Assembly: GCF_009857135.1 (NCBI RefSeq)
Contig: NZ_CP047318.1
Span: forward strand, 5,952,001-6,016,000
DNA: 64,000 bases
Direction: 5' to 3'
Source: Streptomyces sp. HM190
GTDB lineage: Bacteria; Actinomycetota; Actinomycetes; Streptomycetales; Streptomycetaceae
A program made the position numbers and the translations under genes. A model generated the notes under the pieces. That model searched no databases. It was not told the DNA's origin and saw only the letters and a list, made by a program, of their open reading frames with translations. Of this stretch, positions 1 to 64,000 are shown in pieces. Position 1 is the stretch's first letter. Every line of letters starts with the position of its first letter.

Positions 1-450
1 ATCGCCACGACCCCAAGGCTGCGACCTCGTCTGACCGAACGAGACGGTGTCCTGCGCTGCGACTGCCCTCCCGGGCGATCGGCCAGGACGCCGGCGGAAG
101 ATCCCATGCGTCGTGCTCTACGAGGCAGGACCTTCGTCGGTCACCCCGGGACGGGGCGAGCCCAGCTCATGACGTCCTCGAACGAGGCCGGAGCTCGCCA
201 GACGGTCGACGATGCGAGTAGACCACGACAACCACCCAGGGTTGACCGCCGCCGTCAGGCTGGCCTGCCAGCCCTGTCCTTTACATCCGCTCTTGAGTGA
301 ACGAGCCAGATGGAAGAGGGGACGCCGATAGCCGACAACCCATGGACCCACACCGCCCCGTACCAGCGTGATCTGACGGCGGCGTTCCGGCCGACGCAGG
401 AAGAGGAACCGGCGCGGGGCAACCACGACTTCGAGGGCGTCCACAACACC
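1..450. other. left flank, no gene recognised
   Basis: Several short reading frames exist on both strands, but none has a convincing ribosome-binding site, recognisable domain or family resemblance. The region lies outside the element's left attachment site. Its last part (about 439-487) still aligns with the element's own right end, so it may be a relic of another integrated element or of an ancestral tRNA 3' flank. Confidence 0.5.
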
Positions 451-493
451 CGACATGCAGCCGCTCCGGGCGACACACGCCTGCACGAACACG

Positions 494-533
494 AAGACCC
501 CGGCCTCAGCGTTTCCGCTGGTGACGGGGTCTT
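494..533 (-). terminator. displaced copy of the tRNA-Arg terminator hairpin
   Basis: The arms AAGACCCCG and CGGGGTCTT enclose an inner CAGCG/CGCTG stem. It is identical to the hairpin downstream of the intact tRNA-Arg at 17770-17809. Here it follows only the 3' half of the tRNA, so it probably no longer terminates a functional tRNA transcript. Confidence 0.6.
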
Positions 534-546
534 TGGGCACCTCATA

Positions 547-593
547 CAAGGTGCCCCCGGCAGGATTCGAACCTGCGCACACGGCTCCGGAGG
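547..593. other. attL core: tRNA-Arg 3' half
   Basis: These 47 bases are identical to 17823-17869. They hold the anticodon loop to the 3' end of tRNA-Arg(CCG) plus a few bases beyond. Identity stops abruptly after position 593, where the left copy continues into the element and the right copy continues into the 5' half of the tRNA. This is the expected product of tyrosine-recombinase integration at a tRNA 3' end. Confidence 0.85.
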
Positions 594-970
594 GCCCGTC
601 GGTTTCGGGAAAAGAAGCTTGTCACAGCCCTAGTGCCCCCATCGTGGGGGCGAACCAGTCCACAGGTAGTCCACAAGGTGTAGGTCCCTGACTTGCCGTG
701 GCTGGCCGGCCCGCACGGAGCATGGTCAGAGACAACCGCAAGCCCCACAGGCTCATCCGAGATCAATCTTCCTGGCTAGGGACTGCAGTCCATGCCGGAT
801 GCACCACCATCCTCGCGTCTCGTGCTTTCCGACCCTCCCACGCTCCGCAGTAGTCCCGCTCGGACCCTGCCGTAGGCAGGGTCCTGCAACCCATCCCGGT
901 GATGGTTTACACAGAGTGAACGACTGGGTACAGCACATGAATCAGCGCAAGGTTGACCTTGGGGGGCGGC
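594..970. other. attL-proximal non-coding region of the element
   Basis: It contains the arm-type site at 655-675 and otherwise no gene I can support. It presumably carries the promoter of the nuclease-like gene at 971. No -35/-10 pair stands out. Confidence 0.5.
655..675. promoter_or_regulatory. putative integrase/Xis arm-type site, left
   Basis: CCAGTCCACA and TAGTCCACA lie in tandem, two bases apart. The same pair with the same spacing occurs at 17701-17721 near the right core, and only the two spacer bases differ. Paired short repeats inside both ends of an integrated element are typical of arm-type recombinase sites. The function is inferred. Confidence 0.55.
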
Positions 971-2458
971 ATGCGAGTTTCGGAGTACTACAACCTCAAT
1001 CGCGGACAGGGAACGCTGGATTTCGTTGATGTAGACACGGTCATGGATGTCCCTGTCTACATCGACCCGAGTACGATCCGTCACTTGTCTGATGACTGGG
1101 GGAAAGAATGCATCAAAATGCTGACCACGTTCTTCGATAGCGTTCTCGATGCGGTGCGGCATGGTGACAAAGTTCGAGCAGACTATCTTCTTGGCAATCT
1201 GGGCGAACCAAACGAAACCCATCTCGGTATCTCGAAGGGCAAGAGTGCTGGTAGGGGTTTTGGTAAATGGATGCGAGAAGAGTTCGCCTTGAAGCTGGCC
1301 AAAAGCCAGGCCGCTCAATCGGGGCTAATTGAAGACCTGGAAGACACTGCCTTTTTTATCGATAAAGTCGATAAGGATATTGTTTCAGACATTACGACGA
1401 ACATTATTCGCGGACCGCTGATCACATACACGCATCAAATGGCAACGGCCTTTGGCATCCCGCTAGAGGAGGGCGTCGATAGCGGGCCTGTATGGAACGC
1501 TCAGGCTCTCAAGTGGGAAAATGGCCTAACCAGACTGCCTATTGCCGACGGGCACAAGCTCTTGCTTGTCCCGAAGGCGATCGTGCGCCGCGACCTGCAC
1601 CTGTCGCGGTCGGAGTATTATCGAAATCATCTGGTTCCGACGCTGCAGTCGGAAGAGGAGGCGGATCCGCGCAGCAAGTTGGTGAGGGTACTAAAGGGTG
1701 GAAAGAAGAAGGTATACAAGAAGGACGTGGAGGAAAAATACGGGTCCACTAAGCCCGACGTGACGCGAGAAACCCTGCAACGTCCATCGGTATACCATCA
1801 TTACAAGGAAATCAAGGCGCAGGTTGCTCCCGAGGTGATTTCCCACGCGGAGTTGAGCGAGGCGAACAGCACCCCAAAGCCTGACTATGCGGCACTCCTG
1901 CAAGCTGTGGTCGACACCCCTACTGGCAACGCGGAAGCAAACAACTATCATGCGCGCGTCGAGGCCCTTCTCACTGCCTTGTTCTACCCGTCACTCATCA
2001 TGCCGGAAATGGAGCACGAGATCCACGAAGGGAGGAAGAGGATTGACATTACCTATACCAACAATGCGAAGGATGGATTCTTTGCTTACTTGACTCGCCA
2101 TAAGATTCCAGCTCAATATGTCTTCGTCGAGTGCAAGAACTATGGGCGCGAAGTGGCCAATCCTGAACTCGACCAACTGTCGTCCCGGTTCTCTCCGTTG
2201 CGCGGGAAGTTCGGAATTCTTGCCTGCCGATCTTTCGCGGAAAAGGACCGATTTCTCGCTCGGTGCCGTGATACCGCTCTCGATCACCGCGGCTTCGTGG
2301 TGGCGCTGGACGACACCGACATGGCAAGACTGGTCGATGATGTGACGACTGCCATCAACTGGGTGCCCCCGTTTCCGCCGCCTGAGCAGCCGGTCGTCCC
2401 CCCGCGCGTCGAGAGCTACCCGCTTCTGCATGAACGTCTCAAACTCCTCGTTAGCTGA
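971..2458 (+). CDS. PD-(D/E)XK nuclease-like protein, cargo gene
   Basis: This is a 495-residue soluble protein. The C-terminal third reads as a restriction-endonuclease fold: an acidic helix residue near E331, D359 in RIDIT, and E387/K389 in VECKNY, which together give the D...ExK pattern. The N-terminal 300 residues have no domain I can name. They contain conserved-looking stretches such as NETHLG and DITTNII that recall a widespread but unnamed restriction-like family. The ATG at 971 is preceded by a G-rich stretch and preferred over the in-frame TTG at 953. It stands first in the low-GC cargo, next to attL. A defence role is inferred from fold and position, and its target is unknown. Confidence 0.75.
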   Translation: MRVSEYYNLNRGQGTLDFVDVDTVMDVPVYIDPSTIRHLSDDWGKECIKMLTTFFDSVLDAVRHGDKVRADYLLGNLGEPNETHLGISKGKSAGRGFGKWMREEFALKLAKSQAAQSGLIEDLEDTAFFIDKVDKDIVSDITTNIIRGPLITYTHQMATAFGIPLEEGVDSGPVWNAQALKWENGLTRLPIADGHKLLLVPKAIVRRDLHLSRSEYYRNHLVPTLQSEEEADPRSKLVRVLKGGKKKVYKKDVEEKYGSTKPDVTRETLQRPSVYHHYKEIKAQVAPEVISHAELSEANSTPKPDYAALLQAVVDTPTGNAEANNYHARVEALLTALFYPSLIMPEMEHEIHEGRKRIDITYTNNAKDGFFAYLTRHKIPAQYVFVECKNYGREVANPELDQLSSRFSPLRGKFGILACRSFAEKDRFLARCRDTALDHRGFVVALDDTDMARLVDDVTTAINWVPPFPPPEQPVVPPRVESYPLLHERLKLLVS

Positions 2459-2614
2459 GTGCGATAGGAGACGCGAGTCTGCATCCGGAAACAGGCACTT
2501 ACTGCGTGACTGAGGGGGAGGGGCCCTACTTCGGCTGCTCCATCTACCCACGACGTGGCTGCAGCAATTTATTCACAGGTGCCGGGCGATCGTGGACGGC
2601 CCTCAGACTTCAAC

Positions 2615-3463
2615 CTAATCGGACTCTGGTGGCTTGAGGTTGGCGTATGCCCTCGGATGTGTGCGGAGCTGCCCTTTGAGGTAGCGCCGATCACGTAGGT
2701 TTGCCATGACAGCGTCGTAATGGGCCTGTTCGGCCCCCCAATCGCGCTCAAGGTGGGGCATGGGTTCGTCCGACATCTCCTGAGCGAGGTCGTACAAGTC
2801 CTTTCGCCAAGCTGGGTCAATGGCGCGTTCGTCAACAACCGCGTTTCGAAAGGCGAAACATGCAAACAGGGTCGTCGATGCAAGCAAGGCAACAGTCTCT
2901 TTGCAGGCGGCTTCGTCGAACATAATATGTGGATCAAGGTAAAAATGATCTTCTTCTACTGAGATCTGCATCATGCAGGATTCAGCAGTTGGGTGCGCCC
3001 AAGCCGACGCCTCGGTATAGAAATGTTGGTACTTTTCAACCTCTTCGGCGGAATCTCGGCGTACATCACTGAGCCACTGACGTACACGTACGTCAGGAAA
3101 CCATTTCCCATCTCGAAGCCACTGATCAGCCAGCTTCGGGTCTTTCGCCAATACACGTGCTAGGCCTGCGGACTCGTACACAGACCGCAGCAAGTTGCGT
3201 GCCTCTGCTAGGAATCCATGACTTGTGACTACCCATGCTGCTTGCAACTGTCTGTAGCCCCTGGCTAGCGCCACTGCGGCTGCAAGCTCATTCTCGAACG
3301 TATCCTCGAATGGGAAGCGTTCGACCCTGAACGCGCCGAACCCCAGTAGGGCCATAGCCCGTCCGAACCAAGTCGTTTCGGGCCATGCTTGCGCGGTGTC
3401 CAGGAAGCGGCCCATGTGCAGTACATGGTCGGGTAGGTCATCCGAATGCTGTTCTTCCGTCAT
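2615..3463 (-). CDS. helical DUF5677-like protein, cargo gene
   Basis: This 282-residue, mostly alpha-helical protein has no signal peptide or membrane span. Residues 65-105 (RGYRQLQAAW ... LLRSVYESAG) and the WAHP motif near residue 156 resemble DUF5677-type proteins, which are abundant in mobile and defence loci and often grouped with HEPN-like helical folds. I see no clean HEPN RX4-6H motif. The gene faces the nuclease-like gene and is divergent from the kinase. The start is uncertain: the ATG at 3463 fits the conserved body, and the frame stays open 79 codons further upstream, but no strong Shine-Dalgarno is visible. Biochemical function is unknown. Confidence 0.6.
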   Translation of the reverse strand: MTEEQHSDDLPDHVLHMGRFLDTAQAWPETTWFGRAMALLGFGAFRVERFPFEDTFENELAAAVALARGYRQLQAAWVVTSHGFLAEARNLLRSVYESAGLARVLAKDPKLADQWLRDGKWFPDVRVRQWLSDVRRDSAEEVEKYQHFYTEASAWAHPTAESCMMQISVEEDHFYLDPHIMFDEAACKETVALLASTTLFACFAFRNAVVDERAIDPAWRKDLYDLAQEMSDEPMPHLERDWGAEQAHYDAVMANLRDRRYLKGQLRTHPRAYANLKPPESD

Positions 3464-3845
3464 GCGCTCATGGTGCTCGCACGCGGTGCCTTTCGCCACA
3501 TAGTTTCGTGGCGACCTCGGAGGAGTTTCGCGACTTGATGGCACCGCGCCGGCTCGGGCTTGGAAGCCATGGCGATGCCCAGACGAACAGTGTGCCGTAA
3601 ATGGACGTAAGAGATCATAAGGCAACAAAAGGGGGTGTACAGTACAAGCTATTGCGCCACTTACGGCCTCGTTCCTCGCTTCGACCGTGTTCTGGCCCAT
3701 ATGCCGCTAGTCTGGGATTGGCAAGCTCATCGCGACTCGCTGCGCAAGGGGGTTCAACGAGTCGGTCCACACCAGGCGATTGCACGTACGTCATCACTCA
3801 TGAAACGACTCTCTATGGGTCGAAAAATTCGATAACAGGATGCAG
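3464..3845. other. divergent intergenic region of the cargo island
   Basis: It separates the DUF5677-like gene from the kinase gene and must hold both promoters. The only clear structure is the near-palindrome TGTAC-A-GTACA at 3636-3646, preceded by GGGGG. I found no convincing RNA gene or further ORF. Confidence 0.5.
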
Positions 3846-4613
3846 ATGCCCGCATATAAGAAGGTCAAGGAAATTAAGTCAGGGGGGCAAGCGGCCGTGT
3901 GGCGGGGTCGAGATATGGACACCGGCCAATACGTAGCACTTAAATACTTGACGGTGCGAGGCGAAAAAAGACCAAAATCTGCGGAAGCCGAAGAGGAGCG
4001 GATTCGTTTCATTAGGGAAGTTAAGACGCAGCAGGAACTAAGTCATCCGAACATTACTCCCGTTCTTGCGTACTCAGGAAAGGTGCACCATCCGTGGTAT
4101 GCGATGCCGCTTGCGGATGAAACGTTCGAGGACTGCCTGAAAGGACCCAAGCGAGATGCTTCCTGGTCGCTTGAAGTGATTCATCAGGTTATTGATGCTA
4201 TGGAATACTCCCACGAGCAGGGTGTTATTCACCGCGACCTCAAGCCGTCAAACGTTCTTAACATCAATAACTCGTGGCTCGTGTCCGACTTTGGTTATTG
4301 CCGAAATATTCACTCCGAAAGCATCAAGATGACCCAAGCTAAGGCTTTGCTTGGTACCTGGTTTTACGCAGCGCCAGAGCAGTTCGATGATGCTCACGAA
4401 GCGGGGCCGCCGGCTGATGTCTATGCTGTCGGAAAGATCTTGATGTACTGCCTTACGGGAAACCCTCCGGGGCCATATTTGCGGCTAAAGGGAGTGCCGG
4501 AGCCCTATAAGGATGTGATCGTCCGTTGTGCAGCCGAGGAGCCGGAGGATAGATATCAGTCCATGAGTGCCTTGCGAGAGGCCCTGCTGTCTATCGCGCC
4601 ACGCAACTGCTAA
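3846..4613 (+). CDS. soluble Hanks-type serine/threonine protein kinase, cargo gene
   Basis: This is a 255-residue minimal kinase. VALK provides the ATP-binding lysine (K33), REV the helix-C glutamate (E58), HRDLKPSNV the catalytic loop (129-137), SDFG the metal-binding Asp (148), and AAPE closes the activation segment (about 175-178). There is no transmembrane segment, PASTA domain or other sensor, unlike housekeeping PknB-type kinases. AGGA lies five bases before the ATG at 3846, so this start is favoured over the ATG six bases upstream. It ends 21 bp before the DUF262 gene, so the two are probably cotranscribed. GC is well below the Streptomyces norm. It probably phosphorylates or gates its partner (inference). 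Confidence 0.85.
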   Translation: MPAYKKVKEIKSGGQAAVWRGRDMDTGQYVALKYLTVRGEKRPKSAEAEEERIRFIREVKTQQELSHPNITPVLAYSGKVHHPWYAMPLADETFEDCLKGPKRDASWSLEVIHQVIDAMEYSHEQGVIHRDLKPSNVLNINNSWLVSDFGYCRNIHSESIKMTQAKALLGTWFYAAPEQFDDAHEAGPPADVYAVGKILMYCLTGNPPGPYLRLKGVPEPYKDVIVRCAAEEPEDRYQSMSALREALLSIAPRNC

Positions 4614-4634
4614 GACCGTACAAAAGGAGATCCC

Positions 4635-6368
4635 ATGTCGTCTATGTTCAAAGAGGACCCAGTATTCAAGGCGACCCCGGAATCCATCGGATCGCTGGTC
4701 GCTTCGATTCATAAAGGCACGATCGCAATCCCTGATTTTCAGCGCAGTTTTGTTTGGGACCCTAAGCGCACAGTGGAGCTTCTGAAGTCAATTATTTCTC
4801 GTTATCCGGCTGGCACGCTGCTGACCTGGGAGCAGTCAACAAGCGTTAAGTTCGGCAGCCGACCGTTCGAAGGAGCTCCGGATCCTCAAAAGGAGCCAAA
4901 GCGTCTAGTCCTTGACGGTCAGCAGCGTTTGACTGCTTTGTATCAAGCGCTCACTGGTTCCGGTGACTATCAATTCTTCATGAAGGTTTGGCCCTTTATT
5001 GATAGAAGTCGAGGCACCCTGCTGAACCTGGAGGACGTTGACCTAGATAGTGCGCTCCTGGCATATGACTTGAGTGGCAGGATGCGCTTCAATCCGCTCG
5101 ATGAAGAGTGGCAGATTTCCAAGGGTGTATTTCCCGTTGCGGCGTATGAGCGACTACGCCCATGGTTTAAGAAGTTGGCGCGATCGGTGGAAGAGGATCG
5201 TGATGCTGCAGATCAGCTGGAAGAGGTGCTGAATCAGTTCAGAGATACATATCTACAACCCTTGGAGTCGTACGCTTTTCCAGTTGTCGATCTACCAGCA
5301 AGCACATCCCTCGTAGCGGTGTGCAATATCTTCGAGACTTTGAACAAGTCTGGAAAGGTTCTTGGGCCATTTGAGCTCTTGACTGCCAAGTACTACCCTA
5401 CCGGTGTTCACCTAAGGGATATGTGGGATACTGCATGCCAGCAATATCCACTGCTCGTAGACTTCGCAGTTGACCCGTATAGCGTGCTCCAGGCGATTTC
5501 GCTTCGATCGCGCGGATCTGCCCAGCGTTTCGATGTTCTTAACCGCCTCGATGCATCGAGCGTAGGGGAGCACTGGAACGCGACTGTAGCTGCTTTCGCA
5601 GATGTTCTCGATATGCTTAAGCGCGAGTGTGGCGTTATTTCCGCACAGTGGTTGCCCTACAGTATGACTGTGGTTCCGATGGCTGCCGTATACCCCGAGG
5701 TGGCCCAACTAAGATCTCAGTACCGGGCTTTGGCTCGGGAACGACTTCGCCAATACTATTGGTGCACAGTATTCACCGAGAATTTTGATCAAGGCGCGAA
5801 TAGTCAGGCTGGGGCTGACTATAAGCTTCTGCGTGGATGGGTCGTTGGGGACTCTCAGGAGGCTCCCGAAGCTGTCAGCGAATTTAATCTCACCGACTTT
5901 GATTTGTTGAGCGCGCGAGCCAACAGGAAGGCCCTCTTCAGGGGATTCGTGACGCTCCTCATCCAGTCAGGGGCGAAGGACTTCCTCACAGCGCAGGCGA
6001 TTACAAATCTGGATCCTGCAGGTTTCATTCTAGATGGTGCCCGAATTTTCCCGAAGGTATGGCTCGATCTGTCGGGAAATAACCCGGAGGGGCATAGTTC
6101 GGAGCTGATCCTGAACCGGCTTATGATCGATAAATCGCTTCGCCGCCTGATCAAGGATAGGCCTTTTGGTGAATTTGTTGCTGCGCAGGAAGAGTTCGAT
6201 CGTCACAAGTATGTCGACGTCTTGAGCTCTCACCTCGTGGACGATGGCGAGGAAAGCGGCCTGGAACGGTTGGATTACAATTTGTTCCTTCAGGAGCGCT
6301 TGACGTTGCTCGTGGAACAGATTGAAGCCGTCACAGGCCAGTCGCTGATCTATGAGTCTGAGGGCTAG
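4635..6368 (+). CDS. DUF262 (GmrS-like) protein with degenerate HNH domain, cargo gene
   Basis: This protein has 577 residues. The N-terminal DUF262 signature is clear: IPDFQRSFVW (32-41) and LVLDGQQRLTAL (91-102), the ParB/GmrS-like nucleotide-binding fold used in type IV restriction (GmrSD) and related defence proteins. The C-terminus has the outline of the DUF1524/HNH nuclease, with GARIFPK at 468-474 and ILNRL near 492-496. The His-His that normally precedes IFPK is replaced by Ala-Arg, and the later Asn-Arg motif reads LRR. Nuclease activity is therefore doubtful. The start has an excellent AAAGGAGA Shine-Dalgarno. It is the downstream partner of the kinase. The function is unproven. Confidence 0.85.
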   Translation: MSSMFKEDPVFKATPESIGSLVASIHKGTIAIPDFQRSFVWDPKRTVELLKSIISRYPAGTLLTWEQSTSVKFGSRPFEGAPDPQKEPKRLVLDGQQRLTALYQALTGSGDYQFFMKVWPFIDRSRGTLLNLEDVDLDSALLAYDLSGRMRFNPLDEEWQISKGVFPVAAYERLRPWFKKLARSVEEDRDAADQLEEVLNQFRDTYLQPLESYAFPVVDLPASTSLVAVCNIFETLNKSGKVLGPFELLTAKYYPTGVHLRDMWDTACQQYPLLVDFAVDPYSVLQAISLRSRGSAQRFDVLNRLDASSVGEHWNATVAAFADVLDMLKRECGVISAQWLPYSMTVVPMAAVYPEVAQLRSQYRALARERLRQYYWCTVFTENFDQGANSQAGADYKLLRGWVVGDSQEAPEAVSEFNLTDFDLLSARANRKALFRGFVTLLIQSGAKDFLTAQAITNLDPAGFILDGARIFPKVWLDLSGNNPEGHSSELILNRLMIDKSLRRLIKDRPFGEFVAAQEEFDRHKYVDVLSSHLVDDGEESGLERLDYNLFLQERLTLLVEQIEAVTGQSLIYESEG

Positions 6369-6941
6369 AACCCGAAACCCCACGGACCGACATCGCAGCG
6401 TGATGCTCCACGATCGGTCTCACGGAAACGATTGTGAATCGTATGCTGCCATAGGGCCGGCTCCTGTAGGCGCGGTCGGCGGAGCGGCTTTGGGGTGGCG
6501 CTGCTTTGGCGCGAGTGATCATGGCCCCGTAAGCTTCCGGCGCGTCGGGCAGTCTGTGGACCTGCCCGGTAAAGCACGACGTTGGGGCCATGATCTTCGA
6601 GGCTCGCGCCAAAGTGGCTCCGTAAAGCCGTGGAGTCGACCGCCCCAGCCACGACGCACCTCTTCTCTGGCATCAGGCGGCTGATTGCTTAGTGCGCGGC
6701 ACGGGCGCCGGCCGGGCTGGAGCGGGGCGGAGACTGGAGCGCAGGCCCGGCCGGGGGGCGGGCCGCGCGCGGGGAGCGAAGCGAGCCGCCTTGAACCAGT
6801 AGAGAAAGTTTGAATCACGGAGAGGGCTGGGGCCGTGTCCGGTCCCGGTAGATGCTTGACAGTTCGATCCCAGCTGATGGTTGACGGTGGCCGTGATCGG
6901 CTTTTCTGTGCCGGGCTGCCCCGTGGTGTAGAACCCTGAGC
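6369..6941. other. non-coding region between cargo and backbone
   Basis: It marks the step from the lower-GC cargo to high-GC AICE backbone. It contains the long nested inverted repeat at 6485-6630 and a GC-rich stretch (about 6700-6790). Two direct repeats GATG(C/G)TTGAC (6851-6860 and 6876-6885) lie just upstream of the XRE regulator. No protein-coding gene is supported. Confidence 0.55.
6485..6630. repeat. long nested inverted repeat (imperfect hairpin)
   Basis: Outer arms CGGCTTT (6485-6491) and AAAGCCG (6624-6630) are followed inward by CTTTGGCGCGAG (6504-6515) with CTCGCGCCAAAG (6603-6614), then ATCATGGCCCC with GGGGCCATGAT (6584-6594). A central CGGGCAG/CTGCCCG stem closes it. The whole can fold as one 146-nt cruciform or RNA hairpin. 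It could be a single-strand origin, a structured RNA, or the end of a lost mobile element. Confidence 0.65.
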
Positions 6942-7031
6942 ATGGGGAGTGAGCGGCGGGAGCGGATGCGGGCGCTTGGTGCGCGTCTTCGGGAACTTCG
7001 GGCAGAAGCCGGGTTGACGGGTGCTGCGCTA

Positions 7032-7974
7032 GGGCGTGTATCGAATGTGCTGGTCACAGCCATTCATTGATGGCCGCTACGAGGACGGTCGCCTCGTAGC
7101 GGACCGCGAGCTTGTCGTACCTCGTGGCCACGGCCCGGTGCCTTTTGAGGCGGTTGATGCCGCACTCGACCGCGTGCCGAGCCTTGTAGTCCTGCGGGTC
7201 GAACTTCGGCGGTCGGCCGCCGCGCGAGCCGCGTTTCTTGCGGTTGCGGGCCTGGTCGGCCTTGTCCGGGATGGTGCAGCGGATCCTGCGCTGCCGCAGG
7301 TAAGCGCGGTTCTTCCGGGAGGCGTACGCCTTGTCGGCGCGCACACGATCGGGCCGGGTGCGCGGCCTGCCTGGGCCAAGACGCGGGACGCGGATCTTGT
7401 TCAGGACAGGCTCGAACTGCGGGGAGTCGCCCCGCTGGCCGGCCGTGATCACGATGGACATGGGCTTCTGGCCTTGTTCGACGGCCAGGTGCAGCTTGGT
7501 GGTCAGGCCACCGCGCGAGCGGCCGAGGCCGTGGTCGTCGGGCTCGACGCCGACGCCGCCGGGCGGCTCCTTCTGCAGCTCCCCTTTTTCCTTGCCCCGG
7601 CGGCGTGCTGGTGGGCCCGACACACCGTGGAGTCGACGTTGATGTCCCAGGTGATCAGCTCTTTCGCGTCGGCCCGGGCCTGGAGCGCGGTGAAGATCCG
7701 ATGCCAGGTGCCGTCCCGCTGCCACCGCCGGAACAAGTCGTACGCCCGGCCCCACGGCCCGTACTCGGCGGGCAGGTCCCGCCACGGAACGCCAGTACGG
7801 ACCCGGAACCGTATGCCGTCGATCAGCTGCCGCCTGGCCCACGTCGGCGGCCGTCCGGGCTTCTTGCCCTTCGGCAACAGCGGTTCCAGCACCGCCCATT
7901 GCGCGTCCGTCAGATCTCCACGTGCCACGAAGCAAGATCATCTCACGTTCAAGATCCACTTTCGACACACACCC
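7032..7974 (-). mobile_element. IS5-family insertion sequence (IS427-like), 943 bp
   Basis: The terminal inverted repeats start GGGCGTGTATCGAATGTG (left) and GGGTGTGTGTCGAAAGTG (right, reverse strand), 15 of 18 matching. The TA directly flanking each end (7030-7031 and 7975-7976) is the target duplication. The target was the palindrome GCGC-TA-GCGC inside the XRE gene. Size, TA target and a two-frame transposase fit the IS427 group. Confidence 0.9.
7054..7928 (-). CDS. IS5-family transposase, orfAB joined by -1 frameshift
   Basis: OrfA (7503-7928, 141 codons) encodes the N-terminal DUF4096-type region ([11 protein letters not shown]) and the first DDE aspartate ([10 protein letters not shown]). 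OrfB (to the stop at 7054) carries the second Asp ([12 protein letters not shown]) and the Glu ([11 protein letters not shown]) of the DDE catalytic triad. The frames meet at AGG-AAA-AAG-GGG (around 7582-7592), where a -1 slip on AAA-AAG joins them. This matches programmed frameshifting in IS427-like elements, and both halves otherwise look intact. Confidence 0.88.
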
Positions 7975-8740
7975 TAGCGCAGCGTGCCGGGGTAGGACAG
8001 CCGACTGTGTCCAAGGTCGAGACCGGCCGCATGGTTCCGAGCGTTGATGTGCTCGACCGCCTCTCAGGCGCTCTCGGTCTCGATGAGTCGACCGCTCGTG
8101 AGGTTCGTGAGCTGCTGCATGCTGTGATGGCCGCTCCGGGTGCTGACCAACAGGCAGAGGGCACAACTGCGGGCGCCGCCAGCACCGTTGACGAAGAAGT
8201 GCGGTCCGCGCAGCTGGTGAGGTCGTTCCAGTGCGTTGTGTTGCCGGCCCTGCTTCAGACCGCGGAGTACGCCCGGCATGTCTTCGCGAGTGTGCCGAAC
8301 TCGACGCCTGATGCCATCGGTCGGGCGGTGGCTGCCCGCATCGAGCGGCAGAGCGTGTTGTACGAGCCGGGTCGGGAGTCGGTGTTCGTGCTGACCGAAG
8401 CCGTGTTGCGTACCTGGCCGGGGACTCCTGCGCTCATGCTCGCCCAGCTCGACCGGCTGCTGGCTGTCGAGAGCCTGGACACGGTGCGGCTCGGTGTCAT
8501 CCCGTGGCGTCGGCGGGTGCCGGTGCTGCCTCGGCACGGATTCACCCTGTGCGATCAGAGGGCCGTTGTCGTCGAGACCTTCGACCGTGAGCGTGTGTCG
8601 GCTGACTCCGCTGAACTGGCCGCTTACGAGGAGACGTTCGCCCGCTTCAAGGAAGCGGCCGTCTTCGGCGACGAGGTGCGGGAGCTGTTGGTGCGTTCGA
8701 TGGCGGACTTCCGCAGCTTGGGAGACACCCTCACTCGATA

Positions 8741-8755
8741 GAGGAATAATTCCTC
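8741..8755. promoter_or_regulatory. perfect palindrome after the XRE regulator gene
   Basis: GAGGAAT-A-ATTCCTC overlaps the stop region of the XRE gene and is followed by CTAGATGCCTAG. It lies in the promoter region of the RsbW-like ATPase gene, so it is a plausible operator or transcription stop. There is no U-rich tail, so operator is preferred. Confidence 0.45.
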
Positions 8756-8802
8756 TAGATGCCTAGCTTGCTGCTCCGTCATGGGAATACTCTGCCGTTG
8801 CG

Positions 8803-8822
8803 CTGTCTAGCCCCCTAGACGT
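8803..8822. promoter_or_regulatory. element operator, copy 1 (before ATPase gene)
   Basis: GTCTAG-CCCC-CTAGAC (8805-8820) has perfect six-base arms and ends about 20 bases before the ATG at 8840. It belongs to the palindrome family found at 9368, 11133, 11178, 11222 and 14589. Confidence 0.65.
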
Positions 8823-8839
8823 AGAGTGAGGGATCTCCC

Positions 8840-9235
8840 ATGCGTACCAAGTGGTGCCGCGCCTTTCCCGGCCTGGCCGAGGAGGTGGGTCATGCTCGAC
8901 GCTTCGTCGCTGCTCTGCTGGAGGAGCGAGGACCGGTCGACGACGCGGTCCTGGTCGTCAGTGAGCTTGCGACAAACGCTGTGCGGCATTCGTTGAGCGG
9001 CGCGGCCGGCGGCTGGTTCGTCGTGGTCGTCAGCTTCGGCGACGACAGTGACCTTGTGCGCATCGAGGTAGTCGATGTGGGCGGTGAACGCGAGCCTCAC
9101 CTGTGTGACGTGACGGACCGGGATGAGGGTGGTCGCGGTCTGGCGCTGGTGGCCGCATGCGCCAAGGACTGGGGTATCAAGAGCTGGCCCGACGGGCGGA
9201 CCGTGTGGGCGGACCTGGTGCGGGAGGGCGTGTGA
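8840..9235 (+). CDS. RsbW/SpoIIAB-like ATP-binding protein
   Basis: This 131-residue protein of the GHKL HATPase_c_2 type is typical of streptomycete anti-sigma-factor-like kinases. The N-box is SELATNAVRHS (about 47-57), the G1-type motif is VVDVGG (about 79-84) and the glycine-rich G2 is DEGGRGLALVAA (about 95-106). There is no sensor domain or phospho-accepting His, so it is not a two-component kinase. It sits in the AICE regulatory block, just upstream of an HTH protein and a PP2C-like phosphatase. Together these suggest a partner-switching circuit controlling the element (inference). Confidence 0.85.
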   Translation: MRTKWCRAFPGLAEEVGHARRFVAALLEERGPVDDAVLVVSELATNAVRHSLSGAAGGWFVVVVSFGDDSDLVRIEVVDVGGEREPHLCDVTDRDEGGRGLALVAACAKDWGIKSWPDGRTVWADLVREGV

Positions 9236-9367
9236 TCGCGTCCGCCTCGACGGTCGTCTCTGGTCGCCTCGCGGGCGGTGACGGGTGAGCCCTCGGGGGG
9301 TGCCCGGCAGACGGTCGCGGTTCTACGTGGTCGGCGTAAGTACGGGACGCCGTCTCCCGCCCATTCC

Positions 9368-9383
9368 GTCTAGGGCCCTAGAC
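9368..9383. promoter_or_regulatory. element operator, copy 2 (before HTH gene)
   Basis: GTCTAGGGCCCTAGAC is a perfect 16-bp palindrome lying 28 bases before the ATG at 9411 and just upstream of its Shine-Dalgarno. It has the same arms as copy 1 with a different four-base centre. Confidence 0.68.
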
Positions 9384-9410
9384 TCCTGGTTAGTGCTAGG
9401 AGGTGAAGTC

Positions 9411-10271
9411 ATGTCGGACGAGTTGCAGCGGATCATGGCGATTGATGATCCGTACCGGCTGTTGCGCGAGGTCACGACCCGGTTGGCTGATGCACAGCAG
9501 GAGGTGACCGAGCTGGCTCGCCTTCGTCGACGCGTGGTCCAGGACCTGCACGCGCAAGGGCTGTCGTATGCGCAGATCGCCGAGAAGGCGGGCCTGAGCC
9601 GCGGGCGCATTCACCAGATCCGGCACACCGGTCCGGCGCCGGAAGGGGCCTTCCTCGGCCGGGGTTCCGTCGTCGTCGCTACGCCTCTGCGGCGTGATGA
9701 CGAGCACGGGCGGACGGTCGTCGCCATGGACGACGTCAGCTCCGGCAAGCGGCTGGAAGACCTCGCGCGGACATACGGGCTCGAAGTCGCCTCGGAGCAT
9801 GTGTCGGTCGGTGGAGAGATCGACCTCAATCGAGACGGCCTGGTCGTCGTCTGTGGGCCGCGTATGTCCCAGGAGATGTGGGACACGTACGCACAAGATC
9901 CCGTTCTGAGCTGGGAGCGCGCGGAAGACGGGCCCTGGACGGTGGTGGACCGGCGCACCGGCACCGTGTACCGGTCGGGCCAGGACAGCGACCCGGCCCG
10001 GCCGTACGACGTCGGATACCTCGGCCGGCTGCCGCGCCCGGACGGCAACGGTTCGTTGCTCGCCATCGCCGGTATCCACACTCAGGGTTCTCTCGGCGTC
10101 GTGCAGCTGCTCGCCAGCGACCTGAACACGCTGTGGGGCCAGGTCGGTGACCGCCGGTTCTCCACGCTGGTCGGCGTCGAGTACGACCCGGAGACCAGCG
10201 AACCGCAGTCCGCCGAGCTGCTCTGCCCCCTCTACCGGCATGACGAAGAGGCGACGGAGGCAGCGGGGTGA
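9411..10271 (+). CDS. helix-turn-helix protein, sigma-70 region 4-like, AICE regulator
   Basis: This protein has 286 residues. After a coiled-coil-like start (residues 14-45, LLREVTTRLADAQQEVTELA) comes an HTH, LSYAQIAEKAGLSRGRIHQI (about 55-74), of the sigma-70 region 4/Trp-repressor type. The C-terminal 200 residues (GLVVVCGPRMSQEM ... LLAIAGIHTQGSLGVVQLLA) have no domain I recognise, but such sequences recur beside streptomycete plasmid genes. The ATG at 9411 is chosen for its AGGAGGTGAAGTC ribosome site. It is probably the DNA-binding arm of the regulatory block. Its stop overlaps the next start (GTGA), indicating cotranscription. Confidence 0.75.
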   Translation: MSDELQRIMAIDDPYRLLREVTTRLADAQQEVTELARLRRRVVQDLHAQGLSYAQIAEKAGLSRGRIHQIRHTGPAPEGAFLGRGSVVVATPLRRDDEHGRTVVAMDDVSSGKRLEDLARTYGLEVASEHVSVGGEIDLNRDGLVVVCGPRMSQEMWDTYAQDPVLSWERAEDGPWTVVDRRTGTVYRSGQDSDPARPYDVGYLGRLPRPDGNGSLLAIAGIHTQGSLGVVQLLASDLNTLWGQVGDRRFSTLVGVEYDPETSEPQSAELLCPLYRHDEEATEAAG

Positions 10272-11089
10272 GGTTCGCCCTCACCACACTGCCCGCCGAA
10301 CCCGACCGCGAGAACGAGGACTTCGCCGCTGCCGCCCCCGGCGCGGCCGTTGTCCTCGACGGTGCCGGTGTGGGCGGGGCTGAGACCGGTTGCACGCACG
10401 GCGTCGCCTGGTTCTCCGCAACCCTGGGCGCTCTGCTGCTGCGCAGCATGACCGCGCATCCCGCCAGGCCGCTCGCCGACTGCCTCGCCGACTCGATCAG
10501 TCTCGTCCGGTCGCTGCACGAGGACAGTTGCGACCTCGCCTACCGGGCCAGTCCCACCAGTACGGTCGTCGCCGCGCGGCTCGGCGGGGGAGCTCTTGAG
10601 TACCTCGTTCTCGGCGACTCCTCCCTGCTGCTGGCAGACAGGGAAGGCCGTACGACCGTCGTCACCGACCGGCGCCTGGACGAGGTCGGCAAGCGGCTGC
10701 GCGGGGCCGTCGACCAACTGCCCACCGGATCGCCGGAACACACTGCCGCGCTCGCCGAGTACCGGGATGCCCTTACCGGGCTCCGCAACCGGCCGGGCGG
10801 CTTCTGGATCGCCGGCCCCGATCCACGGGCGGCCGAGCATGCTCTGACCGGGACGGTGCCGCTGGACTCGCTGGCGTCCGTGACGCTGATGAGCGACGGT
10901 GCCACGCGACTCGTCGACCGGTTCGAACTCGCGGACTGGAGCGAGACGTTGTCTCTCCTCGACTCGTCGGGGCCGGATGAGCTGATCCGCCGTGTACGGG
11001 AAGCCGAGGCTGGCGACCCAGAGGGCCGGCGCTGGCCGCGGGGCAAGGCTCGCGACGACGCGACCGCCCTCCACTGGGCCTTGGACTGA
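10268..11089 (+). CDS. PP2C-like serine/threonine phosphatase
   Basis: This protein has 273 residues with a GTG start overlapping the previous stop. PP2C motifs appear in order: RENEDF (14-19), VVLDGAG (28-34), STVVAARL, LGDSSLLLA (about 118-126), TLMSDGATRLV (about 206-216) and ARDDATALHW near the end. The acidic residues that hold the metal pair are present. It is translationally coupled to the HTH protein. With the RsbW-like ATPase two genes upstream it could provide the phosphatase half of a partner-switching circuit. It might also oppose the cargo kinase at 3846, though nothing in the sequence proves that link. Confidence 0.78.
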   Translation: MRFALTTLPAEPDRENEDFAAAAPGAAVVLDGAGVGGAETGCTHGVAWFSATLGALLLRSMTAHPARPLADCLADSISLVRSLHEDSCDLAYRASPTSTVVAARLGGGALEYLVLGDSSLLLADREGRTTVVTDRRLDEVGKRLRGAVDQLPTGSPEHTAALAEYRDALTGLRNRPGGFWIAGPDPRAAEHALTGTVPLDSLASVTLMSDGATRLVDRFELADWSETLSLLDSSGPDELIRRVREAEAGDPEGRRWPRGKARDDATALHWALD

Positions 11090-11132
11090 CGCACGCAACT
11101 CACGCGAGCGGTGAGGCCGCGACCCAACTCGT

Positions 11133-11237
11133 ATACCCCCCTAGACAGTTCGAGCGACGGTCGTTTACCTTAGCTGTAGACCCCCCTAGACAGTTCAGGC
11201 GGCGGTCACCCTCCCTTCATGCTGTCTAGGGGGGTAT
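11133..11237. promoter_or_regulatory. cluster of three operator half-sites upstream of the transfer operon
   Basis: ATACCCCCCTAGACAG occurs at 11133-11148. AGACCCCCCTAGACAG (one mismatch) lies at 11178-11193, and the exact inverse of the first, CTGTCTAGGGGGGTAT, lies at 11222-11237. Two face one way and one the other, 44-45 bp apart (about four helical turns), which suits cooperative binding and looping. The cluster ends about 58 bases before the SCO3933-family start codon. Confidence 0.68.
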
Positions 11238-11295
11238 CCAGTTGGAATGGTGCTGCTCAGCGAGTGGGCATCAACGACCCTGTGAGGTACAGACA

Positions 11296-11643
11296 ATGCG
11301 TGTCATCCCCGTGGACACCTCGGCCGCGACGCTGCTCATCACCAAGCTGCCGGAGGTCAAGGTGAGGGACCGGCAGACCGGTGAGGTGGCCGTTGACCCG
11401 GTGACCAACCAGCGGCTTATGACCGTGGAGTTGGTGTTCATCGCGGCCGGTGGCTCGGACATGATCAAGGTGACCGTTCCCGAGCAGGGCATCGGTGACG
11501 GTCTGGTCATGGGCGCCCCGGTCATCCTGTCCGGTCTGGTCGCTCGGCCCTGGGAGAGCGAGTTCGGGGGGCGCGCCCGGCACGGCATCGCCTACCGGGC
11601 CGACGCCGTCATGGTCAACGCCCCGGCTCCGGTTCAGGGTTGA
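11296..11643 (+). CDS. SCO3933-family regulatory protein
   Basis: This 115-residue protein starts MRVIPVDTS. It has a beta-rich OB-like body and a VKVRDRQTGEVAVDPVTNQ segment characteristic of the SCO3933 family, found at the head of AICE and streptomycete plasmid transfer operons. The ATG at 11296 is preferred over an upstream in-frame start at 11242, which overlaps the operator region. Its stop overlaps a possible start of the translocase gene. A role in transfer control or as a single-strand DNA binding accessory is plausible, but neither is shown here. Confidence 0.8.
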   Translation: MRVIPVDTSAATLLITKLPEVKVRDRQTGEVAVDPVTNQRLMTVELVFIAAGGSDMIKVTVPEQGIGDGLVMGAPVILSGLVARPWESEFGGRARHGIAYRADAVMVNAPAPVQG

Positions 11644-11648
11644 TCGCC

Positions 11649-13040
11649 GTGACGGAGGGATTCCGGGTTCCGCTATCGATTCTGCTGCCGGTCCTGCTGG
11701 TCCTGGTCGCGCTACTGGTCGTGCGCCGTCGTATGCCGGTCGTGTTCTGGTGGCTCCTCGGCTATCCGGTCGCCGCGCTGAGGGTGCTCGTGTCGTACCG
11801 GGACACGATGGACGCGTGTGGTCTGACGGTCCCGGCCTCGGCCGTCCGTCGGGCCACCGCCCGGATGGTCGGGCGCCAGGCCGCGCCGGTACCGCCTCGG
11901 CGGTCGTTCCCGCTGCCGACCGGGTCCGGTCTCGTGATGCGGCTGCGTATGGCGGCGGGTCAGGCTCCCGAGGACTTCATGGCCTCCGCCGACCGGCTGC
12001 GGCACGCCTGGGGCGTCCATGCCGTGTACGTCCGCACCACAAAGCCGGGGCGGCTCGAACTGAGGCTCGTCGGCTGGGACGTGCTCGCCGAGGTCAAGCC
12101 GGCCCGGCGTCGGCCGGGGTCCGATCCGCTTCGCCTGCCGCTGGCGCTGCGGGAAGACGGTGAGTGGCACGTACGGGACTTCCGCACCGTGCCGCACGAA
12201 CTGATCCTCGGCGCCACGCAGTCCGGCAAATCCGTCTACCTGCGCAATCTGCTGTGCGGTCTGGCCCGGCAGTCGGTCGTGCTCGTCGGCATCGACTGCA
12301 AGTGGGGCGTGGAACTCGCCCCGTTCGCACCACGGTTGTCCGCGCTCGCCGACACTCCCGACCGGGCTGACGAACTCCTGGACGCGCTGGTGGACGAGAT
12401 GGAGGCACGATTCCGGCTCATCGGGCTCCGTAGTGGTGCGGGCAGTGGGGCCGATCCGGACGCCGTGCTCACCTCGGATGTGTGGGGGCTGCCGGAAGCC
12501 GTACGGCCGGTGCCGGTCGTAGTCGTCGTCGACGAAGTGGCGGAACTGTTCCTCGCCGCGAACCGGGACGACGAGAAGCGACGAGACGCCATGGTCACCA
12601 AGCTGATTCGCCTCGCCCAGCTCGGGCGTGCGGCCGGCATCTACCTGGAGGTGTGCGGGCAGCGTTTCGGATCCGAACTCGGCAAGGGGGCCACCATGCT
12701 CCGTGCCCAGCTGACCGGCCGCGTCTGCCACCGCGTCAACGATGAAGCCTCGGCGAACATGGCACTCGCCGACATCTCCCCGGAAGCGGCCCTCGCTGCT
12801 ACCGCCATCCCGGCCGAACGCCCCGGCGTCGCCGTCGTCGGTGACTCCTCTGGCGGCTGGTCCCGCGTCCGCGCACCACACTTCACCCTCGCCGAAGCGG
12901 CGGCCGTGTGCCGTGATACCGCCGCACTGATGCCGGACCTGCCCCGGCTCGACTCCTTCCGGCCCGCCGTCGCCGTGGAGTCCGCCGTCCCGTCCTCTGC
13001 CACCGCTGCCGTTCCCACCGCCCAGCCGGTGACCGAGTAG
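11649..13040 (+). CDS. FtsK/SpoIIIE-type DNA translocase, TraSA-like conjugation protein
   Basis: This protein has 463 residues. Two hydrophobic segments near the N-terminus (about 7-24 and 29-45) anchor it in the membrane. The motor domain has Walker A GATQSGKSV (about 187-195) and Walker B VVVVVDEVAELF (about 289-300). A single protein of this kind moves double-stranded plasmid DNA between mycelial cells in AICEs and Streptomyces plasmids. GTG 11649 is the likely start, with TTG 11640 as an alternative. It follows the SCO3933-family gene without a gap and is followed by the spread genes. Confidence 0.9.
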   Translation: MTEGFRVPLSILLPVLLVLVALLVVRRRMPVVFWWLLGYPVAALRVLVSYRDTMDACGLTVPASAVRRATARMVGRQAAPVPPRRSFPLPTGSGLVMRLRMAAGQAPEDFMASADRLRHAWGVHAVYVRTTKPGRLELRLVGWDVLAEVKPARRRPGSDPLRLPLALREDGEWHVRDFRTVPHELILGATQSGKSVYLRNLLCGLARQSVVLVGIDCKWGVELAPFAPRLSALADTPDRADELLDALVDEMEARFRLIGLRSGAGSGADPDAVLTSDVWGLPEAVRPVPVVVVVDEVAELFLAANRDDEKRRDAMVTKLIRLAQLGRAAGIYLEVCGQRFGSELGKGATMLRAQLTGRVCHRVNDEASANMALADISPEAALAATAIPAERPGVAVVGDSSGGWSRVRAPHFTLAEAAAVCRDTAALMPDLPRLDSFRPAVAVESAVPSSATAAVPTAQPVTE

Positions 13041-13119
13041 CCCCTTCCTCACCCGGTCGGCGCGACCGTCTCGCGCCACGTCCCTACCTCTCCCATGCCA
13101 ATAACCGGAAGGAAACCCG

Positions 13120-13860
13120 ATGACCGCCATGGTCAAGCGCCTGCGGGTCGACGCCGTGATCGTCCAGGCCGTCATCGCCGGTGCCCTGTCCTTCTCCCAC
13201 CTGCACGACCTCGCCGAAGCGGCCGGACAGGGCGGCTGGAAGGCCTGGGCCTACCCCGTCAGCGTCGACCTACTGCTGGTCGCCGCCTGGCGCCGGATGC
13301 GGCAGGCACAGCGAGCGGGCCTGGGGGCCGGGGGGCCGCGGCTGTGGTTCCTGGTGGCCCTGACCGCCTCCCTCGGCGCCAACGTCGCCACCGCCGGGCT
13401 CCTCGACCTCGACCACGTCCCCGCCTGGCTCCGCGTCCTGGTCGCGGGCTGGCCGGCCGTCGCCTTCTTCGGCGGCACGCTCCTCGCCCACACACCACAC
13501 CACCCCCAGGAAGCGCCCGAGGTCCCGGCCTCGTCGACGACTGACCCGCACGAGGAATCACGCTCCGCCCCGACGACCGTCGACATGCCCGACCCGGTCG
13601 CGCTCCCGGCCACCGACCCCGCCCCTGAACCCACCACCAGCAAACCAACCACCGTCGCCGGCCCGGTGATCGACTCCACCCCTGCTCGGGTCCCGGCGGC
13701 CGTTCCCGCCGTCGCTCTCCCTCCCGCTCTCGTCGACCGCGTCCGGGAGCTCGCCGACGAACACCGCTCGGCCACCGGCCACCCCGCCGACCCCGACGCC
13801 GTACGCGCCCGGCTCGGCCTGCCCCCGTCCATGACCGCGTCCGTCGCCGCTCACCTCTGA
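13120..13860 (+). CDS. DUF2637 membrane protein, SpdB-like
   Basis: This protein has 246 residues. Residues 10-120 hold about four hydrophobic segments (AVIVQAVIAGALSFSHL, WAYPVSVDLLLVAAW, LWFLVALTASLGANVATAGL, LRVLVAGWPAVAFFGGTLL) typical of DUF2637. A Pro/Thr-rich linker (about 130-200) leads to a C-terminal region ending ADPDAVRARLGLPPSMT, which resembles a small winged-helix tail. DUF2637 proteins accompany TraB/TraSA translocases and help intramycelial spread. GGAAGGAAA lies before the ATG. Confidence 0.82.
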   Translation: MTAMVKRLRVDAVIVQAVIAGALSFSHLHDLAEAAGQGGWKAWAYPVSVDLLLVAAWRRMRQAQRAGLGAGGPRLWFLVALTASLGANVATAGLLDLDHVPAWLRVLVAGWPAVAFFGGTLLAHTPHHPQEAPEVPASSTTDPHEESRSAPTTVDMPDPVALPATDPAPEPTTSKPTTVAGPVIDSTPARVPAAVPAVALPPALVDRVRELADEHRSATGHPADPDAVRARLGLPPSMTASVAAHL

Positions 13861-13872
13861 GAAGGGACCGCC

Positions 13873-14052
13873 ATGCATCGCCGCTTCCGCAACGTCCGCC
13901 GTATCGGCCCCGTGAACGTCGCCTCCTACCTCGAACGCGGCAAGCACCGCCACCTGGCCGCCTGTACCGCGCCCCGGTGCGACTTCTCCGCCGAGTACGA
14001 CTCACGCGCCGCCGCCGAACTCGCCGCCCGCACCCACCGCTGCTCGGCCTGA
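13873..14052 (+). CDS. small mobile-element transfer protein, zinc-ribbon-like
   Basis: This 59-residue basic protein starts MHRRFRNVRRIGPVNV. A CTAPRCDF pair and a C-terminal HRC could bind one zinc ion. It starts 12 bp after the DUF2637 gene with GAAGGGA as ribosome site. Short proteins of this type (annotated elsewhere as mobile element transfer or Spd proteins) occur at this position in many AICEs. Confidence 0.8.
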   Translation: MHRRFRNVRRIGPVNVASYLERGKHRHLAACTAPRCDFSAEYDSRAAAELAARTHRCSA

Positions 14053-14068
14053 CAGGAGACCACCCCTC

Positions 14069-14224
14069 ATGGACGTACCGCTCTGGCTCGCCCTCCTCTG
14101 CATCGGGGTCCTGGGCGTCAAGCTCATCCGCCCGCCCTGGTGGCTCATCACCGTGCTGCTCCTCGGCGGCTACCTCATCGCCGACAGCCTGCTGGCCCCC
14201 GTCATCAACTCCCTCGTCAAGTAA
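14069..14224 (+). CDS. small membrane protein, SpdA/SpdC-like
   Basis: This protein has 51 residues with two hydrophobic stretches, VPLWLALLCIGVLGVKLI and WWLITVLLLGGYLIADSLL, and little else. CAGGAGA precedes the ATG by eight bases. It lies in the spread operon, 16 bp after the previous gene. It probably sits in the membrane with the other Spd proteins during plasmid spreading. It is too short for firm family assignment. Confidence 0.72.
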   Translation: MDVPLWLALLCIGVLGVKLIRPPWWLITVLLLGGYLIADSLLAPVINSLVK

Positions 14225-14243
14225 CCGAGAAGGAGACCCGCTC

Positions 14244-14555
14244 ATGCTCCGGCCCAAGATCCCGACCATGCCTCAGCCCACCGGCCTGGTGACACCGCCT
14301 GCGGTCATCGAGTCGACCGTCGCCACCCCGGCCGCCCTGACCGCGCAGCCAGCACCCGCCGCCCCCGCGCCGTCCCGTCCGGCCGTCCAGCTCACTCCCG
14401 GCACCGCGCTCGCCCTCGTCGGCGGCGGCACCGCCGTGGTCCTGGTCGTCGGCGCCGTCCTCGTCTCCATGCTCCTCGCCGTCGCCGTCACGGCCACCTC
14501 GACCGCCGTGTGCGCCGTCGTCATCCGTTCTCTCCTCACCCGCCGCGACCGCTGA
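14244..14555 (+). CDS. SpdD-like spread protein
   Basis: This protein has 103 residues: a Pro/Ala-rich N-terminus (1-50), one long hydrophobic region (ALALVGGGTAVVLVVGAVLV and on to about residue 93), then a basic C-terminal RRDR. This layout matches SpdD-type proteins of Streptomyces plasmids and AICEs. AAGGAGA precedes the ATG. It is the last gene of the spread operon before the rep operator. Confidence 0.78.
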   Translation: MLRPKIPTMPQPTGLVTPPAVIESTVATPAALTAQPAPAAPAPSRPAVQLTPGTALALVGGGTAVVLVVGAVLVSMLLAVAVTATSTAVCAVVIRSLLTRRDR

Positions 14556-14588
14556 CGCGACGACTCCACGCGCCCGGCCCTACCCATA

Positions 14589-14608
14589 CTGTCTAGCCCC
14601 CTCGACAG
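14589..14608. promoter_or_regulatory. element operator, copy before the replication gene
   Basis: CTGTCTAG-CCCC-CTCGACAG has eight-base arms with one mismatch and lies 49 bases before the rep start codon. Its place suggests that replication, excision and integration genes share a regulator with the transfer and regulatory genes. Confidence 0.66.
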
Positions 14609-14657
14609 ATGGGTCGGGCGCGCCAGACCCGCGATCCCTGCAAGGAGGAACCCGCAC

Positions 14658-16025
14658 ATGCGTCCCCCGGCTCCCCTCGGAGCCATCCGCCACCTGGCCG
14701 CCCTCGCCCGCTACGGCGACCTCGGCGCCTACGCCCGGCAGATCCAGCGCCTGGGCGGCTGCAAGCGGCCCGTACGGATGGAGGGCCACCGGCTCGACGT
14801 CCACGCCGCAACGGGAGAGATCGTCCGGGAGATCACTGACAACGACCTTCCGGCCGGACAGCTCCTCATCCGCTGCAACAACCGCCGGGCCACCAGATGC
14901 GCCGCCTGCGCCGAGGTGTACCGCAAAGACACCTTCCACCTCGTCACAGCCGGACTGAGCGGCGGCAAGGGCATCGGCCCGGCCGTCGCCCAACACCCCC
15001 GCGTCTTCGCCACCTTCACCGCCCCCTCCTTCGGCCCCGTCCACAACCGCCCCACCGGCGGCCGATGCCGCTGCGGCCGGGCCCACCCCGACGACGACCC
15101 CGCACTCGGCACGCCACTCGACCCGGACCGGTACGACTACCGCGCCGCCGTCCTGTGGAACGCCCACGCCGGTGCACTCTGGGCCCGCTTCACCACCTAC
15201 CTGCGCCAACAACTCGCCTCACGAGCGGGCATCACCCGCACGGCGCTGCGCCACAGCGTCAAGGTCTCCTACGCCAAGGTTGCCGAGTACCAGCGGCGTG
15301 GCGCCGTCCACTTCCACGCCGTGATCCGCCTCGACGGCCCGGAAGGCGCCGAGGACACCCCACCGCCCTGGGCCACCACCGAACTCCTCACCGACGCCAT
15401 CCGCACAGCGGCCCGCCTCACAGAGACCCCCGGCCCCCTCCTCGACGGACGCCCCTACACCTTCCGCTTCGGCAAACAGCTCGACATCCGCCCCATCCGC
15501 TCGGCGGACTTCGCGGGCACCTCAGAGCTGTCGAGCCGCGCCGTCGCCTCGTACATCGCGAAGTACGCCACCAAGGGCGCCGAGACCGCAGGCACCCTCG
15601 ACCGCCCCATCCGTAACCCGATCACCGACCTCATCGGGGCCCAGGTCACCGACCACGCCCGACAGCTGATCCTCACCTGCTGGCACCTCGGCGCCCTCCC
15701 CGAACTCGAAGCCCTGCGCCTGCGCAAGTGGGCCCACATGCTCGGCTTCCGCGGCCACTTTTCCACCAAGTCCCGCGCCTACTCCGTCACCCTCGGAGCC
15801 CTCCGCCAGGAACGCGCCGACTACAACGAAGCCCTCACCCGCGCCCGCGCCGCCGAAGCAGGCCACCCGCTACCCGACCCGGACACCGTCCTCGTCCTCT
15901 CCCACTGGCGGTTCGCCGGCACTGGCCTGACTGCTGCTGAGACCTGGTTCGCGACATCGCGTCGGCCCGACGCCACCCCCGACACGGAAGGAGACTCGGC
16001 ATGGATCGCCGACGAGACGAACTGA
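14658..16025 (+). CDS. repSA: RepSA-like rolling-circle replication initiator
   Basis: This protein has 455 residues. CAACAEVYRKDTF (about 80-93) resembles the N-terminal zinc-binding region of actinobacterial Rep proteins. GAVHFHAVIRLD (about 214-225) is the HUH metal motif, and ASYIAKYATK (about 296-305) supplies the Tyr that would nick DNA and the following YxxK. These mark the RepSA family, which replicates the excised AICE circle. AAGGAGGA precedes the ATG. The gene heads a compact rep-xis-int operon: xis begins inside its 3' end. Confidence 0.9.
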   Translation: MRPPAPLGAIRHLAALARYGDLGAYARQIQRLGGCKRPVRMEGHRLDVHAATGEIVREITDNDLPAGQLLIRCNNRRATRCAACAEVYRKDTFHLVTAGLSGGKGIGPAVAQHPRVFATFTAPSFGPVHNRPTGGRCRCGRAHPDDDPALGTPLDPDRYDYRAAVLWNAHAGALWARFTTYLRQQLASRAGITRTALRHSVKVSYAKVAEYQRRGAVHFHAVIRLDGPEGAEDTPPPWATTELLTDAIRTAARLTETPGPLLDGRPYTFRFGKQLDIRPIRSADFAGTSELSSRAVASYIAKYATKGAETAGTLDRPIRNPITDLIGAQVTDHARQLILTCWHLGALPELEALRLRKWAHMLGFRGHFSTKSRAYSVTLGALRQERADYNEALTRARAAEAGHPLPDPDTVLVLSHWRFAGTGLTAAETWFATSRRPDATPDTEGDSAWIADETN

Positions 16026-16195
16026 TGACCGTCCCACAGATCCTCTCCGAGCTGGGCGGAGTCTCCCGCCGCACCTTCTACCGCTGGCGTGAGCTGGGGC
16101 AGGCTCCGGAGGCGATCAAGCTTCCGAACGGCGAACTCCGCGTGTGGCGGAGCGACTTCACCGCGTGGCTTCACGGACTCGGGGAGGCGGCGTGA
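16001..16195 (+). CDS. xis: excisionase (Xis), MerR-like HTH
   Basis: This 64-residue protein contains one HTH, MTVPQILSELGGVSRRTFYR, then the wing LPNGELRVWRSDFTAWL, as in pSAM2-type Xis. The start at 16001 is chosen because AAGGAGA lies six bases upstream. The ATG at 16025, which just touches the rep stop, has no ribosome site. The gene therefore overlaps rep by 25 bases and its TGA overlaps the integrase GTG. It bends DNA at the att sites and favours excision. Confidence 0.85.
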   Translation: MDRRRDELMTVPQILSELGGVSRRTFYRWRELGQAPEAIKLPNGELRVWRSDFTAWLHGLGEAA

Positions 16196-17598
16196 AGTCG
16201 CATGACGTGAAGGTGTGGAGCATCCGTAAGCGGCCGTACAAAACGCCGTCCTACGACGTCCGGTGGAAGGTCGCTGATGCTCCGCCGTTCTCGGAGACCT
16301 TCCGAACGAAGGCACTCGCCGACAACTTCCGCGCAAAGCTCCTCCGGGCTGCTCAGAAGGGCGAGGCGTTCGACACGGAAACCGGGCTGCCGGACTCCAT
16401 GGCACCTGCCAAAGAGTCCCGCACCTGGTACGACTTCGCGCGGGCGTACGTCGCCATGAAGTGGCCGCACGCCGCTCCGAACTCCCGCGACAGTCTGAAC
16501 GAGACCATGACCCTCGTCACGACGGAACTTCTGGGGGATCGGCCTGGGCGCCCGGCCGACGACATCTTGCGGCGTGCTCTGCGCGGCTGGGCCTTCGTAG
16601 TCCAGGCCGGGGACGAGGACGAGGCTCCGGTAGACATCGCGAACGCTCTTCGGTGGGTGGCCAAAGCCTCGCTGCCGCTGGCCACGCTCAAGAATCCGGC
16701 GGACATCCGTCGCGTCCTCGACTCGCTCAAGCTCAGGCTTTCCGGGGAACCGGCGGCTGCCGAGACGGTGCGGCGCAAGCGAGCAGTCCTCTTCAACGCC
16801 CTCGCCTACGCGGTCGAACTGGGGGAGCTGCCCGAGAACCCCGTCACGCTGGTGAAGTGGAAGCTGCCCAAGGTCACCAAGGAAGTAGACCGCCGGGTGG
16901 TGGTGAACCCTCAGCAAGCCCGAGACCTCCTCGCCGCTGTTTCGTACGTGGGTGGCTATCGCCGGGCCCGTGGGCGCCGTCTCGTCGCGCTCTTCGCCTG
17001 CATGTACTTCGGTGGGCTCCGGCCGGCGGAAGCCGTGGCCCTGCGCCGCCCCGACTGCACGTTGCCGGAAACGGGGTGGGGTTCTCTGATCCTGGAGAAG
17101 ACCCGCCCCACCGTTGGAAAGCGCTGGACCGGAACCGGGGAAGTTCACGACAACCGTGGCCTCAAGAACCGCCCCGCGAACGAAACCCGCATCGTCCCAA
17201 TCCCGCCTCGCCTCGTCCGTATGCTCCTCGCTCACATCGAGGAGTTCGGCACTGCCAAGGACGGGCGGATGTTCGCCAACGAGCGCGGGGGAGTGGTCGC
17301 CTCCACCACCTATTGGCGCGTGTGGGACGAGGCTCGACACCTGGCGCTCACGCCGGAGCAGGTGGCCTCGCCGTTGGCCGCTCGGCCGTACGACCTGCGG
17401 CACGCTGCGCTCTCCTCCTGGCTCAACGCCGGCGTGGACCCCACCGAGGTCGCGGAGCGCGCGGGCAACAGCGTCGAAGTGCTCCTGAGCCGGTACGCCA
17501 AGTGCCTCGACGGTCGACAGGACGTCGCCAATCGGCGGATCGCCGAACTCCTCGGCGAGGATGACGACCAGGAGGACCGGCCCGGCGCCGGGCTCTGA
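16192..17598 (+). CDS. int: tyrosine site-specific integrase
   Basis: This protein has 468 residues. It has an N-terminal arm-binding/SAM-like region (1-190), then the catalytic domain. YFGGLRPAEA gives the first Arg (about 273), YDLRHAALSSWL the His/Arg box (about 400-411), and LLSRYAKCLDG the nucleophilic Tyr (about 433). The usual second His before the Tyr is Asn (RAGNSVE), a substitution tolerated in this enzyme family. GGGGAGG precedes the GTG start, which overlaps the xis stop. It integrates the element at the adjacent tRNA-Arg. Confidence 0.93.
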   Translation: MKSHDVKVWSIRKRPYKTPSYDVRWKVADAPPFSETFRTKALADNFRAKLLRAAQKGEAFDTETGLPDSMAPAKESRTWYDFARAYVAMKWPHAAPNSRDSLNETMTLVTTELLGDRPGRPADDILRRALRGWAFVVQAGDEDEAPVDIANALRWVAKASLPLATLKNPADIRRVLDSLKLRLSGEPAAAETVRRKRAVLFNALAYAVELGELPENPVTLVKWKLPKVTKEVDRRVVVNPQQARDLLAAVSYVGGYRRARGRRLVALFACMYFGGLRPAEAVALRRPDCTLPETGWGSLILEKTRPTVGKRWTGTGEVHDNRGLKNRPANETRIVPIPPRLVRMLLAHIEEFGTAKDGRMFANERGGVVASTTYWRVWDEARHLALTPEQVASPLAARPYDLRHAALSSWLNAGVDPTEVAERAGNSVEVLLSRYAKCLDGRQDVANRRIAELLGEDDDQEDRPGAGL

Positions 17599-17700
17599 TC
17601 CACGCACTCCTCACGCACACCTGCGGCATGATGGCCCCTGGACTCCCGTCCGGGGGCCTCGGCGTTTTCCGGGGCTGACCTGCGGATTCCTGGCCTGCGG

Positions 17701-17721
17701 CCAGTCCACACATAGTCCACA
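17701..17721. promoter_or_regulatory. putative integrase/Xis arm-type site, right
   Basis: CCAGTCCACA-CA-TAGTCCACA is the counterpart of the site at 655-675. It lies between the integrase stop and the 143-bp direct repeat, as expected for the P' arm. The function is inferred from symmetry. Confidence 0.55.
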
Positions 17722-17769
17722 GCGTCCGACATACAGCCGCTCCGAGCGGCACACGGCTGCACAAACACG

Positions 17770-17809
17770 AAGACCCCGGCCTCAGCGTTTCCGCTGGTGA
17801 CGGGGTCTT
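17770..17809 (-). terminator. tRNA-Arg terminator hairpin, carried by the element
   Basis: The stem AAGACCCCG/CGGGGTCTT has an inner CAGCG-TTTC-CGCTG hairpin and starts about 19 bases past the tRNA 3' end on the minus strand. It lies within the repeat, so the element replaces the host copy. Confidence 0.65.
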
Positions 17810-17822
17810 TGGGCACCTCATG

Positions 17823-17869
17823 CAAGGTGCCCCCGGCAGGATTCGAACCTGCGCACACGGCTCCGGAGG
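17823..17869. other. attR core within tRNA-Arg
   Basis: These 47 bases match 547-593 exactly. The core runs from the 3' side of the tRNA anticodon stem through the anticodon loop to just past the tRNA 3' end. Confidence 0.85.
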
Positions 17870-17899
17870 CCGTTGCTCTATCCCCTGAGCTACGGGGGC
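17828..17899 (-). tRNA. tRNA-Arg (anticodon CCG)
   Basis: This 72-nt cloverleaf has acceptor stem GCCCCCG/CGGGGGC, D arm GCTC-AGGGGATA-GAGC, anticodon stem ACGGC/GCCGT with loop CTCCGGA, and T arm GCAGG-TTCGAAT-CCTGC. The anticodon CCG (17864-17866) reads CGG codons. CCA is not encoded. It is the integration site of the AICE: the 3' part belongs to the element and the 5' part to the host, and the joint gene is intact. Confidence 0.95.
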
Positions 17900-18080
17900 G
17901 TGTCGGGCGCCTTGTTCGGCGGCGACGGGTAGAACACTACCAGCTCCGTGGGGCAGGTCATGAACGGTTATCGGGGTGTGGGGGTGGGGTTGAGCAGGGG
18001 GAGGTCGCCCGCAGGGGGCGGAAGTGGGGAAAACCCGGACGCGGCGGTGCGTGCGGACCTACTCTCGAGTTGTGCCAGGC

Positions 18081-18587
18081 GTGTCCGGTCGGGTGCTTGT
18101 TGTGGACGACAACAAGGTCATCCGGCAGCTGATCAGGGTCAACCTCGAGCTGGAGGGCTTCGAGGTGGTGACCGCGGCCGACGGTGCCGAGTGTCTGGAT
18201 GTCGTTCATCAAGTGCGCCCCGATGTCATCACTCTCGACGTGGTGATGCCCCGGCTCGACGGCCTGCGTACCGCCGCCCGTCTCCGCAGTGACTCCCGCA
18301 CCAAGCGGTTGCCCCTCGCCATCGTCAGTGCCTGTACCCAGTACGAGGTCGAGGCCGGGCTCGACGTCGGTGTCGACGCCTTCCTCGCCAAGCCCTTCGA
18401 GCCCGACGAACTCGTCTCCCTCGTCAGGCAGTTGGTCGAGCGCGGAGAGTCTGATCCCTCCATGCAGTTAGGGATCGGTGCCGGCGCCGACACCAGTGCC
18501 ACCGCCCCCTCCGGCGGCACGAGTGGCGTTGTCGGTGGCGGCGGTGGGGGTGAGGGTGCGGAGTGCGCCGGGCGGTCCGGTAGCTGA
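18081..18587 (+). CDS. receiver-domain response regulator without output domain
   Basis: This protein has 168 residues. The receiver fold is complete: VVDDN (acidic pocket, 6-10), DVVMPRLDG with the phospho-acceptor Asp at the start of DVVMP (about 53), SACTQ switch Ser (about 83), and the Lys in AKPFEPDEL (about 106). After about residue 125 only a Gly/Ala/Ser-rich tail follows, so there is no DNA-binding output. GTG 18081 (SGRVLVVDD) is chosen because it begins the receiver domain. GTG 18072 is possible. No partner kinase gene is adjacent. Confidence 0.82.
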   Translation: MSGRVLVVDDNKVIRQLIRVNLELEGFEVVTAADGAECLDVVHQVRPDVITLDVVMPRLDGLRTAARLRSDSRTKRLPLAIVSACTQYEVEAGLDVGVDAFLAKPFEPDELVSLVRQLVERGESDPSMQLGIGAGADTSATAPSGGTSGVVGGGGGGEGAECAGRSGS

Positions 18588-18827
18588 CCGGCGTCGGCTC
18601 GTTCCGTCAGGTCGTGCTGGTCGTCGTCCTGGTCGCCCCGTCCTCGTACCCTTCGAGCCCGGCGCGCTTGTCGGGCCCGCCCCCGCCGACGGGCTCCCCG
18701 ACCACCCCGGGTCCCGTCCCCCCGTCCCGCCTCCTCGCCCGCCCATCCATCCACGGCTGTCCACATCCCGGACCACACCGGAAACCTGCTCGCATACCCA
18801 CCCCCCTCCTCCCATACGCTTGTCCCC

Positions 18828-20282
18828 GTGACCCCCGTCGAGCTCTCCCGCACCGTGCTGCACGCGGTGCGTCGTGCCGTGGATCAAGGGGAGCTGAGCG
18901 TGGCCGTGCCCGCACGGGCGGTGGTCACTCCGCCCGGGCCCGGCGGCAGTGGCGACTACGCCACCAACATCGCCCTGCAACTGGCCCGGCCCGCCGGGCG
19001 GCCGCCCCGGCAGGTCGCCGAGATCCTGCGGCCCCACCTCAGCCGGACCGAGGGCGTCGCCGCCGTCGAGATCACCGGGCCCGGGTTCCTCAACATCCAC
19101 CTAGACCGGAACGCCGTCGCCTCCCTCGTACGTGAGGTTCTCGATCGGCGGGATGACGACCTCCCCTACGGTCACAGCGACGCCCTCGCCGGGCAGGTTC
19201 TCCGGTTGCGCATCCCCTACGACATCCGCGCGGAGGTCGTCGCCGACGCGGTGGGGCGGATCGTCGCCAGCCAGGGAGGTCGTGTCGAGGTCCATCACGT
19301 CAGGGCCCGGATGACGACTCCGGGGGCGGAGCCTCATGCGCCGGGTACGGCGCGTACGCCGGGTGCATCCGACACAGTGGGGGTACCGGACACAGCGGGT
19401 ATGACCGAGCCGCCGGGTGCGACGGATACGGCCGAGCCGCCGGGTGCGACGGAGGTGTCTGAGGCGTCCGGCGCGTCCTCCGGCCTCGTCCCGTCCGACG
19501 CGTCTGACGTATGTGCCGCCCTGGCCGGCCATCCGGAGAGCGCCGACCTCCCCTCACCACAAGATCGTGGCCTGGACGTCCCTCACCCGGTCCGGCCCAT
19601 CTCCGCCCCCGAGCCGATCGACCTCCGGCCCGTCCCCGCCCCCGAGGACCCCACCCCCCTCGGCCCCGACGCTCTTCGCTGGGCCCTGCTGCACCCCGCC
19701 GCCCACGACCGGCCCCGGATCACCGCCGACCTTCTCGTGCAGCGCGCCGGCAACCCCCTCTTCCGTGTCCGCTACGCCCACGCCCGAGCCCGCGCGCTCA
19801 CCCGTAACGCCGCCGCCCTCGGCTTCACCAGCGCCCCGGGCCGCCTCGACGCCACCGCGTCGGACGGCTTCGGCCACATCACCGGCGTCGTCGCGGACCG
19901 CGGCGACCGCGACCATGTCGACCGCATCGACCGCATCGACCACAGCGTCGTCGCCGCACCCTTCACCGCCCCCGACGCCGCGGCGCTCACCACCCCCGAC
20001 GTCGCAGCCGTATCCGACCCCGCCACCCCCCTCCTCACCGCGATCTCCGAGTACCCCCACGTCCTTCTCCGCGCCGCGACCCACCGAACGCCCGATCGTC
20101 TCGCCCGGCACCTGGTCGTCACCGCCGACGCCCTGCTGGCCTTCCAGCACACGGTGCTGCCGCGCGGCGACGAGAAACCCTCGGCCGCCCACCGGGCCCG
20201 GCTGGCGCTTGCCGAAGCCGCCGGGACGGTGCTGGCCGGCGGCCTGTCCCTGCTCGGCATCGACGCACCCGAATACCTCTGA
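18828..20282 (+). CDS. nrtL: ArgS-related anticodon-binding protein NrtL
   Basis: This protein has 484 residues. The N-terminus resembles the Arg-tRNA synthetase N-terminal (Add-1) domain: GDYATNIALQLARPAGRPPRQ and TGPGFLNIHL. The C-terminus resembles the DALR anticodon-binding domain (NPLFRVRYAHARARAL and a final AEAAGTVLAGGLSLLGI). The class I catalytic core with HIGH/KMSKS is absent, so it cannot charge tRNA. Residues about 163-265 are a low-complexity Pro/Gly/Thr/Ala linker with PPGAT repeats. The GTG start lacks a strong ribosome site. It precedes lysA, as in other Streptomyces. The role is unknown. Confidence 0.85.
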   Translation: MTPVELSRTVLHAVRRAVDQGELSVAVPARAVVTPPGPGGSGDYATNIALQLARPAGRPPRQVAEILRPHLSRTEGVAAVEITGPGFLNIHLDRNAVASLVREVLDRRDDDLPYGHSDALAGQVLRLRIPYDIRAEVVADAVGRIVASQGGRVEVHHVRARMTTPGAEPHAPGTARTPGASDTVGVPDTAGMTEPPGATDTAEPPGATEVSEASGASSGLVPSDASDVCAALAGHPESADLPSPQDRGLDVPHPVRPISAPEPIDLRPVPAPEDPTPLGPDALRWALLHPAAHDRPRITADLLVQRAGNPLFRVRYAHARARALTRNAAALGFTSAPGRLDATASDGFGHITGVVADRGDRDHVDRIDRIDHSVVAAPFTAPDAAALTTPDVAAVSDPATPLLTAISEYPHVLLRAATHRTPDRLARHLVVTADALLAFQHTVLPRGDEKPSAAHRARLALAEAAGTVLAGGLSLLGIDAPEYL

Positions 20283-20585
20283 GCGAGCCACGGCCCCAAG
20301 CCCCGGTCCCCAAGCCCTCGTCCCAGGCCAAGAACCCGCATCACAAGCGTGGGTCACAGGTTCCGGACCACAGGCCCGGATCTCAGGCCCACCGTCCCCG
20401 AGCCAGAAGGCCGGCCGAAAAGCTCAAGGCCACAAGTCCACAGGGCCCAAGGCGCAAGTCGAAAGCCCGAGCCCAAGCCCACCGGCCCGAAGCCCCCGGC
20501 CCCAAGCCCTCGGCCCCGGCCCCAAGCCCCCGCCCCAGGCCCCGCGAGCACAGAGTCCAGATAGGCAGAGAGAGTCAGACCAGTC
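20283..20585 (+). repeat. low-complexity C-rich repeat region before lysA
   Basis: The stretch is built from degenerate 6-10 bp units such as GGCCCCAAGCCC and CCCAGGCC, densest at 20440-20545. No ORF is supported. Any lysA promoter or leader must lie here. No stable terminator is evident. Confidence 0.6.
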
Positions 20586-21977
20586 ATGAGTCGTTCCGCA
20601 CACCCCGCCGGGCCCCGTCACGCCGATGTGCTGCCGGAGGGGCATTACAGCGCCCCGCCCGCCGATCTGAACACCCTCGACCCCAAGGTGTGGGCCGAGA
20701 CCGTCGACCGTGGGGACGACGGCGTCGTCCGCGTCGGCGGGGTCGACGTCAAGGCGCTCGCCGAGGAGTTCGGCACGCCCGCCTACTTCCTCGACGAGAC
20801 CGACTTCCGCGCCCGCGCCCGCGCCTGGCGCACCGCGTTCGGGCAGGACGCCGACGTGTTCTACGCCGGCAAGGCGTTCCTGTCGCGCGCCGTCGTGCGC
20901 TGGCTGCACGAGGAGGGGCTCAACCTCGACGTCTGCTCCGGCGGCGAGCTGGCCACCGCCCTGTCCGCCGGCATGCCCGCCGACCGCATCGCCTTCCACG
21001 GCAACAACAAGTCCACGGAGGAGATCCACCGCGCGATCGAGGCCGGCGTCGGCCGTATCGTCCTCGACTCCTTCCAGGAGATCGTGCGGGTCGCGCACAT
21101 CGCCCAGGAACTCGGCAAGCGGCAGCGCGTGCAGATCCGGGTGACCGTCGGCGTCGAGGCACACACCCATGAGTTCATCGCCACCGCGCACGAGGACCAG
21201 AAGTTCGGCATCCCGCTCGCCGGCGGGCAGGCCGCCGAGGCCGTCCGGCGGGCGCTGAAGCTGGACGGGCTGGAGCTCATCGGGATCCACTCGCACATCG
21301 GGTCCCAGATCTTCGACACCTCCGGCTTCGAGGTCGCCGCCCACCGCGTCGTCGGGCTGCTCAAGGACATCCGCGACGAGCACGGCGTCGAGCTGCCCGA
21401 GATCGACCTCGGCGGCGGTCTCGGCATCGCCTACACCAGCGCCGACGACCCCCGTGAGCCGCACGAGATCGCCAAGGCGCTCACCGAGATCGTCACCCGT
21501 GAGTGCGAGGGCGCGCGGCTGCGTACGCCGCGGATCTCCGTCGAGCCGGGGCGGGCCATCGTCGGGCCGACCGCCTTCACGCTCTACGAGGTCGGCACCA
21601 TCAAGCCGCTGGACGGACTGCGGACGTACGTCTCGGTCGACGGGGGCATGTCGGACAACATCCGGACCGCGCTGTACGACGCCGAGTACAGCGTCGCGCT
21701 CGTGTCCCGCACGTCCGACGCCGAGCCGATGCTGGCGCGGGTGGTCGGCAAGCACTGCGAGAGCGGTGACATCGTGGTGAAGGACGCGTTCCTGCCGGCC
21801 GACCTGGCACCGGGTGACCTGATCGCGGTGCCGGCGACCGGCGCGTACTGCCGTTCCATGGCGAGCAACTACAACCACGCGCTGCGCCCGCCCGTCGTCG
21901 CGGTCAGGGACGGGGAGGCCCGCGTGATCGTCCGCCGGGAGACGGAGGAGGATCTGCTGCGTCTCGATGTCGGGTGA
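20586..21977 (+). CDS. lysA: diaminopimelate decarboxylase
   Basis: This 463-residue PLP enzyme performs the last step of lysine synthesis (meso-DAP to L-lysine). [10 protein letters not shown] carries the PLP Schiff-base Lys (about 97). [22 protein letters not shown] and GGGLGIAY line the cofactor, and the C-terminal barrel has [11 protein letters not shown] and KHCESGD. The length is normal for the family. It is followed by the threonine genes, so the cluster covers two branches of the aspartate pathway. Confidence 0.96.
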
Positions 21978-22232
21978 CGGAGGAAGACGTGCCGCGACCG
22001 ACGGGTCGGGAGCGTAGGAGGACCTTCTCCCTCCCGACGACGGGTGACGCGGGACCGGCCGTGACCGTGGCGGGGCGGATAATGCATGCCGGGCCTTGCG
22101 GTGCCGAAAGATCTCCGTCCGACGGCCCCGTGAAAATGAAATAGATGTCTCACGATCCGGACGAAGGGCAGAAACCCCCGTCCGGTGAGTGAGACTGGTT
22201 CCACCGTATTCGGTATGAGGAAACGAGGTCGG

Positions 22233-23534
22233 ATGATGCGTACGCGTCCGCTGAAGGTGGCGCTGCTGGGCTGTGGGGTTGTCGGCTCAGAGGTGGCGCG
22301 CATCATGACGACGCACGCCGACGACCTCGCCGCCCGGATCGGGGCCCCCGTCGAACTCGCTGGCGTGGCCGTGCGCCGGCCCTCCAAGGTCCGTGAGGGC
22401 ATCGACCCGGCCCTCGTCACCACCGACGCCACCGCCCTCGTCAAACGCGGGGACATCGACGTCGTCGTCGAGGTCATCGGCGGTATCGAGCCCGCCCGCT
22501 CCCTCATCACCACCGCCATCGCGCACGGCGCCTCCGTCGTCTCCGCGAACAAGGCCCTCCTGGCCCAGGACGGCGCCGCCCTGCACGCGGTCGCCGAGGA
22601 GGCGGGCAAGGACCTCTACTACGAGGCCGCCGTCGCCGGCGCCATTCCGCTGATCCGCCCGCTGCGCGAGTCCCTCGCCGGGGACAAGATCAACCGGGTG
22701 ATGGGCATCGTCAACGGCACCACCAATTTCATCCTCGACAAGATGGATTCCACGGGCGCCGGTTATCAGGAGGCCCTGGACGAGGCCACCGCGCTCGGCT
22801 ACGCGGAGGCCGACCCGACCGCCGACGTCGAGGGCTTCGACGCCGCCGCGAAGGCCGCGATCCTCGCCGGGATCGCCTTCCACTCGCGGGTCCGGCTCGA
22901 CGACGTCCACCGTGAGGGCATGACGGAGGTCACCGCCGCCGACTTCGCCTCCGCCAAGAACATGGGCTGCACCATCAAGCTGCTCGCCATCTGCGAGCGG
23001 GCCGCGGACGGTGGCTCCGTCACGGCGCGGGTGCACCCGGCGATGATCCCGCTGACCCACCCGCTGGCCTCCGTACGCGGTGCGTACAACGCGGTGTTCG
23101 TGGAGTCGGACGCCGCAGGCCAGTTGATGTTCTACGGCCCCGGAGCGGGCGGTTCGCCCACCGCGTCCGCCGTCCTCGGCGACCTCGTGGCGGTCTGCCG
23201 CAACCGGCTCGCGGGCGCCACCGGACCCGGCGAGTCCGCTTACGCGGCCCTGCCGGTCTCGCCCATGGGCGAGGTCGTCACGCGCTACCACATCAGCCTC
23301 GACGTGGCGGACAAACCGGGTGTTCTCGCCCAGGTGGCGACCGTGTTCGCCGAGCACGGCGTGTCGATCGACACCGTGCGCCAGCAAGGACGACAGGACG
23401 GGGACGGCGAGGCCTCCCTCGTCGTCGTCACCCACCGCGCCTCCGACGCCTCCCTCAACGGGACCGTCGAGGCGCTGCGCAGCCTCGACACCGTGCGGGG
23501 TGTCGCCAGCATCATGCGGGTTGAAGGAGAGTAG
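22233..23534 (+). CDS. hom: homoserine dehydrogenase
   Basis: This 433-residue enzyme has an N-terminal Rossmann motif LLGCGVVGSEVA, the catalytic region with NKALLA, GTTNFIL and DPTADVEGFDAAAK, and a C-terminal ACT domain (about 350-430, ISLDVADKPGVLAQV) for threonine feedback. It reduces aspartate semialdehyde to homoserine. The start is ATG 22233 or the adjacent ATG 22236, since GAGGT lies just upstream and the longer frame from 22185 has none. It is followed six bases later by thrC. Confidence 0.95.
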   Translation: MMRTRPLKVALLGCGVVGSEVARIMTTHADDLAARIGAPVELAGVAVRRPSKVREGIDPALVTTDATALVKRGDIDVVVEVIGGIEPARSLITTAIAHGASVVSANKALLAQDGAALHAVAEEAGKDLYYEAAVAGAIPLIRPLRESLAGDKINRVMGIVNGTTNFILDKMDSTGAGYQEALDEATALGYAEADPTADVEGFDAAAKAAILAGIAFHSRVRLDDVHREGMTEVTAADFASAKNMGCTIKLLAICERAADGGSVTARVHPAMIPLTHPLASVRGAYNAVFVESDAAGQLMFYGPGAGGSPTASAVLGDLVAVCRNRLAGATGPGESAYAALPVSPMGEVVTRYHISLDVADKPGVLAQVATVFAEHGVSIDTVRQQGRQDGDGEASLVVVTHRASDASLNGTVEALRSLDTVRGVASIMRVEGE

Positions 23535-23540
23535 CCAGCA

Positions 23541-24599
23541 ATGACCCACCAGTGGCGCGGAATCATCGAGGAGTACCGGGACCGGCTGCCCGTCTCCGAC
23601 AGCACGCCGGTCGTGACGCTCCGCGAGGGCGGCACGCCCCTCGTCCCCGCGCAGGTGCTCTCCGAGCGCACGGGGTGCGAGGTCCATCTCAAGGTGGAGG
23701 GCGCCAATCCCACCGGGTCCTTCAAGGACCGCGGTATGACTATGGCCATCACCCGGGCGAAGGAGGAGGGCGCGAAGGCCGTCATCTGTGCCTCCACGGG
23801 CAACACGTCCGCCTCCGCGGCCGCCTACGCCGTCCGCGCGGGCATGGTCTCCGCCGTGCTGGTGCCCCAGGGCAAGATCGCGCTCGGCAAGATGGGCCAG
23901 GCGCTGGTTCACGGCGCGAAGATCCTCCAGGTCGACGGCAACTTTGACGACTGCCTCACCCTCGCGCGGGAACTGAGCGACAACTACCCGGTCGCGCTGG
24001 TCAATTCCGTCAACCCGGTGCGTATCGAGGGCCAGAAGACCGCCGCCTTCGAGATCGTCGACATGCTCGGCGACGCGCCCGACATCCACGTCCTGCCGGT
24101 GGGCAACGCGGGCAACATCACGGCCTACTGGAAGGGCTACAAGGAGTACGCCGCCGACGGCGTCGCCGCGCGGACGCCCCGCATGTGGGGCTTCCAGGCC
24201 TCCGGCTCCGCGCCGATCGTGCGCGGCGAGGTCGTCAAGGACCCGTCGACCATCGCCACCGCCATCCGCATCGGCAACCCCGCGTCCTGGCAGTACGCCC
24301 TCGCCGCGCGGGACGAGTCGGGCGGCGCCATCGACGAGGTGACGGACCGTGAGATCCTGCGCGCCTACCGGCTGTTGGCCGCACAGGAGGGCGTCTTCGT
24401 GGAGCCCGCCTCCGCCGCGTCCGTGGCCGGTCTGCTCAAGGCCGCCGAGGCCGGCAAGGTCGACCCGGGCCAGACCATCGTCTGCACGGTCACCGGCAAC
24501 GGCCTGAAGGACCCCGACTGGGCCGTCGCGGGCGCCCCGCAGCCCGTCACCGTCCCCGTCGACGCGGCGACGGCGGCCGAGCGCCTCGGTCTCGCCTGA
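23541..24599 (+). CDS. thrC: threonine synthase
   Basis: This 352-residue fold-type II PLP enzyme converts O-phosphohomoserine to threonine. [12 protein letters not shown] (about 55-66) contains the PLP Lys. [13 protein letters not shown] and VGNAGNI bind phosphate groups, and [10 protein letters not shown] lies near the end. AAGGAGA precedes the ATG, and the six-base gap to hom indicates one transcript. Confidence 0.96.
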
Positions 24600-24900
24600 C
24601 CGCACGGCAACGGTTCGAAACGGCCAGTGAGCCGCGCGTAGACGCCGTTTCCCGGGGGATAACCCTGACAGGACCCGACAGGGGGTGCACAGGGGGCTTA
24701 CGACACGCATCGTGCGCCTCCTGTGCGCCCTATGTCGCCACAGAACCCACCTTCGATAGGCTGTACCGAACCCGCCCGCTGCATATGCCCCGCAAGGTGC
24801 GGCGCCGCGCCGTCCTCAGACGGCCGCCGGGTTCCCGCGTACGTCATCGAATGTCATTCGACAATCGTCAAACACGCAGCTCAAGGAGAGTCATCGAGCG
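24600..24900. other. thrC-thrB intergenic region
   Basis: 301 bases without a supported gene. The gap implies thrB may have its own promoter, but no clear -35/-10 or attenuator hairpin is evident. Confidence 0.4.
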
Positions 24901-25854
24901 ATGGCCGGTCCAGCGTTCCGCGCCGCCGCCGTACGGGTGCGCGTCCCCGCCACCAGCGCCAACCTCGGCCCGGGCTTCGACGCCCTCGGTCTGTCGCTGG
25001 GGCTCTACGACGACGTCGTCGTCCGGGTGGCCGACTCCGGCCTGCACGTCGACATCGCGGGGGAGGGCAGCGAGACCCTCCCGCGCGACGAGCGGCATCT
25101 GCTCGTCCGCTCCCTGCGCACCGCCTTCGACCTGCTGGGCGGCCAGCCGCGGGGCCTGGAGATCGTCTGCGCCAACCGCATCCCGCACGGCCGCGGCCTC
25201 GGCTCCTCGTCCGCCGCCATCTGCGCCGGCATCGTCGCCGCCCGCGCCGTGACCATAGGCGGGGAGAACCGCCTCGACGACGCCGCGCTGCTCGAACTCG
25301 CCACCGAGATCGAGGGACACCCCGACAACGTCGCGGCCTGCCTCCTCGGCGGCTTCACGCTCTCCTGGATGGAAGGCGGATCCGCGCGGGCCATCAGGAT
25401 GGATCCCGCCGATTCCATCGTTCCGGTGGTTTTCGTCCCCGGGAAGCCCGTGCTCACCGAGACGGCACGCGGACTGCTCCCGCGCACCGTCCCCCACGTC
25501 GACGCGGCGACCAACGCCGGCCGGGCCGCCCTGCTCGTGGAGGCCCTGACCAGGCGTCCCGAACTGCTGCTGCCCGCCACCGAGGACCGGCTGCACCAGG
25601 AATACCGGGCGCCCGCCATGCCGGAGAGCGCGGCCCTGGTCGAGCGACTGCGGGCCGACGGCGTCCCGGCGGTCATCTCCGGCGCCGGACCCACGGTCCT
25701 GGCCCTGGCCGACGAGGCCAGCGCCGACAAGGTGGCCCACCTCGCGGGCGCCGACTGGGCCGCCAACCGGCTGGACCTCGACGCCCGTGGGGCGTGCGTC
25801 CTGCCGCTCACCACCACCGCCGCCGGCAGCGGCGCCGACAGCGGCGACGCATAG
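24901..25854 (+). CDS. thrB: homoserine kinase
   Basis: This 317-residue GHMP-family kinase phosphorylates homoserine for ThrC. The family motifs are PATSANLGPGFDALG (motif 1, 16-30), PHGRGLGSSSAAICAG (ATP loop, about 96-111) and ISGAGPTVLAL (motif 3, about 259-269). AAGGAGAG lies 12 bases before the ATG, a rather long spacing. Confidence 0.95.
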   Translation: MAGPAFRAAAVRVRVPATSANLGPGFDALGLSLGLYDDVVVRVADSGLHVDIAGEGSETLPRDERHLLVRSLRTAFDLLGGQPRGLEIVCANRIPHGRGLGSSSAAICAGIVAARAVTIGGENRLDDAALLELATEIEGHPDNVAACLLGGFTLSWMEGGSARAIRMDPADSIVPVVFVPGKPVLTETARGLLPRTVPHVDAATNAGRAALLVEALTRRPELLLPATEDRLHQEYRAPAMPESAALVERLRADGVPAVISGAGPTVLALADEASADKVAHLAGADWAANRLDLDARGACVLPLTTTAAGSGADSGDA

Positions 25855-26263
25855 GGGGCGTACGGTTGCCGGATTTCGAGAGGGGGAATGTTTGTTGGAT
25901 CCGGTAGTGTTAATCTCAAGTCTGCACCTGCCCCAGCCATGGCATGGTGCTTGTCGTCCCCGTCCGGGACAACCATTCTTCCGGGAGTCTCCCCAGCCGC
26001 ACTGTGCTTCGTACGTCAAGCTGTACGCCGTACGCAGGCACTGAGCGGTCTGCCGAGCAGGCTACGGAACCGGCGTGACCGAGCCGCGTGACACAGAGAC
26101 CGAGTGCCACGGCCCCGTAAGCGCCGAATCACCAGCAAGTTTTTCCTCCGCCGCTTTGGCGGACCACCGCCCCGGCACGGCCCACCCGAACAGGGCCGAA
26201 GCCGGACAGCACAACCGGTCGCCGAGCCAGAAGGCCGACGTCCGCTCCAGGGAAGGACCCTTC
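25855..26263 (+). other. long leader region of rho
   Basis: 409 bases separate thrB from the rho start. The rho frame stays open upstream to 26075, but GGAAGGA at 26251-26257 supports initiation at 26264. Long untranslated leaders are common for rho genes, which autoregulate by premature termination. No riboswitch is recognised. Confidence 0.45.
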
Positions 26264-28279
26264 GTGAGCGACACCACCGATCTGATGGGCGCACGTGTCG
26301 AGGAGACCGCTGCCGCGCCCGCCACGGACGCCGCGCCTGCCAGCGGTGCCGGCTCCCGGCGGCGCCGCGGCACCGGCCTCGAGGGCATGGTGCTGGCCGA
26401 GCTGCAGCAGGTCGCATCCGGCCTCGGCATCAGGGGCACCGCGCGCATGCGCAAGAGCCAGCTGATCGAGGTCATCAAGGAGGCGCAGGCGGGAGGGGGT
26501 GCCCCGGCTCCCAAGGCCGAGGCCGCCACCGAGACCAAGCCCAAGCGCCGGACCACCTCGAAGGCACGCACGGGCGAGGACGCCGCCCCGGCCGACAAGG
26601 CCGCCAAGAAGGCCGAGGCGCCCGCCGAGAAGGTCGACAAGACCGAGAAGGCCACCGCCCAGCAGCAGATCGAGATCCCCGGCCAGCCGGCCGGCGGGGA
26701 CGAGGCGCCCACCGAGCGCCGCCGTCGCCGGGCCACCGCCGACGCGGGCAGCCCCGAGACGGTCACCGCCGAGGCGAAGGCCGAGCCCAAGGCCGAGACG
26801 CCGGCCCAGCCGCAGGCCGAGGCCAAGGGCGACGCCGCCGACGCCGACGGCCGCCAGGGCCGCCAGGGCCGCCGTGAGCGTGGCCGCGACCGTGACCGCG
26901 GCGACCGCCGCGGCAAGGGCGACGAGCAGCAGGGCGGCGGTCAGCAGCAGCGCGACCGCGGCCAGCAGCAGGGCCAGCAGCAGAGCGGCGGCCGCCAGGA
27001 CCGCCAGCGGGACAACGGTCCGCAGGACGACGACGACTTCGAGGGCGGCCGCCGTGGCCGTCGCGGCCGCTACCGCGACCGCCGTGGCCGTCGCGGCCGT
27101 GACGAGATGGGCGCGGCCGAGCCGCAGCTCGCCGAGGACGACGTCCTGATCCCCGTCGCGGGCATCCTGGACATCCTCGACAACTACGCGTTCATCCGCA
27201 CCTCCGGCTACCTGCCGGGCCCGAACGACGTGTACGTCTCCCTCGCCCAGGTCCGCAAGAACGGCCTGCGCAAGGGCGACCACATCACCGGCGCGGTCCG
27301 CCAGCCCAAGGAGGGCGAGCGCCGCGAGAAGTTCAACGCGCTGGTCCGCCTGGACTCGGTCAACGGCATGGCGCCCGAACACGGCCGCGGCCGCCCGGAG
27401 TTCAACAAGCTGACCCCGCTGTACCCGCAGGACCGCCTCCGTCTGGAGACGGACCCGGGTGTGCTGACCACCCGCATCATCGACCTCGTGTCGCCGATCG
27501 GCAAGGGCCAGCGCGGTCTGATCGTGGCCCCGCCGAAGACCGGCAAGACCATGATCATGCAGGCGATCGCCAACGCGATCACGCACAACAACCCCGAGTG
27601 CCACCTGATGGTCGTCCTCGTCGACGAGCGTCCGGAAGAGGTCACCGACATGCAGCGGTCGGTGAAGGGCGAGGTCATCTCCTCGACCTTCGACCGTCCG
27701 GCCGAGGACCACACCACGGTCGCCGAACTCGCCATCGAGCGGGCCAAGCGCCTGGTGGAGCTGGGCCACGACGTCGTCGTGCTGCTGGACTCGATCACCC
27801 GTCTGGGCCGCGCGTACAACCTCGCCGCCCCGGCCTCCGGCCGCATCCTGTCCGGTGGTGTCGACTCGACCGCCCTGTACCCCCCGAAGCGCTTCTTCGG
27901 CGCGGCCCGCAACATCGAGGACGGCGGCTCGCTGACCATCCTCGCCACCGCCCTGGTGGACACCGGGTCCCGCATGGACGAGGTGATCTTCGAGGAGTTC
28001 AAGGGCACCGGCAACATGGAGCTCAAGCTCGACCGGAAGCTCGCCGACAAGCGCATCTTCCCCGCGGTGGACGTGGACGCGTCCGGCACCCGCAAGGAAG
28101 AGATCCTGCTCGGCAACGAGGAGCTGGCGGTCGTCTGGAAGCTGCGCCGGGTGCTGCACGCACTGGACCAGCAGCAGGCGATCGAGCTGCTGCTGGACAA
28201 GATGAAGCAGACGAAGTCGAACATCGAGTTCCTGATGCAGATTCAGAAGACGACGCCCGCACCGGGCAACGGCGACTAG
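26264..28279 (+). CDS. rho: transcription termination factor Rho
   Basis: This 671-residue hexameric RNA helicase has a Rho N-terminal SAP-like helix region (about 40-75). A long insertion (about 80-285) follows, rich in Ala/Lys/Glu and then Arg/Gly/Gln ([23 protein letters not shown]), as is usual in actinobacteria. The primary RNA-binding domain starts near [15 protein letters not shown]. The motor has Walker A APPKTGKT (about 423-430), Walker [17 protein letters not shown], and the Q-loop-like [20 protein letters not shown]. The start is GTG 26264. A very strong intrinsic terminator follows. Confidence 0.96.
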
Positions 28280-28309
28280 CCCGACCGCGGACCACCGGTC
28301 GCGCGACAG

Positions 28310-28357
28310 CGAAGAACCGGGGCCACCCTCCCAAAGGAGGGTGGCCCCGGTTCTTCG
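28310..28357 (+). terminator. intrinsic terminator after rho
   Basis: A perfect 22-bp stem (28310-28331 with 28336-28357) closes on a four-base CAAA loop. No long U-run follows immediately, as often in Streptomyces. Confidence 0.85.
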
Positions 28358-28428
28358 TATGAGACGCATGTACGATCACGGTTCTTCGTCTGTCTTTTTT
28401 GATTCTTGAGCTCTCAGGGGGGACTTGA

Positions 28429-30198
28429 GTGGCCAGACCTTTGTCCGGAGCTGTCGCCACCGCGATAGCCGGGGCGCTGCTCCTGTCATCGGCCGGTGCG
28501 GCCAACGGAGCCGGCTCGTCGGGGAGCGGCGAGCTGGACGTACGGATCGCGAACGCGATGGCGGCGGACGACACCGTCGGTGACACGGCGGCGAAGCCGT
28601 CCCCGTCGGCGAACGAGTCGTCGACGAGCACCGAAGCGGACGGCCTCAAGCCGGACGCCAAGATCATCGGTGGTTCCGAGACCACCATCGGCGCGGCGCC
28701 CTGGATGGCGCAGCTCTGGTACTACGACGAGACCACCGGCCTCGGCTTCTTCTGCGGCGGCTCGGTCGTCTCGCCCACGAAGATCCTCACCGCCGCGCAC
28801 TGCGTCGACAAGAACAACTACAACTGGGCCACGTGGGGTGTCGTCGTCACGGGCACCGACCGGCTGCCCACCGGCGTCTACAACGACGACGGCACGCTGA
28901 ACCACATGGACTACCACGGCGGTGAGCCCACCAGGGTGTCCCGCCAGTGGAACCACTCCTCGTACAACGAGGACACGATCAACAACGACGTCGCCGTCCT
29001 CACGCTGGCCAAGCCGGTCAAGGCCACGCCGATCAGGATGACGACGTCGACCGACACGTCCTCGTACGCGGCGGGCACCAGCGCGAAGGTCTACGGCTGG
29101 GGCCGTACCAGCTCCACCAGCGACGACATCTCGGAGACGCTGAAGACGGCGACGCTGCCCGTGGTCGGCGACACGACCTGCGGGAATACCTGGGGCGGCT
29201 ACTTCGTCAAGGGCAACATGTTCTGCGCGGGCAAGCCCGCCGGAGGCACCGACGCCACCACCACCGCCAGCTGTAACGGCGACTCCGGTGGCCCGCTCGT
29301 CGTGGGCGGCAAGGTCATCGGCGTCGTCTCGTGGGGCGTCGTGGACTGCGTCGAGAAGGGCGCGTACCCGGTCTTCGCGAAGGTCAGCAAGTACGTCGGC
29401 GTCACCTACCCGCGCGTCGACGACACCGACATCAGCCGGGACGGCAAGGCCGACGTCCTCCTGCGCAACAAGGAGACCGGCACGGGCTACGTCCGCGCCT
29501 CCACGGGCTCCGCGCTCGGCGACCGCAAGGCGCTGACCGCCGAGGGCAGCTGGAAGGGCTACAACCTCGTCCAGCAAACCGACCTGAACCGGGACGGCCA
29601 CCAGGACTACGTCCTGCGCCGCGCCTCCGACGGTGACGTGTTCTGGCGGCGGCGCACGGCGTCGTCCAGCACCTGGACGACCACGCAGATCTTCGACAAC
29701 TGGGCCACCCGCACCCGGATCGTCACCCCCGGCGACGTCACCGGCGACGCCCTGCCCGACCTGCTCTCCGTCGACTCGGCGGGTGCCCTGTGGATCTACC
29801 CGGGCAAGGGCGACGGCAGCTTCTCGACCCGCGTCAAGGTGAGCACGGGCTGGAACGCGTACAACGCGGTGCTCGGTCACGGTGACTTCACCGGGGACGG
29901 CAAGGCGGACCTGATCGCGCGCACCAAGACCGGCTCGGACATCTATCTGTTCAAGGGCACCGGCAAGGCCGGCACGGGCGCCTTCGCCACCAAGATCAAG
30001 GTCCGCTCCGACTGGAGCGCCTACAACACGCTCGTCACCCCCGGTGACGTGAACGGCGACGGCCGCGCGGACCTCCTGGCCCGCAAGCCGTCCGGCACGA
30101 TGTACCTCTACAAGGGCACCTCGAAGGCCACGAGCGAGATCTTCAGCACACGGGTCTCGGTCGGAACCAGCTACGCCCAGTACGACCTGCTCGGCTGA
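28429..30198 (+). CDS. secreted trypsin-like serine protease with FG-GAP/VCBS repeats
   Basis: This protein has 589 residues. A signal peptide (about 1-30, ATAIAGALLLSSAGAANGA) and a propeptide lead to the mature-type N-terminus IIGGSE (about 76). The S1 triad is His in TAAHC (about 124), Asp in NNDVAVL (about 187) and Ser in CNGDSGGP (about 286). The C-terminus has four repeats with calcium-loop patterns: LNRDGHQD, VTGDALPD, FTGDGKAD and VNGDGRAD. These probably form part of a beta-propeller for substrate or wall binding. GTG start with G-rich ribosome site. Confidence 0.9.
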   Translation: MARPLSGAVATAIAGALLLSSAGAANGAGSSGSGELDVRIANAMAADDTVGDTAAKPSPSANESSTSTEADGLKPDAKIIGGSETTIGAAPWMAQLWYYDETTGLGFFCGGSVVSPTKILTAAHCVDKNNYNWATWGVVVTGTDRLPTGVYNDDGTLNHMDYHGGEPTRVSRQWNHSSYNEDTINNDVAVLTLAKPVKATPIRMTTSTDTSSYAAGTSAKVYGWGRTSSTSDDISETLKTATLPVVGDTTCGNTWGGYFVKGNMFCAGKPAGGTDATTTASCNGDSGGPLVVGGKVIGVVSWGVVDCVEKGAYPVFAKVSKYVGVTYPRVDDTDISRDGKADVLLRNKETGTGYVRASTGSALGDRKALTAEGSWKGYNLVQQTDLNRDGHQDYVLRRASDGDVFWRRRTASSSTWTTTQIFDNWATRTRIVTPGDVTGDALPDLLSVDSAGALWIYPGKGDGSFSTRVKVSTGWNAYNAVLGHGDFTGDGKADLIARTKTGSDIYLFKGTGKAGTGAFATKIKVRSDWSAYNTLVTPGDVNGDGRADLLARKPSGTMYLYKGTSKATSEIFSTRVSVGTSYAQYDLLG

Positions 30199-30208
30199 AA
30201 CACCAGGT

Positions 30209-30284
30209 GAGCCCGGTCCCACCGGGCTCGTCCGGCACGAACGGTGTCCGTCGCCCCTTGCGCGACGGGCACCGTTCGTCGTGC
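30209..30284 (+). terminator. tandem hairpins after the protease gene
   Basis: GAGCCCGGT-CCC-ACCGGGCTC (30209-30229) is followed by a longer imperfect stem around ACGAACGGTG...CACCGTTCGT (about 30237-30280). Together they should end the protease transcript. Confidence 0.6.
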
Positions 30285-30411
30285 AACCCTTTCCCGGAAT
30301 ACTCCGTCTGACCGATCGGAGTGACCATGAGCGGTACGGCCACATCCGACCCAAGCAGGCCTGGGCCTGAGCGCAGGGGGTAACCGACCGGGAAAGAGGA
30401 CCGAGGAACAC

Positions 30412-31554
30412 ATGTCCGCCGAGAGCACACTGGATCCCGCCGCACAGGACCCGTCCGGCACCGCCGGCCGCCACCGCGCGCCCAGGGGCCGCCGCCGCAG
30501 GCCGCGCGAGGGACACAGCAGGGCGGCGCTCGCCGTCCTGTGGACCGCCGCGGGCGTCCTGGTACTGGGCGGCACCGGGGTCGGCTACCTGTACTTCAAG
30601 CTCAACGGCAACATCAAGAGCGTCGACATCAACCACGCCCTCGGCACCGACCGGCCCCTCGACGTCGACAACGGCTCGCAGGACATCCTCGTCCTCGGCT
30701 CCGACACCCGCTCCGGCAGCAACAAGAAGCTGGGCGGTGGCGCCGACGACGGCAGTGCCCGCTCCGACACCGCGATGATCGTGCACGTCTACGAGGGCCA
30801 CAGGAAGGCCAGCGTGGTCTCCATCCCCCGGGACACCCTGGTGGCGCGGCCCGAGTGCACCGACACGCACGGCAGGACGTACCCGGCGGCACGTCTGGCG
30901 ATGTTCAACTCGGCGTACTCCACCGGTGGCGCCGCGTGCGCGGTGAAGACCGTCGAGTCCATGACCGGCATCCGCATGGACCACTACATCGAGGTCGACT
31001 TCGCCGGCTTCGAGAAGCTCATCAACGTCCTCGGCGGGGTCGACATCACCACGACCAAGGACATCAAGGACCCCGACAGCCATCTGAACCTCAAGGCCGG
31101 CGAGCACACCCTCACCGGCAAGCAGGCCCTCGGGCTGGTCCGCACCCGGCACGGCGTCGGCGACGGCTCCGACCTCGGCCGCATCCAGCTCCAGCAGGCG
31201 TTCGTCAAGGCGCTGCTGGAGCAGGTCAAGGAGGTCGGCGTCTTCAGCAGCCCGAAGAAGCTCTACGACCTCGCCGACACCGCCACGGACGCCGTCACCA
31301 CCGACTCCGACCTCGACACGGTCAAGGATCTCGCCTCCTTCGCGGGCGGCCTCAAGGGCATCGGCGCCAAGAACATGTCCATGGTCACCATGCCGGTCCA
31401 GTACGACCCCGCCGACCCCAACCGCGTCCTGGTCGACGAGGCGAAGTCGCAGCGGGTGTGGGCGGCCCTGAAGGCCGACCGGCCCATCCCGAAGTCGGCC
31501 ACGAAGGGCACGGCTACGGGAACGGCCGGGGACGTCGTCACCGCCGGGAACTGA
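30412..31554 (+). CDS. LytR-CpsA-Psr (LCP) family protein
   Basis: This 380-residue membrane-anchored protein has a basic cytoplasmic N-terminus ([10 protein letters not shown]), one transmembrane helix (about 38-62), then the extracellular LCP domain. ILVLGSDTRSG (about 93-103), RSDTAMIVHV with SIPRD (about 120-143), and GLVRTRH with DLGRIQLQQAFV (about 242-264) carry the conserved Arg/Asp residues. LCP enzymes move polymers from lipid carriers to peptidoglycan. It fits the nearby WecA/TagO-like transferase gene, but its acceptor is not known. Confidence 0.9.
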   Translation: MSAESTLDPAAQDPSGTAGRHRAPRGRRRRPREGHSRAALAVLWTAAGVLVLGGTGVGYLYFKLNGNIKSVDINHALGTDRPLDVDNGSQDILVLGSDTRSGSNKKLGGGADDGSARSDTAMIVHVYEGHRKASVVSIPRDTLVARPECTDTHGRTYPAARLAMFNSAYSTGGAACAVKTVESMTGIRMDHYIEVDFAGFEKLINVLGGVDITTTKDIKDPDSHLNLKAGEHTLTGKQALGLVRTRHGVGDGSDLGRIQLQQAFVKALLEQVKEVGVFSSPKKLYDLADTATDAVTTDSDLDTVKDLASFAGGLKGIGAKNMSMVTMPVQYDPADPNRVLVDEAKSQRVWAALKADRPIPKSATKGTATGTAGDVVTAGN

Positions 31555-31785
31555 AGGCACGCGGGGAAGCGCGCGACCGGCCCCCACGTCCCCGTAGCGG
31601 CCCACGGCGATCACGCGGCACTCGGGCGGGCCGCGAAGGCCGAGGCACCCCCCCCGGGAATACCTGGCGGCACCCCCTGGTTTTGGGAGATGCGGCCAGT
31701 CCTGGCAGACTGGTACGTCGGCTCCGGTTCACGCTCCCGCATCCCGCGGCGGCGACCCGGCGCCCTCCCGAAACTAGGAGACACC

Positions 31786-32007
31786 TTGAAGCGCGACATC
31801 CACCCCGAGTACGTCGAGACGCAGGTCAGCTGCACCTGTGGCGCGTCGTTCACCACCCGTAGCACGATCGAGAGCGGCACCATCCGCGCCGAGGTCTGCT
31901 CCGAGTGCCACCCGTTCTACACGGGCAAGCAGAAGATCCTCGACACCGGTGGCCGCGTGGCCCGCTTCGAGGCCCGCTTCGGCAAGGCTGCCGCTGCCAA
32001 GAAGTAG
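31786..32007 (+). CDS. rpmE: 50S ribosomal protein L31
   Basis: This 73-residue protein starts [12 protein letters not shown] after the initiator. Cys16, Cys18, Cys38 and Cys41 make it the zinc-containing (C+) form, whose paralogue without cysteines takes over under zinc limitation in Streptomyces. TTG 31786 is the start because AGGAG lies just upstream and the homologous sequence begins there. Confidence 0.95.
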
Positions 32008-32015
32008 CGAGCCCC

Positions 32016-32065
32016 AAGCGCCGGTCCTCGGTGCCCCCGTCCGGGGGCTTCCGGGACCGGCGCTT
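32016..32065 (+). terminator. terminator between rpmE and prfA
   Basis: AAGCGCCGGTCC pairs with GGGACCGGCGCTT, and an internal CCCCCG/CGGGGG hairpin lies between. It probably limits readthrough into prfA. Confidence 0.65.
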
Positions 32066-32106
32066 TGCGGTGCAGCCCATTCATCACGTCGTACAGGGAG
32101 CCGGAG

Positions 32107-33183
32107 ATGTTCGAGGCGGTCCAGGACCTGGTCGGGGAACACGCCGACCTGGAGAAGAAGCTCGCCGACCCGTCGGTCCACGCCGACCAGGCCAACGCGC
32201 GCAAGCTCAACAAGCGGTACGCGGAGCTGACCCCGATCGTCGGCACGTACCGCTCCTGGAAGCAGACCGGTGACGACATCGAGACGGCCCGCGAACTGGC
32301 CGCCGACGACCCGGACTTCGCCGCCGAGGTCAAGGAGCTGGAGAAGCAGCGCGAGGAACTGACGGAGAAGCTGCGCTTCCTGCTCGTCCCGCGCGACCCC
32401 AGCGACGACAAGGACGTCATCCTGGAGATCAAGGCCGGCGCCGGCGGCGACGAGTCCGCCCTGTTCGCCGGTGACCTCCTGCGCATGTACCTGCGGTACG
32501 CCGAGCGCGTCGGCTGGAAGACCGAGATCATCGACGCCACCGAGTCCGAGCTGGGCGGCTACAAGGACGTCCAGGTCGCCGTGAAGACCAAGGGCGGCCA
32601 GGGCGCCACCGAGCCCGGCCAGGGCGTGTGGGCGAGGCTCAAGTACGAGGGCGGTGTGCACCGCGTCCAGCGCGTCCCCGCCACCGAGTCCCAGGGCCGC
32701 ATCCACACCTCCGCCGCCGGTGTCCTCGTGACCCCGGAGGCCGAGGAGATCGACGTCGAGATCAACCCGAACGACCTCCGCATCGACGTCTACCGGTCCT
32801 CCGGGCCCGGCGGGCAGTCCGTCAACACCACCGACTCCGCCGTGCGCATCACGCACCTTCCCACCGGAGTCGTCGCCTCCTGCCAGAACGAGAAGAGCCA
32901 GCTGCAGAACAAGGAGCAGGCGATGCGTATCCTGCGCTCCAGGCTGCTCGCCGCGGCGCAGGAGGAGGCGGAGAAGGAGGCCGCCGACGCCCGCCGCAGC
33001 CAGGTCCGCACCGTCGACCGCTCCGAGAAGATCCGCACGTACAACTTCCCGGAGAACCGCATCTCGGACCACCGCGTCGGCTTCAAGGCGTACAACCTGG
33101 ACCAGGTCCTGGACGGCGACCTCGACGCGGTGATCCAGGCCTGCGTCGACGCGGACTCGGCGGCGAAGCTGGCGGCCGCGTAA
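32107..33183 (+). CDS. prfA: peptide chain release factor 1
   Basis: This protein has 358 residues. The codon-recognition loop has [14 protein letters not shown] (PxT-type motif of RF1, which reads UAA/UAG), and [13 protein letters not shown] (about 230-242) is the catalytic GGQ. AGGGAG precedes the ATG. The next gene encodes its methylating enzyme PrmC. Confidence 0.96.
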
Positions 33184-33217
33184 GGCAGTACGACGTACCT
33201 AGTACCGGAGGACTTGC

Positions 33218-34063
33218 GTGAACCTGCTGCTCGCAGAGGTGGCCCAGGCCACCCAGCGCCTGGCCGACGCCGGCGTGCCCTCGCCGCGCAACGACGCGGA
33301 GGAGCTCGCCGCGTTCGTGCACGGCGTGAAGCGGGGCGAGCTGCACTCCGTGAAGGACTCCGACTTCGACGCCCGGTACTGGGAGGTCATCGCGCGGCGC
33401 GAGCAGCGTGAGCCGCTCCAGCACATCACCGGACGCGCGTACTTCCGCTACCTCGAACTGCAGGTGGGGCCGGGGGTGTTCGTGCCCCGCCCGGAGACCG
33501 AGTCCGTCGTCGGGTGGGCCATAGACGCCGTCCGGGCGATGGACGTCGTCGAGCCCTGCATCGTCGACCTGTGCACCGGCTCCGGCGCCATCGCGCTCGC
33601 CCTCGCCCAGGAGGTGCCGCGCTCCCGCGTGCACGCCGTGGAACTGTCCGAGGACGCCCTGGTGTGGACCCGCAAGAACGTGGCGGGCTCCAGGGTCGAC
33701 CTGCGCCAGGGCAACGCCCTCGACGCCTTCCGCGACCTCGACGGCCAGGTCGACCTGGTCATCTCCAACCCGCCGTACATCCCGCTCACGGAGTGGGAGT
33801 ACGTGGCACCGGAGGCCCGCGACTACGATCCCGAACTCGCCCTGTTCTCGGGCGAGGACGGCCTGGATCTGATCCGCGGCCTCGAACGCACGGCGCACCG
33901 GCTGCTGCGCCCCGGCGGTGTCGTCGTCGTCGAGCACGCCGACACCCAGGGCGGCCAGGTGCCGTGGATCTTCACCGAGGAGCGGGGCTGGGCCGACGCG
34001 GCCGACCACCCCGACCTCAACAACCGGCCGCGGTTCGCGACCGCCCGCAAGGCGCTGCCCTGA
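33218..34063 (+). CDS. prmC: release factor glutamine methyltransferase
   Basis: This 281-residue SAM enzyme methylates the GGQ glutamine of RF1/RF2. It has a helical N-terminal domain, then VDLCTGSGAIAL (SAM binding, about 113-124) and ISNPPYIPL (about 181-189), the NPPY motif specific for Gln/Asn methylation. The start is GTG with GGAGGA upstream. It follows prfA by 34 bases, the usual pairing. Confidence 0.95.
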   Translation: MNLLLAEVAQATQRLADAGVPSPRNDAEELAAFVHGVKRGELHSVKDSDFDARYWEVIARREQREPLQHITGRAYFRYLELQVGPGVFVPRPETESVVGWAIDAVRAMDVVEPCIVDLCTGSGAIALALAQEVPRSRVHAVELSEDALVWTRKNVAGSRVDLRQGNALDAFRDLDGQVDLVISNPPYIPLTEWEYVAPEARDYDPELALFSGEDGLDLIRGLERTAHRLLRPGGVVVVEHADTQGGQVPWIFTEERGWADAADHPDLNNRPRFATARKALP

Positions 34064-34128
34064 TGAGCACGCCCCCCACGGCTGTTTCTCACCAAGCCCA
34101 GCATTACGTGTACGAGGAGGCCCGCCAG

Positions 34129-34776
34129 ATGGCACGGCGATACGACACCAACGACGCGACCGACCGCGCCACCGGTCTGCGTGAGGCCGCATCCGCCGTC
34201 CGCCGGGGCGAGCTCGTGGTGCTGCCCACGGACACCGTCTACGGCATCGGCGCCGACGCCTTCACCTCGGAGGCCGTCGCCGACCTGCTGGAGGCCAAGG
34301 GCCGGGGCCGCAACATGCCCACCCCCGTCCTCATCGGCTCCCCGAACACCCTGCACGGCCTCGTCACCGACTTCTCCGAGATGGCCTGGGAGCTCGTCGA
34401 CGCCTTCTGGCCGGGCGCGCTCACCCTCGTCGCCAAGCACCAGCCGTCGCTCCAGTGGGACCTCGGCGACACCCGCGGCACGGTCGCCGTCCGGATGCCG
34501 CTGCACCCCGTCGCCATCGAGCTGCTCACCGAGGTCGGCCCCATGGCGGTCTCCTCGGCGAACCTGACCGGCCACCCGGCGCCGGAGAACTGCGACGCCG
34601 CCGAGGCGATGCTGGGCGACTCCGTCTCCGTCTACCTCGACGGCGGCCCCACCCCCGGGAACGTGCCGTCGTCCATCGTCGACGTCACGGGCAAGGTGCC
34701 GGTGCTGCTGCGGGCGGGTGCCCTGTCGGCGGAGGAGCTGCGCAAGGTCGTACCCGACCTCGAGGTGGCGAATTGA
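34129..34776 (+). CDS. L-threonylcarbamoyladenylate synthase (TsaC/YrdC type)
   Basis: This 215-residue YrdC/Sua5-fold protein shows VLPTDTVYGIGADAF (about 27-41), KGRGRNMPTPVLI, FWPGALTLV and AVSSANLTGHPAP. It makes the intermediate for t6A modification at position 37 of ANN-decoding tRNAs. ATG 34129 is chosen because GAGGAGG lies nine bases upstream. An earlier in-frame ATG at 34063 overlaps the prmC stop and lacks such a site. Confidence 0.92.
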   Translation: MARRYDTNDATDRATGLREAASAVRRGELVVLPTDTVYGIGADAFTSEAVADLLEAKGRGRNMPTPVLIGSPNTLHGLVTDFSEMAWELVDAFWPGALTLVAKHQPSLQWDLGDTRGTVAVRMPLHPVAIELLTEVGPMAVSSANLTGHPAPENCDAAEAMLGDSVSVYLDGGPTPGNVPSSIVDVTGKVPVLLRAGALSAEELRKVVPDLEVAN

Positions 34777-35444
34777 CGGCCCCTGACGCGGGGCGTGGCA
34801 TATGGGACGGGGAAGAGACGCGGACCTTCACGGGGCTGCCGCGTGACACCTTTCGCATCCTCCACGTCAGCACCGGCAACGTGTGCCGCTCGCCGATCAC
34901 CGAGCGGCTGACCCGCCATGCCCTGGCGGACCGGCTCGGGGACCCGCTGGGCGGCGGACTGGTCGTCGAGAGCGCCGGGACCTGGGGGCACGAGGGCGCG
35001 CCCATGGAGGCTAACGCGGAGGCCGTCCTCGCCGACTTCGGCGCGGACGCCTCCGGCTTCACCGGGCGGGAGCTGCTGGACGAGCACGTGATCATGGCCG
35101 ACCTCGTGCTGACCGCCACCCGCGACCACCGGGCCCAGGTCATCTCGATGGGCCACTCGGCGGGGCTGCGCACCTTCACCCTGAAGGAGTTCACCCGCCT
35201 CGTCCGGGCGATAGACCCGGCCACCCTGCCGCCGCTGGAGGAGGGCATGGTCGTACGGGCCCGTGCCCTGGTGCGTGCCGCCGCCGCGCTGCGCGGGTGG
35301 CTCCTCGCCCCCACGGCCGACGCGGACGAGGTCCACGACCCCTACGGCGCCCCGCTGCCGTTCTTCCGTTCCGTGGGCGACGAGATACACCAGGCGCTGG
35401 ATCCGGTGGTGACCGCGCTGACCGGGGTGCCCGCCCGGGCGTAG
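34773..35444 (+). CDS. low-molecular-weight phosphotyrosine phosphatase-like protein, nucleophile replaced
   Basis: This 223-residue protein has the LMW-PTP/arsenate-reductase fold. The P-loop reads HVSTGNVCRSP, so the nucleophilic Cys of C-x5-R is Ser (S33) while the Arg (R39) and second Cys (C38) remain. The late DPY motif is present (HDPYG). The protein is thus probably inactive as a Cys-dependent phosphatase and may bind phosphate or a partner. The TTG start overlaps the preceding stop (TTGA) with GAGGTGG upstream, which implies translational coupling. Confidence 0.82.
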   Translation: MTAPDAGRGIWDGEETRTFTGLPRDTFRILHVSTGNVCRSPITERLTRHALADRLGDPLGGGLVVESAGTWGHEGAPMEANAEAVLADFGADASGFTGRELLDEHVIMADLVLTATRDHRAQVISMGHSAGLRTFTLKEFTRLVRAIDPATLPPLEEGMVVRARALVRAAAALRGWLLAPTADADEVHDPYGAPLPFFRSVGDEIHQALDPVVTALTGVPARA

Positions 35445-35523
35445 GAAGCGGGACGACACCGGGCGTCCTGGGACACAGGGGCCTACATTGGTCGTACGTC
35501 ACCGTCGACGCCCGGAGCCCACC

Positions 35524-36762
35524 ATGTCGGTCACCCCTGTCCTCGAGGCCGATGCCCTGCGACGGCAGGACCCCGAACTGGCCGACATCCTCCTCGGCGA
35601 GCTGGACCGGCAGTCGACGACGCTGCAGCTCGTCGCCGCCGAGAACTTCACCTCGCCCGCGGTGCTGGCGGCCCTCGGATCGCCGCTGGCCAACAAGTAC
35701 GCGGAGGGCTATCCGGGCGCCCGCTACCACGGCGGCTGCGAGATCGTCGACGTCGCCGAGCGGCTCGCCGTGGAGCGGGCCAAGGCACTCTTCGGGGCCG
35801 AACACGCCAACGTCCAGTCCCACTCGGGCTCCTCGGCCGTCCTGGCCGCCTACGCGGCCCTGCTGCGCCCCGGTGACACCGTGCTGGCGATGGGCCTGCA
35901 CTTCGGCGGCCACCTCACCCACGGGTCGCCGGCGAACTTCTCCGGCCGCTGGTTCGACTTCGTCGGCTACGGCGTCGAGGCCGAGTCGGGGCTCATCGAC
36001 CGCGAGCAGGTGCGCACCCTCGCGCGTACGCGCCGCCCCAAGGCCATCGTGTGCGGTTCGATCTCCTACCCCCGCCATCTCGACTACGCGTTCTTCCGCG
36101 AGGTCGCCGACGAGGTCGGGGCCTTCCTGATCGCCGACGCCGCCCACCCCATCGGGCTGGTGGCCGGGGGAGCGGCGCCCAGTCCGGTGCCGTACGCGGA
36201 CATCGTCTGCGCGACCACGCACAAGGTGCTGCGCGGGCCGCGCGGCGGGATGCTGCTGTGCGGGAGCGAGCTGGCCGAGCGGGTGGACCGGGCGGTGTTC
36301 CCCTTCACCCAGGGAGGGGCGCAGATGCACTCCATCGCGGCGAAGGCCGTCGCGTTCGGGGAGGCGGCGACTCCGGCGTTCGCCGGGTACGCCCATCAGG
36401 TGGTCGCCAACGCCCGCGTCCTGGCCGAGGGGCTCGCCAGGGAGGGGCTCGTCGTCATCACCGGCGGCACCGACACCCATCTCCTCGTGGTCGACCCCGC
36501 GCCGTTCGGCCTCGACGGCCGTGCCGCCCGCGGCCGGCTCGCGGCGGCCGGGATCGTGCTGGACTGCTGTGCGCTGCCGCACGGCGACGCCCGTGGCCTG
36601 CGGCTCGGCACGGCGGCGCTCACCACCCAGGGCATGGGCGAGGCGGAGATGACGCATCTCGCCGGGCTCCTCGCACGGGTGCTCAGGGACGGCGGCGACG
36701 GCAGGCGGACGCGTGAAGAAGTACGGGACCTGGCCGGAAGATTTCCGCCGTATCCGCACTGA
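35524..36762 (+). CDS. glyA: serine hydroxymethyltransferase
   Basis: This 412-residue PLP enzyme exchanges serine and glycine while charging tetrahydrofolate. LQLVAAENFTSPAVLAALGS, YAEGYPGARYHGG and HSGSSAVLAAY are the family signatures, and the PLP Lys is in ATTHKVLRGPRGG (about 234). The Cys pair in VLDCCALPH is unusual but away from the active site. Streptomyces often have a second glyA, so this may not be the only copy. Confidence 0.93.
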   Translation: MSVTPVLEADALRRQDPELADILLGELDRQSTTLQLVAAENFTSPAVLAALGSPLANKYAEGYPGARYHGGCEIVDVAERLAVERAKALFGAEHANVQSHSGSSAVLAAYAALLRPGDTVLAMGLHFGGHLTHGSPANFSGRWFDFVGYGVEAESGLIDREQVRTLARTRRPKAIVCGSISYPRHLDYAFFREVADEVGAFLIADAAHPIGLVAGGAAPSPVPYADIVCATTHKVLRGPRGGMLLCGSELAERVDRAVFPFTQGGAQMHSIAAKAVAFGEAATPAFAGYAHQVVANARVLAEGLAREGLVVITGGTDTHLLVVDPAPFGLDGRAARGRLAAAGIVLDCCALPHGDARGLRLGTAALTTQGMGEAEMTHLAGLLARVLRDGGDGRRTREEVRDLAGRFPPYPH

Positions 36763-36891
36763 GGTGGGGTAGACGCACCCCTGCACACAGCATCACGTGC
36801 AACCATCGTCGCTACCCGGAAGTCCTCAACCATATGCGTGCATCGCTAGGGTGTGGGGCTGAGATGGCCAGCGAGACCTGTGGGGAAGCCC

Positions 36892-38187
36892 GTGCGTGAA
36901 TACCTCCTGACGCTCTGCATCACGGCCGCGGTGACGTACCTGCTGACAGGGCCGGTGCGGAAGTTCGCGATCGTGGCCGGAGCCATGCCGGAGATCCGTG
37001 CGCGCGACGTGCACCGTGAACCCACGCCGCGCCTCGGCGGCATCGCGATGTTCTTCGGGCTGTGCGCCGGTCTGCTGGTCGCCGACCACCTGACCAACCT
37101 CAGCGAGGTCTTCGCCGACTCCAACGAACCGCGCGCGCTGCTGTCCGGGGCGGCGCTGATCTGGCTGATCGGCGTGCTGGACGACAAGTTCGAGATCGAC
37201 GCGCTGATCAAGCTCGGCGGGCAGATGATCGCCGCGGGCGTGATGGTCATGCAGGGTCTGACGATTCTGTGGCTGCCCGTTCCGGGCGTCGGCATCGTCG
37301 CGCTGACCCAGTGGCAGGGCACCCTGCTGACCGTCGCCCTGGTCGTCATCACGATCAACGCGGTGAACTTCGTCGACGGGCTCGACGGTCTCGCGGCCGG
37401 CATGGTGTGCATCGCCTCGGCGGCGTTCTTCATGTACGCCTACCGCCTCTGGTACAGCTACGGCATCGAGGCCGCGGCCCCCGCCACCCTCTTCGCGGCC
37501 GTACTGATGGGCATGTGCCTGGGCTTCCTGCCGCACAACATGCACCCGGCGCGGATCTTCATGGGTGACTCCGGCTCGATGCTGATCGGTCTGGTGCTGG
37601 CCGCCGGCGCGATCTCCGTCACCGGGCAGGTCGACCCGGACGCCATGCAGCTGTTCGGCTCGGAACGCGACACCGTGTTCCAGATGGTGCCGGTCTACAT
37701 CCCGCTGCTGATGCCGCTGACCATCATCGCGATCCCGGCGGCCGATCTGATCCTCGCCATCGTGCGCCGCACCTGGCGCGGCCAGTCGCCGTTCGCCGCC
37801 GACCGGGGGCATCTGCACCACCGGCTGCTGGAGATCGGCCACTCGCACAGCCGGGCGGTGCTGATCATGTACTTCTGGTCCGCGGTCATCGCCTTCGGCG
37901 CCCTCGCCTACACGGTGAACGCGGCGTCCATGTGGATCGTCCTCGGCATCGCCGCCCTCAGCGGCGTCGGCCTCTTCCTGCTGCTGCTGCCCCGCTTCAC
38001 CCCGCGCGCGCCCCGCTGGGCCGAGGCGTTCGTACCGCCGCGCTACCGCCGCCGTCGCCCCACCGCGCAGCCCACCGCGGAACCGCCGGCCGCGCTCGCC
38101 GACTGGACGCCGTCCCTCAACGGTGCGACGGCGATCGGCGGGCGCACGGAGCAGGAGGAGCCGAGCCCCGCGGGGGCGCGGCGCTGA
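36892..38187 (+). CDS. polyprenyl-phosphate sugar-1-phosphate transferase (WecA/TagO/MraY family)
   Basis: This 431-residue integral membrane protein has about eleven hydrophobic spans. The catalytic motifs are LIGVLDDKFEID (Asp-Asp), NFVDGLDGLAAG, RIFMGDSGS and RGHLHHRLLEIGHSHS (HxHH loop), which fit the GlcNAc-1-P/WecA branch better than MraY. It places a sugar phosphate on undecaprenyl phosphate to start teichoic acid or other wall polymer synthesis. The start is GTG 36892 with GGGGAAG upstream. It precedes the atp operon. Confidence 0.92.
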   Translation: MREYLLTLCITAAVTYLLTGPVRKFAIVAGAMPEIRARDVHREPTPRLGGIAMFFGLCAGLLVADHLTNLSEVFADSNEPRALLSGAALIWLIGVLDDKFEIDALIKLGGQMIAAGVMVMQGLTILWLPVPGVGIVALTQWQGTLLTVALVVITINAVNFVDGLDGLAAGMVCIASAAFFMYAYRLWYSYGIEAAAPATLFAAVLMGMCLGFLPHNMHPARIFMGDSGSMLIGLVLAAGAISVTGQVDPDAMQLFGSERDTVFQMVPVYIPLLMPLTIIAIPAADLILAIVRRTWRGQSPFAADRGHLHHRLLEIGHSHSRAVLIMYFWSAVIAFGALAYTVNAASMWIVLGIAALSGVGLFLLLLPRFTPRAPRWAEAFVPPRYRRRRPTAQPTAEPPAALADWTPSLNGATAIGGRTEQEEPSPAGARR

Positions 38188-38369
38188 CGGCTCGGCGTCT
38201 CATCCGTGCGTCGCCCTGAAGGGCAGGGTCCTCAAGTGCACGTCACCTAAGGACAATTGAGCGCTCCCCGGTCCCCTGGAAAGGTCGTGGCCGACAGCGG
38301 GGGACGACCGCCGGAGACATGGCCGTGCGGGCCCGAAGCCCCCGTGAACCAACCACTCATGGGGGACAC

Positions 38370-38780
38370 ATGCGCAAGTCCATCGCGACCACCCTCGTCG
38401 TCATGGCGCTCGGCGGTTCGCTCGGCCTCACGGCCACGCAGGCGTCGGCCGCTCCCGCCACCAAGGTGCTTCCGTTCAACTTCAACACCAACGAGGCGCA
38501 GAAGGTCGAGGACGACGCCAAGTTCAAGACCACCGCGGCCGGCAAGGTCCAGTTCACGATCACGAAGAAGACCTACGACCACGGCATCGGCATTCGCCTC
38601 ATCACCTGCGGCAAGGACTGGAAGTCGCTGACGGGCTGGAAGGAGTTCAAGAAGAAGAAGGGCGACTACTACACCTTCGACAAGAGCCTGAAGAAGAACC
38701 AGTGCTTCAAGATCCAGGCGGGCCGCAGCTGGGCCGGCTACATCGACGGCAAGCTCAAGGGCAAGATCAAGAAGGCCTGA
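38370..38780 (+). CDS. small secreted protein of unknown function
   Basis: This protein has 136 residues with a clear signal peptide (KSIATTLVVMALGGSLGLTATQASA, cleavage near residue 27). The mature part is Lys-rich (KKKKGDYY, KKNQC, KLKGKIKK) with two cysteines (ITCGKD and NQCFKI) that could form a disulfide bond. No domain is recognised. GGGGGA precedes the ATG at 38370. It stands alone between the wecA-like gene and a strong terminator. Confidence 0.8.
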   Translation: MRKSIATTLVVMALGGSLGLTATQASAAPATKVLPFNFNTNEAQKVEDDAKFKTTAAGKVQFTITKKTYDHGIGIRLITCGKDWKSLTGWKEFKKKKGDYYTFDKSLKKNQCFKIQAGRSWAGYIDGKLKGKIKKA

Positions 38781-38807
38781 CCAGGCCCCTTTGGGGAGTG
38801 AGCCCTG

Positions 38808-38849
38808 ACGGCCGGGGGACGTGTGGCACCGCACACGTCCCCCGGCCGT
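38808..38849 (+). terminator. intrinsic terminator after the secreted-protein gene
   Basis: A perfect 18-bp stem (38808-38825 with 38832-38849) with a six-base loop, ending ACGGCCGGGGG/CCCCCGGCCGT. Confidence 0.85.
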
Positions 38850-39191
38850 CCGTCGTACGGGGAGCGACTCCGTTCACCGCTGACGCCAAGGTAAGAATCT
38901 GACTAAGCCTTTGCCGATGGCATGCAAGAAACTGGGAGGGCAAACCATCCTTATACCAGACAAGTCGGCACTGTTTCCGCACGGACGGGCGCGTTCACTC
39001 TCATGTGTGACACCGCGCACGCCATTCAGGTAAAGACCTCATCAAATAGTTTGTGATACGGTTCACGAGAACCCCGGATGGAGCCGATGGGTCGCAGTGC
39101 GACGGCCCACCGGCGTGAGAATTCCGCTCGCCCCCGGGGACTACGCTCGTCCATGACGACACCTGCCCCCTTAGTAAGCGGAGTTGCCGCC
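38850..39191 (+). promoter_or_regulatory. promoter region of the ATP synthase operon
   Basis: About 340 bases between a terminator and atpI, locally AT-richer than the surroundings (for example ATCAAATAGTTTGTGATACG at 39040-39059). The atp promoter should lie here. I cannot assign a unique -35/-10 pair. Confidence 0.45.
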
Positions 39192-39629
39192 ATGCCGTCC
39201 AATGACGCCCGGATCCTCCTTCAGGCTGCCGTACCCACGGCTGCCGCCGGCGTGATCGCCGCCGTCATCAGCGGTCCGGTCGTCGGGAGCAAGGGGGCGA
39301 TCGGCGCCATCGTCGCCGCGGTGATCACGATCCTCTTCATGGGAATCGGGCTCTACGTTCTGCAGCGCACCGCCAAATCGCTTCCTCACCTGTTCCAGGC
39401 GATGGGCCTGATGCTCTACGCGGCGCAGATTCTGCTGCTGTTCATCTTCCTGGCCGCGTTCAAGAACACCACGCTCTTCCACCCCCGCGCCTTCGCGTTC
39501 ACGCTGGTCGGCACCACCCTCGTGTGGATCGTCGCTCAGACTCGTGCACACATGAAGGCCAAGATCCTCTACGTCGAACCCGACTCCTCGACCGGCGCGA
39601 AGGCCGAAAAGTCGGGGCATTCGTCGTGA
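39192..39629 (+). CDS. atpI: ATP synthase protein I
   Basis: This 145-residue protein has four hydrophobic segments (PTAAAGVIAAVISGPVV, GAIVAAVITILFMGIGLYVL, LFQAMGLMLYAAQILLLFIF, AFTLVGTTLVWIVAQ). It is the usual first gene of the operon and helps assemble the c-ring. ATG 39192 has CGGAG nearby. The ATG at 39153 is an alternative. Confidence 0.85.
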   Translation: MPSNDARILLQAAVPTAAAGVIAAVISGPVVGSKGAIGAIVAAVITILFMGIGLYVLQRTAKSLPHLFQAMGLMLYAAQILLLFIFLAAFKNTTLFHPRAFAFTLVGTTLVWIVAQTRAHMKAKILYVEPDSSTGAKAEKSGHSS

Positions 39630-39854
39630 GGGGTAGGGCCGGGATAAGTGACCGTAGGAGATCCTGCTATCGTCCGGTGCCAACTGCGGCATCGCGGGCG
39701 CGGGCGATCGAGCTGACGCCTGGCCTGGTGCGAGGCTCGATGCCCCACAGCCGCCCCCACATCCGTAACACCAGTCCAGTGCCGACCCGCGGCTGCGCGC
39801 CGCGCCGACACAACGAGGTTGCCGTACCCATGCGCCACGCTGAAGGAGCCCGCG

Positions 39855-40676
39855 GTGAGTGCTGACCCGACGCAGGTGCTCGCCTTCGAGACCGACTGCC
39901 ACATCTTCGACGGCTGTGGCTTCCCGGCTCCCGGCCTGCACTCGTTCCTGTTTGAGCCGATCATCGGGCACCAGGACGACGCGATCTACTTCAACAAGAC
40001 GATGCTGCTGGCGCTGCTCGGCTCGATCGTCGTCGTCGGCTTCTTCTGGGCAGCCTTCCGTAAGCCGAAGGTTGTCCCGGGCAAGCTGCAGATGGTCGCC
40101 GAAGCCGGCTACGACTTCATTCGTCGCGGGATCGTGTACGAGACGATCGGAAAGAGGGAGGGCGAGAAGTACGTTCCACTGATCGTCTCCCTCTTCTTCT
40201 TCATCTGGATGATGAACCTCTGGTCGATCATCCCGGTCGCCCAGTTCCCGGTCACCGCGATCATCGCCTACCCGGCGGTGCTCGCAGCGATCGTCTACAT
40301 CCTGTGGGTCTCCCTGACCTTCAAGCGGCACGGCTTCGTCGGAGCGTTCAAGAACTTCACGGGCTACAACAAGGAACTCGGCCCGGTGCTTCCGCTGGCC
40401 ATGCTCATCGAGTTCTTCTCGAACCTGCTGGTCCGGCCCTTCACCCACGCGGTGCGACTCTTCGCGAACATGTTCGCCGGCCACACCCTGCTCCTCCTCT
40501 TCACGATTGCCAGCTGGTACCTGCTCAACGGCATCGGGATCGCCTACGCGGGTGTCTCCTTCATCATGGTCATCGTGATGACGGCCTTCGAGCTCTTCGT
40601 CCAGGCCCTTCAGGCGTACGTTTTCGTGCTCCTGACTTGCACCTTCATTCAGGGCGCCCTCGCCGAGCACCACTGA
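39855..40676 (+). CDS. atpB: F1Fo ATP synthase subunit a
   Basis: This 273-residue subunit has five to six transmembrane helices. FSNLLVRPFTHAVRLFANMFAGH carries the essential Arg of the proton channel. The start is GTG 39855, since AAGGAG lies eight bases upstream and the N-terminus SADPTQVLAFETDCHIF is family-like. Confidence 0.95.
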   Translation: MSADPTQVLAFETDCHIFDGCGFPAPGLHSFLFEPIIGHQDDAIYFNKTMLLALLGSIVVVGFFWAAFRKPKVVPGKLQMVAEAGYDFIRRGIVYETIGKREGEKYVPLIVSLFFFIWMMNLWSIIPVAQFPVTAIIAYPAVLAAIVYILWVSLTFKRHGFVGAFKNFTGYNKELGPVLPLAMLIEFFSNLLVRPFTHAVRLFANMFAGHTLLLLFTIASWYLLNGIGIAYAGVSFIMVIVMTAFELFVQALQAYVFVLLTCTFIQGALAEHH

Positions 40677-40994
<318 letters not shown>

Positions 40995-41035
40995 TCTCTT
41001 CAGGCTGACGACCAAACCAGACGAAAGGCAACGAC

Positions 41036-41584
41036 ATGAGCCAGCTGCTCATCCTGGCGGCCGAGGGGGAAGCAGAGAACCCTCTCATTCCGCCGATCCC
41101 TGAGCTCGTCATCGGCTTGCTCGCCTTCGTCATCGTCTTCGGCTTCCTCGCCAAGAAGCTTCTCCCGAACATCAACAAGGTTCTGGAAGAGCGCCGCGAG
41201 GCCATCGAGGGCGGTATCGAGAAGGCTGAGGCCGCGCAGACCGAGGCCCAGAGCGTGCTCGAGCAGTACAAGGCTCAGCTCGCCGAGGCCCGGCACGAGG
41301 CCGCGCGACTGCGCCAGGAGGCGCAGGAGCAGGGCGCCGCGCTCATCGCCGAGATGCGCGCCGAGGGCCAGCGGCAGCGTGAGGAGATCGTCGCCGCCGG
41401 TCACGCCCAGATCGAGGCCGACCGCAAGGCCGCCGCTTCCGCGCTGCGCCAGGACGTCGGCAAGCTCGCCACCGACCTGGCCGGCAAGCTCGTCGGTGAG
41501 TCCCTGGAGGACCACGCCCGGCAGAGCCGCGTGATCGACCGCTTCCTCGACGACCTCGAGGAGAAGGCCGAGGCGACGCGATGA
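41036..41584 (+). CDS. atpF: F1Fo ATP synthase subunit b
   Basis: This 182-residue protein has one N-terminal membrane helix (LVIGLLAFVIVFGFLAKKLLP) and a long Ala/Glu/Gln-rich coiled coil that forms the peripheral stalk. Its TGA overlaps the atpH ATG (ATGA). Confidence 0.95.
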   Translation: MSQLLILAAEGEAENPLIPPIPELVIGLLAFVIVFGFLAKKLLPNINKVLEERREAIEGGIEKAEAAQTEAQSVLEQYKAQLAEARHEAARLRQEAQEQGAALIAEMRAEGQRQREEIVAAGHAQIEADRKAAASALRQDVGKLATDLAGKLVGESLEDHARQSRVIDRFLDDLEEKAEATR

Positions 41585-42396
41585 ACGGAGCGAGCCGCGA
41601 GGCCCTGGCAGCCGCACGTGAGCGTCTCGACGCGCTGACGGACTCCACGTCCGTGGACGCGACCGCGCTCGCCGACGAGCTGGCCGCCGTCACCGCGCTG
41701 CTCGACCGCGAGGTGTCGCTGCGTCGGGTCCTCACCGACCCGGCGCAGGCCGGCGAGGCCAAGGCCGGCCTGGCCGGGCGCATCCTCGGCGGCCAGGTCA
41801 GCGGGACCACCGCCGACCTGGTTGCGGGTCTGGTGCGTTCCCGCTGGTCGCAGTCGCGCGACCTGGTGGACGCGCTGGAGGAGCTGGCCGCCCTGGCCGA
41901 CCTCACCGCCGCGCAGAAGTCGGGCACGCTCGACGACGTCGAGGACGAGCTGTTCCGGTTCGGCCGGATCGTCTCCTCCAACACCGGGCTGCGGTCCGCG
42001 CTGACCGACCGCGCCGCGGGCGCGTCGGCCAAGAGCGAACTGCTCCGCAGCCTGCTCGGCGGCCGCGCCAAGGTCACCACCGAGCGTCTGGTGACGCGTC
42101 TGGTGATCGCGCCGCGGGGACGTAGCCTGGAAGCGGGACTCGAGTCCCTGTCCAAGCTCGCCGCCGAGCGCCGGAACCGCATGGTCGCCGTCGTCACCTC
42201 GGCGGTCCCGCTGAGCGACCCCCAGAAGCAGCGTCTCGGCGCCGCCCTGGCGAAGCTCTACGGCCGTCCGATGCACCTCAACCTCGATGTGGACCCCGGT
42301 GTCCTCGGCGGGATCCGGGTGCAGGTCGGAGACGAGGTCATCAACGGTTCGATCGCGGACCGACTCGAGGACGCCGGCCGCCGCCTGGCGAGCTGA
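41581..42396 (+). CDS. atpH: F1Fo ATP synthase subunit delta
   Basis: This 271-residue protein is longer than the enterobacterial delta (about 177), as usual in actinobacteria. The C-terminal domain shows [14 protein letters not shown] and [17 protein letters not shown], the conserved OSCP/delta signature. It is translationally coupled to atpF. Confidence 0.94.
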
Positions 42397-42515
42397 GCAA
42401 CTTCACACGCAGTACGTACCTACGGCCCGGTTGGGCCGTGCAGAGGATTCCTGGGGGTCGCCCCCAGACCCCCAAGTTGAAACTTCGGGCCCAACAAGGA
42501 GAGCAGGGAACCCAG

Positions 42516-44114
42516 ATGGCGGAGCTCACGATCCGGCCGGAGGAGATCCGGGACGCGCTGGAGAACTTCGTCCAGTCGTACAAGCCGGACGCGGCCTCGC
42601 GCGAGGAGGTCGGTACGGTCACCCTTGCCGGCGACGGCATCGCGAAGGTCGAGGGTCTTCCCTCGGCCATGGCCAACGAACTGCTGAGGTTCGAGGACGG
42701 CACCCTCGGCCTGGCGCTGAACCTGGAAGAGCGCGAGATCGGCGCCATCGTCCTCGGTGAGTTCAGCGGTATCGAGGAGGGTCAGCCGGTCACCCGTACC
42801 GGCGAGGTCCTGTCGGTCGCCGTGGGCGAGGGCTACCTCGGCCGCGTCGTCGACCCGCTCGGCAACCCGATCGACGGCCTCGGCGAGATCGAGACGTCCG
42901 GCCGCCGCGCCCTCGAGCTGCAGGCCCCCACGGTCATGCAGCGCAAGTCGGTGCACGAGCCGATGGAGACGGGCTACAAGGCCGTCGACGCGATGACCCC
43001 GATCGGCCGCGGTCAGCGTCAGCTGATCATCGGTGACCGCCAGACCGGCAAGACCGCCCTGGCCGTCGACACGATCATCAACCAGCGCGACAACTGGCGC
43101 TCGGGCGACGTGAACAAGCAGGTCCGCTGCATCTACGTCGCCATCGGCCAGAAGGGCTCGACCATCGCGTCGGTCCGTCGCGCGCTGGAGGAGAACGGCG
43201 CGCTCGAGTACACGACCATCGTCGCCGCCCCGGCGTCCGACCCGGCCGGCTTCAAGTACCTGGCGCCGTACACCGGTTCGGCCATCGGTCAGCAGTGGAT
43301 GTACGAGGGCAAGCACGTCCTCATCATCTTCGACGACCTCTCGAAGCAGGCCGACGCCTACCGTGCCGTGTCGCTGCTGCTGCGCCGTCCGCCGGGCCGC
43401 GAGGCCTACCCGGGTGACGTCTTCTACCTGCACTCCCGTCTGCTGGAGCGCTGCGCGAAGCTCTCCGACGACATGGGCAAGGGCTCGATGACCGGTCTGC
43501 CGATCGTCGAGACCAAGGCCAACGACGTCTCGGCGTTCATCCCGACCAACGTCATCTCCATCACCGACGGCCAGTGCTTCCTGGAGTCGGACCTCTTCAA
43601 CGCCGGTCAGCGTCCCGCGCTGAACGTCGGTATCTCCGTCTCCCGCGTCGGTGGTTCCGCCCAGCACAAGGCGATGAAGCAGGTCTCCGGCCGTCTTCGC
43701 GTGGACCTCGCCCAGTTCCGTGAGCTGGAGGCGTTCGCCGCCTTCGGTTCCGACCTGGACGCCGCGTCGAAGGCCCAGCTGGAGCGTGGCCAGCGCATGG
43801 TCGAGCTGCTGAAGCAGGCCCAGTACGAGCCGATGTCCACCGAGGACCAGGTCGTCTCCGTGTGGGCCGGCACCACCGGCAAGATGGACGACGTCCCGGT
43901 CGCCGACATCCGCCGCTTCGAGAAGGAGCTGCTGGAGTACCTGCACCGCAAGGAGCAGGGCCTCATGACCTCCATCAAGGAGGGCGGCAAGCTCTCGGAC
44001 GACACGCTGACCGCTGTCGCCGACGCGATCGCCGACTTCAAGAAGCAGTTCGAGACCTCGGACGGCAAGCTGCTCGGCGAGGACGCTCCGGCGGCCGTCA
44101 ACGTCTCCAAGTGA
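42516..44114 (+). CDS. atpA: F1Fo ATP synthase subunit alpha
   Basis: This 532-residue protein has the P-loop GDRQTGKT (about 170-177) and the alpha/beta signature in the [17 protein letters not shown] region. AAGGAGAG lies upstream of ATG 42516. The 119-base gap after atpH contains a small GGGGGTC/GACCCCC hairpin, which may tune relative expression. Confidence 0.96.
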
Positions 44115-44135
44115 CGTAAGGAAGGGACCTGACTC

Positions 44136-46486
<2,351 letters not shown>

Positions 46487-46617
46487 CGCCCGGCAACTCG
46501 TGAACAGTGGGGGGCGAGACCACACCTCTAGGGGTGCGTCCCGCCCCTCTCTGTACTCCCTCTAGAATTGAACCCAACACCCGGCGGAACCGCCGGGTGG
46601 TGACCCGAGGAGCCACC

Positions 46618-46992
46618 TTGGCTGCTGAGCTGCACGTCGCGCTGGTCGCGGCCGACCGAGAGGTCTGGTCGGGCCGGGCCACCCTGGTCGTCGCGCGCAC
46701 CACGTCCGGCGACATCGGCGTCATGCCCGGTCACCAGCCGCTGCTCGGTGTGCTGGAGTCGGGCCCGGTGACCATCCGTACGAGTGAGGGCGGCACCGTC
46801 GTCGTCGCCGTGCACGGTGGATTCATCTCGTTCGCGGACGACAAGCTGTCCCTGCTGGCCGAGGTCGCCGAGCTCGCCGACGAGATCGACGTCCAGCGCG
46901 TGGAGCGCGAGCTGGAGCGGGCGAAGGCGGAGGGCGACGCCGCCGCCGAGCGCCGCGCGGACGTCCGACTGCGGACGGTGTCGGCGCGCTGA
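46618..46992 (+). CDS. atpC: F1Fo ATP synthase subunit epsilon
   Basis: This 124-residue protein has an N-terminal beta sandwich (ELHVALVAADREVW ... GDIGVMPGHQPLL) and a C-terminal helical hairpin rich in Glu/Arg. TTG 46618 has CGAGGAG upstream and is preferred over the longer open frame from 46507. Confidence 0.93.
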   Translation: MAAELHVALVAADREVWSGRATLVVARTTSGDIGVMPGHQPLLGVLESGPVTIRTSEGGTVVVAVHGGFISFADDKLSLLAEVAELADEIDVQRVERELERAKAEGDAAAERRADVRLRTVSAR

Positions 46993-47017
46993 ACGGGTGC
47001 GCCGTGTGATGCTGTGT

Positions 47018-47069
47018 CTCAGCCGCGGCCGGTTCAGGATGTTTCCATCCTGAACCGGCCGCGGCTGAG
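47018..47069 (+). terminator. intrinsic terminator of the atp operon
   Basis: A perfect 24-bp stem (47018-47041 with 47046-47069) with a TTTC loop, only 25 bases past the atpC stop. Confidence 0.88.
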
Positions 47070-47125
47070 GTGAATACGGGTGTTTTTTACGTTCCATTAC
47101 CTAGGAGACGAGGAGGTCGGTGTCG

Positions 47126-47578
47126 ATGGTCCTCGCTCTGACTGTATGCGGGTCGGTGATCGCGCTCGTGGTGGTGGGGCTCGTCGTCTTCGGACTGCGC
47201 CGCCGGCTGATCCAGCGCTCCGGTGGAACCTTCAACTGCAGCCTGCGGTGGGACGCCCCGGAGAAACCCGTGGGCGGCGAGGAGAAGGGCAAGGGCTGGG
47301 GCTACGGCATCGCCCGTTACAACGGGGACCGCATCGAATGGTTCCGGATCTTCTCGTACTCGCCCCGCCCGCGGCGTGTCCTGGAGCGCTCGGCGATCGA
47401 GGTCGCCGGCCGTCGCACCCCGGACGGCGAGGAACTCGTGCTCCTGCCCGACGACGTCATCCTGGTCTGCCTGCACCGCGGCACGCGGCTGGAACTGGCG
47501 ATGAGCGAGGACGCGCTGACCGGTTTCCTCGCGTGGCTGGAGGCGGCCCCACCCGGACAGCGGGTGAATGTGGCGTAG
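47126..47578 (+). CDS. DUF2550 membrane protein
   Basis: This 150-residue protein has one N-terminal membrane helix (LALTVCGSVIALVVVGLVVF) then a cytoplasmic domain with SGGTFNCSLRWD, GWGYGIARYNGDRIEWFRIFS and a PH-like pattern typical of DUF2550. Found right after atpC across Streptomyces; function unknown. ATG 47126 has AGGAGG nine bases upstream, whereas GTG 47120 is too close to it. Confidence 0.87.
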   Translation: MVLALTVCGSVIALVVVGLVVFGLRRRLIQRSGGTFNCSLRWDAPEKPVGGEEKGKGWGYGIARYNGDRIEWFRIFSYSPRPRRVLERSAIEVAGRRTPDGEELVLLPDDVILVCLHRGTRLELAMSEDALTGFLAWLEAAPPGQRVNVA

Positions 47579-47612
47579 CGCCACACCCACCCGCCCGGTC
47601 TTTCTCAGCCGG

Positions 47613-49445
<1,833 letters not shown>

Positions 49446-49510
49446 GACGCGCCTCCTTGTGGGGTGTCGTGAGCATGAGCATGACGTGGCGCAGTGCGGC
49501 GAGAATAGAA

Positions 49511-49544
49511 AGGTCTGGACCATAGGTCAATGGGTCTGGACCAG
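49511..49544 (-). promoter_or_regulatory. chitinase promoter direct repeats, DasR-like
   Basis: GGTCTGGACC occurs at 49512-49521 and 49533-49542, 21 bases apart (two helical turns). The known Streptomyces chi direct repeats and DasR sites have the form TGGTCTAGACCA; here the central TA is TG. Confidence 0.75.
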
Positions 49545-49630
49545 TGCGCCTCTTCGGACAGCTCCCCGGACACCCCGCCGGGCACCGCCGCACATGTCGC
49601 CGGGCGCCCCGCCCGACACCCCTGCGGGGG

Positions 49631-50272
49631 TCAGATCCCCAGTTCCTGGGCCAGTACGGCCGCTTGGACGCGGCTGCGCAGGTCGAGCTTGCCGAGCAGT
49701 CGGCTCACATGGGTCTTCACCGTGGCCTCCGCCATGTCGAGCCGCACCGCGATCTCCGCGTTGGGCAGTCCCTGACCGAGACAGGACAGCACCTCGCGCT
49801 CCCGTCGGGTCAGCGAGTCGAGCACCGACAGGTCGGCCGACGGCTCACCGGACGACCCGGCGGCGAACTCGGCGATCAGCCGCCGGGTGACGGCCGGGGC
49901 GATCAGTCCCTCGCCGCGCCCCACCGTCCGCACGGCCGCGACGAGGTCCTTCGCCTCGGCGTTCTTCAGCAGGAACCCGGCGGCGCCCGCCCGCAGCGCC
50001 CCGAACACGTACTCGTCGAGGTCGAAGGTGGTCAGGACGAGGACGTCGGCCAGGCCCTCGGCGACGACCTGGCGGGTCGCCGACACCCCGTCGAGGCGCG
50101 GCATCTGAACGTCCATCAGCACCAGGTCGGGGCGCAGCTCCCGGGCGAGCGCCACGGCCTGCTCGCCGTCGGCCGCCTCGCCGACGACCTCGATGTCGGG
50201 CGCGCTGCGCAGGATGAGGACCAGCCCGGCGCGTACGGCGGACTGGTCCTCGGCGACGAGGACGCGGATCAT
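49631..50272 (-). CDS. NarL/LuxR-type response regulator
   Basis: This 213-residue protein has a receiver domain (phospho-Asp in LVLMDVQMPRLDG, about 54; Thr in LTTFD; Lys in LLKNAEAK) followed by a LuxR HTH (LTRREREVLSCLGQGLPNAEIA). ATG 50272 overlaps the kinase stop. It is the output half of the pair with the next gene. Target genes are unknown. Confidence 0.93.
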   Translation of the reverse strand: MIRVLVAEDQSAVRAGLVLILRSAPDIEVVGEAADGEQAVALARELRPDLVLMDVQMPRLDGVSATRQVVAEGLADVLVLTTFDLDEYVFGALRAGAAGFLLKNAEAKDLVAAVRTVGRGEGLIAPAVTRRLIAEFAAGSSGEPSADLSVLDSLTRREREVLSCLGQGLPNAEIAVRLDMAEATVKTHVSRLLGKLDLRSRVQAAVLAQELGI

Positions 50273-51456
50273 GCGGGTTCTCCTTCGGTGACCGGGAGGG
50301 TGGCGCGTACGGCCCAGATCTTGCCGTGCTCCGCGCTCTCGGGGCCCGCGTCGAAGGTGCCGTCGAGCAGCGCGACCCGCTCCCGCATGCCGACCAGGCC
50401 GGCGCCCGATCCGGGGGCGCTCGGGTCGTGCCGGTCGCCGTACGGGCTGGTCACCTCGATGTGCAGGGAGCGGTCCGGTTGCCGCAGGGTCACTGTGACG
50501 CGGCCGGGGCAGGCGTGTTTGAGGGCGTTGGTGAGGGACTCCTGGACGATGCGGTAGGCCGCGAGACCCACGGGTGCGGGCAGGGTGTCCTCGTGGTCGA
50601 CGTCGAGGGTGACGTCCAGGCCGTTGGTGCGGGCGCCCTCGACCAGCGCGCCGAGTCCGTCGAGGGTGGGGGCGGCGGCCGGCGCGTCGTCGTCGCCGCT
50701 GTCGCGGAGGATGCCGATCAGTCGGCGCATCTCGGCGAGACCCTCGACGCTGTTCTCGCGGATGACCCCGAGGGCCTGCCGGGAGGTGTCCGGGTCGTCG
50801 AGGGAGAGCGCGGCCGTGGAGTGGATGGCGATCGCGGACAGGTGGTTGGCGACCATGTCGTGCAACTCCCGTGCCATCCGGGCGCGTTCGGACGCGACGG
50901 CCTGGGCCCGGTCCATCTCGGCCAGCAGTGCGGTCTGTTCGGCACGCAGCCGGGCCGCGTCGGCGGCGTCGCGGTGGTTGCGGACGATCGAGCCGGTCGC
51001 GGCCGGCATGAAGGCGACCAGGCCGACGACCGCGCCGACGAGCACCGCCTCCGGCACCCGCCACACCGCCACCGGCACCACCGTGCCGACCACGGTGAGC
51101 GCCCCGGAGATCCACAGGACGCGGCGGGCGGTGCCGGGCGGGCTGTAGACCACGGCCGCGTACACCAGGTCGGTGAACATCACCACCGTGACCAGATTGC
51201 CCTGGGTGATCGTGTCCACCGTCAGCGCGGCCCATCCGACCAGCAGGGCGGTGCGGGGCAGGGTGCGGCGCACCGCCTCGCAGGCCGCCGTCACGACCAG
51301 GGGGAGCAGGATCCACCAGCGGCCTTCGAGGAGCACGAGGTCGCCGTCGGCGGGACGGGGAGCGAGCTGCATCCCCCACAGCAGCAGACCGCCGAGCAGT
51401 CCGGCGAGGGCGGCGCGCACGTCGAAGGGGTGCGGGCGGGGCGGTCGTACGGCCAT
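50269..51456 (-). CDS. two-component sensor histidine kinase (HisKA_3 type)
   Basis: This 395-residue protein has five to six N-terminal membrane segments (about 20-160) with little extracellular loop. The dimerisation helix with the phospho-His follows in MARELHDMVANHLSAI (about 197-212), then a HATPase with YRIVQESLTNALKHA and GAGLVGMRERV. ATG 51456 is chosen over the longer frame. It is coupled to its regulator by an ATGA overlap. Confidence 0.92.
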   Translation of the reverse strand: MAVRPPRPHPFDVRAALAGLLGGLLLWGMQLAPRPADGDLVLLEGRWWILLPLVVTAACEAVRRTLPRTALLVGWAALTVDTITQGNLVTVVMFTDLVYAAVVYSPPGTARRVLWISGALTVVGTVVPVAVWRVPEAVLVGAVVGLVAFMPAATGSIVRNHRDAADAARLRAEQTALLAEMDRAQAVASERARMARELHDMVANHLSAIAIHSTAALSLDDPDTSRQALGVIRENSVEGLAEMRRLIGILRDSGDDDAPAAAPTLDGLGALVEGARTNGLDVTLDVDHEDTLPAPVGLAAYRIVQESLTNALKHACPGRVTVTLRQPDRSLHIEVTSPYGDRHDPSAPGSGAGLVGMRERVALLDGTFDAGPESAEHGKIWAVRATLPVTEGEPA

Positions 51457-51608
51457 GTCCCCATCCAACACGGAGCGGCTGCTCGCCGCCTGATGCCCGG
51501 GGACGGTCCTGGACTGCATCTTTCGATGTACCGCGGGTTCGTCATCGCCGACGACGATTCCGGGCGCCCCTGTCGGGAGCCTGGAAGGGTGAACGAAAGG
51601 AGCGAGTC

Positions 51609-52190
51609 GTGATCGTCGCGTTGATCATCGCCTGCGAGGTCGGGTTCTGGGCGTTGCTGGCGCTCGCCCTGGCCGTCCGCTATCTGCTGAGGTGGCGCCG
51701 GACGAGTGTGGTGCTGCTGCTGTGCGAGCCCGTGCTGGAACTGGTGCTCTTCGTGGTGACCGCGATCGACCTGAAGAACGGCGCGGAACCGAGCTGGGAA
51801 CACGGGCTGGCGGCGCTCTACATCGGGTTCACCGTGGGCTACGGCCACTACATGATCCGCTGGCTGGACGGCCATGCCGCACATCGGTTCGCGGGCGGGC
51901 CGAAGCCGGCGGGGCCGCCGAAGTACGGCGCGGCGAGGGCCCGGCACGAGGGTGCCCTCTGGCTGCGGACCGTGGTGGCGGCCGGTGTCGCGCTGGCACT
52001 GCTCCAGGCGGCCGTCTGGTACGTCGGCGACGACGGGAACGCCGCCTCGCTGAGGTCGTTCCAGTGGACGGCGCTTCGCGCGGCCGGGATCCACGGGCTG
52101 GTCGCCCTCGCCTACACGATCTGGCCGAAGAAGGCGCCGGAGGGCGTGAGGGACACCGCGGGGGAGAAGGAGCGGGCGGGGCTGCGATAG
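51609..52190 (+). CDS. integral membrane protein of unknown function
   Basis: This 193-residue protein has about five hydrophobic segments (VALIIACEVGFWALLALALAV, VVLLLCEPVLELVLFVVTAI, AALYIGFTVGYGHYMI, LRTVVAAGVALALLQAAVWYV, AAGIHGLVALAYTIWP) and short charged ends. It is divergent from the two-component genes. GTG 51609 has AAAGGAG upstream. I do not recognise a named family. Confidence 0.8.
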   Translation: MIVALIIACEVGFWALLALALAVRYLLRWRRTSVVLLLCEPVLELVLFVVTAIDLKNGAEPSWEHGLAALYIGFTVGYGHYMIRWLDGHAAHRFAGGPKPAGPPKYGAARARHEGALWLRTVVAAGVALALLQAAVWYVGDDGNAASLRSFQWTALRAAGIHGLVALAYTIWPKKAPEGVRDTAGEKERAGLR

Positions 52191-52287
52191 CGCGGGGCGC
52201 GGGGTCGTGCGTGGTGGTGCGCACGCTTCCCCGCGCCCCTTGACGTCCTTTGGCGTCTCTTGCCGTCCTTGCGCCGGTGTCAGGGGC

Positions 52288-52860
52288 TCAGCGTTCGCCG
52301 CCCGGCACCCACAGGACGTCCCCGACCTCCTGGTTGGCGGCCCTGGCCAGGATGAACAGCAGGTCGGAGAGCCGGTTGAGGTAGGTCGCGGTGAGGGGGT
52401 TCATGGTGTCGCCGTGGACCTCCAGCGCGGCCCAGGTCGAGCGTTCGGCGCGGCGGGTGACCGTGCAGGCCTGGTGGAGGAGGGCCGCGCCGGGGGTGCC
52501 GCCCGGCAGGATGAAGGAGCGGAGCTTCTCCAGCCGCTCGTTGAAGCGGTCGCAGTCGGCCTCCAGCTTGTCGACGTAGAACTGCTCGACGCGCAGGGGC
52601 GGGAACTGCGGGTTCTCGACCACGGGCGTGGACAGGTCGGCGCCGACGTCGAAGAGGTCGTTCTGCACGCGGGTGAGGACCTCCACGATCTCCCCGTCCA
52701 GACCGCCCAGGGCGATCGCCGTCCCGATCGCCGCGTTCGCCTCGTTGGCGTCCGCGTACGCCGAGATCCGCAGGTCGGTCTTGGGCACCCGGCTCATGTC
52801 GCCGAGGTTGGTGGTGCCCTTGTCGCCGGTCCTGGTGTAGATGCGCGTCAGATTGACCAT
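52288..52860 (-). CDS. PduO-type cob(I)alamin adenosyltransferase
   Basis: This 190-residue protein has the ATP-binding N-terminus YTRTGDKGTTNLGD (about 7-20), then ISAYADANEANAAIG, and LPGGTPGAALLHQACTVTRRAER with the conserved Arg residues. It converts cobalamin to adenosylcobalamin. ATG 52860 (MVNLTRI) is the family-like start. No cobalamin riboswitch is seen. Confidence 0.93.
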   Translation of the reverse strand: MVNLTRIYTRTGDKGTTNLGDMSRVPKTDLRISAYADANEANAAIGTAIALGGLDGEIVEVLTRVQNDLFDVGADLSTPVVENPQFPPLRVEQFYVDKLEADCDRFNERLEKLRSFILPGGTPGAALLHQACTVTRRAERSTWAALEVHGDTMNPLTATYLNRLSDLLFILARAANQEVGDVLWVPGGER

Positions 52861-52873
52861 GTGGCCAGCGTAG

Positions 52874-53623
52874 TTAGGCACCGGCCGTCCGGAAGACCCG
52901 TGTGCCCACCGTCACGGCCAGCGTCGAGAGACCGACCGCGGCGAGGACGCCGTACAGCATGGACGAGGTCGTGTAGAGGCCGACGTAGGCGTCCCGCATC
53001 GCGTCCACCAGGTAGCGGAAGGGGACGAGGTGCGACAGGAGGTCGAGCCAGCCGGGGGCCAGGGACATCGGCAGCATCAGGCCCGACAGGAGCATCGACG
53101 GCATCGTCAGGGCGTTCACCGTGGGACCGAACTCGTGCGGTGAGCGGGCCTTCATGGCGAGCGCGTACGACAGCGAGGCGAGCGAGACCGTCAGCAGGGC
53201 CACGAAGACGAAGCCGAGCAGGACGCCGGCGAGCGGGGCGCGCAACCCCATGAACAGGGCCGCGACGACCAGCAGCACCGCCTGGCACACGAAGACCGCG
53301 GCGTCCCGCAGCACCCGGCCCAGCAGCAGCGCCAGCCGGCTCACCGGGGTGACCCGCATCCGTTCGAGCACGCCGGACTGCTTCTCCAGGATGATCATGA
53401 AGCCGGAGAAGGAGGCCCCGAAGAGGCTGAGCTGGAGCAGCAGGCCCGGTACGAGCACCTGCCAGGAACTGCCGCGCGAACCGAGCGGGAGGCCGGTGAG
53501 CAGCGGGCCGAAGAACAGCAGGTACAGCAGCGGCATGAGCACGCCGAAGAGCATCGCGAAGCGGGAGCGCAGGGTCTGGCGGGCGTAGCGCCCGAAGATC
53601 AGTGCCGTGTCGTGCAGAAGCAT
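52874..53623 (-). CDS. ABC-2 type transporter permease
   Basis: This 249-residue protein has six membrane helices and the ABC-2 signature region GFMIILEKQSGVLERMRVTPVSR (about 83-105) then FLAPGW-like MSLAPGWLDLLSHLVPFRYL. It pairs with the ATPase upstream, 9 bases apart, as a drug or lipid exporter of the DrrAB kind. Confidence 0.92.
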   Translation of the reverse strand: MLLHDTALIFGRYARQTLRSRFAMLFGVLMPLLYLLFFGPLLTGLPLGSRGSSWQVLVPGLLLQLSLFGASFSGFMIILEKQSGVLERMRVTPVSRLALLLGRVLRDAAVFVCQAVLLVVAALFMGLRAPLAGVLLGFVFVALLTVSLASLSYALAMKARSPHEFGPTVNALTMPSMLLSGLMLPMSLAPGWLDLLSHLVPFRYLVDAMRDAYVGLYTTSSMLYGVLAAVGLSTLAVTVGTRVFRTAGA

Positions 53624-53632
53624 CGGGGGGTC

Positions 53633-54415
53633 CTAAACGGCTACGGGGGCGGGGTCGGCCGGGGCGGGGCCGCGGCCGGTGATGGCGAGGAAGGCGTCCT
53701 GGAGCGAGGCGTCGATCGACCCGGCGTACTGGAGCTTGAGCGCGCTCGGGGTGCCCTCGGCCACGATCCGCCCGTCGTCGACCACGACGAGCCGGTCGGA
53801 GAGGGCGTCCGCCTCGTCGAGGTAGTGCGTCGTCAGGAAGACCGTGGTGCCGTGCTCGTCGCGCAGCCGGCGGACCAGGTCCCACAGGTCGGCGCGGCTG
53901 CCGGGGTCGAGTCCCGTCGTCGGCTCGTCGAGGAACAGCACCCGCGGCCGGTGGGTGAGCGCCATGGCGATGTCGAGGCGGCGGCGCTGCCCGCCCGAGA
54001 GCGCGGCGCACTTGCGGTCGAGCAGTTCCGCCAGGTCGAGGTCGTGGGCCAACTCCTCGGCCCGCCGGGCGGCCTGGGCCTTGGTCAGCCGGTAGAGCCG
54101 CCCCTGGGTGACGAGTTCCTCCCGCACGGTGATCTGCGGGTCCACCCCGCCGGACTGCGCCACGTAGCCGCAGGCCCGGCGGACCCCTGCCGGGTCGTCC
54201 GCCAGGTCGTGGCCCGCGACCGTGGCGGCGCCGCCGGTCGGGGGCAGCAGGGTCGTGAGCATCCGCAGGGTGGTGGTCTTCCCGGCGCCGTTCGGGCCGA
54301 GGAAGCCGAGGATCTCGCCGGGGCGGACGGTGAGGTCGATTCCGCGCACGGCCTCAACGGGGCCGCGCTTCGTCTGGAAGGTACGGGCCAGACCGGCCGT
54401 ACTGATGATGGGCAT
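53633..54415 (-). CDS. ABC transporter ATP-binding protein (DrrA-like)
   Basis: This 260-residue ATPase has Walker A GPNGAGKTTT (about 40-49), Q-loop VAQSGG, signature LSGGQRRRLDIAM, Walker B RVLFLDEPTTGLD, and H-loop LTTHYLDEAD. The C-terminal extension is typical of daunorubicin-resistance-like ATPases. It is divergent from a TetR gene, which probably controls it. Confidence 0.93.
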   Translation of the reverse strand: MPIISTAGLARTFQTKRGPVEAVRGIDLTVRPGEILGFLGPNGAGKTTTLRMLTTLLPPTGGAATVAGHDLADDPAGVRRACGYVAQSGGVDPQITVREELVTQGRLYRLTKAQAARRAEELAHDLDLAELLDRKCAALSGGQRRRLDIAMALTHRPRVLFLDEPTTGLDPGSRADLWDLVRRLRDEHGTTVFLTTHYLDEADALSDRLVVVDDGRIVAEGTPSALKLQYAGSIDASLQDAFLAITGRGPAPADPAPVAV

Positions 54416-54439
54416 GGCCCCAGAAAAACAGAGTCCCTC

Positions 54440-54464
54440 AAATTTTGCAATGGCCCCAAAGTTT
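54440..54464. promoter_or_regulatory. putative TetR operator
   Basis: AAATTTTG (54440-54447) and CAAAGTTT (54457-54464) form an imperfect inverted repeat (one mismatch) centred in the 89-base gap between the divergent ABC and TetR genes. Confidence 0.5.
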
Positions 54465-54504
54465 CAGACATCCCAATGATCAAGAGGGTGCCTAGGATGG
54501 ACGC

Positions 54505-55146
54505 ATGACGGAGGGGCTCAGGGAGCGCAAGAAGCGCGAGACGCGGCAGCGGATCTCGGACATCGCCACCGGCCTGTTCCTGGAGCACGGCTTCGTGACG
54601 GTGACGGTGGCGGACGTCGCCGACGCGGCCGACGTCTCGGTGAACACCGTCTACAACTACTTCCCCTCCAAGGAGGACCTCTTCTTCGACCGCAGCGCGG
54701 GCATCGTCGAGCGCCTCGGCCGCTGGGTGCGCGGCCGCGACCCGGGCGAGTCGGCCGTCGCCGCCGTGCTGCGGGAGCTGCGCGCCGAGGTCGAGGCCGT
54801 CTCGCCGAACGTCGGTCTGATGACGGGGTACGACCGCTTCATGGCCGTCATCCACGAGGCGCCCGCGCTGCGCTCACGGCTGTGGAGCATCCAGCAGGAG
54901 ATCCAGGACAATCTGGAGAGGGTCCTCCGCGAGGAGACCGGCGCCGAGCCCGACGACCCCGCGCCGACCCTGATCGCCGGTCAGATCAACTGGGTCCACC
55001 AGACGACGATGGCCGTCGTCGGCCGCCGGATGCTCGCCGGGCGCGATCCCGGCGAGGTCTCCCGGGAAGTGCTGCTCCTCCTGGACGAGATGGAGGGCCT
55101 GTTGAGCGAGAAGGTGCTCAACTACGCCGTCCGCCCCTCCGTGTGA
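54505..55146 (+). CDS. TetR-family transcriptional regulator
   Basis: This 213-residue protein has an N-terminal HTH, TVADVADAADVSVNTVYNYF (about 33-52), after the usual RQRISDIATGLFLEHGF helix. The C-terminal ligand domain is unassigned. Position and orientation suggest it represses the adjacent ABC exporter and itself. Confidence 0.9.
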   Translation: MTEGLRERKKRETRQRISDIATGLFLEHGFVTVTVADVADAADVSVNTVYNYFPSKEDLFFDRSAGIVERLGRWVRGRDPGESAVAAVLRELRAEVEAVSPNVGLMTGYDRFMAVIHEAPALRSRLWSIQQEIQDNLERVLREETGAEPDDPAPTLIAGQINWVHQTTMAVVGRRMLAGRDPGEVSREVLLLLDEMEGLLSEKVLNYAVRPSV

Positions 55147-55274
55147 GCGCTGCCGGTGTGATGTCCGTCCATTGAGACGTGACTCGCGTTACTAAGCGGT
55201 CACACAGGCCCTCACGACCGCTAGTGTCCGCCGAGAGGCAACACATCAACAGCGCGTACCAGGGGAGTCGCACA

Positions 55275-56123
55275 GTGGCACGGAAGCTCGCCGTCATCGG
55301 AGCCGGACTCATGGGGTCCGGTATCGCCCAGGTGTCCGCGCAGGCGGGCTGGGACGTCGTCCTGCGCGACGTCACCGACGAGGCGCTGGACCGTGGCATC
55401 GGCGGCATCAACGCCTCGTACGACAAGTTCGTGACCAAGGGCAAGTTGACGGCCGAGGACGCCGAGGCGGCGCTGGGGCGGATCACCGCCACCACCGACC
55501 TCGACGCGGCGGCCGACGCGGACATCGTCGTCGAGGCCGTCTTCGAGAAGCTCGAGGTGAAGCACGAGATCTTCCGGACGCTCGACAAGATCGTCCGCGA
55601 GGACGCCGTGCTCGCCTCCAACACCTCCGCCATCCCGATCACCAAGATCGCGGCGGTGACGGAGCGCCCGGAGCGCGTCGTCGGCACCCACTTCTTCTCA
55701 CCCGTCCCGATGATGCAGCTCTGCGAACTCGTCCGCGGCTACAAGACGAGCGACGAGACGCTCGCCACCGCGCGGGAGTTCGCCGAGTCGGTCGGCAAGA
55801 CCTGCATCGTCGTCAACCGCGACGTCGCCGGCTTCGTGACGACCCGTCTGATCTCCGCGCTGGTCGTCGAGGCCGCCAAGCTGTACGAGTCGGGTGTCGC
55901 CACCGCCGAGGACATCGACCTCGCCTGCAAGCTCGGCTTCGGTCACGCGATGGGGCCGCTGGCCACCGCCGACCTGACGGGCGTCGACATCCTGCTGCAC
56001 GCCACCAGCAACATCTACACCGAGTCCCAGGACGAGAAGTTCGCCCCGCCGGAGCTGATGCGCCGGATGGTGGACGCCGGTGACATCGGCCGCAAGAGCG
56101 GGCAGGGGTTCTACAAGCACTGA
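55275..56123 (+). CDS. 3-hydroxybutyryl-CoA dehydrogenase
   Basis: This 282-residue protein has the NAD-binding VIGAGLMGSGIAQV (6-19), VVEAVFEKLEVKHEIF, and the catalytic His in VGTHFFSPVP (about 138), then DVAGFVTTRL and the C-terminal GLGHAMGP-like FGHAMGPLATADLTG. GTG 55275 has GGGGAG upstream. It acts in butyrate/PHB or fatty-acid metabolism. Confidence 0.94.
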   Translation: MARKLAVIGAGLMGSGIAQVSAQAGWDVVLRDVTDEALDRGIGGINASYDKFVTKGKLTAEDAEAALGRITATTDLDAAADADIVVEAVFEKLEVKHEIFRTLDKIVREDAVLASNTSAIPITKIAAVTERPERVVGTHFFSPVPMMQLCELVRGYKTSDETLATAREFAESVGKTCIVVNRDVAGFVTTRLISALVVEAAKLYESGVATAEDIDLACKLGFGHAMGPLATADLTGVDILLHATSNIYTESQDEKFAPPELMRRMVDAGDIGRKSGQGFYKH

Positions 56124-56306
56124 CGCCGACACCCGCGTCCCGGGCGGCCCACGCCGCCCGGGTGAACGCAAGGGCCTCCAGGGCGTCACCCCTTGAGGTG
56201 AATTCGGTATCGGTTCGCTCACGGACGGCAACCTGACGGTGTCGAACACCGTCAGACGTTGCATCACCCAGATCACGGAGTACGAGACGCACTCACGGGA
56301 GCGCTT

Positions 56307-56630
56307 ATGTACATCAGGGGCGACCACGCCGAGCTGGTCGTCGGGGGCCGCCTCGACGTACGCAGCGCGGCGGACGCCCGTACGGTCCTGCACTCGGCCG
56401 TCGACGACGGAGCCGGCGACCTGGTGCTCGACCTGTCAGAGCTGGACTCCTGGGACGCCACCGGACTCGGCGTGATCATGGGAGCCCACCGGCGGGCGGG
56501 ACGGTGCGGAAGGCGGCTGGTGCTGCGCGGTGTGCCGCCGCAGATGCAGCGGCTGCTCGTGGCCACGCGACTGCACCGCATCCTGGCGATCGAGGGCGGC
56601 ATCGGACTGGAGTCACTGCCCCGGGTGTGA
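56307..56630 (+). CDS. STAS-domain anti-sigma factor antagonist
   Basis: This 107-residue STAS fold has LVLDLSELDSWDATGLGVIM, containing the region where partner kinases phosphorylate Ser/Thr (DSWDATG, with Asp then Ala-Thr in place of the usual Ser-Ser). ATG 56307 has CGGGAG upstream. No sigma factor or kinase gene is adjacent. Confidence 0.88.
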   Translation: MYIRGDHAELVVGGRLDVRSAADARTVLHSAVDDGAGDLVLDLSELDSWDATGLGVIMGAHRRAGRCGRRLVLRGVPPQMQRLLVATRLHRILAIEGGIGLESLPRV

Positions 56631-56931
56631 ACAGGCGTGCGGTTTCGTACGTATGGCTCCGTGTACACGGGACACCCGGTCGTCATGCCTGCTCCCGGGG
56701 GCCCTGCGGACCATGGGGGCGAAACGCACCACACGCCCAATTCTCACGAGACCGTGATGTCTCGGGCGGCGCGGTACCCCGGACTGTCGGAGATACTGTG
56801 CGAAGGTTTAGGGTTCGGCTGCCCGCTGCCAGCAACCCTCGAGCGGGTTCCGGACCAGAAGCGACAGCGCGGTGTGCGGCAAGGCCGGGAGGGGCTCCAG
56901 CACACGAGACGCTTTTGGGGGGCTAGAACCT
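56631..56931. other. intergenic region before the large NTPase gene
   Basis: 301 bases with no supported gene or clear hairpin; presumably contains the promoter of the next gene. Confidence 0.4.
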
Positions 56932-59625
56932 ATGGACCCGACGAACCGGGCATCCGACGAGCACGGCCACGACGACGCACAGACACCCGGCAGGCGCCCG
57001 CCCCGCGAGGCACTGTCCCAGGACTTCGACCGGCACGCCCCGGCGCTCGCCCGCACCGTCCAGGTGGTCTCGGGCGACTTCCTGCTCACCGTCAACCCCG
57101 TGGACGGCAGCGAGATAGAGAACTGCCCGCCCGGCGAGCTGCCCGACCGGCCCGGGAAGCACGCCCCGGCCGACCGCGCCGAGATCGACCGCGCCGCCCG
57201 GCCCCCGGCGCCCCCGGGCCCCACCCTGCCGAAGCTGCCCCTGCTCCACCGGGACGACGAGCGGGGACGGCTGGTGCGGCTGCTCGCACGGGGCCGCTCC
57301 GTCCGCCTCACCGGCGCCCCCGGCTCGGGTCGCACCACGCTCCTCGACGCGGTCGCCGCCGACTGCGCCGACCTCGCGCCCGACGGCGTCGTCCGGCTCT
57401 CCGGATTCCGGCGCACCGCGGACGACCTGCTCCACGACCTGTTCGCGACCGTGCACAGCGCGCCCGCGTACCGGCCCGGCCGAGACCAGTTCCTCGCGCT
57501 CGTACGGGAGATCGGCGCGGTCGTGGTCCTGGACGACCTGGAGTTCGGCGGCGCCGAGCTGGACGACCTGCTCGACGCGACCCCTGAGTGCGCCTTCCTG
57601 ATCGCGACCACCCCCGACACGCCCCTGCCGTCGCCCGACGCCCCCCTGGAGGAGATCGTCCTCGGCGGCTTCGACCGGGCGGGCAGCGAGGACCTGCTGG
57701 AGCGCGCCGTCGGACGCGACCTCACCGAGGACGAGTCGAACTGGGCGGGCGACCTCTGGTTCGAGTCGGAAGGGCTGCCCCTGCGGTTCGTCCAGGCCGG
57801 GGCGTTGCTGCGGCAACGGGACCGGCAGCGGGCCGGCGAGGACGCCGTCGACGAGTTCGGGGTCTTCCAGGAGATACCGCCCACCGACGTGCCCCGCGCA
57901 CCGGCCGAGGACGGGCACGACGCACCGCTGCCCTCGCTCGCCGAGGGCGCCGCGCCCGCCGCGCTGCTCGCCTCCCGGCTGAGCGCCTCCGCGCGCGAGA
58001 CCCTGCGCTTCGCCGTCGCCCTCGGTGGCGAGGTCCCGCACCAGGCGCATCTGCCCGCCCTCGTGGGCGACACCCACGCCGACGCCGCCCTCGGCGAGCT
58101 GGTCGGCTGCGCCCTGGTCACCCCGGTCGGCGCGCGCTACCGGCTCGCGGCGGGCGTGCGGACCCAGCTGGAGACCGCCGGATACGGCGACGGCGCCGAG
58201 GACAGGGCCCGTACGGCCGCCCAGCACTACGCCTGGTGGGCCGGGCATCCCTCGGTCACCCCCGAGCGGGTCTCCGCCGAGGCGGACGCCCTGCTCGCCG
58301 CGCTCGCCACCCTCGGGCCGCGCACCGAGCCCTCCGGGGACGAGGAGGGCAGCGCCGCGGTGCGGCTCGCCCGGCAGGCGGCGCCCGCGTTCGCGGCGGC
58401 CCTGAACTGGCACGCCTGGGAGCGGGCGCTCCGGGCGGGCGTCGAGGCGGCCCGCCTCGCCGAGGAGACCGGCGAGCAGGCGTACTTCCGCCACGAGCTG
58501 GGTGTCCTCGCGCTGTGCCGTGGCCGGCTGGACGAGGCCCACGCCGAACTGGAGGCGTCCATCGGGCTGCGCGGCGTTCTCGCCGACAAGCGCGGCACCG
58601 TCGCCGGCCGCAGGGCCCTCGCCCTGGTCGCCGACCGCTCCGGGGCGACCCCGCCCGGCGGGCGCACGGCGGCGGGGGAGGAGGTGCCCGGCGCCCGGCA
58701 CGAGGAGCCGGCCGCCCCGCACGGCGGTGTGCCCTCCGGGTACGTCCCGGCCGCCTTCGGCGCGGTCGCCGGCCCCGCCCCGTCCACGGGCGAGTCCACC
58801 CTCGTCACCGACCGCCAGGGCACCGGCTCCGCCGCGCACCGGGCCGGTGTGCTCAAGGGGTTCGTCGGCGGCGCCCGGCGCAACCTGGTGGCCGCGGGCG
58901 CGGGCGCCCTGCTCGCCGCCGTGCTCGGCACCGTGGTGACCCTCGGCGCGACCTCCGACCGGAACGCCACCCCGGCCGAGCGGATCGGCGTCAACCCCTC
59001 CGCCAGCGAGGGTGCCGACGACGGCGGCCTCGACGCGGACCGGGCCAAGCAGGGCGAGGGCGACGACGGTCCCGGAGTACTCCCGGAGCCCAGCGACCCC
59101 GGCCCGGACGGAGCCTTCGGCACGGCGGACGACCCGACACCCAGCGAGTCGGCGAAGCCGTCCGAGGACGACGAGCCGTCGCCCTCCGAGTCGTCCGGTT
59201 CGTCGGACGGCGGCACGAGCGACGGTGGCTCCACGGGCGGTTCCGGCAGCGGTTCCGGCGGCGGGACGACCGGCGGCGGGAGCAGCGGAGGGACGACGGG
59301 CGGTGGCGCCGCGGACGGCGGTACGGCCGACGGTGGGACCACGGACGGCCCCACCGGCGGCACCACGGACGGTTCCACCGGGGGCACCACGGACGGCGGG
59401 ACGACCACCGACGGGACGACCACCGGTGGCGCCGCGGACGGCGGTACGGCCGACGGCGGCACCACCGGGGGCACCACGGAGGGCGGGACGACCACCGGCG
59501 GGACGACGGGCGGTGCCGAGGGCGGGACGACAGCCGCGACGACGAGCGGCACCTCGCCGTCCAGCAGCGTCTCCGCGAGCGCGTCGGAGAGCGGCGCCGA
59601 GACGTCCGGCGGCTCCACCTCCTGA
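56932..59625 (+). CDS. large P-loop ATP-binding protein with membrane anchor and repetitive extracellular tail
   Basis: This protein has 897 residues. A Pro-rich N-terminus precedes an AAA/STAND-like NTPase: Walker A LTGAPGSGRTTLLDAV (about 124-139) and Walker B AVVVLDDLEFG (about 196-206). Winged-helix and TPR-like helices follow (about 340-570, ELEASIGLRGVLADKRGTVAGRRALAL region). A single membrane helix near 655-680 (VAAGAGALLAAVLGTVVTLGA) is followed by about 215 residues of Asp/Ser then Gly/Thr repeats (GGTTDG type), presumably outside. It is a conserved streptomycete gene upstream of nucS, role unknown. Confidence 0.8.
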   Translation: MDPTNRASDEHGHDDAQTPGRRPPREALSQDFDRHAPALARTVQVVSGDFLLTVNPVDGSEIENCPPGELPDRPGKHAPADRAEIDRAARPPAPPGPTLPKLPLLHRDDERGRLVRLLARGRSVRLTGAPGSGRTTLLDAVAADCADLAPDGVVRLSGFRRTADDLLHDLFATVHSAPAYRPGRDQFLALVREIGAVVVLDDLEFGGAELDDLLDATPECAFLIATTPDTPLPSPDAPLEEIVLGGFDRAGSEDLLERAVGRDLTEDESNWAGDLWFESEGLPLRFVQAGALLRQRDRQRAGEDAVDEFGVFQEIPPTDVPRAPAEDGHDAPLPSLAEGAAPAALLASRLSASARETLRFAVALGGEVPHQAHLPALVGDTHADAALGELVGCALVTPVGARYRLAAGVRTQLETAGYGDGAEDRARTAAQHYAWWAGHPSVTPERVSAEADALLAALATLGPRTEPSGDEEGSAAVRLARQAAPAFAAALNWHAWERALRAGVEAARLAEETGEQAYFRHELGVLALCRGRLDEAHAELEASIGLRGVLADKRGTVAGRRALALVADRSGATPPGGRTAAGEEVPGARHEEPAAPHGGVPSGYVPAAFGAVAGPAPSTGESTLVTDRQGTGSAAHRAGVLKGFVGGARRNLVAAGAGALLAAVLGTVVTLGATSDRNATPAERIGVNPSASEGADDGGLDADRAKQGEGDDGPGVLPEPSDPGPDGAFGTADDPTPSESAKPSEDDEPSPSESSGSSDGGTSDGGSTGGSGSGSGGGTTGGGSSGGTTGGGAADGGTADGGTTDGPTGGTTDGSTGGTTDGGTTTDGTTTGGAADGGTADGGTTGGTTEGGTTTGGTTGGAEGGTTAATTSGTSPSSSVSASASESGAETSGGSTS
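59200..59540 (+). repeat. in-frame GGTTDGG-type coding repeats
   Basis: Tandem degenerate units with GGCGGGACGAC and GACGGCGGTACGGCC cores encode the Gly/Thr/Asp tail of the NTPase. GGTGGCGCCGCGGACGGCGG occurs twice (59304 and 59425 regions). Confidence 0.7.
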
Positions 59626-59654
59626 GGTTCCGACCACCAGGTCACCCGCCAGGT

Positions 59655-59702
59655 CACGCAGAAGGGGGCGGTCCGTTCCACGGATCCGGCCCCTTCTGCG
59701 TG
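59655..59702. terminator. terminator between convergent NTPase and nucS genes
   Basis: CACGCAGAAGGGG (59655-59667) pairs with CCCCTTCTGCGTG (59690-59702), with an inner TCCGT/ACGGA hairpin. It ends just before the nucS stop and may serve both directions. Confidence 0.8.
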
Positions 59703-59709
59703 AATTGGC

Positions 59710-60390
59710 TCAGAACAGCCGCAGCTTGTCGTCCTCGATACCGCGCAGGGCGTCGTAGTCCAGGACGTGGCAGTCGATGCCCCGGTCGGTCGCCAGCACC
59801 CGGGCCTGGGGCTTGATCTCCTGCGCGGCGAAGACGCCGCGGACCGGCGCGAGATGCGGGTCGCGGTTCAGCAGCTCCAGGTAGCGGGTGAGCTGCTCGA
59901 CGCCGTCGATCTCGCCGCGCCGCTTGATCTCCACCGCGACGGTCGCGCCCGCCGCGTCCCGGCACAGGATGTCCACCGGGCCGATGGCCGTCATGTACTC
60001 ACGGCGGATGAGGGTGTAGCCCTCGCCCAGGGTCTCGATGCGGTCGGCGAGCAGCTCCTGGAGATGCGCCTCCACCCCGTCCTTGATCAGACCGGGGTCG
60101 ACACCCAACTCGTGCGAGGAGTCGTGGAGGACCTCCTCCATGGTGATGATGAGCTTCTCGCCCGCCTTGTTGATGACGGTCCACAGGCCGGGCGTGCCGT
60201 CGGAGGACGCGGCGTCCTCCTTCAAGGTGCACGGCGGCGACATCCAGTTGAGGGGCTTGTAGGCCCGGTCGTCCGCGTGGATCGAGACGCTGCCGTCCGC
60301 CTTCACCAGGATCAGACGGGGGGCCGAGGGGAGGTGGGCGGTGAGCCGGCCCGCGTAGTCGACGGAGCAGCGGGCAATGACGAGACGCAT
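59710..60390 (-). CDS. nucS: endonuclease NucS (EndoMS), mismatch repair
   Basis: This 226-residue protein has an N-terminal DNA-binding half ([16 protein letters not shown]) and a C-terminal RecB-like nuclease with GPVDILCRD (Asp) and VAVEIKRRG (ExK). NucS replaces MutSL in actinobacteria, cutting at mismatches with help from the sliding clamp. ATG 60390 is the family start; the longer frame is not supported. The C-terminus DDKLRLF is the likely clamp-binding tail. Confidence 0.95.
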
Positions 60391-60720
60391 GGTCGGCAAC
60401 GCTACTCGACGGTGGCGGGTGCGCGCGATTCGACTGCCGTGACGACCTCGTCGACGCCCGTCGCCCTGCGTCACCCCACCTGGTGCGCGCAGGGGGCCGT
60501 CCGCGTCCCGTGGCATGTGCCGCGGTCAACTCCCTTTCGGCATTGGCTGATTGTGGGCGTCTCGTGTGTGGTCGGTGCGCGCAATCTCCTGGTGCGGTCA
60601 CGTTCGGTTGCTTACCGTAGAAACGGGAGGTCGCGAACCGTGCACTCTGCGTGTTCGGTAACGCGAACCCCGACCCTGTCCGTCAACCCCTGTTGTTGTG
60701 GGGGTGCGAGAGGAGTACCC
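60391..60720. promoter_or_regulatory. divergent promoter region nucS / SCO5389-family
   Basis: 330 bases between divergent genes. Both promoters must lie here. CGGTTGCTTACCGTAG (around 60605-60620) is a possible promoter segment for the rightward gene. No operator is evident. Confidence 0.4.
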
Positions 60721-61113
60721 ATGTCGCTCGACGTCTCACCGGCCCTACTCGAACAGGCCGAGCGAGGCGAGGTCGACGAAGCCGCCTTCGTCGACTGCGT
60801 CCGGACCTCCCTGCCCTACGCGTGGGAGATGATCAGCTCCCTGGTGGTCCAGCTGAAGGTCGAAGGCGGAGAGTTCGCCGACAACCAGACGCCCCCGCCG
60901 GACGAGCAGGCGCGCGGACAACTGCTGCGCGCGCTCGCCAGCGACGCGATACGCGGCGCCCTGCAGCGGCACTTCGGTGTACGGCTGGCCTTCCAGAACT
61001 GCCACCGGGTGGCGGTGTTCCCGCTGGACCCGTCCGTGGACGACAGGCTCGCCCGCTTCACCTCGATCCGGGGCCAGCTCCTCAACCAGTCCCCGGAACT
61101 CCGGGACTGCTGA
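60721..61113 (+). CDS. SCO5389-family protein
   Basis: This 130-residue acidic cytoplasmic protein starts MSLDVSPALLEQAERGEVDE. It contains VRTSLPYAWEMISSLV and FAFQNCHRVAVF-like LAFQNCHRVAVFPLD segments that match the SCO5389 family, a conserved actinobacterial group of unknown function. GAGGAG precedes the ATG. Confidence 0.88.
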   Translation: MSLDVSPALLEQAERGEVDEAAFVDCVRTSLPYAWEMISSLVVQLKVEGGEFADNQTPPPDEQARGQLLRALASDAIRGALQRHFGVRLAFQNCHRVAVFPLDPSVDDRLARFTSIRGQLLNQSPELRDC

Positions 61114-61187
61114 GGCGGTGAGGCAGCACGGCTTGCCGCTCCGACTGGGGGAGGTGCATCAGTAGAGCGGGGCGGCAGGTCACCCGG

Positions 61188-61290
61188 CACGACATGGCAC
61201 CGCACGACATGGCACGGCACCACCTTGCACAACAGCACGGCACCACTTGGCACGGCACGGCACAGCTCCACTTGGCACGGCACGGAACGG
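61188..61290. repeat. degenerate GGCACGGCAC-type tandem repeats
   Basis: The region repeats CACGACATGGCAC and CACTTGGCACGGCACGG units. CCACTTGGCACGGCACGG occurs at 61243-61260 and 61268-61285. It is non-coding, between the SCO5389-family gene and the end of the oxidoreductase gene. Confidence 0.65.
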
Positions 61291-61291
61291 C

Positions 61292-62320
61292 TCAGCCGAG
61301 GTGAGGCAGCACCTCGGCACCGAGTCGCCGTACGTTCTCCTCCGTCGCCGTCAGATCGCCGGAGCCCTCGACGAGCAGGGCGAAGCGCGAGATGCCCGTA
61401 CGCTCGCTCGTCGCCGCGAGCCGGTCCACGCACAGCCGCGGCGTCCCCACCGGGTGCAGCCCGCAGAGCAGTTCGGTGTACGCCACCGGGTCCCGCATGG
61501 CGCGGGCGCGGCCGTCGACGGTCACATGGGCCTCCAGCCCCTGCTTGAGCCAGCCCGGCATCGCCTTGGTGAGCGCCTCCACGGCGTCCGTGCGCCGGTC
61601 CGCGATCTGGCAGACGCCCGCCGACACATGGGCCGCGCCGGCGATCTCCTCCGCCGACCGGCCCGCGGCCCGGGCATAGGTGCGCCACATCGCCACCATC
61701 TCCGCCTTCTCCTCGTCCCCGACGTGCATCCCGAGGAGCATCGACAGCCCCCGCTCGGCCGCCAGCCGTACGCTCGCCGGTGAGGTGCAGGCGACCACCA
61801 CCTCGGGGCCGGGCGACTCGTCCAGGTCCTGCGAGGGCCTCGGGACCACGGGGACCTCGCGGAAGCTGAATCGTTCCCCCGAGGCCGAGACCGAGGGTTC
61901 CCGCAGCCAGCGCAGCAGCAGATCGAGAGATTCCGGGAACCCCTCCTCGTACGCCCCCAGTCCGGCGCCGAAGACCTCCAGGTCCACCCAGGGGCCGCCG
62001 CGTCCGACGCCCAGCGAGAAGCGTCCCCCTGACGTCACGTGCAGCAGGGCGGCCTGCTCGCCCAGGGCGACGGGGTGGACGGTGGGCAGCACGCTGACGG
62101 CGGTGCCGACGCGGATCCGCCGGGTGCGCCCCAGCAGCAACGCGGCGAGGGTGATCGCCGACGGGCACGTCCCGTACGGCACGAAGTGGTGCTCGGCCAG
62201 CCAGACCGAGTCGAGTCCGGCCTCCTCGGCCACGTCCGCGGTCCGTACCGCCCGGTGGAGAGCCTCTCCCTGCCCCTGGCCGGGGAACTGGGCTCCCAGT
62301 ACAAATGTTCCTACACGCAT
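61292..62320 (-). CDS. LLM-class flavin-dependent oxidoreductase
   Basis: This 342-residue luciferase-like (bacterial luciferase/F420) TIM barrel has VWLAEHHFVPYG, VGTAVSVLPTVHPVALGEQAALL and GRFSLGVGRGG. Substrate and whether it uses FMN or F420 cannot be told. ATG 62320 is the family-like start. The gene stands alone. Confidence 0.9.
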   Translation of the reverse strand: MRVGTFVLGAQFPGQGQGEALHRAVRTADVAEEAGLDSVWLAEHHFVPYGTCPSAITLAALLLGRTRRIRVGTAVSVLPTVHPVALGEQAALLHVTSGGRFSLGVGRGGPWVDLEVFGAGLGAYEEGFPESLDLLLRWLREPSVSASGERFSFREVPVVPRPSQDLDESPGPEVVVACTSPASVRLAAERGLSMLLGMHVGDEEKAEMVAMWRTYARAAGRSAEEIAGAAHVSAGVCQIADRRTDAVEALTKAMPGWLKQGLEAHVTVDGRARAMRDPVAYTELLCGLHPVGTPRLCVDRLAATSERTGISRFALLVEGSGDLTATEENVRRLGAEVLPHLG

Positions 62321-62543
62321 GGCACTTCCTGCTTCCTCGGCTCCTGCTCGGGAGCTCCCCCACCCGGCATAACCCTCTGACACGTGACGAAGACACGGCC
62401 TGGCGGCGAGATTTGCCGATTGTCTGCAGAATGCTGGGAGCGGAGGCGCGTTCTGAGGTGATTGGTGCCGTACGCGTGCCCCCGTCGGGCCCGCGTAGGC
62501 TGGATGCGAACCCTGCTCCCTGTATAGCCCCGTGAGGTGTCCC

Positions 62544-62885
62544 GTGTCCCCGCGTCGCAACCGTCCCAAGGGCGATGGCCGGTCGGGTCCGTCGGCTCGG
62601 AGCGCCGACGACGACCGTTCGGGCCGGTACGGCGGCTGGCAGTCCAGCGAACCCTGGCAGGGCGAGGAGTGGAGCGTGCGCCATGTGGCGGGCGCGAGCG
62701 CGGCGGGCAAGACCTACCGGTGCCCCGGCTGCGACCAGATGATCCCCTCCGGGGTCCCGCACGTCGTGGCCTGGCCCGAGCACTCGGGCGTCGACGAACG
62801 GCGCCACTGGCACAAGGCCTGCTGGAACGCGAAGGACCGCCGCACCACGCGGGTGCAGCGGTCCCGTAACGCGCCGAGGTTCTGA
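62544..62885 (+). CDS. small protein with zinc-ribbon-like motif
   Basis: This 113-residue hydrophilic protein has a disordered basic N-terminus (SPRRNRPKGDGRS), then YRCPGCDQMI with a later HKACW that could bind zinc (Cys-x2-Cys ... His-x2-Cys). Start GTG 62544 with GAGG upstream. In Streptomyces it is sometimes labelled ATP/GTP-binding, but I see no P-loop. Function unknown. Confidence 0.82.
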   Translation: MSPRRNRPKGDGRSGPSARSADDDRSGRYGGWQSSEPWQGEEWSVRHVAGASAAGKTYRCPGCDQMIPSGVPHVVAWPEHSGVDERRHWHKACWNAKDRRTTRVQRSRNAPRF

Positions 62886-62913
62886 GCGCCGACTCCGGGC
62901 GCCCGCCCGGCGG

Positions 62914-63783
62914 TTACACGTCGCGCTTCTCCAACAGGACGAACGCCCCGGCGAACGCGGCGGCCACCAGACCCAGCATGATCCACAGCGGGTCCCACCC
63001 GGACGGGGCGGAGGCGCCCAGCTCGGCACCGTAGAAGACGCCGAGCTGGCTCGGGATCGAGTAGTTGAGCAGGAACTCCTGCACGTCCCGCAGCGACTCC
63101 GCGAACATGAAGATCGCGATGACCAGCGGCGCGAGGAACACGCCCAGCATGATGGTGATCGCGCCCGCCGAGTGGCGGATCAGCGAGCCGACGAGCAGCG
63201 ACAGCAGGCCGAACAGCGCGAGGAACAGACTCACGCCGACGGTCGCCTTCAGCCACTCCTCACCGCTCGGGTCCCCCGCGTTGCTGCCCTCCAGGATCGC
63301 CACCTGGAGGAAGGCGACCAGCGAGGTGCCCGCGAGGGTGATCGTGAACGCGAGTCCGAAGAACACGATGGCCTTGGCGGCCAGCACCCGGCTGCGGCTC
63401 GGGCACGCGGTCAGCGTGGTCCGGATCATGCCGGTGCCGTACTCGGAGGCGGTGGTCAGCACGCCGAGCGTGATCATGCAGACGCTGCCGATCATCACCC
63501 CGAACAGGCCGAGCCCCAGGGGGGACTCACCCTCCAGGTTCATGTCCGCGGACGCGGCGATCACGGCGAACAGCAGACCGAGGCCGAGCAGCAGGAAGAC
63601 GAAGACACCCAGTGTCCACATCGTCGAGCGCACGGACTTGATCTTCGTCCACTCGGAGACGATCGCGTGTCCGAGGTGCGTGCGCACCACCGGGATCGGC
63701 GAGGTGTACGACGTGCCCGGCGCGCCCTGCCAGGGGCCGGCGGGTGGCTGCTGCGGGGCGAGTTGCGGCTGGGGCGTGCTCAT
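62914..63783 (-). CDS. ABC transporter permease
   Basis: This 289-residue protein has a Pro/Gln-rich N-terminus and six membrane helices (ABC2_membrane_2/5 type): VRSTMWTLGVFVFLLLGLGLL, MIGSVCMITLGVLTTASEYGTGMIRTTLTA, and so on. SEYGTGMIRTTL is typical of permeases that pair with a C-terminally extended ATPase. The start overlaps the end of the ATPase gene (ATGA). Confidence 0.9.
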   Translation of the reverse strand: MSTPQPQLAPQQPPAGPWQGAPGTSYTSPIPVVRTHLGHAIVSEWTKIKSVRSTMWTLGVFVFLLLGLGLLFAVIAASADMNLEGESPLGLGLFGVMIGSVCMITLGVLTTASEYGTGMIRTTLTACPSRSRVLAAKAIVFFGLAFTITLAGTSLVAFLQVAILEGSNAGDPSGEEWLKATVGVSLFLALFGLLSLLVGSLIRHSAGAITIMLGVFLAPLVIAIFMFAESLRDVQEFLLNYSIPSQLGVFYGAELGASAPSGWDPLWIMLGLVAAAFAGAFVLLEKRDV

Positions 63784-64000
63784 CGGGCGTCCTCGGACTT
63801 GGTCAGGTCGACATCGGCGGCGGGCGCGGGGGCGGCGGCCGGCGCGGCGGGGGTGGCGGCCGGCTGTGCGGGAGCCGGTGCGGCGGGCGCGGCGGCCGGC
63901 TGGGCCGGGGCCTGGGCCGCGGGGGCCTGGGGCGCGGCCTGGGCGTACGGGTTCGGCTGTGCCGCGCCCGGCGCCGGGGCGGGCGCGGCACCGGGCACCG
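63780..64000 (-). CDS. C-terminal tail of ABC transporter ATP-binding protein (partial)
   Basis: The frame runs off the right edge of the window. Only the Ala/Pro-rich tail (PNPYAQAAPQAPAAQ ... DVDLTKSEDAR) is visible. Such tails are seen in streptomycete ATPases paired with this permease class. The identification rests on coupling to the permease gene. Confidence 0.7.
   Translation of the reverse strand, partial: VPGAAPAPAPGAAQPNPYAQAAPQAPAAQAPAQPAAAPAAPAPAQPAATPAAPAAAPAPAADVDLTKSEDAR

Follow-up and report, generated by a model that had tools for sequence, protein, structure and literature searches.

A kinase–DUF262 gene pair with a lost HNH site in the cargo slot of a Streptomyces AICE

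Four genes lie between attL and the backbone of an AICE in Streptomyces sp. HM190, raising the question of whether they form one anti-phage system or several, and of what a domain-only Ser/Thr kinase encoded just ahead of a DUF262 protein might do. In the window, the whole 64,000-nt stretch of DNA that was analysed, the element spans 17.3 kb and sits in tRNA-Arg(CCG), between 155-nt repeats of 94% identity in the same direction; the single tRNA found by ARAGORN, tRNA-Arg(ccg) at 17826-17899, is at the right copy only (Table 1). With tRNA att repeats, an integrase, a RepSA-type Rep and an FtsK-type Tra, it has the make-up of a pSAM2-type AICE, its integrase scoring 24.8 bits against Phage_integrase, just below the Pfam cut-off of 27.1. 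The low GC content reported for the four genes was confirmed at 53-56% versus 70% (nuclease 54.5%, DUF5677 55.9%, kinase 52.6% and DUF262 52.6%, compared with 69.7% over 8000-17598 of the element and 70.4% over 18000-64000 of the window), and all four ORFs, their starts set from relatives, are open.

Table 1. Features of the element and its cargo (window coordinates)
Feature	Position	Strand	Basis or remark
attL copy of 155-nt direct repeat	439..593	.	3' part of tRNA-Arg and flank
PD-(D/E)XK-type nuclease gene, 495 aa, PDC-M36A-like, separate unit	971..2458	+	PADLOC, site residues, relatives
DUF5677 protein gene, 282 aa, separate unit	2615..3463	-	Pfam DUF5677; start set by relative in L030
Ser/Thr kinase, domain-only, 255 aa, first gene of pair	3846..4613	+	Pfam Pkinase 3e-33
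DUF262 (GmrSD_N) protein, 577 aa, HNH-dead C-terminal domain, second gene of pair	4635..6368	+	Pfam GmrSD_N 1.1e-30
DGQQR NTPase motif, residues 94-98, intact	4914..4928	+	alignment
A469-R470, where relatives have HH or DH of HNH domain	6039..6044	+	alignment
L502-R503, where relatives have TN	6138..6143	+	alignment
Conserved inner edge of cargo slot	6444..6810	.	predicted to fold into a long hairpin when single-stranded
Insertion sequence, IS4/5-family transposase (DUF4096)	7025..7976	-	inside XRE/DUF5753 regulator gene
FtsK/SpoIIIE-type transfer protein, AICE backbone	11640..13040	+	Pfam FtsK_SpoIIIE 1e-33
RepSA replication initiator, AICE backbone	14658..16025	+	Pfam RepSA 3.5e-152
Tyrosine integrase, AICE backbone	16144..17598	+	Pfam Phage_integrase 2e-5
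attR copy of 155-nt direct repeat	17715..17869	.	overlaps intact tRNA-Arg(ccg)

The four-gene region is an exchangeable cargo slot of the AICE. None of 19 usable sibling stretches has a DNA match to it (one sibling, L150, is a 2.9-kb contig end), and nothing close to the island DNA was found on plasmids. The inner edge of the slot recurs at 72-93% identity in 15 of 20 siblings, and also at L026 and L027, two loci of nuclease relatives; its predicted fold over 6470-6660 has a z of -4.86. L160 and L164 match on the rep-int side only, L155 and L167 lack the inner edge, and attL was detected in 8 of the 20. Promoter and terminator scans gave values below the shuffle means. The ORFs in the slot were catalogued in 15 siblings, and 20 chosen ORFs from 12 of these were scanned (L151, L154 and L167 not among them). 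A PADLOC model matches in eight of the 12 slots, in two of these only a generic kinase or HerA model; the other four siblings have no PADLOC match there, and the slot is thus a defined site at which more systems could be sought. Together with the type IV restriction neighbours described below, these matches support the proposed anti-phage nature of the cargo well, by context rather than by a phenotype.

That all four genes constitute one defence system is very improbable. The four are neighbours of similarly low GC, but their orientations are opposed and relatives of the four never occur in one genome among 242-246 genomes of the genus, at thresholds that differed by gene (1e-60, 1e-15, 1e-10 and 1e-35); for the kinase this absence is not strict, because at most 11 kinase candidates were scored per genome. 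Searching 15 loci of relatives with all four proteins by tblastn found more than one of them only at L036 and L045, in each case the kinase–DUF262 pair. A single four-gene system was rejected for want of co-occurrence in both sets; the first reading had itself named co-occurrence of the four as the refuting test, which the four genes fail and the pair passes. The best explanation is that the slot contains three independent units, namely a PD-(D/E)XK nuclease on its own, a DUF5677 protein on its own and a two-gene kinase–DUF262 system. Whether the pair is separate, which the first reading had left open, is answered as far as sequence allows: it is, and the other two genes are units of their own.

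The labels of these two were upheld in part. In the nuclease, D359, E387-x-K389 and Q402 are invariant in all five aligned sequences and are read by us as a putative PD-(D/E)XK-type site, and the protein matches the PADLOC candidate PDC-M36A (1.8e-36, profile positions 7-431 of 457); Pfam gives no match above cut-off (HSDR_N_2 at E 0.06), and a profile of the nuclease has no meaningful match in the PDB. No partner gene of a PDC-M36 system was recognised: no other island protein matches an M36 model at E <= 1 among the PADLOC profiles (for the kinase, among the best 25 of 36 matches), and among the ORFs near the window nuclease and four relatives (L024-L027) the nuclease family itself is the one real protein in common. 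At L026 the relative lies beside a copy of the inner edge of the slot, and none of the other three genes is there. The PADLOC names PDC-M55 and PDC-M36 are not mentioned in the literature searched. The DUF5677 protein scores 27.0 against a cut-off of 27.1, which two relatives pass at 29.7 and 28.6; relatives at L030 and L170 stand without the other three genes.

Judged from sequence comparison, the kinase and DUF262 genes form one operon that is kept in three species. The kinase comes first, with 21 bases between its stop and the DUF262 start. Two patterns, run against 84,980 species, yielded 171 DUF262 relatives, of which 80 were kept. The two closest, from S. tailanensis and K. xanthocidica (61 and 62% to the window protein), are each immediately preceded, in the same orientation, by the gene of a window-type kinase (53 and 45-46%), and both pairs adjoin a type IV restriction gene (PADLOC mREase_IV, E 0 and 3e-233). 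These three, from Streptomyces and Kitasatospora, were the only pairs found. No further pair turned up in 394 genomes sampled from the class; in as many from the family, the matches outside the own genome were G452 and G572 (45%) and G344 (62%), the last presumably K. xanthocidica again, at the same contig position as L045. The viral contigs scanned hold no relative of the DUF262 protein or of the nuclease, phage records gave a single DUF262 match (27%) and plasmids four (25-35%); upstream of the best plasmid match (Aulosira), the sole one inspected, lies a gene annotated as sensory box/response regulator.

The kinase and DUF262 labels proved solid (Pkinase 3e-33, GmrSD_N 1e-30). The kinase has the residues of an active Hanks-type enzyme, with ALKY, HRDLKPSN, DFG and APEQ all intact. 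Its best PADLOC match is PD-T4-6 (2.6e-51), and it has no match in the PDB at 1e-25. In a tree of 12 kinases the three paired ones group together (clade support 0.96), with four solo kinases as the sister group; the paired kinases keep their active site and stop at the end of the kinase domain, and three solo relatives carry about 170 more C-terminal residues. The three paired DUF262 proteins likewise form a clade (support 1.0).

Despite what its family is called, the DUF262 protein is probably no GmrSD nuclease, because the HNH site is lost. The catalytic motif of the GmrSD DUF1524 domain (DHIYP/HHIFP and a downstream N) is absent from it. Across the three paired proteins HH has become AR, IR or VQ and TN has become LR, IK or TR, with DGQQR kept. 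The HNH His and Asn are kept in 64 of 71 aligned DUF262 proteins, drawn from 65 of the 80 loci of the species scan (the other 15 having no best ORF of at least 480 aa at E <= 1e-15) plus the window protein, its paralogue, G038, Aulosira, L117 and L118; L081 keeps HH and not N. A metal-binding role is proposed for an Asn of GmrD in PMC4619093, and this residue probably corresponds to the TN position. The initial annotation had overlooked the loss of these residues. HNH loss is not unique to pairing, because H and N are also missing from a chromosomal paralogue in the same genome (L002/L035), which lacks a window-type kinase within 18 kb, and from the distant proteins L099 and L100. Conversely, the distant DUF262 genes L068, L079 and L095 have other kinases adjacent and keep HH/TN; a kinase neighbour therefore does not require a dead HNH domain.

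The HNH fold itself is predicted to persist. The structure prediction (pLDDT 90.4, pTM 0.82) has BrxU as its best PDB match, over the whole length (E 8e-13), with a TM of only 0.36-0.39 and a Z of 17-18 at an rmsd of 18-19, which we read as probable domain shifts; the C-terminal part matches SspE (7dri) at Z 12.1. Among the pairs, differences at the three codon positions of the DUF262 gene are 31-33/21-26/64-65%, indicating a gene under purifying selection, not a decaying one. The HNH-to-N-domain identity ratios in the three are 0.51, 0.69 and 0.75, compared with 0.69-1.03 (mean 0.88 over 34 comparisons that are not independent) in HNH-intact relatives; relaxed constraint on the dead HNH region is only suggested, since two of the three ratios fall within the HNH-intact range.

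What, then, might such a pair do? We tentatively favour a mechanism, given a little under an even chance, in which the DUF262 protein senses invading DNA and turns on the kinase, and growth stops. The ParB-like DUF262 domain would most likely recognise some mark on, or state of, the DNA of an incoming phage or plasmid and hydrolyse NTP, as in SspE and BrxU; a sequence of recognition, hydrolysis and activation is described for SspE in PMC13251355. In SspE and BrxU the switch licenses an HNH nuclease of the same chain; here, with the fold predicted and the catalytic residues gone, it would instead activate the separate kinase, which would phosphorylate host proteins and halt growth (abortive infection). 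The sensing, a contact of the kinase with the DUF262 protein, activation of the kinase and growth arrest are steps that we infer; for kinase toxicity KKP provides a precedent (PMC11341870). A fuller version, which we regard as possible though doubtful, is that a GmrSD/SspE-type DNA sensor gave up its nuclease and commands the kinase by NTP-driven switching, the two families having been re-paired and each making good a loss in the other (of a C-terminal sensor part in the kinase, of the catalytic site in the DUF262 protein), with the dead HNH domain serving as the kinase dock.

A tight operon with the kinase first would also suit a kinase that is toxic when free, with the DUF262 protein acting as an antitoxin or a phage-sensitive lock. 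The kinase toxins of KKP are held by a partner phosphatase (PMC11341870), and the paired kinases are without the C-terminal part that could restrain their solo relatives. However, invariant positions in the three paired proteins make up 59% of the DGQQR region and 61% of the next core block, compared with 29% of residues 441-520, and that the first two are best kept points to a continuing need for NTPase switching rather than for binding alone. An antitoxin of 577 aa would also be unusual, and such restraint seems unlikely. A nuclease role for the GmrS domain is proposed in PMC4619093, and with DGQQR intact the DUF262 protein could still be the effector, by NTPase or nicking activity of its ParB/Srx domain, the kinase only regulating it by phosphorylation. 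The HNH point mutant N724A abolishes defence by SspE (PMC13251355), and therefore the HNH domain is the weapon there; we consider a DUF262 effector improbable.

The pair could also have a role outside defence, in addiction or conjugation control, or be decaying cargo. Pseudogenes are described as frequent in AICE cargo (PMC9513070), and the PP2C phosphatase encoded at 10268 in the backbone of the same AICE could pair with the kinase. Against this stand the purifying selection on DUF262, the intact kinase site and the type IV restriction neighbours, and the phosphatase is also found in sibling AICEs with other cargo; a role of this kind is distinctly unlikely. A KKP-like link between kinase and phosphatase was rejected, since PP2C is present in the siblings L151 (the same element as L031), L152, L154 and L157 (77-79%) and L167 (42%) and has no match at the two other pair loci.

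Known systems resemble the pair in parts. GmrSD and BrxU share the DUF262 domain, DGQQR, the whole-length BrxU match and the predicted HNH fold, but the window protein has changed His and Asn positions and a kinase encoded just upstream; SspE, a PT-sensing effector, likewise joins a DUF262 switch to an HNH-type C-terminal domain, but the window protein is without the catalytic HNH residues. Menshen, Dazbog and PD-T4-2 are described in PMC10952713 as systems with a DUF262 gene and no DUF1524, Menshen also having a predicted OLD nuclease, whereas the window DUF262 protein retains an HNH domain, though a dead one, and is partnered by a protein kinase. Stk2, KKP and PD-T4-6 share a Hanks-type kinase. 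The window kinase differs in being domain-only, with a conserved DUF262 partner and no phosphatase in the pair: a partner gene is adjacent at all three loci of the paired clade, unlike the single-gene systems Stk2 and PD-T4-6, and the island has one kinase, its PP2C being backbone, unlike the two kinases and PP2C phosphatase of KKP. If the favoured mechanism is true, restriction-type sensing of DNA or of its modification would lead to protein phosphorylation rather than to DNA cleavage, which would link two classes of bacterial immunity and explain a role for a DUF262 protein without a working nuclease.

The next backbone gene after the cargo, which encodes an XRE/DUF5753 regulator, is interrupted by an insertion sequence that the first reading had passed over.

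The four genes lie at one end of a 17.3 kb AICE that sits in tRNA-Arg(ccg) and carries RepSA, FtsK-type and integrase genes. The initial annotation had described a lower-GC four-gene stretch beside attL, and this is present: the part of the element adjoining attL consists of four genes of 53-56% GC, against 69.7% for positions 8000-17598.

Coordinates of the features discussed, in the window or in the locus named
Feature	Location	Position	Strand
155-nt repeats bounding the AICE	window	439-593 and 17715-17869	
Nuclease gene	window	971-2458	+
DUF5677 gene	window	2615-3463	-
Kinase gene	window	3846-4613	+
DUF262 gene	window	4635-6368	+
Inner edge (between cargo and backbone)	window	about 6444-6810	
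Inner edge hairpin	window	6470-6660	
IS4/5-family insertion	window	7025-7976	
PP2C-type phosphatase	window	10268-11089	
Two facing nuclease-family genes	L027	8686-12103	
GmrSD_N/AlbA_2 fusion	L156 (sibling AICE)	7020-8948	
DUF262 paralogue	L035 (same chromosome)	8763-10580	

Among 242-246 genus genomes, relatives of the four genes fall in separate genomes: the nuclease in G007, G120, G205 and G235 (partially in G031 and G206), DUF5677 in G189, the kinase in G125, G149, G158 and G163, and DUF262 in G038. When 15 loci were re-searched with all four proteins, more than one island gene was found only at L036 and L045. The co-occurrence elsewhere that had been proposed as a check was seen for the kinase-DUF262 pair and not for all four, and a single four-gene system was rejected on the separate genomes and on these loci. 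The units probably move separately, since their relatives are scattered and in L026 (G120) the nuclease lies at the inner edge without the others, as the only recognised gene between tRNA-Ser and an inner-edge copy. In L027 (G007) the nuclease is also close to the inner edge, but another, distant member of the nuclease family intervenes; the two genes face each other, and their proteins are 48% and 24% identical to that of the window. L029 (G031) and L033 (G163) form a second AICE-like locus pair with flanks 86% alike; just beyond the common flank, one genome has a nuclease relative (27%, partial match) and the other a window-type kinase.

DUF262 relatives were sought in 84,980 species by a single scan using two short patterns; it returned 171, and 80 of them were retained. 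A window-type kinase is directly upstream and codirectional at only two of the 80 loci, in S. tailanensis (L036) and K. xanthocidica (L045), whose DUF262 proteins (61% and 62% to the window) are the two closest among those kept. A profile from seven kinases placed a kinase within 600 bases at 5/80; the three besides these two, L068, L079 and L095, are distant relatives with other kinases nearby and the HNH motif intact. The next gene at both L036 and L045 is a type IV restriction enzyme (PADLOC), and their surroundings differ, one being near tRNA-Val. The pair is known from three cases in Streptomyces and Kitasatospora. Literature searches on DUF262 with kinases in defence and on inactive GmrSD/DUF262/DUF1524, in a library lacking bioRxiv and most subscription journals, turned up no title on such a pair.

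The nuclease residues proposed for GmrD (D113, H114 and N178; PMC4619093) and the DHIYP motif of BrxU (PMC8565348) probably correspond to HH/DH and TN of the DUF262 relatives. In the three paired proteins these positions read AR/IR/VQ and LR/IK/TR. H and N are kept in 64 of the 71 aligned proteins. The exceptions are the three paired proteins, the own-genome chromosomal paralogue, two distant proteins (L099 and L100) and L081, which retains HH but not N; DGQQR is present in all 71. The paralogue, also without the HNH residues, has no window-type kinase within 18 kb. Codon positions of the DUF262 gene show purifying selection. The dead-site region appears somewhat less conserved in the paired proteins (ratios 0.51, 0.69 and 0.75) than in HNH-intact relatives (mean 0.88, range 0.69-1.03), a range from 34 non-independent comparisons that includes two of the three values. 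The kinases show a complementary loss: the paired ones stop at the end of the kinase domain, and three solo sister kinases (L031, L033 and L034) are about 170 residues longer. The C-terminal part common to these has an SHxR(F/Y) motif, and no Pfam domain was found in it in L006, taken as the same protein as L034.

The DUF262 structure model is confident (pLDDT 90.4, pTM 0.82). Foldseek gave three matches below 1e-3, all BrxU chains (TM 0.36-0.39), and VIA-align gave BrxU Z 17-18 (rmsd 18-19), the C-terminal part of SspE 12.1 and DndI 10.2. Because of these matches the HNH fold is predicted to remain, with its active site gone. ParB scored 6.3 and many Cas9 HNH domains 3-6.7, though scores below 8 may reflect chance arrangements. 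In SspE, recognition of the mark drives GTP hydrolysis, and this in turn licenses the HNH domain (PMC13251355); a Menshen DUF262 protein is accompanied by a separate nuclease (PMC10952713), and in KKP kinase toxicity can stop phages (PMC11341870). These join most simply if DUF262 is a sensor that works through the kinase: it would sense, make contact with the kinase and through it bring about growth arrest. Rival readings have the kinase as a toxin with DUF262 as its lock, the ParB domain as the effector, or a role outside defence.

Integrase matches at E <= 1e-120 occur in 71/199 genus genomes, the own genome counted; 20 loci were taken from those listed, and one was a contig end. None of the 19 usable siblings has a blastn match of at least 60 bases to window 632-6443. 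All of them share parts of the backbone, and 15 have the inner edge, whole or in part; the region beside attL is thus a cargo slot. For 20 slot ORFs chosen from 12 siblings, PADLOC models matched in eight: kinase (L149) and HerA/mad8 (L152), both broad models and so of lesser weight, restriction (L153, with a Pfam McrBC component), GmrSD-like (L156), ThsB-like (L157), R-M (L158 and L168) and PifA (L165). The scanned ORFs of L155, L159, L163 and L166 had no PADLOC match; Pfam found a NACHT domain in L155 cargo. Given these matches, and AICE cargo already described as variable, R-M genes included (PMC9513070), the view that AICE cargo ends carry defence genes is right for this family. In L156 a GmrSD_N domain is fused to a Schlafen AlbA_2 domain, a further case of a DUF262 sensor, here coupled to an effector of another type.

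The inner edge folds into a long hairpin (z -4.86; 0/200 shuffles equally good), a candidate transfer origin or single-strand replication origin. It is 90-93% alike in L149, L159 and L027, where most coding parts are 68-75%, and no better conserved than coding parts in L151 and L154. The IS4/5-family insertion interrupts an XRE/DUF5753 regulator gene, and siblings L151, L152, L154 and L157 run uninterrupted over the site (at most 8 bases off). The PP2C-type phosphatase belongs to a module of backbone regulators (DUF5753, HATPase, HTH, PP2C) that only some siblings carry.
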